Under the pieces are notes generated by a model, which did not search any database, had not been told where the DNA came from, and worked only from the letters and a program-made list of their open reading frames with translations. Positions 1-35,149 of a DNA stretch of 35,149 nt are shown here, in pieces. The stretch lies in IMG/VR virus record IMGVR_UViG_3300021964_000232, positions 1 through 35,149 of that record. One strand, 5' to 3'. The number at the start of each line of letters is the position of its first letter. The first letter of the stretch is position 1. The DNA comes from a virus. A program made the position numbers and the translations under genes.

Positions 1-899
1 TCTTGGTCGCACGTTGGACATACACTGTTTTCTTCGAAGAATGCTTTGTCCTTTTTAGTCCTACGGATCTTATCTTCGAGGGTCGATTCAAGACGGCCAA
101 TCTTATCGAGGCGAGTATCGATCTTTTCTTTGTCTTCAATAGACTTGAGGTCGACCTCGACTGTCCTGAGAAGATCAGCTGCCATTTGTTCGTGCGCCAC
201 AATTTTAGCTTCAGATTCCGTAATCCGTTGGTTGATCTCATCCAATTTAGACTTAACGTCATGTTTGGCCTTGTCACGATTCTTCTCGTAGATGTGAAGC
301 TTTTCTGAGGCAAGTTCATTATTATGCTTATTAACGGATATGGATTCTTTGTTAACATCTTGCTTATCCTTCAAAATAGTATTCATAGAAGTAAAGATTT
401 TGATATCCAATAGCTCTTCAATAATTTCTCTACGTTGCATTGATGGTAATTGCATGAACGGGGTGAATGATGCATTACCTAGGATAACAATCTGCGTGAA
501 TGCAGTAAAGTTTACTTTAAGGATAGCTTCTTCAAGGTATGCTTGATAGTCTCTAGCTGAACCTGGTTGATTGATCAGCTTATCATCCATAAAGACTTCG
601 AATGGACTTGAGCCATACTTCTTAATCTCACGATAGATTTTATAACGGTGAGAACCAATAGTGAACTCAACCTCAACAGCAGCACCTTTACCGTTGATGC
701 TGTTGACCAATTGTTGTTTATTAATTTTTCGAAATGCTTTGCCGAACAAACCAAAACACAAGGCATCTAATAGCGTACTCTTACCAGAGCCGTTGTCGCC
801 TACAATAAGTGTAGTGGGTGAACGAGTGAACTGAACTTCAGTCCAAACATTGCCGGTAGAGAGAAAGTTCTTCCACCGGACTGTCTCAAAATGAATCAT
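1..899 (-). CDS. 46: Recombination endonuclease subunit gp46 (SbcC/Rad50-like), N-terminal part, cut by window edge
   Basis: This is the ATPase subunit of the gp46/gp47 nuclease complex, which processes DNA ends for recombination-dependent replication. Translation from the ATG at 899 gives 299 residues before the window ends. A Walker A motif GDNGSGKST lies at about residues 34-42, followed by a Rad50-type N-lobe (residues about 1-160) and the start of a charged coiled coil. A zinc-hook CPTC lies at residues 294-297, at the very edge of the window. The second coiled coil and the C-terminal ATPase lobe lie outside. The start sits 3 nt after the glutaredoxin stop codon, so it is in the same operon as gp47. 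Fold and partner are established for the family; only the N-terminal half is seen here. Confidence 0.95.
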   Translation of the reverse strand, partial: MIHFETVRWKNFLSTGNVWTEVQFTRSPTTLIVGDNGSGKSTLLDALCFGLFGKAFRKINKQQLVNSINGKGAAVEVEFTIGSHRYKIYREIKKYGSSPFEVFMDDKLINQPGSARDYQAYLEEAILKVNFTAFTQIVILGNASFTPFMQLPSMQRREIIEELLDIKIFTSMNTILKDKQDVNKESISVNKHNNELASEKLHIYEKNRDKAKHDVKSKLDEINQRITESEAKIVAHEQMAADLLRTVEVDLKSIEDKEKIDTRLDKIGRLESTLEDKIRRTKKDKAFFEENSVCPTCDQ

Positions 900-902
900 A
901 AA

Positions 903-1139
903 TTACATCGTCAGTGACATATAGTAGGCTTCCAGTTTATCAAATCCACCGATACAAAGATCGTGATGGAAGATTTGAGGAACTGTTCGTGCATTCGGCA
1001 CGATACCTAATAATTCTTCTTTAAACTCTGGTTGTTCATCAATTCTCTTCTCGATGAATGTGATTGCTTGGCTCTGCAAGAATGCTTTAGCCTTATCGCA
1101 ATAAGGGCAATTGTTTTTACTATAGATCGTCCAGCTCAT
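903..1139 (-). CDS. Glutaredoxin
   Basis: This is a 78-residue glutaredoxin, a cytoplasmic thiol-disulfide oxidoreductase that uses glutathione. Phage glutaredoxins typically supply electrons to ribonucleotide reductase during nucleotide synthesis. The active site CPYC lies at residues 11-14 after the first beta strand (TIYSKNN). The cis-proline block TVPQIF lies at about residues 53-58, and a GG motif (CIGGFD) at about residues 62-67. These are the three landmarks of a complete minimal glutaredoxin fold. Its ATG overlaps the gp47 stop codon by 4 nt, so it is probably translationally coupled. No ribonucleotide reductase is in this window, so the electron acceptor is unknown. Confidence 0.93.
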   Translation of the reverse strand: MSWTIYSKNNCPYCDKAKAFLQSQAITFIEKRIDEQPEFKEELLGIVPNARTVPQIFHHDLCIGGFDKLEAYYMSLTM

Positions 1140-2209
1140 GATACCTCCATATTAAGAGCGTCATTATATAAATCAGTCATTAACTTATTCAATTTAGTAT
1201 TATCCCCCCCAAACTCTAAAGAGTCAACATAGTGATGAAGAATAGTTAAAGTATCTTCTGTCTCATCCATAATGTCACTATCTTCGAGTTGGTCCATATG
1301 TTTATGCGCTTCAACAACAGATACATGAATAGGATTGACCTTATCCAACTTATCCATCATTAGATCGAACGCATAGGGATTAGTTTTTTCTTCAATGATT
1401 ACTTTGACATACGTATCAGTATATTTGTCGTAATCAATATCAGTTACCTGTTCAATAGACTTGTCAACATCATTGTACTTAACTTTATGAAATAGTCTAT
1501 ATGGATTAGGAATAAATTCAAGCTCACGAGTATCAGTATCAAAGATATGGAAACCACGAGGGTCGTCATAATCCGACCAGGTAATTTCGTAAGGAGTTCC
1601 GAGGTATTGGATATTTTCTCGCTTAGAGCGTGTATGAAAGTGGCCGCTAAACACACTATCAAACCTGCTAAAGCTATTATAATCCATTCCATGTGCATTA
1701 GGTACGCCTTTGTACATTTCGAATCCAGCGATTTCAAAATGACCCATAACGACCTGTGCTGTAGTAGTATTTAGCATATCCATGCTTTGTTTGTAGTTTT
1801 GATTGTTAATCCAAGGCATCAGGAGGATATTTGTACCATCAAACTCCAGTTCCGTACCCTCTGTATAGATGTTGACATCGTACGTAGAAGAGCCTAGAAG
1901 TTCTTCCATACTGTTAACTTCGTTAGTATTTTTAAAGTAGACATCATGATTACCCACAATGACATGTAGTTTTGCACCGATGCGTTGTAGTTGTTCCACA
2001 AAGTTTACACGGAAGTGTTTCGCAATCTGGAAGTTAATAAACTTACGCCGTTCAACAACATCACCAAGATGGATCACGGTATCGATGTTGTTCTCCTCGA
2101 GGTGAGGAAAGAACACATTATCATAAAACTTCTTAATGTGGTCATGGAAGGCACGTGAATCGTTACGCGCGCCCCAATGAGTATCAGTGATCAAAGCTAG
2201 CTTTGCCAT
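1136..2209 (-). CDS. 47: Recombination endonuclease subunit gp47 (SbcD/Mre11-like)
   Basis: This is the metallophosphoesterase nuclease subunit that works with gp46 on DNA ends; it has 357 residues, close to T4 gp47 (339). The conserved calcineurin-type motifs appear in order: D9-x-H11 (TDTHWG), GD at 49-50 (LGDVVERR), GNHD at 86-89, then GHFE and GHFHTRS further on. The metal ligands are therefore all present. The C-terminal part is acidic and helical, as expected for the gp46-contacting region. The start overlaps the stop of the upstream nucleotidyltransferase by 1 nt (TAATG). The glutaredoxin follows with a 4-nt overlap, so 47, grx and 46 form one translational unit. Confidence 0.96.
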   Translation of the reverse strand: MAKLALITDTHWGARNDSRAFHDHIKKFYDNVFFPHLEENNIDTVIHLGDVVERRKFINFQIAKHFRVNFVEQLQRIGAKLHVIVGNHDVYFKNTNEVNSMEELLGSSTYDVNIYTEGTELEFDGTNILLMPWINNQNYKQSMDMLNTTTAQVVMGHFEIAGFEMYKGVPNAHGMDYNSFSRFDSVFSGHFHTRSKRENIQYLGTPYEITWSDYDDPRGFHIFDTDTRELEFIPNPYRLFHKVKYNDVDKSIEQVTDIDYDKYTDTYVKVIIEEKTNPYAFDLMMDKLDKVNPIHVSVVEAHKHMDQLEDSDIMDETEDTLTILHHYVDSLEFGGDNTKLNKLMTDLYNDALNMEVS

Positions 2210-2565
2210 TAATGTACCTTTTGTTCTCTAATCTTTGTAGCCGAGATAACCTCGACATCCTCTCCTAAGTACTCTTGCTCAATAGTATACCCCACATCAC
2301 GACCATATGTGATGTGTGTGATGTTAGGCACTATCTGGAAATCATATTCCTTACCATAAGTGTAGCCCTCTTCGTCTAATTTTTCAACAATTTTTTCCAT
2401 ACGCTCTTCTGGCGTCCAAGGGTCCTTATGTGTCATCTTAGTGTCACGCAACATAATAATCACTTGACCAGTTTTTTGAACGGCCCGTTTAAATAACTCT
2501 GTATGCCCTTCATGCCAGGGTTGGAATCTTCCAAGGAGCTGAGTAGTCGGTTTTTGTCTATCCAT
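2209..2565 (-). CDS. Cytidylyltransferase-like nucleotidyltransferase (HxGH family)
   Basis: This 118-residue protein belongs to the HxGH nucleotidyltransferase superfamily (CTP:glycerol-3-phosphate cytidylyltransferase, NMN and pantetheine-phosphate adenylyltransferases). The N-terminal GRFQPWHEGH supplies the nucleotide-binding HxGH, and the C-terminal ISATKIR matches the ISSTxIR signature. Both catalytic ends are present, so it is probably active. The substrate cannot be told from sequence; an NMN or sugar/polyol phosphate role would be inference. The first 106 nt overlap, in another frame, the 3' end of the upstream kinase gene, and the ATG directly follows a run of six A on the coding strand. 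A fused product made by frameshifting is therefore conceivable but unproven. Confidence 0.85.
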   Translation of the reverse strand: MDRQKPTTQLLGRFQPWHEGHTELFKRAVQKTGQVIIMLRDTKMTHKDPWTPEERMEKIVEKLDEEGYTYGKEYDFQIVPNITHITYGRDVGYTIEQEYLGEDVEVISATKIREQKVH

Positions 2566-2900
2566 TTTTTCACTCTAATATTATATTCAGTCTTCACAGG
2601 TTTCTGGAACAGTTTGTTTGTATCTTCAAACCGGCCCTTCTTAATTGTATCCATCCATATCACCATATCGGGTGCGCAGATGTTTCTATGTCTAAGTGTA
2701 GGACACACAAAGTCTAATATACCCCATTGCTTATGCATATACAACGCTTGAAGTGTGCGACCTCCAGAATCAAAATCCCAGTTGTTTTCTTTCTCTCTGA
2801 CCACATCTGCGTTATGATGGGGAAGATGAAAATGGTATGCCAATTCTTTTGCTAATGTAGTCTTACCTGAACCTGGGAGTCCCATGATTAAGATCTTCAT
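2460..2900 (-). CDS. P-loop small-molecule kinase (adenylylsulfate-kinase-like)
   Basis: This is a 146-residue P-loop kinase. Walker A is GLPGSGKTT at residues 7-15 after the first strand (MKILIM). An ADVVRE segment at about residues 32-37 resembles the substrate-binding loop of adenylylsulfate kinases, and VIWMDT gives a later strand. Similar short proteins in T4-like marine phages are usually annotated as adenylylsulfate kinase, but the phosphoryl acceptor cannot be assigned from sequence. The start overlaps the gp55 stop by 1 nt. The last 35 or so codons overlap the nucleotidyltransferase gene in a different frame, so the exact C-terminus is uncertain. Pairing of a kinase with a nucleotidyltransferase suggests consecutive steps on one metabolite, which is inference. 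Confidence 0.75.
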   Translation of the reverse strand: MKILIMGLPGSGKTTLAKELAYHFHLPHHNADVVREKENNWDFDSGGRTLQALYMHKQWGILDFVCPTLRHRNICAPDMVIWMDTIKKGRFEDTNKLFQKPVKTEYNIRVKKWIDKNRLLSSLEDSNPGMKGIQSYLNGPFKKLVK

Positions 2901-3460
2901 TATGTCTTCTTTCCTCCAAGCACACCAGTCTTCTTCGGCTGACGTTTCTTACGTTTATTTTCCTCAAATGATTCGATGAACGTATCCATATACTCTTGTG
3001 ACCATTCGCCATACTTAACTGTACTATCACCTTTTGAGGAATTATCTGAACCACTCACATCAGTTAGACCAAAGATGTTTGCATTCTCAGTTAACTTATA
3101 CTTAATGTATAGATTCTTCTTCTCCTTTTCAATCCTACGTAGAAAAGCAAAATAGATAATTTGTGTGAAGTATGCGAATGGATTGTTCGACTTCTCAGGA
3201 TTAAAGTTATCAATATACTGCAAACAGTTTTCAATACCATCGTTAATCATATCTTCACGAAATGTGTAATTAATGAAGTTAGGTTTATATGATAGATGAG
3301 TAGCAATCTTCATAATACAGGTGCCGATATAATTTGGTACACGAGGCCTCTTTTTATCAGCTTCTGCTGCCTCTAAAACACTTGCTCTATAATCAATCAT
3401 AGCTGCAAGGAATTCTTTGTTGTTAACATAATACTTTTTAGGTTTCTTTGATCTAGCCAT
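2900..3460 (-). CDS. 55: Late-transcription sigma factor gp55
   Basis: This is a 186-residue homologue of T4 gp55 (185 residues), the small sigma-like factor that directs host RNA polymerase to TATAAATA-type late promoters. The conserved region 2-like core runs from about residue 42 to 117. It includes a segment around YIGTCIMKIA, then an acidic helix (REDMINDGIENCLQYI), then a helix ending FAYFTQIIYFAFLRRIEKEK, which is typical of the family. The C-terminus is rich in K and R. The late promoters it would recognise are present in this same window as NATAAATA boxes. It is coupled by 1-nt overlaps to both neighbours (TAATG). Confidence 0.94.
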   Translation of the reverse strand: MARSKKPKKYYVNNKEFLAAMIDYRASVLEAAEADKKRPRVPNYIGTCIMKIATHLSYKPNFINYTFREDMINDGIENCLQYIDNFNPEKSNNPFAYFTQIIYFAFLRRIEKEKKNLYIKYKLTENANIFGLTDVSGSDNSSKGDSTVKYGEWSQEYMDTFIESFEENKRKKRQPKKTGVLGGKKT

Positions 3461-3867
3461 TAATGTACTTGTTTCTCTGTGTTAGCAGACATGACATGTT
3501 CATAGAGTTCTTCCAACTCCTGATCATCCATCTCTCTACCTCGCAGAGCCTCCTTAATAATTGCATTTGCTTCGGCATATTCCTCTTCTTCCGAACGGAA
3601 CTGCTCGATCATTTGTTTTGTATCATCACCTACATCAACAATAGTAGAGATGTCTTTAGTCGCAATCCACATGTGTGTGGACTCCCTCATAGGCATCCAG
3701 TTTGTTAAACTAGTCTGAATACCATAATTACCGCGTTCTTGTACTACCTTGTATGTCCTACCCAACTTCACTTTAAGTGGATTGCTGTTCATGTCCATAC
3801 CATCGAGGTCAATTTCAGCTACTACTTGTTCGCCACTAGTAAATCTTATTAGTTTTAACTGTGTCAT
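3460..3867 (-). CDS. Conserved hypothetical protein, Sm-like N-terminus
   Basis: This 135-residue protein has no confidently recognised function. The N-terminus (LIRFTSGEQVVAEIDLDG) resembles the first two strands of Sm-like beta-barrel domains, and a short beta-rich region continues to about residue 75. The C-terminal half is strongly acidic and helical (EEEEYAEA, DDQELEELYEH). Small proteins of this type are common in marine T4-like phages between uvsW and 55. Its start lies inside the 3' end of uvsW (32-nt overlap) and its stop overlaps the gp55 start, so it is co-expressed with recombination and late-transcription genes. An RNA-binding role would be a guess from the fold resemblance alone. 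Confidence 0.85.
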   Translation of the reverse strand: MTQLKLIRFTSGEQVVAEIDLDGMDMNSNPLKVKLGRTYKVVQERGNYGIQTSLTNWMPMRESTHMWIATKDISTIVDVGDDTKQMIEQFRSEEEEYAEANAIIKEALRGREMDDQELEELYEHVMSANTEKQVH

Positions 3868-5368
3868 TGAGCTTTACCTTGTATATCTTGTAGTTGAACT
3901 TCTCATCATTATAGATCTTAACACGTTCTGCGAAATGTTTCAACGTATAATTTACTCTGGCTTTCCACGTAAGATCGTCTGCAATATCAAAGAGCGTAGC
4001 TTGTTCTTTTTCTTCAATACCGGCTTCTTCGTCTCCTCCACCTTTTCTGAGACCACGTCCGATGGACTGGAGGGTTCTGACTCTACTTTTGGTTGGACTG
4101 GTAAAGATGATGTTGTGCAACCGCTTAATATTAATCCCAGTACTAAAAGTACCATAGCTGGCCACAATAATGGCATTGTTTTCTTTTTCGGTGATGGCAC
4201 GAACACTTTCTCTGGTATCGGCATCTGTTCCTCCGTGTACGTAAAATACTTTACGTCCTTCTTCTACTCGTTCTGTAATCATTTGCTCTAACACTTTACC
4301 ATGTTTCTCAACAAACTGAAACAACATTAATGTGTTCCCTTTTAATGATAGAGCAAGATTAGCTAAAAACTTATTGCGTTCTTCATTACGTACAATCCAA
4401 TCAACTTCGTCTTGATACTTTGCATCTTTAAGTGCTTTACATGCCTCATCACCATATTTAAGTACAATGGCTTTGATATCAAAGTCTGCGAGCTGCTTAC
4501 TATCTATCAATTCTTTCGTCTTGACAACTTGTTTAACTGGACCAAACAAACCTTCCAGTACTAACTTATGTGTTTGTGCGCCATCCAATGTACCTGTAAG
4601 ACCAAACCTATACTTGCAAGATGTAAGGTTTGTCATAATAGTTGTCAACGACTTAGACTTAAACAAGTGAGCTTCATCGCCAATCACACAATCAAACTGA
4701 TCGAAGTAACTCTTAGGCATCTTATATATTGACTGCCATGTGGATACTGTAACCTGTTCTAATGCATTCTTATCTACACCAGATGTGATACAATGCACGT
4801 CTTGGTCGAAACCATAATCCTTAAAATCTTTAGCCATCTGTTGTACAAGAGATGTTGTAGGGACAATAATTAAAACCTTACCACCTGGTTGAATCGCAAA
4901 ATGTTGTGATAACATGTAGATGATTAACGATTTACCGGAAGCTGTTGGAGATAATAGAACCCCTCTACGATTACGAACAGCATAGGTAAATGCTTCTCTT
5001 TGATAATCTCTGGCTTCAAATGGAAGACCTAAATCTTTCTCAAAATCAATTGTATCTTGGAGAGACCAATTATCAGCAGCTTCAATGTTCTTATCTATCT
5101 TTAACTTGTATTCACGTTCTTGACAAAACTTAGCTATATGATTAATCAGGCCATAATACAATGTATGATTTCTATTATTGAATAGCCTAATCTTTCCATC
5201 CCAAACCTTGTTTCTCACTTGGGGCATAAATTTAGCACCAGGAACTTCAAAGGTAAAGTAATCTGATAGCTCACGCAGAAGACCATCGTCCGCAAAGACT
5301 TCCATGTAGACTTCATCTTTCTTACGGATGATTAAAACGTCCTCAATTTTTGATACTATGTCTCTCAT
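3836..5368 (-). CDS. uvsW: RNA-DNA and DNA helicase UvsW
   Basis: This is a 510-residue superfamily 2 helicase matching T4 UvsW (503 residues). UvsW unwinds R-loops and branched recombination intermediates and helps the switch from origin- to recombination-dependent replication. After an N-terminal DNA-binding domain (residues 1-110) come the Q-like RDYQREA motif, Walker A PTASGKS at 141-147, DEAH at 231-234, GLTGTLDG (motif III) and SIGRGLRKG (motif VI). All helicase motifs are intact. Its ATG overlaps the uvsY stop by 4 nt. A separate reading frame inside its 3' quarter (3952-4224) looks like a lipoprotein and is listed separately. Confidence 0.96.
   Translation of the reverse strand: MRDIVSKIEDVLIIRKKDEVYMEVFADDGLLRELSDYFTFEVPGAKFMPQVRNKVWDGKIRLFNNRNHTLYYGLINHIAKFCQEREYKLKIDKNIEAADNWSLQDTIDFEKDLGLPFEARDYQREAFTYAVRNRRGVLLSPTASGKSLIIYMLSQHFAIQPGGKVLIIVPTTSLVQQMAKDFKDYGFDQDVHCITSGVDKNALEQVTVSTWQSIYKMPKSYFDQFDCVIGDEAHLFKSKSLTTIMTNLTSCKYRFGLTGTLDGAQTHKLVLEGLFGPVKQVVKTKELIDSKQLADFDIKAIVLKYGDEACKALKDAKYQDEVDWIVRNEERNKFLANLALSLKGNTLMLFQFVEKHGKVLEQMITERVEEGRKVFYVHGGTDADTRESVRAITEKENNAIIVASYGTFSTGINIKRLHNIIFTSPTKSRVRTLQSIGRGLRKGGGDEEAGIEEKEQATLFDIADDLTWKARVNYTLKHFAERVKIYNDEKFNYKIYKVKLNDTVKTNKIY
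3952..4224 (-). CDS. Candidate lipoprotein nested out of frame in uvsW (o-spanin-like)
   Basis: This 90-codon frame lies on the same strand as uvsW but in another frame. Its ATG is preceded by a strong Shine-Dalgarno GGAGG at 4230-4234 with a 5-nt spacer. The product has a basic n-region (KKK at residues 13-15), a hydrophobic stretch of about 17 residues (17-33) and a perfect lipobox LSGC with Cys at residue 36. A Ser/Pro/Thr-rich mature part of 55 residues with five prolines in its first half follows. This is the layout of Rz1-type outer-membrane spanins, which are themselves often nested in another gene. Residue +2 after Cys is Thr, compatible with outer-membrane sorting. No inner-membrane partner was found here. 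It could be a chance frame over conserved helicase codons. Confidence 0.35.
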   Translation of the reverse strand: MPIPEKVFVPSPKKKTMPLLWPAMVLLVLGLILSGCTTSSLPVQPKVESEPSSPSDVVSEKVEETKKPVLKKKNKLRSLILQTILRGKPE

Positions 5369-5814
5369 TCAGCAAAGTTCGTCAGTTGTCTCCATTTAAT
5401 CGCACTACTAATGGCAAAGCCTCTACTGTTGATAGCCTTGAGAATCTCCTCAAGTACACCTACAGTTTCTTCTAGTACAGCAATCTTGGAATTAAGTTTC
5501 ATCATATCTGCATCTGCTTCCACATATTGAGGCAAATCATTCTTCAGTACAGTCTTAGGCCACGGTTCACGTCGAATGCGGTCCAGATCTTCGGTATTGT
5601 TTAGATCTCCTCTATAGTAATCGGATAGAGTGATCCATAGTTCTTTCTTTTTGATTCCTGATGCGCGCATGCGAATTCTAGTATCTGCTAGATGTTTGAG
5701 ATACTTTGCATGTAAATAAGGAATGTTTAGAGCTTCTGAGTCTAGCTCAGTATCATCTAACTTACAATCCTTAGCCCATTCAGCTACTATTTCTTCAATA
5801 TTCAATGTGTTCAC
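5365..5814 (-). CDS. uvsY: Recombination mediator UvsY
   Basis: This is a 149-residue homologue of T4 UvsY (137 residues), the mediator that loads the UvsX recombinase onto gp32-coated single-stranded DNA. The protein is helical and charged. A typical block is a central KKKELWITLSDYYRGDL segment, followed by a C-terminal heptad-like region (LNSKIAVLEETVGVLEEILKAI) that would form the oligomerising coil. The ATG lies 20 nt inside the 3' end of the epimerase gene, and the stop overlaps the uvsW start (ATGA). The position directly before uvsW is the conserved T4-like order and supports the assignment. Confidence 0.9.
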   Translation of the reverse strand: MNTLNIEEIVAEWAKDCKLDDTELDSEALNIPYLHAKYLKHLADTRIRMRASGIKKKELWITLSDYYRGDLNNTEDLDRIRREPWPKTVLKNDLPQYVEADADMMKLNSKIAVLEETVGVLEEILKAINSRGFAISSAIKWRQLTNFAE

Positions 5815-6565
5815 CCTTAAGCAATGCCGGAAGATCCTTCATTATACTGCTTTTTGGGTAAAAGTTCAACTCTTCATTTAGTCTAGTAACATCTGCTTGC
5901 GTGACTTGGGCTTCACCTTGTACTTTCTTGAGAGGTACATCAACGTCACATGCTTCAATAAGTTCTTTGATAGATTGTGTATGACTTGTGCCAACTTCAA
6001 TAACACCTGACACATTAGTATATGTAGGTTGTAGCAATCTCTCAATTACTTGACATACTTCGTCAACATGAATCATGTCTCTATAGTGATCCGTCTTATA
6101 TTTTACTTCGCCACGTTTAATCTTACCAAGCAGTAAGTCGGCGCGGATATCGCTGCTATACACATTGTAGAAACGTAATAGCGCGGCGTCTGAGGGCGCT
6201 ACTTGTTCCATCACTGCCTTGCTAGTAGCATATGGATTCAGGTACCACCACTTCGCATTAGACGAACTAGCCGCGATGATTCTACAGTTCTTTTTCTTAG
6301 CCCACTCGAATACTTTCTTGGATCCCTCTACATTGGTCTCCCAGAATGGATCTGGATTCTTCTTAGACTCATGTACACTTACTTTAGCAGCTAAGTGGAT
6401 CACAGCTTTGAATACGATGTTTTTTCCAAACTGATCAAAGTCAAAGTCATTGATATCTTGACCTGTCTTTAAGTCGATACCATAATAAGCAATTTCTTGC
6501 TCTTTCAATCTCTCACATAAACGGGATCCAATGAAACCGCTAGCGCCTGTTACTAATACTGTCAT
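5795..6565 (-). CDS. NAD-dependent sugar epimerase/dehydratase (extended SDR)
   Basis: This 256-residue protein has an N-terminal Rossmann motif TGASGFIGSRL (residues 6-16, GxxGxxG) that binds NAD(P). It also has HLAAKVSVHES and a catalytic YxxxK in NPYATSK (about residues 111-117) preceded by serines. The C-terminal half carries MIHVDEVCQVI, typical of nucleotide-sugar epimerases. It is shorter than the usual 300-340 residues, mostly in the substrate-binding domain, so the exact sugar is unknown. It sits between a tail gene and uvsY, where T4 has no such gene, so it looks like an acquired metabolic gene. It may supply a sugar nucleotide to the glycosyltransferases at 27842-34236, which is inference. 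Confidence 0.88.
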   Translation of the reverse strand: MTVLVTGASGFIGSRLCERLKEQEIAYYGIDLKTGQDINDFDFDQFGKNIVFKAVIHLAAKVSVHESKKNPDPFWETNVEGSKKVFEWAKKKNCRIIAASSSNAKWWYLNPYATSKAVMEQVAPSDAALLRFYNVYSSDIRADLLLGKIKRGEVKYKTDHYRDMIHVDEVCQVIERLLQPTYTNVSGVIEVGTSHTQSIKELIEACDVDVPLKKVQGEAQVTQADVTRLNEELNFYPKSSIMKDLPALLKGEHIEY

Positions 6566-6577
6566 AATGGGGTTGCC

Positions 6578-7123
6578 TTATATCTTCTCTATATCATAAT
6601 ATGTGTATGCAAACGTGACCTGAGCTTGCAGATAATCAACATCTGAGAATGTTGTGTCGAATGTAAGAGCTGATAAAGATATTGGTATCATGCTCTTGAA
6701 ATTGACTCTCACATTTGGGTTTTGTGAGCTTGTCATAATAATTAACGATCCATCACTATATTGATCTTCAGCCGACTCTTTACCTACTGCACTACCTGGT
6801 CTGGTTGCACGCGAATTATTAACGAAGTTAGAGTATTGGGTGAATGATTCTGGAAAACCTAAACCAGACAACCAATCATATAGCTCCATATAATTCTTCA
6901 TATCTTCGTCTACTCTGAAGGTAAAGTCAACAGGCTCAAAGCGTAATTTTGAGCCAGGAAGGGGAATATTTACAAATGGCGTGTCTTGAGTATACTCGCC
7001 AAGTGTAATTGATGGGATACTTGTGGATTGAATGAAGTACTCAGTAGTTGGTGTCCTATCAAGTAGGAACCTAAACCCTAATGGGGACAAGTAATTCATG
7101 TTATCTGGTTGTTTTGCACTCAT
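6578..7123 (-). CDS. 3: Tail tube terminator/tail completion protein gp3-like
   Basis: This 181-residue tail protein is probably the equivalent of T4 gp3 (176 residues), which caps the tail tube. In marine T4-like phages gp3 lies between 23 and uvsY, as here. The sequence is beta-rich in the gp19/tube-fold style: SPLGFRFLLDR, then IPSITLGEYTQ, a PLPGSK loop and DFTFRVDEDMKNYMELYDWL. A second copy of the tube fold, as in gp19, is the alternative reading. The annotated ATG at 7123 has no clear Shine-Dalgarno and lies only 4 nt from a late-promoter box. The in-frame Met9 at 7099 would give normal promoter spacing, so the true start is uncertain. Confidence 0.65.
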   Translation of the reverse strand: MSAKQPDNMNYLSPLGFRFLLDRTPTTEYFIQSTSIPSITLGEYTQDTPFVNIPLPGSKLRFEPVDFTFRVDEDMKNYMELYDWLSGLGFPESFTQYSNFVNNSRATRPGSAVGKESAEDQYSDGSLIIMTSSQNPNVRVNFKSMIPISLSALTFDTTFSDVDYLQAQVTFAYTYYDIEKI

Positions 7124-7127
7124 GCTT

Positions 7128-7135
7128 TATTTATC
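7128..7135 (-). promoter_or_regulatory. Candidate late promoter GATAAATA for gene 3
   Basis: On the minus strand this reads GATAAATA, differing from the T4 late consensus only in the first base. It lies just downstream of the gp23 terminator, where a promoter for gene 3 is expected. If Met9 (7099) is the gene 3 start, the spacing is 28 nt between box and start, as at the other late genes. Confidence 0.5.
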
Positions 7136-7147
7136 TATCCAAGACAC

Positions 7148-7177
7148 AAAAAAAGCCGGGACACGAGGTCCCGGCTT
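7148..7177 (-). terminator. Intrinsic terminator after gene 23
   Basis: A perfect 10-bp stem (7153-7162 with 7168-7177, AAGCCGGGAC and its complement) closes a 5-nt loop. On the minus-strand transcript it is followed by a run of seven U. It lies about 35 nt after the gp23 stop. A smaller 5-bp hairpin (7186-7190 with 7196-7200) lies between stop and terminator. This is the only classical intrinsic terminator I saw, which fits the very high output expected of the capsid gene. Confidence 0.93.
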
Positions 7178-7211
7178 GATCTGCGGTGGGTAAACCCCAC
7201 TCTTGTTATCT

Positions 7212-8588
7212 TTACATGAGGTTAGAAACGCCAACCATTCTGTAGTAGATATTTTTGTTAGCGAAAGCAATCGTTCCGTCAGCGGCTGCAGTAGCGAATG
7301 GGTTAGCAACAACACCATAACGCGTTTTAAAGCCTACTTTAGGTTGGAATGTATTCTCGCCAACTGCACGAACCATTTGGAGCGGTACATATGGGCAGTA
7401 GAACAGGCCAGCATCAAATGCGCTTGAACCTTTGTAGCCTACTGTGAAGTACTGCTTGCCAGAAGCTGAGTTGAAATACGGGTCGATGTATACTTTGATA
7501 CGACCGTTCAGGACACCAGCAAAGGTGTTACCTGTATCGTCAACATTCAGGTTCGAAGACAGTGCTGGAGTGTAATCCAGAACGCCAGCCATTTGAAGGG
7601 CAGAAGCAACGTCTGAAGAAGTGATCAGGATGTTACCTTTACCGCGACGAGTAGCCTTGGCAATTTCGTTTGCTTCACGTTCGATTTGGAAAATCAGACC
7701 TTTGAAGCGCTCAACTGACCAACGACCGTTTGAGTCTGTGTCAAGATCGAATGTACCAGCAGTTGTGGTATCGTCTTGGGCACCGGCTGTAGCAGTGTAG
7801 TTGATTGTACGAACGATTTCACGGTTGATTTCTGAAAGAATTTCAGCTGACAAGATGTTAGCCAATTCTGTTTCAGCGTCCAGACCATGGATGGCTTTCA
7901 AGTCTTGAGCCAGTTCCATTGTGTACTCAGCTTTAAGCGCACGGCTTACGGCTGTTACTGAAACTTTTTCAATGCTGAATGCCATTTCTGAGAATGCATT
8001 ACCGGCGCCGTCACCAAGTGCTTCACCCAGGGCTGTAGACATACCTTGTTGTACGGTATAGCCTGAACCAGAGGCACGAGCGGTTGGATCGTTACCAGCT
8101 TGCAAAGTACCAGCAGCACCATCAATTGGGCCACCGAAGTTTGCAGTGTTAGCATTTGTTGAACCTGTTGCAGAGTGTGAAGTGTTAGCTTCGTTGAACA
8201 GGGCTTCGTCACCAGACTGGCTGTTGAAGCGTGAACGCATTGCGAAGATCAGGCCGGTTGGACCTGTCATTGGCTGAACGCCGCAGATATCGTATGCGAT
8301 CAGGTTTGGCATTGAACGACGAACCAGTGAAATCAATACTGGGTCGAATGTATCAATTGCGCCATCGCCAGCAGTTGAGCTAGAAGCGCCCATTGCGTTT
8401 GTTGGAGCGGCCTCACCAAGCAGGCTTGGTGCTGAGTATCCGCCATTCTGCTGACGTGATTCTCTTTCGGTGTTTTCGAGCATTGTAGCGACAACTTGAC
8501 GTTTATGTGAATCTTGGATCTCGTTCAGATCTCCATGATCCAGCACAGGCTGCCACTTTTCTACAAGCTCATCAGTTACGTATGACAT
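7212..8588 (-). CDS. 23: Major capsid protein gp23
   Basis: This is the precursor of the major head protein, 458 residues (T4 has 521; marine relatives are near this size). It has an N-terminal delta domain with a likely gp21 cleavage site SLLGE|AA after Glu59 (L-x-E consensus). Typical gp23 blocks follow: RRSMPNLIAYDICGVQPM at about residues 89-106, then GLIFAMRSR, and a C-terminal KVGFKTRYGVVANPF. The gene has a strong Shine-Dalgarno (AAGGAGAAC, 8593-8601), a perfect late promoter 33 nt upstream and its own terminator. This is the most heavily equipped gene in the window. There is no gp24 vertex paralogue after it. Confidence 0.98.
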   Translation of the reverse strand: MSYVTDELVEKWQPVLDHGDLNEIQDSHKRQVVATMLENTERESRQQNGGYSAPSLLGEAAPTNAMGASSSTAGDGAIDTFDPVLISLVRRSMPNLIAYDICGVQPMTGPTGLIFAMRSRFNSQSGDEALFNEANTSHSATGSTNANTANFGGPIDGAAGTLQAGNDPTARASGSGYTVQQGMSTALGEALGDGAGNAFSEMAFSIEKVSVTAVSRALKAEYTMELAQDLKAIHGLDAETELANILSAEILSEINREIVRTINYTATAGAQDDTTTAGTFDLDTDSNGRWSVERFKGLIFQIEREANEIAKATRRGKGNILITSSDVASALQMAGVLDYTPALSSNLNVDDTGNTFAGVLNGRIKVYIDPYFNSASGKQYFTVGYKGSSAFDAGLFYCPYVPLQMVRAVGENTFQPKVGFKTRYGVVANPFATAAADGTIAFANKNIYYRMVGVSNLM

Positions 8589-8620
8589 TAGTGTTCTCCT
8601 TAGAAGTATTTTATGTCTAT

Positions 8621-8628
8621 TATTTATA
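8621..8628 (-). promoter_or_regulatory. Late promoter TATAAATA for gene 23
   Basis: The minus strand carries the exact T4 late -10 box TATAAATA, ending 33 nt before the gp23 ATG and just after the gp22 coding region. gp55 is the expected specificity factor. Confidence 0.85.
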
Positions 8629-8647
8629 ATTAAAGCTGTTTAGAACC

Positions 8648-9805
8648 TTATTTCTTCTTTGTTCTTGAAATGGCGTTGATGTAGTTTGCCATTTGAGGAT
8701 CCGAGAAAGTTGGTTTAGTTTCTTCGTCCAACTCTACCGGTTCCTCATCGTCAGCTGTTACGCTTGTCTCAGAGGTCTTACCGGTGAAGTAAGATTCTTT
8801 GATTGTTTCGACTTTACGTCTGTAGTCGTCTTCACTTACAAACTCAAGACCCTCTGTCAGAGACGTCAGCTTATCGGCTTCTGTATCTGTCAAAGACTCA
8901 GCGATATCGGAAACGATTACTGTAGCAACATGGCCTTGCAATTGTTTCTTCAACTCGATGTTTTCTTCAATTTGTGTGTTAAGTGAAGCTTCATACTCGT
9001 CAACCTTGGCTGCGAGTTCTTCAGCTACGTCGACTTTTTCTTCTGGAATGTCGATATAGTGTTCAGTGAACAAGCCTTTAAGGCCTTCCATGAACTCCGT
9101 AGCAATAGTAGAACGGATACCTGAATCAACAGCCAACTCATTTTCTTTCATCCAACCTTCAACAACATACTCGAGGTAGTCATCAAGTTTAGATTCCATT
9201 TGAGCGGCCATGTCTTCTTTGGCTTCCGTGATTTCTTTTTCAACATCAACAGTAACTCTTTCCAGAGTTTCGTTGATTTTTGAAACAACAGCTGCTTCAA
9301 AGATTGTAGTAGCTTTAGTAACAAACTCTTCAGACAGATCTTCACCGCTAAACATAGCTGTGACGTCTTCACTGATGTCAAGATCTTCTGCACCAACTTT
9401 TAGACCTTGGTCTGATTTAAGAGTGATGGTGTCTTGAGATTCTGTTTCTTCAGCAACTTCTTCTTCTGAAAGAGCTGCGGCCAGTTTACCAAACTTGGCT
9501 TCAAGATCTGCAGTACTCATGTCTTGCATTTCTTTAACCATAGCATTGACCATACCGGCTTTTGTTTTAGGGGTTTTCACTGTAGCTTTTGCTTCAGGGG
9601 CGGCACCACTATCACCAGGCGTTGCAGTATTAGATGAGCCTTGGTCAGCCTGTGGCTCACCTTGGTCTTTGTCACCTTTACGCTTCTTTGCCTTAGCACT
9701 AGTTGGTTCCGGAACTTCGGAAGGATCACCCATGCTTGCTTTAAATTCGTCAAGCTGGGAGTCAACTACTTCTTCAGTTTCAACTTCGTAGTTTTCTTCA
9801 GACAT
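8648..9805 (-). CDS. 22: Prohead core scaffold gp22
   Basis: This is the main internal scaffold of the prohead, 385 residues (T4 gp22 has 269). It is acidic with an Ala/Pro/Lys-rich N-terminal third (about residues 30-85). A long helical, coiled-coil-prone centre follows (EITEAKEDMAAQMESKLDDYLEY and later), as expected for a core protein. Likely gp21 processing sites with the L/I-x-E pattern are IAE303|S and LTE318|G. The position between 21 and 23, the late promoter upstream and the Shine-Dalgarno AAGGAG support the call. The N-terminal third is low in complexity and would be poorly conserved. Sequence similarity within the family is weak, so the call leans on position and composition. Confidence 0.9.
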   Translation of the reverse strand: MSEENYEVETEEVVDSQLDEFKASMGDPSEVPEPTSAKAKKRKGDKDQGEPQADQGSSNTATPGDSGAAPEAKATVKTPKTKAGMVNAMVKEMQDMSTADLEAKFGKLAAALSEEEVAEETESQDTITLKSDQGLKVGAEDLDISEDVTAMFSGEDLSEEFVTKATTIFEAAVVSKINETLERVTVDVEKEITEAKEDMAAQMESKLDDYLEYVVEGWMKENELAVDSGIRSTIATEFMEGLKGLFTEHYIDIPEEKVDVAEELAAKVDEYEASLNTQIEENIELKKQLQGHVATVIVSDIAESLTDTEADKLTSLTEGLEFVSEDDYRRKVETIKESYFTGKTSETSVTADDEEPVELDEETKPTFSDPQMANYINAISRTKKK

Positions 9806-9842
9806 TTTAGGGACTCCTTGATAGTCTTATTATCTGTAGTAT

Positions 9843-9850
9843 TATTTATA
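9843..9850 (-). promoter_or_regulatory. Late promoter TATAAATA for gene 22
   Basis: An exact TATAAATA lies on the minus strand, 38 nt before the gp22 ATG, in the short gap after gp21. It lets scaffold and capsid be boosted separately from the protease. Confidence 0.85.
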
Positions 9851-9861
9851 AAAATACAACT

Positions 9862-10518
9862 TTATAGCTTTGAAACAAAGTTTTCAAATACATTGAGCTT
9901 AACTTGTTCCAATTCGGCAGACGTTGCCTCTTTAATTTGGGTATAATGGGCAGCTGCATCAACTTCTTTGAATAAACCGTTATCCCATACCCATTCTTTG
10001 CCTTCCATAATTCCGTCAACATAAGCATCGGGAGCTGATGGATCAGCAACAATATCCGCCGCAGTGGCAAGATGGAAGTCCGATTGGACCATTTGAGTAC
10101 CGTCTTGGGATGGCTTCAAAGAACCCATACCACGTGACGACACACCTAACTGAGCACCACCCTGCATGAGATTTTTGACAATCTCACCCATAGGGGTGTC
10201 CAGAATCTTTGCTTTACCCATAAAGTTTTGTCCGTCTTGCTTCAACTCTGTAATCATGTGCGAGACACGATCCAAGTTGATAGTTGGACCTGATGGGTGT
10301 CCGAGCTCACCGAGAGCTCTATTTTTCTGAACGTAGTTCTCATTGTATTTTTTGACTTCGTTTGCGAGAGTCTCTACAGGATACATACGTCCGTTTCTGT
10401 TCTTAATGCCGCCTTGCATAAACACACCTTCGATGTACAGTTCTTTCTTGCCTGTAGCTTCGTCGATGATTTGCTCGCTCATAAAGATTTCTTCGGTAAG
10501 TTCGGTAATTAGTTTCAT
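9862..10518 (-). CDS. 21: Prohead core protease gp21
   Basis: This is the serine protease that matures the prohead by cutting gp23 and the core proteins, 218 residues (T4 has 212). The catalytic histidine is in GELGHP (His74) and the nucleophile region is GVSSRG (Ser127/128); these are the hallmark blocks of the herpesvirus-type prohead proteases. The N-terminal LYIEGVFMQ and RNGRMYP segments are also typical. An IDE|A site at residues 18-21 could be self-cleaved. A Shine-Dalgarno AAGGGG precedes the ATG. The stop lies 56 nt before the gp22 start, with the gp22 late promoter in between. No late promoter of its own was seen, so it probably relies on the promoter at 11413. Confidence 0.96.
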   Translation of the reverse strand: MKLITELTEEIFMSEQIIDEATGKKELYIEGVFMQGGIKNRNGRMYPVETLANEVKKYNENYVQKNRALGELGHPSGPTINLDRVSHMITELKQDGQNFMGKAKILDTPMGEIVKNLMQGGAQLGVSSRGMGSLKPSQDGTQMVQSDFHLATAADIVADPSAPDAYVDGIMEGKEWVWDNGLFKEVDAAAHYTQIKEATSAELEQVKLNVFENFVSKL

Positions 10519-10520
10519 TT

Positions 10521-10787
10521 TTAGCCCCTTGATACGTTAGTAGCTTTCACATCAGAAGATGAAGCAAGCGTATCTGTTGGTTGTTTTCTTATAATTATTG
10601 AGGCACCCGCTTCTAGTACGATTGTACCAGCGTCACCGCCACCATTTTGAGGACCCACTGTGTTAGCCACAGTAATTGTTTGTTCTGCAGAATTTGTATT
10701 TACAACATATGCATACGATGCTTTGTATACATTAGTGGCTGTACCAATAGCTACTGTATTAGCTTTTACTTTAACAACTGCAGTCAT
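10521..10787 (-). CDS. Small beta-rich protein, probable virion component
   Basis: This 88-residue protein is not recognised with confidence. It is rich in Val, Thr, Ala and Asn, with alternating hydrophobic residues that predict a small beta sandwich. It has a GGG turn (NGGGDAG) and a segment EAGASIIIRKQPTD near the C-terminus. Similar short proteins occur beside gene 21 in marine T4-like phages. A head decoration or other structural role fits the late operon position between core genes. There is no signal peptide or membrane segment. Its stop is 2 nt before the gp21 start and its own start 3 nt after the previous stop. Confidence 0.8.
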   Translation of the reverse strand: MTAVVKVKANTVAIGTATNVYKASYAYVVNTNSAEQTITVANTVGPQNGGGDAGTIVLEAGASIIIRKQPTDTLASSSDVKATNVSRG

Positions 10788-10790
10788 TGT

Positions 10791-11135
10791 TTATGCCCCT
10801 GGCTGAACTGGCTTCATATCACCTTGACGTTTATCGCCGCGGCGTGAAGGAGTTTGTGTGTCTTGAGCTTTCTTCATGAATGAAGCAAAGTCAATCTTCT
10901 TACCAGGCTCTGAAGCTGGGTGAGTCTCTTTACTTGTATCTTGTTTACCTTTTGATGTAAACTGATCATCTGAAGCTACAGGGTGTTGGGTTTTAGCTGT
11001 AACGTGAGCATCTACAAAATCTTGCTCGCCCTTAGAACGAGCTTTAAGAGTTGTGGCTTCTTTATCGTCATCAGCTGGAGCAACGAAGTCAGCTGCTGGC
11101 TGACCGCTCTCTAGAATATCTTTAAAGCTCTTCAT
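10791..11135 (-). CDS. Hydrophilic protein of the prohead core region
   Basis: This 114-residue protein is very hydrophilic and rich in Lys, Asp, Thr, Gln and Pro, with almost no hydrophobic core; it is probably largely disordered. The N-terminus (MKSFKDILESG) contains an ILE|S match to the gp21 cleavage consensus, so it may be processed inside the prohead like T4 internal proteins. It begins inside the end of the upstream gp67-like gene (14-nt overlap). Position suggests a gp68-like core role, but I see no sequence signature that proves it. Confidence 0.75.
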   Translation of the reverse strand: MKSFKDILESGQPAADFVAPADDDKEATTLKARSKGEQDFVDAHVTAKTQHPVASDDQFTSKGKQDTSKETHPASEPGKKIDFASFMKKAQDTQTPSRRGDKRQGDMKPVQPGA

Positions 11136-11391
11136 CAGAATCCTCTTCTGTTTCTACTTCTTGGTCTTCGTATTCAGTGTCATCACCGATAGTTTCATCA
11201 GCTACGTCACCGATAGTTTCATCACCAAACATTGAAGATGCAACATCCAACTTCTTAATAGCTACAGCATCTGCAACCTTAGTATAGAGCATTGTGTCAA
11301 TAGCATTCTTAAAATTTGTAGCATCACCCTGCATGGCATAATCTACTGCCTGACGGGCTGGGGATACTTCAATTTGATTTTCATCGTCCAT
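11122..11391 (-). CDS. 67: Prohead core protein, gp67-like
   Basis: This 89-residue protein has a helical N-terminal half (ARQAVDYAMQGDATNFKNAID, then KLDVASSMFG) and a strongly acidic C-terminal tail. T4 gp67 is an 80-residue prohead core protein with an acidic tail and lies between 20 and 21, as here. A short direct repeat (DETIGD occurs twice, about residues 57-69) sits at the domain border. It has a Shine-Dalgarno (AAGGAG) and a late promoter 22 nt upstream. The call rests on size, acidity and position rather than on a specific motif. Confidence 0.6.
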   Translation of the reverse strand: MDDENQIEVSPARQAVDYAMQGDATNFKNAIDTMLYTKVADAVAIKKLDVASSMFGDETIGDVADETIGDDTEYEDQEVETEEDSDEEL

Positions 11392-11412
11392 TTTAAAATC
11401 TCCTTATGGTAT

Positions 11413-11420
11413 TATTTATA
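11413..11420 (-). promoter_or_regulatory. Late promoter TATAAATA for the 67-like/21 operon
   Basis: An exact TATAAATA on the minus strand lies 22 nt before the gp67-like ATG, immediately after the giant fibre gene. It makes core-protein expression independent of read-through over the 5.6-kb fibre. Confidence 0.85.
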
Positions 11421-11431
11421 ACAATTAATCA

Positions 11432-14400
11432 TTAGGATGGAAATATCTTTGTACCTGCAGCGTTATAAACTTCCAAAACATTATTAAGATCCGAATAATT
11501 TCCAGAAGTTGCAACAGTAGCCAGGTCTCCTGGCTGTGTGGCGCTATCAGCTAAACTACCTTGAGCAGCAGTAGCATAATCCGAAGATGCTGTTGTTGCA
11601 GCAGTTCCAAGACCTAAAGTTGTTCTAGCTGCACCTGCGTTAGCATCATCTACTAGTGAGAAGCCAAATGTACTCAATGAAGACGTGTTTACTTTTGATG
11701 CAATAGCAGAATTTGTGTTTGCTAGTGCGGCTTTAGTTTGGACATCGCCAGTTGTATAAGATGAGGCTGGTAATGCATTATCCGCTTTTGTACCTTGTGC
11801 CGCTGTAGCAAAAGCTGATGCATGATTACCATCTAATAGGTCTGCATCCAAACCACTTGCCACTCCATCAACTGTCTTAATAGCAGTGAGGATTTCAGCC
11901 GCAGTTTGATCAGCAGTTGCGCCTGTTTCAATGCCATTTAATTTTGTATGGTCCGCATCAGTAAAATCATTTGTAGTGAGACCACCATCACCTACTGAAT
12001 ATTCAGTATTGGTATCAGTTGGGGTGGCCCAAGTAAATGTTCCATCACCATCAGAGCGTAAGAATTGTGATGTTGTGCCGTTACCTGTTACTTTAAGATT
12101 ATCAGCATCAATGACGTTGGAAGCCACAGTCAATGATGTTGCACCAGTTACTTCACCAGTATGTGTAGCATTGTCAGATGAACTTGTACCTGCACCAATA
12201 AGTGATCTTACTTCTGCGCCAGTAATACCAGCTGCTAGACTTGGTGTTGACCCGTCACTTGTGATAGCTGGATCAGCTGTGTTTGTAGCAGACGCTTCAA
12301 TGCCATTTAATTTTGTATGGTCCGCATCAGTGAAAACATTACTGTCCGATGCGCTTTCAACCAATGTTCTGATTTCCGCAGCGGTTTGGTCGGCAGTTGC
12401 GCCTGGTTCAATACCATCGAGTTTAGTACCATCGGTTGCAACATCACGACCATCAAAAGTGCTATTAGTTGTTATAGCACCTGTCATCGCCCCACCAGTT
12501 TTTGGTAGTGCAGCATCCGCTTTTGTACCTTGTGCCGCTGTAGCAAAAGCTGATGCATGATTACCATCAAGCAAGTCAGCATCTAGACCTGAGCTAGAGC
12601 CATCAACAGTTTTGATAGCGGTTAAAATTTCACTTGCTGTTTGGTCAGCAGTAGCACCAGTCTCAATTCCAGATAGCTTTGTATTCAATGCTGTTGTAAA
12701 GTTTTTCTGGGTCAGCCCGCCATCACCGACAGAGTATGTCGTATTTGTATCTGTCGAACTGATTGTTCCGTCAGCACCGATAGTAACATTTGTTCCAGCT
12801 GTAAGGGCAGCAACTACATTAGTGGTATCTGTGACATCTGCGCCAGTCTCAATTCCAGATAGTTTTGACTGCTCTGCATCGGTAAATGCGTTTGTGTCTG
12901 CATTGCTTTCATAAGCTGTTTTAATTTCAGCCGCAGTCTGATCAGCAGTAGCACCAGTCTCAATTCCAGATAACTTAGTGATTTCTGCGGCAGTTGTAAA
13001 CTTATTAGTCGTAGATGTATCGTCTATATCATCAGCATCAAGTGTTACAACACCGTTTTTACCAGCAACAGAAGTTACGAGGTTTGTGTCATCAAGAAGG
13101 TCAGAAAGATCTAATGTGAATGTGGTAGCATCATCTCTTGTGAATGTGACAACACCCGATACAGAGTTTAATGTTCCGCTTGCAATAGCTCGTGAATCCT
13201 CGTCGAGATATGCGCTCAAATCGATATTAGTTGTTGTGCCATTTTCATCAGTGTAATCAAGCGAATTACTATTCAATGCAATACTTGTAACTGTTTCAGA
13301 TTGTAAAGCAGAATCAGCTAAAGCACCTTGAGCTGCTGTCGCGAAATCACCTGTAGCGCTAGTTGCTGCTGTACCAAGACCTAATGTGCTTCTTGCTGTG
13401 CTTGCATTTGCATCATCAATTAATGATTTACCGAAAGTACTTGCAGCTGAATCGTCTAACTTAGTAGCAATAAATGCATTGGTATTTGCAAGATTAGAAT
13501 TTATGTAAGAGTTTGTATTAGCAAGAGCAGCTTTCGTCTGTACATCGCCTGTAGTATATGATGAAGCTGGTAATGCATCATCTGCTTTTGTACCTTGAGC
13601 AGCAGTAGCATAATCACTTGAAGCAGTAGTTGCTGCTGTTCCTAATCCTAATGTTGTTCTGGCTACTCCTGCGTTAGCATCATCTATCAATGACTTACCA
13701 AACGTACTTGCTGCGGAATCATTTAACTTAGTAGCAATAAATGCATTAGTATTAGCAAGGTTAGCGTTACGAGTGCTATCCACAGATGCAATATATGCAT
13801 TGGTATTGGCAAGAGCAGCTTTCGTCTGTACATCAGCAGTTGTATAAGATGAGGCTGGTAATGCATTATCAGCTTTTGTACCTTGAGCAGCCGTAGCATA
13901 ATCTGAGGATGCTGTGGTGGCTGCAGTCCCAAGACCTAATGTACTTCTAGCTGTGCTCGCATTAGCATCATCGATAAGTGATTTACCAAATGTACTTGCA
14001 GCAGAGTCATTCAATTTAGTAGCGATAAATGCATTTGTATTGGCCAGAGCAGCTTTCGTCTGTACATCACCTATAGTATAGCTAGATGAGTCAAGTTTAC
14101 TAGCTATCTGAGCATTTGTATTTGCAAGATTAGCATTACGAGTATTATCTACTGAAGCAATATAAGCATTTGTATTTGCAAGTGCCGCTTTTGTTTGGAC
14201 ATCTGCAGTAGTGTATGAGCTTGAATCCAACTTAGTAGCAATGTAAGTATTAGTATTGGCTAAGTTATTATTTCGTGCTGCATCTACAGATGTAATATAA
14301 GCGTTAGTATTGGCTAGCGCCGCTTTGTCTTGTACGTCAGCTGTTGTATAACTAGATGAATCCAACTTAGTAGCAATAGCGGCATTAGTATTAGCAAGTG

Positions 14401-17062
14401 CAGCTTTTGTTTGGACATCACCAGTAGTATAGCTAGATGAGTCTAACTTAGTAGCAATAGCGGCATTAGTATTAGCAAGTGCAGCTTTTGTTTGGACATC
14501 AGCTGTTGTATATGAGGATGAATCTAATTTGGTTGCAATAAATGCGTTTGTGTTACCAAGAGCCGCTTTTGTTTGGACATCAGCTGTTGTATATGATGAC
14601 GAATTTAATTTGGTTGCTATTTGAGCATTGGTATTTGCAAGGTTAGCATTACGAGTAGTGTCTACTGATGCAATGTAAGCATTGGTATTTGCAAGATTGG
14701 TATCTACTGTACTCAATGAGACAGCATTTCCACTAAAGGCTGTAGCACTTGCAGTGATGTCACCAGTAAGAGTTACAGTAGCTGTCTTGCCAAGTTTTTG
14801 ACCAATGTTGGTTGTTACAGTAGTAGCGAAGTTTGGATTGTCGCCCAACGCCGAAGCTAATTCATTAAGTGTATTTAATGACTCAGGAGCAGCATTAATA
14901 ATATTGGTAATCTCTGTGTCAATTCTTGTATTGACGGTTCCAATATAAGCATTTGTATTTGCTAAGTTATTATTACGTGCTGTATCTACCGATGCAATGT
15001 AAGCATTTGTATTAGCGAGAGCTGCTTTGGTTTGTACATCCCCTGTCGTGTATGAAGATGAAGCTAGTTTAGTTGCTATTGCAGCATTGGTGTTAGCCAG
15101 AGCTGCTTTGTCTTGGACATCACCAGTGGTATAGGATGAAGATGCTAACTTAGTAGCAATAGCTGCATTGGTGTTAGCTAATGCGGCTTTAGTTTGGACA
15201 TCGGCAGTTGTATATGAGCTTGAATCTAATTTAGATGCAATGGCAGAGTTGGTGTTGGCCAAAGCTGCCAAGGATTGTACATTAGCTACCTCAGCATAGA
15301 TTGCTGCGTTTGCAACTTGGAGTCTATCATTAACTAACGTATTGACATTAGCAACTTGCATTCTATCGTCAACAAGTATACGGATAGCTGTATTGGTAGC
15401 TACGATACCTGCTCTAGCTACACCGTCAGCTGATGAGCCACCAGATAAAGTATTGATTCTTGCATTGGTATTAGCAAGGTCGGCATTTCTTTGATTATCT
15501 ACTGAGGTGATAAATGCATTTGTGTTAGCGAGTGCTGCTTTGTCCTGTACATCTCCAGTGGTATAGGATGAAGACGCAAGTTTAGTTGCAATAGAAGCAT
15601 TGGTATTAGCCAGAGCTGCCTTATCCTGAATAGCACTAGTAGCTACTAATGTGTTTACGTTAGCAACTTGCATGCGGTCAGATACGAGTGTTCGGATGGC
15701 TGTGTTAGTAGCAACTATGCCTGCTCTTGCTAATCCATCTGTACCTGTACCACCAGACAGAGCAGAAATTCTTGCGTTTGTATTAGCAAGATCCAAACCT
15801 CTTTGATTATCTACTGTGGTAATAAATGCATTTGTATTAGCTAAAGCAGCAAGTGATTGTACGTTTGCTACTTCGGCAAACTTATTTGTACCTACTACTA
15901 CTCTTGCATCTACTTGAGATTCATTGAGACCTGATCCACTACCACCATTTCCGCGAGCAATGGCTTCACTAGCAATTGTTGAACCTGCCGGCAAATTAAT
16001 TGCACCGTTAGCATGTGCTGTAATAATAGCATCTCCAAGTTCAATTGATGAACCTGAAAGATAAAGGTCACGCCATCTCTTTTCTGATGTACCAAGGTCA
16101 TATGTTACGTTTGCACTAGGAACAATATGTGATGAAATGTTTGTTAAGTTTGCAACTTCAAGATAGATACCTGCGTTAGCAACTTCTAAGTATACTGCAG
16201 CGTTTGCAACTTCCAGATACTGGTCTGTACTTCCACCATCACCTGAAATAGTAGCACCTACAAATTTACCTGTAGCTGCATTATATTTTAAATATCTGTT
16301 ATTCTGTTTGACGGAGTCTCTATCGACATCATCGAGAAACTCTAAACGTACTTCACCGCCACCCGATGAACCACCACCCATAGTAGCAGCACGACGAATG
16401 TCAGCTTTAAACTTTTCAATGTCTTTAATTAATGGATCAATACTTGGTGTTTGTCCATCTTGACCTTTGGCACCTACTGGACCTTCTGGACCAGGATTGC
16501 CTTTCTCACCACGAAGACCTGGAACACCTGGTTCCCCGCGGTCACCTTTTTCACCACGTTCGCCCTTGTCACCTTTAACACCTTCAGGACCCTGTTCACC
16601 TTGAACACCCTGAATACCTTGTTCGCCTTGCTCACCTTGAGGACCTTGTTCACCAGTAGCACCAATTGCACCCTGTGGACCTTGAGGACCCATCTCGCCT
16701 TGTTCGCCAAGTAAGCCTCGTGGACCAATTGGACCAGACGAACCTTTAGGACCTGTAAAGCCACGTGGTCCTTGCGAACCTGTTTCACCTTTTTCACCCT
16801 CTTGACCTCGAGGACCACCTGCAGGACCCTGAGGACCTTGTAGACCTGGAGTACCTGGATCACCCTTTGGACCCCTGTCGCCATCTCTGCCATCACGGCC
16901 GGGAACACCCATCGGTCCTTGTTCACCAATAGGGCCACGATCACCCTGAGGGCCAGGTGTTGAATCCAAATGATGAACGCTTTCAGATACGTTCTTCTGA
17001 ACTGCTTTCTCTACGTGCTTTAGAAGTGCTGCTAAAAACTTAGCCTTTTCAACCTCATTCAT
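11432..17062 (-). CDS. Giant collagen-like repeat fibre protein
   Basis: This 1,876-residue protein is probably a trimeric fibre of the virion. Residues 1-36 are a helical head. Residues 37-205 are 56 Gly-X-Y triplets with a single one-residue interruption. A LEFLDDVD...LKYNAATGKFVGA domain follows at about 240-275. Next comes a very long repeat region with 13 copies of an SSYTTxDVQxKAALANTN unit, four STFGxSL(I/V)DDANA modules and several KLxGIExGATADQTAxEI modules. The C-terminus (LEVYNAAGTKIFPS) has no recognised chaperone or lectin domain. Its ATG overlaps the portal gene stop by 8 nt, so it is co-translated with gp20. T4 has no fibre gene at this place. Host binding or head decoration are both possible. 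Confidence 0.9.
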   Translation of the reverse strand: MNEVEKAKFLAALLKHVEKAVQKNVSESVHHLDSTPGPQGDRGPIGEQGPMGVPGRDGRDGDRGPKGDPGTPGLQGPQGPAGGPRGQEGEKGETGSQGPRGFTGPKGSSGPIGPRGLLGEQGEMGPQGPQGAIGATGEQGPQGEQGEQGIQGVQGEQGPEGVKGDKGERGEKGDRGEPGVPGLRGEKGNPGPEGPVGAKGQDGQTPSIDPLIKDIEKFKADIRRAATMGGGSSGGGEVRLEFLDDVDRDSVKQNNRYLKYNAATGKFVGATISGDGGSTDQYLEVANAAVYLEVANAGIYLEVANLTNISSHIVPSANVTYDLGTSEKRWRDLYLSGSSIELGDAIITAHANGAINLPAGSTIASEAIARGNGGSGSGLNESQVDARVVVGTNKFAEVANVQSLAALANTNAFITTVDNQRGLDLANTNARISALSGGTGTDGLARAGIVATNTAIRTLVSDRMQVANVNTLVATSAIQDKAALANTNASIATKLASSSYTTGDVQDKAALANTNAFITSVDNQRNADLANTNARINTLSGGSSADGVARAGIVATNTAIRILVDDRMQVANVNTLVNDRLQVANAAIYAEVANVQSLAALANTNSAIASKLDSSSYTTADVQTKAALANTNAAIATKLASSSYTTGDVQDKAALANTNAAIATKLASSSYTTGDVQTKAALANTNAYIASVDTARNNNLANTNAYIGTVNTRIDTEITNIINAAPESLNTLNELASALGDNPNFATTVTTNIGQKLGKTATVTLTGDITASATAFSGNAVSLSTVDTNLANTNAYIASVDTTRNANLANTNAQIATKLNSSSYTTADVQTKAALGNTNAFIATKLDSSSYTTADVQTKAALANTNAAIATKLDSSSYTTGDVQTKAALANTNAAIATKLDSSSYTTADVQDKAALANTNAYITSVDAARNNNLANTNTYIATKLDSSSYTTADVQTKAALANTNAYIASVDNTRNANLANTNAQIASKLDSSSYTIGDVQTKAALANTNAFIATKLNDSAASTFGKSLIDDANASTARSTLGLGTAATTASSDYATAAQGTKADNALPASSYTTADVQTKAALANTNAYIASVDSTRNANLANTNAFIATKLNDSAASTFGKSLIDDANAGVARTTLGLGTAATTASSDYATAAQGTKADDALPASSYTTGDVQTKAALANTNSYINSNLANTNAFIATKLDDSAASTFGKSLIDDANASTARSTLGLGTAATSATGDFATAAQGALADSALQSETVTSIALNSNSLDYTDENGTTTNIDLSAYLDEDSRAIASGTLNSVSGVVTFTRDDATTFTLDLSDLLDDTNLVTSVAGKNGVVTLDADDIDDTSTTNKFTTAAEITKLSGIETGATADQTAAEIKTAYESNADTNAFTDAEQSKLSGIETGADVTDTTNVVAALTAGTNVTIGADGTISSTDTNTTYSVGDGGLTQKNFTTALNTKLSGIETGATADQTASEILTAIKTVDGSSSGLDADLLDGNHASAFATAAQGTKADAALPKTGGAMTGAITTNSTFDGRDVATDGTKLDGIEPGATADQTAAEIRTLVESASDSNVFTDADHTKLNGIEASATNTADPAITSDGSTPSLAAGITGAEVRSLIGAGTSSSDNATHTGEVTGATSLTVASNVIDADNLKVTGNGTTSQFLRSDGDGTFTWATPTDTNTEYSVGDGGLTTNDFTDADHTKLNGIETGATADQTAAEILTAIKTVDGVASGLDADLLDGNHASAFATAAQGTKADNALPASSYTTGDVQTKAALANTNSAIASKVNTSSLSTFGFSLVDDANAGAARTTLGLGTAATTASSDYATAAQGSLADSATQPGDLATVATSGNYSDLNNVLEVYNAAGTKIFPS
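13510..15620 (-). repeat. Protein-level repeat array in the fibre gene (approximate limits)
   Basis: Twelve of the 13 SSYTTxDVQxKAALANTN units lie here; the thirteenth is near 11720-11765. The spacing is often 27 codons, with insertions of VDxxRNxxLANTN or STFGKSLIDDANA modules. Copies are nearly identical as protein, but many differ at third codon positions, so most units are old; a few neighbours are near-identical and recent. Confidence 0.9.
14364..14501 (-). repeat. Exact 57-nt direct repeat, 81-nt period
   Basis: Bases 14364-14420 recur without a mismatch at 14445-14501. The period of 81 nt is one 27-codon repeat unit, so gain or loss of a copy keeps the frame open. This is the clearest recent duplication inside the fibre array. 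Confidence 0.9.
16448..16954 (-). repeat. Collagen-like Gly-X-Y repeat in the fibre gene
   Basis: This encodes 56 Gly-X-Y triplets (residues 37-205), interrupted once by a single extra Gly after the fifteenth triplet. X and Y are rich in Pro, Gln, Glu, Lys and Arg, typical of bacterial and phage collagen-like stalks that fold as triple helices. Confidence 0.95.
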
Positions 17063-18701
17063 CCTGGTCCTCTTCGATTGTGTTCATGAATTTTGTCATT
17101 TGTTCAACCAGTCGCTTTTCATCTTCTGTGGGCTCGCTTGGAGGGATGAACGGTTCGATGTTAGTGTACGATTCTTGTTGCGGCTCCTCACCACCATCAT
17201 CATCTTCATACTCACCTGCAGCTTCTTCAGCTGAAATCTCTTTGTCAATACGTTCGACATCTTTCTCTGTCTGTCTGAGAACTTCTTCCCTAACATACTT
17301 CTGACTGAAATACTTACCAACATATTGATCCAGATCATTAAGAAGGGTCATACGCTCCCTCATTAACTCACCAGCTTTCATTTCTGCATAATGATTATCT
17401 TCTGAATAATGGAAGAAGATATCTTTCTTCATTGAAAGCCACTCTTCTCTAGTAGTAATACCTTTAAGAAGCAGTTGTGTTTCAAGTAGTTTATAGAACA
17501 TTTCATTGAATCGTGAACGAAGACGATTAATAAACTTTTTAAACTTGATCTCATCACGAGTAATCTCAGAAGCACGACCCAAGTTGAATTGGTTTTCAGC
17601 TTCCATTCTTGAGATAGGAACATTGAGTGACTTATAGAGTTTTTTGCGGAAGTAATCAACATCTTCCATCTCACCAAGATTTTGGCCACCTGGAAGTGTA
17701 GAAATTTCTGTACCACGACCACCTTCGCGACGAGGAAGCCAAAAGTCTTCCATCATTGTCATGTGTTTGCGATCATCTCTGACTTCACCAGTGGATGCAT
17801 CATATACCAACTTATTCTTATGCTTAACCATCATATCACGAAGATACTGCTCAGCTTTCTGTTTAGGAAGGTTACCTACATCAATGTAGAAGATACGGCG
17901 CTCTGGTGCTCTTGATAGACGATAGATTACCACTGCATCTTCTAGCATACGTAACTGATTAAGTGGCTTGATAGCTTTGTGTAGATAACCTAACACATGC
18001 TTATTGTCCTTTGAGTAACTACCCGAATGACAATATACAACTGCATCAGATGAAATCTTCAAGCCTTGAGTCTGACCATTCTTCAATCCCTTAGGAGCAT
18101 AGAGGTAGTACTCATTGAAACCTTTTGGCAATGTGACTTGTCTTCCGTCAACTGCCTGAGCTTCTGCTTTAGACTTCTTTCTTTCTCTAACTTTTTTGAT
18201 CTTGCGTGGATCAATGTAACGAAGTTCCTTAATACCATCTCTAGGATTCTTCTCATCAATCATCATGTGATAGTATTGACGTCCATCAACATACCATCTT
18301 CTGAAGATTTCATAACCTTTATTTTGGAAGTCAACGAGCTTGAGGATATTATCAAACTCTGCTCTAATTGTCTTCTTAATTCCTGCGCTGTAGTTAATTG
18401 CATCTACGTCAATAGCAACTGGTGACGTATCACCTTCAATAATAATTGCTTCATTGACAATATCGTCTACAGCTTGGTCACATTCAGCTTGAAGGACCAT
18501 ATCCCGGTAACGTGTTACAAGTTCACCTTCTGTCTTTGCAGCGCCTTCCATGTCCACGTAAGTACCATAGGCACCGCCAGGAGCTAGCTCAATTGCACCA
18601 TCCATATTTTCAGGTGGCGCGAAAGACTTGATGTCGGGATTTATTTCATTTGGTTTTTCCGGAGTTCCAAATTTGAACCCGAACAAGTTATATTCTGCCA
18701 T
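17055..18701 (-). CDS. 20: Portal vertex protein gp20
   Basis: This is the portal subunit (548 residues; T4 524), which forms the dodecameric DNA gate at the head-tail vertex and docks the terminase. Typical gp20 segments are the early RYRDMVLQAECDQAVDDIVNEAI, YEIFRRWYVDGRQYYHMM, and RIFYIDVGNLPKQKAEQYLRDMM. Also present are EDFWLPRREGGRGTEISTLPGG and NVPISRM, the stem and crown regions used in marine gp20 surveys. The acidic C-terminus is usual. Upstream lie a hairpin and a near-consensus late promoter; downstream the fibre gene overlaps by 8 nt. Confidence 0.98.
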   Translation of the reverse strand: MAEYNLFGFKFGTPEKPNEINPDIKSFAPPENMDGAIELAPGGAYGTYVDMEGAAKTEGELVTRYRDMVLQAECDQAVDDIVNEAIIIEGDTSPVAIDVDAINYSAGIKKTIRAEFDNILKLVDFQNKGYEIFRRWYVDGRQYYHMMIDEKNPRDGIKELRYIDPRKIKKVRERKKSKAEAQAVDGRQVTLPKGFNEYYLYAPKGLKNGQTQGLKISSDAVVYCHSGSYSKDNKHVLGYLHKAIKPLNQLRMLEDAVVIYRLSRAPERRIFYIDVGNLPKQKAEQYLRDMMVKHKNKLVYDASTGEVRDDRKHMTMMEDFWLPRREGGRGTEISTLPGGQNLGEMEDVDYFRKKLYKSLNVPISRMEAENQFNLGRASEITRDEIKFKKFINRLRSRFNEMFYKLLETQLLLKGITTREEWLSMKKDIFFHYSEDNHYAEMKAGELMRERMTLLNDLDQYVGKYFSQKYVREEVLRQTEKDVERIDKEISAEEAAGEYEDDDGGEEPQQESYTNIEPFIPPSEPTEDEKRLVEQMTKFMNTIEEDQDE

Positions 18702-18717
18702 TTTATACCTCAGTTAA

Positions 18718-18748
18718 GGGGGCTGCATATCTTATTTATGCAACCCCC
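18718..18748 (-). promoter_or_regulatory. Stable hairpin between genes 19 and 20
   Basis: A 12-bp stem (18718-18729 with 18737-18748, one G-U wobble on the minus transcript, five G-C pairs at the base) closes a 7-nt loop. No U-run follows, so it does not look like a normal terminator. The late-promoter box CATAAATA lies in its loop and proximal stem. Possible roles are transcript processing or protection of 3' ends of tail-tube mRNA. Confidence 0.7.
18733..18740 (-). promoter_or_regulatory. Late promoter CATAAATA for gene 20
   Basis: The minus strand reads CATAAATA, one base off the T4 late consensus at its first position. It lies 32 nt before the gp20 ATG, the same spacing as the perfect boxes. 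Confidence 0.7.
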
Positions 18749-18765
18749 CATCACTATTTCACTTA

Positions 18766-19329
18766 TTAACCAGCGACTGTATTAGTCGTGTCACCACCGC
18801 CTGTGGCTACTTTCCAGTAGTCATAAGCAAAGTTAACCTGGAATTCTTGGATTGCATCCTGATCCCAACTGACCTCCATAAGAGATACGTTGGTTGGATA
18901 GATTCCGACAAATTCATATGTTCTCAGAAGATTGCCTTCCTTACCAAATTGCTTAACTGTAGCAACTTGTTTGTAAGATGTAGCACCTTCTGTAGAACCC
19001 ATGCCAGGAAGTCTGGTGTTGCCTTCATGCAGATTGATTTGGTTTGACCAAGTTTCCAATGCATTTCTGATTTGGAAATCTTCATCATTCAAAATCGTTA
19101 CAGTCCAGTCTGAAAAAGTACGGTTACCTGCATACTTGATCTGACGACCAAAGTATGTTTGTGTAATCGTATTAATCGTTGCGTCTGGAATCTGCGCAGC
19201 TCTAACAAGAATTGGAGCGTTTGGAACACTCGGCACTGTTGCTGGAGTCTCGATGGTTACCTCAAATAGGGAACTACGAGCGCCGCCTAATCTAAGGCCT
19301 GACTTAAAGTCGTTTACGTTGAAAGCCAT
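18766..19329 (-). CDS. 19: Tail tube protein gp19
   Basis: This 187-residue protein polymerises into the inner tube of the contractile tail (T4 gp19 has 163). It shows the family pattern: an N-terminal helix MAFNVNDFKSGL, the strand SSLFEVTIETPA, then ILVRAAQIPDATINTI. After these come the YFGRQIKYAGNRTFSDWTV strand pair, which assembles hexameric rings, and NDEDFQIRNALETW. The C-terminal tail (GGGDTTNTVAG) is flexible. The Shine-Dalgarno GAGGAG is strong, and a late-promoter-like box overlaps the sheath gene stop just upstream. Order sheath-tube-portal is the standard T4-like arrangement. Confidence 0.97.
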   Translation of the reverse strand: MAFNVNDFKSGLRLGGARSSLFEVTIETPATVPSVPNAPILVRAAQIPDATINTITQTYFGRQIKYAGNRTFSDWTVTILNDEDFQIRNALETWSNQINLHEGNTRLPGMGSTEGATSYKQVATVKQFGKEGNLLRTYEFVGIYPTNVSLMEVSWDQDAIQEFQVNFAYDYWKVATGGGDTTNTVAG

Positions 19330-19348
19330 TTACTTTCTCCTCTTTCCC

Positions 19349-19356
19349 TATTTATT
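19349..19356 (-). promoter_or_regulatory. Candidate late promoter AATAAATA for gene 19
   Basis: The minus strand reads AATAAATA, differing from consensus only at its first base. It overlaps the gp18 stop codon and lies 20 nt before the gp19 ATG. It would let tube protein be made independently of sheath. Confidence 0.6.
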
Positions 19357-21283
19357 AGAACTGACCTACGATTTCATTGAAGTCAACACCTGTTCTTACA
19401 GCTACAAAGTTCAACTGAATAAAGTTGATGCTTCTTGCTGGTTTGATATAGATGTCGCCAATGAATTCGTTGCGATCGATTACTTCCCCAGTGTTATTCG
19501 TGTCATCGCAGACTACACGGAAGTCCGTGATACCGCGGCGACCTTGAACGTCACGTAGGAATGGTTCTACCAAGTTACGGAACTGCTGTCTCGTGAACTC
19601 ATCGTTAAATTCAAACAATGAACTTTGAGCAGCAACCGCAATTGCTTTTTCAAGAACAATGAACAATCTACGAACATTGATTCTGTCAAATGCACTTGGT
19701 CTTGCTAGAAGTGTCTTGTCACCAAACAATACTGTGCCTTGGCCTGGGAACGATACAACTGGGTTAATACCTTTTTTGTACAGTTCATCACGCTCGGCTT
19801 TGTTTGGATTGTAAGCCAACTTAACAACATTCTTAATATTGCCACGATTGAAACCAGCTGGTGAATACCATGGATCACGGTTTGTGTCCGTGCGAACCAT
19901 TAGACCAGCAGTATCACCATTCAATGGAATGTAGCGATATGTGTCGTTGTATTTGTCGTATACGTACTTGTAGCCACTATCCATTGTCACATAAGATGAT
20001 GATGGAAGTGAATCGCGGAATGCGATAATGTCTTCTGCTTCTGCTCCAGCAAAACTACTGTTGTTAACAACATCATCTCTTTCTGGTGAGATGCATACGA
20101 TACAGTCTTTACGTACTTCTGCAATATTATTGATAAGGTGTAGAGCTACCGTTTGGCTAGACTCACCACCAAGAATAAGTGCAACATCAATATCTTCAGT
20201 TGATTTGAATTTATTGTAAGCTGTAATGTAATCACCGTCTACTGGTTCTGCACCATCGGTGCCGCCCGACAGAGAAGCGTTAACTACATCTGTACCACCA
20301 GCAAATGCTGTTGAAGCAACACTACCTGCACCAGTTTTGACTGAGGCGTGATCATTCCACCATACATATGCTGAAACTTGATTCAATACATTTTTGTAGT
20401 AGTTTGTAGCACCATCTTCTGTTTTAGCATCTGAAGCTACAGATACATTTGAAAATACCTCAAGAACACTACCTTTTGTACCTGTCCAATCGCCATCTTC
20501 ATCAGCGATAACAATGTGGATCTCATCATCAGAACCACCAGCGTTAGTAGCAAATGTAGAAGTGCCTGGAGCTTGGTCGAAGTTAGGATAGAATTCCCAA
20601 CGGCGTTGTACGTTATGTGCGCTTACTGCGACATCTGAAACTGTGTTACCGTTATATGTCGAAGCAAGAGTAACTGTGTTACCACTTACTGAGGCAATCT
20701 TGATTTGTTGTCTATCTGGACCAACAGTAAGCAAATCACCTGCAGTAAGAGCATTGGCGACAGTATTGGCAGTACCACCTGCAAAGGTAAGAGCTTTTGT
20801 ATTAGTAGTAATGCTGTATGTAGTATTTGCCCCTACCGAGTTAATTGTTTCTTCCCAAGCAGTTGCTGATGGGCAGATTGAAACTTTGAGTGAGTTACCC
20901 AGTTGACCTGGATACTTTGCAACAGCGATGCCTTGAGCGCCCGCCGGTGTATAATTTTCTTCGTAATCGTCTTCGTTCTTAATCAATGGAGCTGTACCGC
21001 TTGCCGAAGCATTTTTAGCAGTACTGCCAATAACACGAGTTAGAAACAACTGGTTACTGTAAGCTAAGAAGTTTGAAGCTACGAAGAAGTCCGTCGCAGT
21101 GTTAGAATTTGGCGTCTGAAAATTAGCAGCCAGTGTATCTTCACTGTCAACGATGACGATTTTATCTACAGGACCCCAACGGAAGTGACCGGCGAAAGCT
21201 GCTGTAGAAGTCGATATATTTGGTACAACTGTAGTGAGATCAATCTCGCTTACGTTTACACCTGGTGAAACCTGAAATGGCAT
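19355..21283 (-). CDS. 18: Tail sheath protein gp18
   Basis: This is the contractile sheath subunit, 642 residues (T4 659). The start MPFQVSPGVNVSEIDLTTVVP is diagnostic of the family. The C-terminal domain has NPVVSFPGQGTVLFGDKTLL, FDRINVRRLFIVLEKAI, FEFNDEFTRQQFRNLVEPFLRDVQGRRGI and FRVVCDDTNNT, all conserved in gp18 and needed for the tube-contacting core. The middle (about residues 110-330) is the variable outer domain. A perfect late promoter and a Shine-Dalgarno (AGGAGAA) precede it. The gene stands alone between 17 and 19. Confidence 0.98.
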   Translation of the reverse strand: MPFQVSPGVNVSEIDLTTVVPNISTSTAAFAGHFRWGPVDKIVIVDSEDTLAANFQTPNSNTATDFFVASNFLAYSNQLFLTRVIGSTAKNASASGTAPLIKNEDDYEENYTPAGAQGIAVAKYPGQLGNSLKVSICPSATAWEETINSVGANTTYSITTNTKALTFAGGTANTVANALTAGDLLTVGPDRQQIKIASVSGNTVTLASTYNGNTVSDVAVSAHNVQRRWEFYPNFDQAPGTSTFATNAGGSDDEIHIVIADEDGDWTGTKGSVLEVFSNVSVASDAKTEDGATNYYKNVLNQVSAYVWWNDHASVKTGAGSVASTAFAGGTDVVNASLSGGTDGAEPVDGDYITAYNKFKSTEDIDVALILGGESSQTVALHLINNIAEVRKDCIVCISPERDDVVNNSSFAGAEAEDIIAFRDSLPSSSYVTMDSGYKYVYDKYNDTYRYIPLNGDTAGLMVRTDTNRDPWYSPAGFNRGNIKNVVKLAYNPNKAERDELYKKGINPVVSFPGQGTVLFGDKTLLARPSAFDRINVRRLFIVLEKAIAVAAQSSLFEFNDEFTRQQFRNLVEPFLRDVQGRRGITDFRVVCDDTNNTGEVIDRNEFIGDIYIKPARSINFIQLNFVAVRTGVDFNEIVGQF

Positions 21284-21320
21284 CGTTCTTCTCCTATATG
21301 AAGTGGTTATTCTTCTTGAT

Positions 21321-21328
21321 TATTTATA
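21321..21328 (-). promoter_or_regulatory. Late promoter TATAAATA for gene 18
   Basis: An exact TATAAATA on the minus strand lies 38 nt before the gp18 ATG, in the 67-nt gap after gene 17. No terminator was seen in that gap. Confidence 0.85.
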
Positions 21329-21350
21329 AAAAAGGCAAACTTAGGAATTT

Positions 21351-22988
21351 TTAGTACCAACCACCTGGTTCATCTATATCATCACTCATCCAACCTGGAG
21401 TGTGACTTGGTTCGGGTGCTGGCTCATTACCATCATCATGAAAACCAAAAGGTAATAACGAAGACTCTTCCATAGCTATCTTATCTTGCTGAAGTCTAGC
21501 TCTGATATCTGTATCCGATATATCCTTAAAGTATTGTTGTTTAACAAGCCATCCAAACAAAACAAGACACATAACCAAGTCGTCATGTGAACCTTCTTCA
21601 GCTGCAAAGCTCGTACCTTTACTTATGAAACTTGCAAGTTCAGAGATTGTATCAAAGTCTTCAATTAATAACTTATCATTCTCTATAAGATCTTTCAAGT
21701 TTCTACACCCCAAAGCCTTCACTGACTTTGTGGTTCTGATACCTAATGTTACTTGGCCACCGAATCCAGTACCCAATACCATACCAGCGCGCCCACGAGA
21801 AGCAGACGTAAGAACATGCTCGTATTCAAGTTCGTTGTGTAAGATGTCAGCCACTTGGCCGCCAATGTCGTTAGTTTCAACCAAGCAATACGCATCATTA
21901 TACTCCCTACATACATTCATAATTACAGTTGGAAATAGCATTGGAGCAATTGTGTTATTACTATACTTAGCAACCATCCTATATGGAATGGCTGTTGTAT
22001 CCAATACTACAAATGTGTTATAGTCAATACCCACACCTCTTGAACAGTCAACAGTAACAATGTACGTCTTCCCCTTAGAAGGCTCTTCATAGATATCAAG
22101 ATAATCGAACGAACGGTTAGGTGTACGGAATGCTAGTTGACGTAATTTAGTTGAAGATATGAGGGTACTAGATGAACCAATGAACTCACACTCAAACTCC
22201 TGACGGAATTGTTCTTCCGAGGTGTTACGGATCGTCTCTTCTTTCCACTTCTCATCACGGCCAGGAATCTCAGACCAATGAATATCAATTGGAATGTAAT
22301 CACTATTATCATTCTCTGCATCACTCCACATCTTATAAAAGTGATTCATACCATTAGGTGTTGATACAATAATAACTTGTGATGTAGTACCAGACGAGAT
22401 AGTAGGATATACAGAAGCAAAAAACTCGTCGGCAAGATGGTTACCAACAAATGCAAACTCATCCAAGAAGATAAGATTATATGAACCACCACGAATAGCA
22501 GATGAAGACGTAGAAGCCGCTACAACTCTGCAACCGTTCTCAAGTTCAATATTACCTTTGTTCCATACCAACACACCTTGCTGTAACCACTTAGGTAGAT
22601 ATTCATAAGCAAGTTGGATCTTACCAAGCAAGTCACGAGCTAGTGCGCCTTTGTTGGCTAGAATAGCAATGTTCTGATCTGGATGGAATAAAATCTTCCA
22701 TAGAATATAGGATGTAGTTGTTGTTGACTTACCAGACTGACGTGGTAGTTTACAAATGTTAAAACGATTGTGTACGAACTGATCCAGCATCTTCTTCTGG
22801 AAGTTCCATGGCTCGAACGGAATCAAGCCCTTATCAACATTTACAATCTGAACATAATTCTCAACAAAGTATTGAATATCAGCTTGACATTTAAGATATT
22901 CAGCTAGTTGTTCTTTTGTAAACTCAACAGGTACGTTAGCTTTTTTTAGATTAGGATTTCCTAAGTAATGATCAGCTGTTTGACTCAT
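21351..22988 (-). CDS. 17: Terminase large subunit gp17
   Basis: This is the DNA-packaging motor ATPase and headful nuclease, 545 residues (T4 610). Walker A PRQSGKS is at residues 82-88 and Walker B NLIFLDEF at about 171-178, with the catalytic Glu177. The coupling motif VSTPNG is at about 209-213. The nuclease domain begins with VTVDCSRGVGIDYN (Asp314, Asp322) and continues with VETNDIGGQ and a late EEGSHDDLVMCL acidic motif. All catalytic parts are present. Its start lies 17 nt inside gene 16, so the two terminase subunits are coupled. Confidence 0.98.
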   Translation of the reverse strand: MSQTADHYLGNPNLKKANVPVEFTKEQLAEYLKCQADIQYFVENYVQIVNVDKGLIPFEPWNFQKKMLDQFVHNRFNICKLPRQSGKSTTTTSYILWKILFHPDQNIAILANKGALARDLLGKIQLAYEYLPKWLQQGVLVWNKGNIELENGCRVVAASTSSSAIRGGSYNLIFLDEFAFVGNHLADEFFASVYPTISSGTTSQVIIVSTPNGMNHFYKMWSDAENDNSDYIPIDIHWSEIPGRDEKWKEETIRNTSEEQFRQEFECEFIGSSSTLISSTKLRQLAFRTPNRSFDYLDIYEEPSKGKTYIVTVDCSRGVGIDYNTFVVLDTTAIPYRMVAKYSNNTIAPMLFPTVIMNVCREYNDAYCLVETNDIGGQVADILHNELEYEHVLTSASRGRAGMVLGTGFGGQVTLGIRTTKSVKALGCRNLKDLIENDKLLIEDFDTISELASFISKGTSFAAEEGSHDDLVMCLVLFGWLVKQQYFKDISDTDIRARLQQDKIAMEESSLLPFGFHDDGNEPAPEPSHTPGWMSDDIDEPGGWY

Positions 22989-23448
22989 TATCGTTTTTCT
23001 TCAACATTTTCTGTAACTCAGCAGTACTGCCAACAAATAGAGCGTTCGTCACACTATTTGGGCTCTCTTGAGTCTTACCTGTTATTCTATTCTGTTTCTC
23101 TCTCAAAGTCAACAGGTCTTTTTGTGCATCAGTCATTTGCTTCATTAATGTAGCTAATACTTCGAATGCTCTAGGATGTTCTGATGATTGCGCAATATCA
23201 ATCATAGACTCAAGGGCTTTATTACCTAATTCTGAAACTTTATACAGATTTTCTCGGGCATATTGAAAATCGTTGTTGACCTCAGTCTCATTTTCTAGTA
23301 CAATCGACTCTGTCGCCCCACTAAGACTATTATTAATCCCCATTGGGTCCAGTATCTCATCAGGTTCAATAGGTTCTGCATCTATAGGTAGGTTTAATGC
23401 TTCTTCTATACTTTTATCGAACTTCGTCTTTTTTCTTTTTTCAGTCAT
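22972..23448 (-). CDS. 16: Terminase small subunit gp16
   Basis: This 158-residue protein (T4 gp16 has 164) is the DNA-recognition subunit of the packaging terminase. It has a basic N-terminus (KRKKTKFDK) and a central helical hairpin (FQYARENLYKVSELGNKAL, then ESMIDIAQSS and HPRAFEVLATLMKQM) that forms the ring-making coiled-coil core. The C-terminal tail is less ordered. The central sequence pattern and the position directly before gene 17, with a 17-nt overlap, make the call secure. A 15-nt gap separates it from gene 15. Confidence 0.93.
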   Translation of the reverse strand: MTEKRKKTKFDKSIEEALNLPIDAEPIEPDEILDPMGINNSLSGATESIVLENETEVNNDFQYARENLYKVSELGNKALESMIDIAQSSEHPRAFEVLATLMKQMTDAQKDLLTLREKQNRITGKTQESPNSVTNALFVGSTAELQKMLKKNDNESNS

Positions 23449-23463
23449 AATCTATAAACTCAT

Positions 23464-24267
23464 TTACTCTTCAATAGTTGTAACAAAACCATAATCATTA
23501 TCACTGAAGATCTCAGATTTGTCAACACTTAAATTAGCTAAATTGGTAGCTGTACCATTAGCTGTAAGGCCAGGAACAACAGCAACGTTAGCAACAGAGG
23601 TTTCTGTATTCCTAGGCAATTCATTAAAAATATTTGTGACGGCACGTTTAATGACACCTGACTTACGAACAGGTCCATAAATGTATCCTTTAGCTGTAAA
23701 GTTTAATGTCCAGATAATAGCTCTTCTGGATTCAAAGTCCCCCTCATAAACGTCTTCATAATTGACACCTTGAAGTACTAATGGAATGTCCATTTTAATA
23801 TCCATCGATGGGACTAGATTAACAGTCGTTGTCCACTCTGGCGTAAAGAATGGTAAGATTTGTTCTAGAATCTGAGTTCCATCATCTGCATTCTTAACCA
23901 TAATTGACATCTCAAATTGAATATCATATGGTGTTGGTGTATACTGTGAATTGACTGTATCAGAGTCATCTGTAAGTGTATACGTATTACGGATCGTGGA
24001 TGCAAGTTTTCTTTCACCAGCATAATTAATATTGACTAACTCGAAACCAATCCTTGGTAGTTGGATGGCAATGTCACGATCCAAATTTGGATCCTGAGCT
24101 AATCTAGTCAAGAACTTTTGTTTAGGACCATATGCAATAGGTACAGCAAGATTCTGAACTACTTCCCCAGCCTGATTAATTCGACGTACATGTATATCGT
24201 TAAATAAGTTACCAAACATGATAACATACTTACGAAGGGATTGATGATAATACTGAAAGCCAAACAT
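23464..24267 (-). CDS. 15: Tail sheath stabiliser and completion protein gp15
   Basis: This 267-residue protein (T4 gp15 has 272) caps the tail at its head-proximal end and joins it to the neck. Recognisable blocks are MFGFQYYHQSLRKYVIMFGNLF at the N-terminus, VPIAYGPKQKFLTRL, LPRIGFEL, and YDIQFEMSIMVKN. FFTPEWTTTVN and IIWTLNFTAKGYIYGPV follow. This is close to the family pattern over its whole length. The start overlaps the gene 14 stop by 1 nt (TAATG). Confidence 0.95.
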   Translation of the reverse strand: MFGFQYYHQSLRKYVIMFGNLFNDIHVRRINQAGEVVQNLAVPIAYGPKQKFLTRLAQDPNLDRDIAIQLPRIGFELVNINYAGERKLASTIRNTYTLTDDSDTVNSQYTPTPYDIQFEMSIMVKNADDGTQILEQILPFFTPEWTTTVNLVPSMDIKMDIPLVLQGVNYEDVYEGDFESRRAIIWTLNFTAKGYIYGPVRKSGVIKRAVTNIFNELPRNTETSVANVAVVPGLTANGTATNLANLSVDKSEIFSDNDYGFVTTIEE

Positions 24268-25121
24268 TAATATCTATCCACTTCTGAGAATGGGTTGTTT
24301 TCACTAAAGTCAATCACACTATCAGCTTCTCTATCGTAGAAAGTATTGACTGCTTGTTTGTCATTTGTCTCAATAGTATACTCTTGCATAATGGATCCAC
24401 CGTCTTCAGACTTCCAAACAGTACCGTCTTCTAGTAAGAACTCATTGAACAGAATATCAGCTGACAGCTCATCTTCAACACTATCAATCTCTGTGATGCC
24501 AGTATCAAGTTTTTCAGAACTGTACTCAAACATCTCACAACGCAAGTCGTATGTTTGAAGTCTACCTGTTTGATAGAATAAGTCCTCATGTTCAACAAAC
24601 TTTATCTCAAACAACTTATCCATCAGAGGCATATAAATTAGGTCACCCTCAGTTGGGCGATTGTTTGTAATATCATAACCGTCAGCTGTTGCAGCTTCAA
24701 GCTCTAATGATTCTGTCTCATGGTTACCGGTAAGATATCTACGAGAAGGAGCATTGTTGTCTCCATCCTCCATAATAATATTAAAACCAACTTCAGTTGA
24801 TACTTTCTCAGTACGGATTTGGTCATAGCGTTTTCTTGCTACTGTTAGAGTCATACTATCTCTAATCTCTAAGCCAAATTTTGATAGAAAGTCACCATCC
24901 CCATCAAACCCTTCTGTATTTTTAACATACATTTCTAGATCTGCAGCGGAATCAAATTTACTTAATACGCTTTCACCAAAAAGGTCATCCTTTTCGACAA
25001 TGGTACGTGGAATGTATTTAAACGTATGCCCATAGATCTTGATAGACTCGATAGCCAAGTCCTCAAGTAAGTCTTGCTCGCGAGCATAATTGAAATTGTT
25101 AAAATACTTATTGGTAGCCAT
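24267..25121 (-). CDS. 14: Neck protein gp14
   Basis: This is a head-completion/neck protein forming, with gp13, the collar below the portal; 284 residues from the ATG at 25121 (T4 256). The N-terminus ATNKYFNNF, then EQDLLEDLAIESIKIYGH and YIPRT, is typical. The middle contains EGDLIYMPLMDKLFEIKFVEHE and LQTYDLRCEMFEYSSE, found in the whole family. A reading extended to 25130 would need a TTG start; the ATG at 25121, two bases after the gene 13 stop, is preferred. The acidic C-terminal third is longer than in T4. Confidence 0.94.
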   Translation of the reverse strand: MATNKYFNNFNYAREQDLLEDLAIESIKIYGHTFKYIPRTIVEKDDLFGESVLSKFDSAADLEMYVKNTEGFDGDGDFLSKFGLEIRDSMTLTVARKRYDQIRTEKVSTEVGFNIIMEDGDNNAPSRRYLTGNHETESLELEAATADGYDITNNRPTEGDLIYMPLMDKLFEIKFVEHEDLFYQTGRLQTYDLRCEMFEYSSEKLDTGITEIDSVEDELSADILFNEFLLEDGTVWKSEDGGSIMQEYTIETNDKQAVNTFYDREADSVIDFSENNPFSEVDRY

Positions 25122-25122
25122 G

Positions 25123-25866
25123 TTAACCAATCATGTCCATAAGGAGGCCACCGTAACCGGTAGTGACTTCAGTTTCTAATCTTGAAATTTCTTCTTGAGC
25201 TTCGTTATAGATTTGCTGACCATTAAATTGTAAGCCACCAGGAAGAGTCATGCCTTCAAATTTTTTGAGGTTTTCACCCCACTGACGTTTAAACAATTGG
25301 GTAGTATACTCTCTCAACCATCTGTCGCCATACACATCACTATATGTTTCAGGGTCAAGAATTCTATAGCATTCGATTACAATGTATTCACCTTCTGCAA
25401 CATCATCTCTCCAATCCATATCAATATTAAGAGTGTTGCGGTGTCTATGGAATCGGATAGGTTGTTGGCCTACGAATATTTCTTGGAGTGATTCAACATG
25501 TGTCATAGCCATTCTATAGTTGATATAGCTAGCTGATGAGAAGTCAAACAGGTCGTTAAGATGTAACTGATATCTAATATTAAAGATACCACCAGTACTA
25601 AGATTATTACCAATTGGCAAAATTCTTATTACTCCAGTGACAGCTTCTGGAATAGTAATGTATTGATTTACCTTATCTTCGGCTGTAATTTGATGTTTCA
25701 TGAAGATGCGTTCAGTACCATCAAAGTGATAGTCTTGATAGAATTTTAGTGCGTCATCTACTCTATCTTCGAGCTGCTCAGGGTCAACATTAATATCGAT
25801 CACAGGAGCGCCGAGTCTTCTGAGGCAATAATCTACCAATTGTTGTCGTGAAGCTGGGTTTGCCAT
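25123..25866 (-). CDS. 13: Neck protein gp13
   Basis: This 247-residue neck protein (T4 gp13 has 309) completes the head after packaging and binds gp14. Family blocks are SRQQLVDYCLRRLGAPVI and INVDPEQLEDRVDDALKFYQDYHFDG at the N-terminus, with the central pair LNDLFDFSS and YINYRMAMTHVE. RFHRHRNTLNIDMDW and WLREYTTQLFKRQWGENLKKFEG follow. It is the first gene of the minus-strand late block, with a perfect late promoter 28 nt upstream. That promoter overlaps the divergent promoter region of the plus-strand cassette. Confidence 0.95.
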   Translation of the reverse strand: MANPASRQQLVDYCLRRLGAPVIDINVDPEQLEDRVDDALKFYQDYHFDGTERIFMKHQITAEDKVNQYITIPEAVTGVIRILPIGNNLSTGGIFNIRYQLHLNDLFDFSSASYINYRMAMTHVESLQEIFVGQQPIRFHRHRNTLNIDMDWRDDVAEGEYIVIECYRILDPETYSDVYGDRWLREYTTQLFKRQWGENLKKFEGMTLPGGLQFNGQQIYNEAQEEISRLETEVTTGYGGLLMDMIG

Positions 25867-25868
25867 CG

Positions 25869-25897
25869 TTGATCCTTTTTACGTTATGTGGTATATT
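25869..25897 (+). promoter_or_regulatory. Candidate sigma70-like promoter for the plus-strand cassette
   Basis: TTGATC (25869-25874) and TATATT (25892-25897) are separated by exactly 17 nt, a good -35/-10 pair for the host housekeeping sigma factor. TATAAT at 25898-25903 is a second possible -10, but its spacing is poor. The cassette's Shine-Dalgarno follows at 25906. No late box faces this way. Confidence 0.5.
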
Positions 25898-25901
25898 TAT
25901 A
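25894..25901 (-). promoter_or_regulatory. Late promoter TATAAATA for gene 13
   Basis: An exact TATAAATA on the minus strand lies 28 nt before the gp13 ATG. It overlaps the -10 of the plus-strand promoter by 4 nt, so the two promoters cannot be occupied together. Confidence 0.85.
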
Positions 25902-25918
25902 ATTCAAAGGAGTGCTTT

Positions 25919-26527
25919 ATGCAATTTGAGTTCAAATCAGATACTGGCGAGACCATAAAAACCATTGTCACAACGGAGTGGAACGATAAACTCGAAGAGT
26001 TTTATACAATGGCCTATGAAGAAAAGGGTAAGAAACTTAAATATCTGACAGATAAAAAGCAGTACCAGCCAGATGTTATTGCACAGAAAAACAATGACTA
26101 TTATTTTTATACGGAGATAGATGGTCGAGTATTGTCAGCTCATGTTGTTGATAGATTTGAAGGTATGCCTGATAATTGGATAAGAGTATTCTCTAAATTG
26201 TATAATCTGAAGGAATTCACAACGCATCCGGATCACTATAAGATTAGAGCAATAGATTTTAGTTTGTTTGCAAAGCTAAGTGACAATATATTAATTACAC
26301 AAAACATTACTGATACAGGTGCAATTACATTTGATAATTACAGTAAGACATATAAAAGATATAAGCGACTTTGTAAATACTTTCAACCCATGGTTCCAGA
26401 CTTGACCTTTCGTTTTGATTTTAATGATATAGCTTACATAAACAAAACACCTCAAGTTGTAATATATGCTTCGAAACAACAGCAAGCAATAGAGTGGTTG
26501 AAGGAGTTTGTAGTTCATGAAGATTAA
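25919..26527 (+). CDS. Hypothetical protein, first gene of the plus-strand cassette
   Basis: This 202-residue protein is not recognised. The start is the ATG at 25919, preceded by AAAGGAG (25906-25912); a longer frame from 25886 lacks a ribosome site. The protein is soluble, rich in Tyr, Lys and Phe, with no signal peptide or membrane segment. Predicted strands around NNDYYFYTEIDGRVLSAHVV and QVVIYASKQQQAIEWLKEF could suit an alpha/beta fold such as an acyltransferase, but no GNAT acetyl-CoA motif is visible. Its stop lies 11 nt inside the carbamoyltransferase gene, so it belongs to the same translational unit and probably the same pathway. Confidence 0.85.
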   Translation: MQFEFKSDTGETIKTIVTTEWNDKLEEFYTMAYEEKGKKLKYLTDKKQYQPDVIAQKNNDYYFYTEIDGRVLSAHVVDRFEGMPDNWIRVFSKLYNLKEFTTHPDHYKIRAIDFSLFAKLSDNILITQNITDTGAITFDNYSKTYKRYKRLCKYFQPMVPDLTFRFDFNDIAYINKTPQVVIYASKQQQAIEWLKEFVVHED

Positions 26528-27845
26528 AGGCTTGTCATATGGCTTCCACGATGCCGCTGTTGCTGTGTTTGAAGATACAAAATGCATCTTTGCATCATCT
26601 GCGGAACGATATACGAAGGTAAAGAACGATCCAATTCTTCCGGATTACTTAAAAAAACTTTCGGCAGACCAATCTGTTTATTATGAAGATCACTTTAAGA
26701 AAGATGATAGACTTAAACAGTTCAACATTCCATTTGTTAATGATGTTGATGAGGTATTACATCAAGAGCATCATTGGTCTCATGCAGCTGCTGGATACTT
26801 CACAAGGCCCTTTCAAGAAGAGCCTGTATGTGTTGTCATCGATGCAGTTGGTGAATGGGATACTACATCTATATGGTATAAAGGTGTTAAGGTGCATAGT
26901 TGGGATTATCCAAGGTCACTTGGTCTTATCTACTCAGCGATAACACAATACATTGGTCTAAAGCCAATGGAAGATGAATATATTACTATGGGCTTAGCTG
27001 CCTACGGAGAACCAATTTATGATATGTCCCCATTGCTTGATATCAATTGTCAATACGTCCTTCCCCCTGATATCTTCCCTGCTAATGCTAGACGTGAAGA
27101 TCTTGCTGCAAGCGTTCAATACTTCACTGAAAAGCAGATTCGTAAGATAATGCAGTTAGCTAGAACATTCTCCAATCATTTAGTATATGGAGGTGGTGTA
27201 GCTTTGAATTGTGTAGCCAATAGTATGATTTATAAGATGTTTGACAATGTACACATCTTTCCTAATCCAGGAGATGCGGGTTCTGCTTTTGGTTGTGCAG
27301 CAGCATTGATAAACAAAACTGTTGACTGGTCACCGTATATGGGCTATGATATAAAAACAAATACGAACCCTAAGGAAGTTGTAAATGAACTTTTGGAAAG
27401 ATCCGTTGTCGGAGTCGCTAATGGTAAGGCTGAGTTTGGGCCTCGTGCTCTTGGTAACCGCTCCCTTCTGGCTGACCCTCGCCTTGATATTAAAGATACG
27501 ATTAATGATATCAAAAGACGACAAAGATTCAGACCCTTTGCACCAGCTATCCTTTCTGAGTACGCCCAAGAATACTTCAAAGGACCAATGAACCAATACA
27601 TGCAGTTTGTTGCAAAAGCGAAGCATGATTATGCTAGCGTGACACATGTTGATGGGACAGCAAGGGTACAAGTTGTAGAGCCAGAATGTGAATCTGTGCT
27701 TCGACCAATTTTAGAAGAGTGGTATGATAGGACTGGATGTCCAATTTTGCTGAATACTTCGCTAAATATAAAGGGCCAACCAATGGTCAATGATGAACAA
27801 GATGTACGTAAATTTGAACGTAAGTATGGAGTAAGAGTACTATGA
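26517..27845 (+). CDS. NodU/TobZ-family O-carbamoyltransferase
   Basis: This 442-residue enzyme belongs to a family that transfers a carbamoyl group from carbamoyl phosphate, via carbamoyl-adenylate, to a hydroxyl group. The N-terminal Kae1-like domain has GFHDAA (9-14), the metal ligands H85 and H89 in HHWSHAAA, IDAVGEWD (108-115), and GGGVALN with PGDAGSAFG at about 225-259. The C-terminal domain has AEFGPRALGNRS (305-316), RFRPFAPAI and LLNTSLN. All signatures are present; it is shorter than the usual 550-600 residues, largely by trimmed loops. The acceptor may be a sugar, a natural-product-like molecule or a modified DNA base. AAGGAG lies 11 nt before the ATG, which overlaps the previous gene. 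Confidence 0.93.
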   Translation: MKIKGLSYGFHDAAVAVFEDTKCIFASSAERYTKVKNDPILPDYLKKLSADQSVYYEDHFKKDDRLKQFNIPFVNDVDEVLHQEHHWSHAAAGYFTRPFQEEPVCVVIDAVGEWDTTSIWYKGVKVHSWDYPRSLGLIYSAITQYIGLKPMEDEYITMGLAAYGEPIYDMSPLLDINCQYVLPPDIFPANARREDLAASVQYFTEKQIRKIMQLARTFSNHLVYGGGVALNCVANSMIYKMFDNVHIFPNPGDAGSAFGCAAALINKTVDWSPYMGYDIKTNTNPKEVVNELLERSVVGVANGKAEFGPRALGNRSLLADPRLDIKDTINDIKRRQRFRPFAPAILSEYAQEYFKGPMNQYMQFVAKAKHDYASVTHVDGTARVQVVEPECESVLRPILEEWYDRTGCPILLNTSLNIKGQPMVNDEQDVRKFERKYGVRVL

Positions 27846-28567
27846 AGCACGTAGTATGTATGCGGTGGGGGGATGTTTATTCAGATGAATACGTCACTAA
27901 CCTTAAAGAACAGTTGGATCAACATCTAACTGTCGATTATCAGTTTCACGAATTCACAGATGAAGATATCCCAGACAATGGTTGGGATGAAGTCTCACGT
28001 TTCTTCCAAGACATTAGAGATCCAAGACATTACTCATTTGATGATATGAGAGATTCTGGTGGTTTGTCTCATTTTAAGAAGATTCAACTATTTGGCACTA
28101 ATTTTGGTCTCGAAGGGGATATTGTTTATATGGATCTAGATGTTAAGATTCAGAATAATATTGATTGGCTTTTTGATCTAGATTCCTCCAAGCCTTGGGC
28201 TATTAAGAATCATTGGTTTGCAGGAGAAAGATTCCGTAAGAACTTTGCTATCCACAGATCCCCTATGATTAATACCAGTGTGGTTAAGTGGAGAGATGAT
28301 CAAATGAAACCTGTTTATGAATTTGTAGAGTCAAATCTAGATAAGGTAATGTTTACATACAATGCAATTGATAACTTTCTTCAAGATCAGTTCTGTGGTT
28401 TTCATAACGGCAAATCTCATTTATTCAACTTTTATGATAAAGGTAAAATGGTCAACTTTAATGAAGTGACCGAAGAAGAAATTGGAGAGGCTGATATTGT
28501 CACTTATCCAGGTATGCCTATCTGGGTTAAAGAAGAGCACGTTTTAGGAGGTCAACCCAATGTTTAA
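27842..28567 (+). CDS. Glycosyltransferase-like protein (GT-A type, DxD)
   Basis: This 241-residue protein has the look of a small GT-A glycosyltransferase. An N-terminal strand-turn (MKHVVCMRWGDVYSDEYV) leads to LSHFKKIQLF and then VYMDLDVKIQNN, whose DLD (98-100) would bind the metal and nucleotide-sugar phosphates. A later NTSVVKW and DQFCGFHNG suit the acceptor half. It shares this N-terminal pattern and the DxD spacing with the gene at 33529, a paralogue at the far end of the cassette. It overlaps the carbamoyltransferase stop by 4 nt (ATGA). Donor and acceptor sugars are unknown. Confidence 0.8.
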   Translation: MKHVVCMRWGDVYSDEYVTNLKEQLDQHLTVDYQFHEFTDEDIPDNGWDEVSRFFQDIRDPRHYSFDDMRDSGGLSHFKKIQLFGTNFGLEGDIVYMDLDVKIQNNIDWLFDLDSSKPWAIKNHWFAGERFRKNFAIHRSPMINTSVVKWRDDQMKPVYEFVESNLDKVMFTYNAIDNFLQDQFCGFHNGKSHLFNFYDKGKMVNFNEVTEEEIGEADIVTYPGMPIWVKEEHVLGGQPNV

Positions 28568-29207
28568 TTATACACCTGAAGTAGCTAAAGATTGGCAATC
28601 AGCTTTTAATCGTATTCAAAATGAAATGCCATGGCGTAGTAAGGACTGGATGACAAGTATTGGTCCAGATCAATTACGTTCCAAAAGATGGATTATTGAT
28701 GCGCTTACTCAGTTACAAGAGCGCGAAGAAATTAAAGCACCAACAGAAAATGATTGGGTGGCGCAAATTGCTTCATGGAATAATCCATTCTTATCTCAAA
28801 TGTTAATTGAGTATGGTTATGAAAATATGGTTTGTATGGATATGGATCCAGATGCTAAACTTATTCATAATGCTGCAAATAAAAGATTACGACAGGCATA
28901 TTCAATTGAATACAAGACAAGAGATATTGTCTTTGAGAAGCCTGATTGGTCACAGTTTAATCTAATTATTAATACCTCTTGCGAGCATATGATGCCAATG
29001 AGAGATGTATTTAAAAACAGAACCATTCTACCAGAAACTGTTTTTGTTTTTCAAGGCTCAAATTTATACAGTGAAAAAGGACATATCATGTGTGTTGATT
29101 ATGTAGAGCAACTTATTGACTCGACAGGATTGACTAACGTGTTATATGCAAATGAATTAGATCTTAGTAGACAAAAACGATTCATGGTTATTGGTACATA
29201 TGACTAA
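28560..29207 (+). CDS. SAM-dependent methyltransferase-like protein
   Basis: This 215-residue protein has a probable Rossmann-like methyltransferase fold. VAQIASWNNPFLSQMLIEYG takes the place of the usual glycine-rich motif I. MVCMDMDPDA with acidic ends would contact the SAM ribose, KTRDIVFEKPDW resembles motif II, and LIINTSCEHM resembles the motif IV/post-strand-4 region. The glycines of the classical GxGxG are missing, so SAM binding is not certain. It overlaps the glycosyltransferase by 8 nt and the oxygenase by 8 nt. The target could be a sugar hydroxyl or the product of the neighbouring enzymes. Confidence 0.65.
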   Translation: MFNYTPEVAKDWQSAFNRIQNEMPWRSKDWMTSIGPDQLRSKRWIIDALTQLQEREEIKAPTENDWVAQIASWNNPFLSQMLIEYGYENMVCMDMDPDAKLIHNAANKRLRQAYSIEYKTRDIVFEKPDWSQFNLIINTSCEHMMPMRDVFKNRTILPETVFVFQGSNLYSEKGHIMCVDYVEQLIDSTGLTNVLYANELDLSRQKRFMVIGTYD

Positions 29208-29883
29208 TTATGTCGAACAGGCCAATAAGATTGCAGAGGAGTTTCCAGGCTTCTATTTAAAACTAAACCTACAGTTACCGGAAGAATCTATAAATGAAGT
29301 CCAAGATGTATTCAATGAAGACTTTTTTGTCAAACACCGCGGAAAGAATCATACTGGTTGGATGTCTGCCACTATTCATGGTCTTGATGGCGATTGGTAT
29401 AAGACGATGTCTGGCAAACAATACGGTTACACTGGAGACTCTGATCCATCAATCAATTGGACTTGGACCGAGATCGCAGAATACTGTCCAGAAACAGTCA
29501 GATGGTTAAAGGAAGAATTTCCTTCTGATACCTTTAGACGGGTAAGGTTTATGCTACTTGAACCAGGTGGCTATATTTTAGATCATAGTGATTATAACCC
29601 TAGGAATGGGCCTCCTTCGAAAGGTCCTATCATGAATGCATTCAACTGTTGTATTACACAACCAGATGATTGTGCATTAGTTAATACAAAGTCAGAAATT
29701 AGTGTACCTTTTAACCCTTTAGATGTATACTGCTTTAATAACAATGTAAACCATCATGCTTACAATAATAGTGAAGAAAATCGTTTTCACTTAATTGTTC
29801 ATAATCATGAATATAGAGATGATTTCTTTAAACTGTTTATAGAAAGTTTTGAACAAAATTATGACGGCCATATTTACGAGTGA
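29200..29883 (+). CDS. 2-oxoglutarate/Fe(II) oxygenase-like, aspartyl hydroxylase type
   Basis: This 227-residue protein has the 2-His-1-carboxylate facial triad of 2-oxoglutarate-dependent oxygenases: H129-x-D131 in EPGGYILDHSDYN and H185 or H186 in NHHAYNNSEENR. R195 would hold 2-oxoglutarate. The layout is that of the aspartyl/asparaginyl beta-hydroxylase family, which is also found in small-molecule pathways. The ATG at 29200 is chosen because an upstream extension would need a TTG start; it overlaps the previous gene by 8 nt. The substrate is unknown; a hydroxyl made here could be an acceptor for the carbamoyltransferase or a glycosyltransferase, which is inference. Confidence 0.8.
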   Translation: MTNYVEQANKIAEEFPGFYLKLNLQLPEESINEVQDVFNEDFFVKHRGKNHTGWMSATIHGLDGDWYKTMSGKQYGYTGDSDPSINWTWTEIAEYCPETVRWLKEEFPSDTFRRVRFMLLEPGGYILDHSDYNPRNGPPSKGPIMNAFNCCITQPDDCALVNTKSEISVPFNPLDVYCFNNNVNHHAYNNSEENRFHLIVHNHEYRDDFFKLFIESFEQNYDGHIYE

Positions 29884-31306
29884 AGACTATGCTATTGGTG
29901 GTTCTCCTAAGATCCAATCCAATACTGTTGCCTTAGGTTTTATCAATTATGATGACATCGAGAAGATTGATGATCTACTATGTCGGCATGCTGTACAATC
30001 ACATACTGAGAATACCATTATCAATTTAAATAATCGTAGAGTTGATTATATTGGTTTCCATAATCAACCTGATGATGTTATCGATGCTGCTTACAAAGTT
30101 GGATATAAAGCTGTCATTGTCTGTGATGTTGGTACATTTATCAACAGTCAGCCCTTAATAACAATGTTAAAGTCAATCGATGAAGGATATGCATTGATTG
30201 GTCATATCCTTGATAAGCAAGGCCAATATTATCAAGTACACAATCAATGTTTTGTTCTTGACTTAGAAGCATGGGAACAAGCTGGACGTCCTAGATGGGA
30301 TGATAGGGACAGTGGGCCATTACAGAAGATTATTAGGAGTGGGGAAAACTTTCATGATGATTACACACCTAAAGAATTAGTTAAAGGAAGTGGTAGTGTG
30401 GATTGCTTCAATCCAGCAAACGGTTCAAAGATTATCTCTCAGCTAGTCAAGAACGATTATAAGGTTCGTCCCTTTGACGAAAGTGAAAGAAACGGAAAAT
30501 ACTTTCTATATCATAATGACGAATGGAAAGCAAATTTACGGATCAATGATTATCATGAGAAAAATTTCTATCCAACTTATGGATACCTTTATGCAGTGGA
30601 AACTGAGAAGACTCCTAAGTTTAAGATTGACGATGTAATTACTTCTTATGTTGGTATATGTGCCTCTCTACATCCTTTGAAAATGATTAGACACTTTGAA
30701 CTAGATAATCTACGCCAGATGGTAATGTATGATATTAGTACAGCTGCCGTAATGTTCTATCAAGGGTTAGAAGCATGGGATGGCGAAGATTATCTTTCTG
30801 TTATTAAGAGTTCTGATGCAATTATTGGAACTAGAACAGATGAAGAAATCACAAAGTATTTTGAGGACACTGTTAAATTCTGTCAACCTTGGGACTTTGT
30901 GATGGACATTTTTCATGATACACACAAGATGTATGAGCTTGGTAATTTAATGAGTGATAAGATTCAACGTCAGATTATGCATAAACATAACAAGTCAGAT
31001 AATGTTCTTTTCCATGTGAGTAATATCTTCAACTACGAGATTACAAATCATGATGTGTCAATCTACTATAGATACTTTGCATGGTTGAATCTATTGTTTT
31101 ATGCTAAGAAGTATACCAATAGAACTCACTTTGTTGGGTCAAATATCTTCGGCAGTTCATATGTAAATACTGATGATCTAGACTTACAGAAATGTTTAGA
31201 CTATGTAGACGAGATTACTTTCACCCCATGGCAAGAAGCTCAGAAAGAAAAGTTTAAGGAGAGTATTGTTCTCAGATATGAGAAGAATATGAATGTGTCA
31301 ATATGA
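29861..31306 (+). CDS. Large hypothetical protein, possibly glycosyltransferase-like N-terminus
   Basis: This 481-residue protein starts at the ATG at 29861, since an upstream extension would need TTG. It is not recognised. The first 200 residues contain KAVIVCDVGTFIN, then GYALIGHILDKQGQYYQVHNQCFVLDLEAWEQAG. That resembles a GT-A type transferase that inspects a nucleotide-sugar site, though there is no clean DxD. The second half (ICASLHPLKMIRHFE, LFHVSNIFNYE, FAWLNLLFYAKKY) looks like a separate helical or Rossmann-like domain. There is no signal peptide. It overlaps the oxygenase by 23 nt and the microprotein by 4 nt. Confidence 0.8.
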   Translation: MTAIFTSEDYAIGGSPKIQSNTVALGFINYDDIEKIDDLLCRHAVQSHTENTIINLNNRRVDYIGFHNQPDDVIDAAYKVGYKAVIVCDVGTFINSQPLITMLKSIDEGYALIGHILDKQGQYYQVHNQCFVLDLEAWEQAGRPRWDDRDSGPLQKIIRSGENFHDDYTPKELVKGSGSVDCFNPANGSKIISQLVKNDYKVRPFDESERNGKYFLYHNDEWKANLRINDYHEKNFYPTYGYLYAVETEKTPKFKIDDVITSYVGICASLHPLKMIRHFELDNLRQMVMYDISTAAVMFYQGLEAWDGEDYLSVIKSSDAIIGTRTDEEITKYFEDTVKFCQPWDFVMDIFHDTHKMYELGNLMSDKIQRQIMHKHNKSDNVLFHVSNIFNYEITNHDVSIYYRYFAWLNLLFYAKKYTNRTHFVGSNIFGSSYVNTDDLDLQKCLDYVDEITFTPWQEAQKEKFKESIVLRYEKNMNVSI

Positions 31307-31404
31307 TAAAAAGATTTATTAATCGTATACGTTTGAAATGGAATATGTACAAAATCAAACGTAGCAAGAAAAAGTATAACGATAAATTTACATATCATGG
31401 TTAA
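31303..31404 (+). CDS. 33-residue highly basic microprotein
   Basis: This tiny frame runs from an ATG inside the previous stop (ATGA, 4-nt overlap) to a TAA that lies 8 nt inside the SGNH gene. Twelve of 33 residues are Lys or Arg and only one is acidic; the C-terminus is KYNDKFTYHG. Both overlaps follow the same pattern as all other junctions in the cassette, which argues that it is translated. An amphipathic helix with basic faces is plausible. Candidates include a nucleic-acid or membrane-binding adaptor, or a substrate peptide for nearby enzymes; neither is proven. Confidence 0.6.
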   Translation: MIKRFINRIRLKWNMYKIKRSKKKYNDKFTYHG

Positions 31405-32263
31405 GCATATCTTATCAAATGGTTGTAGTTTTACATCTGGTGGTCTGAGAGAAACAGGCGACAGATATGATGTTGCATGGCCGGCTGTGTTAGCTGAAAA
31501 TATGAAATGTAAAGTTACTAATATTGCAACGTCAGGGGCAGGTAACACAAGGATTTATGATCTAACCATCAAAGAGATATCAGAGAACCCAGGTAAATAT
31601 GATCTCGTTGTTATAATGTGGACAGAGGCTACTAGACTTGATATTCCTGCTTTTGTTATTGATACTACGAATGGTGAAGGTATGGGTTATATCAGTTGTG
31701 ATCCATATAGGACAGCTTTTGAAGGAATGTTTGATTTTAAAACAAATAAGCTAAAACATATCAATGAAATTAATGATGTCAGAGATTGGCAATATAAGAT
31801 GCATCAGTTAGCTGAATTTTGTTCTTATATGAATGATATAGATAACTATGAATACAAGTATATTGGTAGACAAAAGAGAGAATCAATATACAATAAACAC
31901 CTAATGACCGAATGGACAAAAATTATAGGACTACAGAGCTTCTTAAAGTCACAAAACATTCCATTCGTTTTTGCACAAGGTACATCGATGCTTCCTTCTA
32001 ATATCATGTTGAATATTGGATATCAAGATGTTCAGGAAATGATCGGTCAATTTATGATAGAAAATCCCATTGTTGATTTGGTTGATACAAATAACTGGGT
32101 CAATTGGTATCCATGTAGAGCCTTAGGTGGTTGGGATTATACACATAAACTGCAAGACTTTGATCTAAATGAGTCTGCAGATGATTCCCATCCTAATATT
32201 GATGGTAATCGCATGATTGCTGATGACTTTCAGAATGCTTTCGAGAGAATATATGGAACTTGA
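31397..32263 (+). CDS. SGNH/GDSL-family hydrolase-like protein
   Basis: This 288-residue protein has the block pattern of SGNH hydrolases. Block I is SNGCSFTSGG with Ser11 as candidate nucleophile, block II is TSGAGNTR with Gly and Asn50, block III is VVIMWTEATR, and block V is DDSHPN with Asp262 and His265. The usual block I GDS is replaced by GCS, as in many phage and sugar-esterase members. Such enzymes add or remove acetyl esters on polysaccharides. Within a cassette of glycosyl- and carbamoyltransferases, sugar deacylation or acyl transfer is a reasonable inference. It overlaps the microprotein by 8 nt. Confidence 0.83.
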   Translation: MVKHILSNGCSFTSGGLRETGDRYDVAWPAVLAENMKCKVTNIATSGAGNTRIYDLTIKEISENPGKYDLVVIMWTEATRLDIPAFVIDTTNGEGMGYISCDPYRTAFEGMFDFKTNKLKHINEINDVRDWQYKMHQLAEFCSYMNDIDNYEYKYIGRQKRESIYNKHLMTEWTKIIGLQSFLKSQNIPFVFAQGTSMLPSNIMLNIGYQDVQEMIGQFMIENPIVDLVDTNNWVNWYPCRALGGWDYTHKLQDFDLNESADDSHPNIDGNRMIADDFQNAFERIYGT

Positions 32264-33557
32264 AGAAGAGACAAAGGTTAAGTGGTTTTGCCCTGAACCG
32301 TTTGCTGCTATTACAACTGATACAACTGGATTATATAAGCCATGTTGTGCAACGGTTGGTATGGATGGATACGGGTGCTCTGTTTCATCACATACACCTA
32401 TCGAGGCTATGAATTCAGATGCAGCAAAAACTTTACGAAAAGCGTTTATAGAAGACGATAAAAAAACATTAGAGAAAACTTGTAAGACCTGTATGGTCCA
32501 AGAAGAAGGTGGTATTCGTTCCCATAGACAATACTACAATGAGAGGTATACAAAAACACAAGGAGATGAACCGCCAGAATTTGGTCACCATATGTTTAAG
32601 CTAGTTGATTTGGTTGAGAAGGTCAAGAAGGACCCTGAAGCTGATATTGACCCTGAGTATTTTCATACGATGGAGCATACCGCAGGAGGTGGTAATTACT
32701 GTAATCTAAAATGCGCAATGTGTACAGCTAGTTCTAGCAGCTCCTTTGCTAAGGAATCATATGATCTCAATGAAGTATTTGGAATTGCTCATAAACAAAG
32801 ATTTGGTAAACATAAGTTTACACCGCTGGTATTAGATAAAACAAACAAAGAAATTAAAGAAAGAATTCTTCCTAATCTTAGCGAGATAAAATTGACAGGT
32901 GGTGAGCCTTTAGCTATTCCATATAACTACGACTTGCTTAAACATTCTGTCTACAGTGGGTACTCAGAAAATCAAACACTACGAATTATTACTAATGGTA
33001 CTATGACCCCAAAGCACCATGGTATTGATATCTTTGATATTATTCCGCGATTTAATAAAGTTATCATAAATGTTTCTATCGAGGCTTGGGGTAGTAGAAA
33101 TGATTATATACGTTATCCAAGTGATTGGAAAACTATTCTCAAGAATGCAATGAGTTTAGCAAGATTTGAAAACTGTACTGTTACGTTTGTATCAACCATC
33201 AATGCATTGAACATTGGGTATCTTAATGAGATAATTCAGTACAATCCTGACACATTACTCAAGCCAGTTGCTGTCTCCTATGTGATAGATGGTCATCCAA
33301 CAGGTATGAACATATCTGCTATTCCAGACGACATTAAAGAACAATATATAGATAAAATCTACAGTCTACCATTAGATGTTTCTAAGATGCTTCAACCTCA
33401 CGTAGAGATGCTTGAGAATAAAGAGCACTCACCATTAGAGATGAATACCCTGTTGACTAGAATGGTAGAACGTGATAGAATAAGGAATACTAACCTTTTA
33501 GAACTCTGGCCAGAATGGACCCCATATTATGAAGATTTTCTGCGTACGCATCGGTGA
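32253..33557 (+). CDS. Radical SAM enzyme with N-terminal auxiliary-cluster cysteines
   Basis: This 434-residue protein starts at the ATG at 32253; longer starts at 32223 or 32235 are possible but overlap the SGNH gene more. The radical SAM motif is C150-x3-C154-x2-C157 (YCNLKCAMC), with KLTGGEP further on for SAM binding. Before it lie further cysteines at 13, 31, 32, 42, 77 and 80 in CPEP, KPCC and CKTC contexts, resembling a SPASM/twitch auxiliary iron-sulfur site placed at the N-terminus instead of the C-terminus. Such enzymes act on peptides, sugars or cofactors. It overlaps the SGNH gene by 11 nt and the last glycosyltransferase by 29 nt. The substrate is unknown. Confidence 0.88.
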   Translation: MELEEETKVKWFCPEPFAAITTDTTGLYKPCCATVGMDGYGCSVSSHTPIEAMNSDAAKTLRKAFIEDDKKTLEKTCKTCMVQEEGGIRSHRQYYNERYTKTQGDEPPEFGHHMFKLVDLVEKVKKDPEADIDPEYFHTMEHTAGGGNYCNLKCAMCTASSSSSFAKESYDLNEVFGIAHKQRFGKHKFTPLVLDKTNKEIKERILPNLSEIKLTGGEPLAIPYNYDLLKHSVYSGYSENQTLRIITNGTMTPKHHGIDIFDIIPRFNKVIINVSIEAWGSRNDYIRYPSDWKTILKNAMSLARFENCTVTFVSTINALNIGYLNEIIQYNPDTLLKPVAVSYVIDGHPTGMNISAIPDDIKEQYIDKIYSLPLDVSKMLQPHVEMLENKEHSPLEMNTLLTRMVERDRIRNTNLLELWPEWTPYYEDFLRTHR

Positions 33558-34236
33558 TAAGTATGGACCTCAATATGAGAAGTACCTAGAAGAGAAGCTA
33601 CCTGAATATGATTTTCATTGGATCCGTACACCATATGATAGACGTGTGCAATTACAATGGAACAAGATGGCCATTATGAACATGGATATCGATGAGCCTG
33701 TATGTGTGATGGATATCGATGTTCTACTTATTAATAACTATAGGGAAGTGTTTGAGTATCCAATTAAACGTGGACAGTTCTTAGCTATGCCTGGTTGGTG
33801 GCGTGATAATGATTACCATGAATTCAAGATTAATGGTGGCTTTCAGAAATATTATCCAACAGACATGAAATATGTATATGACAAGTTTATGCAAGATCCG
33901 TTACATTGGCAACGATACTATATCGAAGAAGGATATACGACAGGTCCAGTGAATGGTGAACAATATTTTGTTGAGAGTAGTGCTAGAGAGAATCTAGAAG
34001 TTGACACATTGCCAGAGGCATGGTTCTGTCGTATGCTTAGTGATAAAACATATGATGAAGAGCCGTACTACTATACGGAATGGCTCGCAAAGAAAAACCA
34101 GAAGTACTGTGACTTAACTGGTAATGACTTCATGTTCTTAGATGGGGAATTCCATGAGGATATTAAGTTTGCGCATTTCACACATAGTCTTAATAAACCT
34201 CATGAATGGAAATATTACTCAGAATTCTCTTCTTGA
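33529..34236 (+). CDS. Glycosyltransferase-like protein (GT-A type, DxD), paralogue of 27842-28567
   Basis: This 235-residue protein closes the cassette. The start pattern MKIFCVRIGDKYGPQYEKYL parallels MKHVVCMRWGDVYSDEYV of the first glycosyltransferase. KMAIMNM leads to VCVMDIDVLLINN with the metal-binding DID at 62-64. A tryptophan-rich segment (MPGWWRDN) and INGGFQKYY suit the acceptor side. The gene overlaps the radical SAM gene by 29 nt, the longest overlap in the cassette. Its 3' end overlaps, head to head with the opposite strand, the last 22 nt of the minus-strand gene 34215-34781. Confidence 0.8.
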   Translation: MKIFCVRIGDKYGPQYEKYLEEKLPEYDFHWIRTPYDRRVQLQWNKMAIMNMDIDEPVCVMDIDVLLINNYREVFEYPIKRGQFLAMPGWWRDNDYHEFKINGGFQKYYPTDMKYVYDKFMQDPLHWQRYYIEEGYTTGPVNGEQYFVESSARENLEVDTLPEAWFCRMLSDKTYDEEPYYYTEWLAKKNQKYCDLTGNDFMFLDGEFHEDIKFAHFTHSLNKPHEWKYYSEFSS

Positions 34237-34781
34237 GTTTCTCCTAGCAACATTGGGGCAGCAGCTGCTAGCACTTCAAGTGTAGATTGTGCTTTACGGA
34301 TCTTTGACTTTGCAACCTTGTCTTGACTGCCACGAACCTTTTCTTGTTCAAAGATTTGAATCTTCATAGCAAACAAATCTTCTTTTGAAACAGTCTTAGT
34401 AAGAACTTCCATAATATCTTGATCTTTGTAGACTGTCTTGATACGGCCACCCGCACTACCTTTGTTTTTACTGATCCAGCTTTCTTTATTATCTAACTTA
34501 TGCCGAAGATCATTGATCTCTTCTTGTAGTACGTTATAATTTTCTACTTTTTGTTGCCAGTCACGCTTTTCTTTATTAGCTGCTTCATGTTTACGTTGAA
34601 GATCTTCAAGAGTAGTCCATTTCATCAATTGAACATAATCCTCATCTTCTGGATTATCCATATGTACAATGAATCCCTCAATGTGATTTTCGGGACGTTG
34701 AAATCTAACTTCTACGATTGTTTGATTATCGTCTACAAATAGAGTTTCAATAGGGGTTTCGTTCTTAGGTAGAACTGCCAT
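34215..34781 (-). CDS. Hypothetical coiled-coil protein
   Basis: This 188-residue protein is not recognised. A beta-rich N-terminal part (residues 1-55, including TIVEVRFQRPENHIEGFIVHM) is followed by a long charged coiled coil (about 58-100: EDLQRKHEAANKEKRDWQ, then EEINDLRHKLDNKE). After that comes a basic linker and a helical C-terminus ending EVLAAAAPMLLGETQ. It has a GAGGAA ribosome site. Its 3' end overlaps the convergent cassette gene by 22 nt. It stands between virion genes and may be a virion or baseplate protein, which is a guess from position only. Confidence 0.8.
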   Translation of the reverse strand: MAVLPKNETPIETLFVDDNQTIVEVRFQRPENHIEGFIVHMDNPEDEDYVQLMKWTTLEDLQRKHEAANKEKRDWQQKVENYNVLQEEINDLRHKLDNKESWISKNKGSAGGRIKTVYKDQDIMEVLTKTVSKEDLFAMKIQIFEQEKVRGSQDKVAKSKIRKAQSTLEVLAAAAPMLLGETQEENSE

Positions 34782-34807
34782 GATATATGTTCCTCATTAT
34801 AAAATTA

Positions 34808-35149
34808 TCATAGTTTAATAACGTAAAATGTAATAGTTTCTGTTGTGGTCAAGCCACCAGTTGGGAAATTACGGGATCTATAATCGTTACCATTAATAAA
34901 CTGATTGTATTGTGTTGTACCAGATCTTTGTGTATCGATGGTAGCACCTCTAGAATTTACAGTTTCATATCCTGAAGGTGCTGATGTTGACCAAGCATAT
35001 CTAATACCTGCAGAAGATTGTACAGCTTGATATCTTACAAACTCTTGAAGTAAGGATTGGAAACTTGCATCTGCTAAGGGCTGAATTCTATTATTTGTTG
35101 AATCCCATCCAGCTGGAGCTGTGAAACCAGCTGATGTCCCTGCTGCATA
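34808..35149 (-). CDS. Probable virion structural protein, C-terminal part, cut by window edge
   Basis: An open frame of 113 codons enters from the right edge and stops with TGA at 34808-34810. It is rich in Ser, Thr, Gly, Asn and Gln, with segments such as APAGWDSTNNRIQPLADASF and YAWSTSAPSGYETVNSRGAT. Composition and the beta-strand pattern resemble fibre, baseplate or other adhesin-like phage proteins. No start codon is within the window, so the full length is unknown. It lies 26 nt upstream of the coiled-coil gene on the same strand. Confidence 0.7.
   Translation of the reverse strand, partial: YAAGTSAGFTAPAGWDSTNNRIQPLADASFQSLLQEFVRYQAVQSSAGIRYAWSTSAPSGYETVNSRGATIDTQRSGTTQYNQFINGNDYRSRNFPTGGLTTTETITFYVIKL

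Follow-up and report, generated by a model that had tools for sequence, protein, structure and literature searches.

The host recognition cluster (HRC) of pelagimyophages is a large, hypervariable, “nonsyntenic” island between VrlC and gp14 that carries radical SAM cassettes as well as fibres and GT8 glycosyltransferases, and it has been suggested to alter the host O-chain as a guard against co-infection (Zaragoza-Solas et al. 2020, PMC7029224). The same paper notes that LPS synthesis commonly involves GT8 enzymes. LPS gene clusters have also been described in the cyanomyophages P-SSM2 and S-SSM7 (Sullivan et al. 2010, PMC3037559), and a phage-encoded carbamoyltransferase is known to act on 5-hydroxymethylcytosine (5hmC; Yang et al. 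2021, PMC8670742). A further point of comparison is the cultured Pelagibacter phage Mosig EXVC030M (MT647606), whose genome is a draft, 76% complete, and with which a co-cultured podophage was reported (PMC7892664).

The 35-kb fragment analyzed here (35,149 nt, referred to as the window) is an IMG/VR virus record and derives from a T4-like myovirus, as judged from its core genes. Its recognizable minus-strand core comprises gp46/gp47, gp55, UvsW, capsid, scaffold, protease, portal, tube, sheath, terminase, gp15, gp14, and gp13. The terminase has its closest relatives in the pelagiphages HTVC008M and Mosig (58–60% identity); relatives of the capsid are mixed. Five exact T4-type late promoter motifs are present in the window, all on the minus strand and each 29–45 nt before a late gene. 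A 1876-aa fibre-like gene (11432–17062, minus strand) lies between portal (gp20) and protease (gp21), an odd position for a T4-like core, and a related gene occupies the same spot in the related contig L002. Downstream of the capsid gene is a second tail-tube-like gene (phrog_45; 6578–7123, minus strand), the usual one being at 18766–19329.

Between gp13 and the minus-strand genes f_34215 and f_34808, ten plus-strand ORFs (g1–g10) occupy positions 25919–34236, so that the cassette is bounded by minus-strand genes on both flanks. The relevant features are as follows.

5795..6565, minus strand: NDP-sugar epimerase (phrog_540; 38% identity to Mosig_00096)
25123..25866, minus strand: left flank, neck protein gp13 (phrog_211)
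25894..25901, minus strand: TATAAATA, a T4-type late promoter motif belonging to gp13 that falls within the 5' edge of the cassette
25919..26527, plus strand: g1, 202 aa, no family assigned (sole relative in the viral-contig scan is the L002 copy, 46%)
26517..27845, plus strand: g2, NodU/TobZ-type O-carbamoyltransferase, 442 aa (PF16861, 2.6e-48; PF02543, 7e-40; phrog_1601)
27842..28567, plus strand: g3, DxD glycosyltransferase-like, 241 aa (weak phrog_1962 match; DLD motifs)
28560..29207, plus strand: g4, class I methyltransferase-like, 215 aa (family profile matches solved methyltransferases)
29200..29883, plus strand: g5, Asp/Asn beta-hydroxylase-type (AspH-type) 2-oxoglutarate oxygenase (PF05118, 1.3e-8, above cut-off; HxD motif)
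29861..31306, plus strand: g6, conserved family without assigned function, 481–485 aa (13-member alignment A9)
31303..31404, plus strand: g7, possible 33-aa basic microprotein (85% identical in L002)
31397..32263, plus strand: g8, SGNH/DUF6071 protein, 288 aa (PF19547, 7.5e-7; weak GDSL matches)
32217..33557, plus strand: g9, N-terminal twitch-domain radical SAM protein (NF033640, 1.8e-79, above cut-off)
33529..34236, plus strand: g10, DxD glycosyltransferase, GT8-like, 235 aa (weak GT8 PDB match)
34215..34781, minus strand: f_34215, small accessory gene travelling with the cassette (in 27 of 27 distinct f_34808 loci)
34808..35149, minus strand: f_34808, C-terminal part of a putative fibre-like structural gene (308 aa in L002; relative Mosig_00097)

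All nine cassette junctions overlap, by 11, 4, 8, 8, 23, 4, 8, at least 11, and 29 nt when a plausible ATG is taken for each ORF; other start choices alter these lengths, and the overlap stays. Overlap alone was rejected as evidence of coupling, as about half of the minus-strand junctions elsewhere in the window overlap too. Because it is so common in this phage, the case for a real cassette rests on conservation. A sigma-70-like site before g1 (25869–25897) was set aside as no better than dozens elsewhere in the region; it overlaps the gp13 late promoter, and we therefore claim no timing from it.

In contig L002 (IMGVR_UViG_3300012920_000136) the ten ORFs all recur at the same site and in unchanged order; no other relative has the complete set. 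Cassette ORFs are 78–95% identical between the two contigs, except g1 (46%) and g8 (63%). Against L002, dN/dS is 0.013–0.07 for g2, g4, g5, g6, g9, and g10, indicating strong purifying selection, compared with 0.25 for g1 and 0.21 for the fibre-like flank; synonymous sites of g3 and g8 are saturated. The divergence of g1 and g8 looks as if these genes had been replaced or were under diversifying pressure, and f_34215 (67% identity) and f_34808 (60%) are likewise divergent.

A preliminary description of this DNA had reported ten overlapping plus-strand genes between minus-strand genes, which the junctions and L002 confirm, and the enzyme families it named were right (PF02543/PF16861, PF05118, NF033640, DUF6071, DxD glycosyltransferases, and a methyltransferase-like protein). 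Catalytic motifs are present in the cassette enzymes, except that the glycine-rich motif I of g4 is degenerate (alignment A6), and the g10 family has an invariant DID and a C-terminal HFTH..KPH (alignment A5). Hydropathy analysis found no transmembrane segment in any of the ten proteins. Some starts allow alternatives: the 5'-most ATG of g1 is at 25886, with the better ribosome-binding site (AAGGAG) at 25919; g5 starts at TTG 29191 or ATG 29200, and g9 may start at 32223–32253. The g6 protein belongs to a family with relatives in divergent phages and is not an orphan. Its 13-member alignment gave no Pfam, PDB, or profile link, the best hint being a methyltransferase-like stretch (E 0.08), and an AlphaFold model built from three sequences (pLDDT 40) was not used.

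The radical SAM protein g9 matches NF033640 with 267.7 bits (curated cut-off 170), and its CxxxCxxC motif is present as CNLKCAMC. With a 33-aa ORF two genes upstream of the radical SAM gene, and carbamoyltransferases of the g2 class working in antibiotic pathways, the cassette might make a peptide or small-molecule natural product, g7 being the possible precursor of a radical SAM-modified peptide. We consider this highly improbable, since g9 falls far below the cut-off of all radical SAM peptide maturase (RiPP) models, g7 was found in L002 alone (the screen of most relatives covered ORFs of ≥ 60 aa), and the relatives are dominated by glycan enzymes. Despite its identity in L002, g7 is too short to judge and is the weakest member of the cassette.

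The carbamoyltransferase g2, whose solved relatives are TobZ and GdmN, aligns with TobZ, GdmN, and NovN over the catalytic C-terminal domain, but those enzymes have antibiotic substrates and identity is low, so that their substrates are not transferable to g2. Its membership in the same superfamily as the phage enzyme that carbamoylates 5hmC (PMC8670742) raises the idea that g2 and the glycosyltransferases act on bases of the phage genome. The 5hmC enzyme co-occurs with a thymidylate-synthase-family hydroxymethylase (PMC8670742), whereas most window relatives have none. Among carbamoyltransferase or module relatives (19 records plus 10 further ones; the window itself is a fragment), PF00303 was absent from 18 of 19, including HTVC008M, the circular C48C1, and the draft Mosig, and from 7 of the 10; the other three have a divergent PF00303 protein, so that base modification may still apply to some phages. 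Glycosyltransferase-flanked carbamoyltransferases were also reported on unmodified contigs (PMC8670742). Carbamoylation of 5hmC in DNA is thus unlikely in general, and we give very little credence to base hypermodification as the role of this cassette.

We analyzed linkage in 80 loci fetched with f_34808 alone, without the cassette as query, and retained 27 distinct loci with ≥ 8 kb downstream after near-copies had been removed by a 4-mer threshold, on which the counts depend. Most are metagenome fragments without known hosts. Families were counted with iteratively built profiles, broad for glycosyltransferases and radical SAM proteins and narrower for the methyltransferase, f_34215, and f_34808. 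A glycosyltransferase, a g4-family methyltransferase, and f_34215 were present in all 27 loci, along with radical SAM (24), carbamoyltransferase (15), SGNH (13), and oxygenase (5) genes. As a control, the cassette families were absent from seven of eight distinct gp13 loci with ≥ 6 kb upstream, the exception being the L002 contig. A reciprocal scan with the methyltransferase gave 39 distinct loci that extended 5 kb to either side; f_34215 or f_34808 was found in 28 of them, and the other 11, which have neither gene, are mostly radical-SAM-rich clusters.

Gene order is also partly conserved. Outward from f_34215, the glycosyltransferase precedes the methyltransferase in 32 of 34 cases, and the methyltransferase precedes the carbamoyltransferase in 17 of 20. 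The block lies on the strand opposite to f_34215 in 20 cases and on the same strand in 14. It runs head-to-tail with f_34215 in 18 of 46 distinct contexts with intergenic gaps of −44 to +52 nt, with which a separate promoter hardly fits. An NDP-sugar epimerase sits between f_34808 and f_34215 in about half of the relatives (25 of 52 contexts), and in the window it is near the capsid gene. A DegT sugar aminotransferase is present in 9 of 15 records, and GT8 enzymes, the epimerase, and DegT recur with the cassette families in divergent phages. An ordered sub-block, glycosyltransferase–methyltransferase–oxygenase–g6–glycosyltransferase, recurs in L236–L239, L241, and L251, and in changed form in L245 and L262, with the other end towards f_34215 in some loci; the g4 and g6 relatives in these phages are only ∼20–33% identical.

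Tail-fibre regions are recombination hot spots, and linkage there need not mean shared function. A fibre-adjacent island could gather unrelated enzyme genes that share a site and no pathway, which would account for the highly variable content, with carbamoyltransferase, SGNH, radical SAM, and oxygenase genes gained and lost among relatives, and for HTVC008M, which has its carbamoyltransferase cluster at another location and lacks both f_34808 and f_34215. Such an assortment would not be expected to place a glycosyltransferase and a methyltransferase in every testable f_34808 locus, to conserve part of their order, or to keep the sub-block together in divergent phages, and we judge it improbable. 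The preliminary interpretation, one glycan-type pathway acquired and inherited as a unit with its strand switch, therefore holds in part. Its pathway is supported by families that recur together in divergent phages with epimerase, DegT, and GT8 enzymes, and a check of relatives for genes occurring singly or in random combinations did not yield that pattern. Inheritance as one unit is not supported in the form proposed, with four gene types gained or lost outside L002, and neither is a fixed strand switch, as the block occurs in both orientations.

Chromosomal relatives of the g4 methyltransferase are also present in many Rhizobium-type genomes (L215–L218, L220–L227, L229, and L230), where they occupy a conserved position next to an ABC transporter-like protein of 905 aa and have neighbors that, judged by eye from their sequences, resemble glycosyltransferases; this setting would be in keeping with glycan work. 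The module is carried on contigs binned to Rhodobiaceae, Candidatus Pelagibacter, and gammaproteobacterial MAGs (L212, L213, and L231), all of which look like phage contigs, and L212 and L231 also have f_34808 and f_34215. Three single phage loci (L292, L302, and L303) have ≥ 7 twitch-family radical SAM genes.

A role of the cassette as a glycan assembly and decoration module is well supported by gene content: the epimerase, the aminotransferase, several glycosyltransferases, the flavin/radical enzymes, and the methyl-, carbamoyl-, and SGNH enzymes all fit, and we infer that the cassette genes form one pathway. Neither a Wzx flippase (PF01943) nor an initiating phosphoglycosyltransferase (PF02397) was found in 15 records. 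With both absent and no transmembrane segments, these phages are unlikely to encode a full O-antigen or capsule route. The acceptor is likely cytosolic, either a phage structural protein or, on the inner side of the membrane, a core glycolipid of the host.

The host alternative follows the published reading of the HRC island (PMC7029224): soluble enzymes would modify the LPS core or a lipid-linked glycan at the inner membrane face, changing the receptor and blocking superinfection. The place of GT8 enzymes in LPS synthesis and the Rhizobium neighborhood of g4 are consistent with it, and cytosolic core-type enzymes would need no flippase. Against it stand the absence of a flippase and an initiating transferase and the head-to-tail arrangement with structural genes in 18 of 46 contexts, which implies late action, when exclusion would be less useful; nor would this reading lead one to expect invariable linkage with a single fibre-like gene. 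Host-surface remodelling is a serious possibility, though one we would hesitate to adopt.

The preliminary description had offered the host surface and virion fibres as possible targets; we prefer a virion fibre or baseplate protein as acceptor. The grounds are the invariable association with f_34808 and f_34215, the layout shared with structural genes in ∼40% of contexts, and the epimerase among structural genes. The f_34808 protein is probably a virion component. In relatives its gene follows a ∼2000-aa VrlC-sized gene (VrlC itself lies outside the window), its composition is Ser/Thr-rich and Lys-poor (26% and 2%, respectively), and its neighbors are fibre-like. Fibres that bear no glycan are, however, often rich in Ser/Thr as well. 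Searches with f_34808 returned no PHROG or PDB match and no annotated relative, and a Foldseek search of BFVD and PDB with the confidently predicted structure of f_34215 (pLDDT 83) gave nothing significant.

Our leading reading, adopted tentatively, is that of a cytosolic glycan module whose likeliest acceptor is a phage structural protein, with f_34808 as first candidate. The g3 and g10 glycosyltransferases would assemble a short glycan, drawing on nucleotide sugars supplied by the host or made by the phage; the carbamoyltransferase g2, the methyltransferase-like g4, the oxygenase g5, the SGNH protein g8, and the radical SAM protein g9 would modify it; and the product would be attached to the structural protein, presumably f_34808, leaving virions with a tail or baseplate part that bears a variable sugar. 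Linkage of glycosyltransferase genes to f_34808 in every distinct locus is a feature expected of virion glycosylation, provided that f_34808 is indeed structural. Counting against this reading are the 11 methyltransferase loci with neither flank gene nearby, the location of the window cassette on the other strand, where no exact late promoter motif was found in the window, and the unexplained g1 and g6. A bolder version, plausible though less likely than not, is that ocean T4-like phages share a widespread glycosylation system dedicated to a single tail or baseplate protein, f_34808, in which acceptor, f_34215, sugar-nucleotide enzymes, and exchangeable transferases and decorators would form one locus specifying a phage-variable sugar signature on the virion.

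Many ocean T4-like phages thus have a sugar-building and sugar-decorating block beside a fibre-like gene, of which the ten-gene cassette is one variant. Should the virion be the target, the tails of abundant ocean phages would be elaborately sugar-modified, a little-explored layer of phage–host recognition; should it be the host, the module would be a late-acting exclusion system. In either case, constant linkage to f_34808 narrows an ill-defined hypervariable island to one precise question for a cultured phage, namely whether the sugars end up on the virus itself or on the infected cell.

Compared with the cyanomyophage LPS clusters, the locus shares sugar genes and carbamoyltransferases of unassigned function in T4-like marine phages, but those clusters lie near hli03/phoH and tRNAs instead of beside neck and fibre genes (PMC3037559), and their carbamoyltransferases are only ∼26–30% identical to g2. 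In Mosig, the plus-strand block Mosig_00082–00094, with 12 of 12 junctions overlapping, converges on relatives of f_34215 and f_34808 and includes relatives of g2, g3, g4, g8, and g10. In place of g1, g5, g6, and g7 it has other radical SAM genes together with nitroreductases and an aminotransferase, and on its left it is flanked not by gp13 but by a different minus-strand set that includes AspH and desaturase genes. The gap between this divergent AspH set and the cassette (Mosig 60969–60989; L131 8970–8990) has TATAAATA on both strands, possibly a bidirectional late promoter.

The site of the window cassette is that of the published HRC (PMC7029224). It lies in the same interval, with gp13/gp14 on one side and f_34808 on the other, has glycosyltransferases and a radical SAM gene, and varies between relatives. 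The superinfection-block idea in the preliminary description had already been published for this island (PMC7029224). The term “nonsyntenic” understates the regularity of the locus, which is an ordered module tied to f_34808, f_34215, and often an epimerase, in both orientations. This analysis adds the recognition of that module, its tie to a single fibre-like gene, and a cultured phage that carries a version of it.
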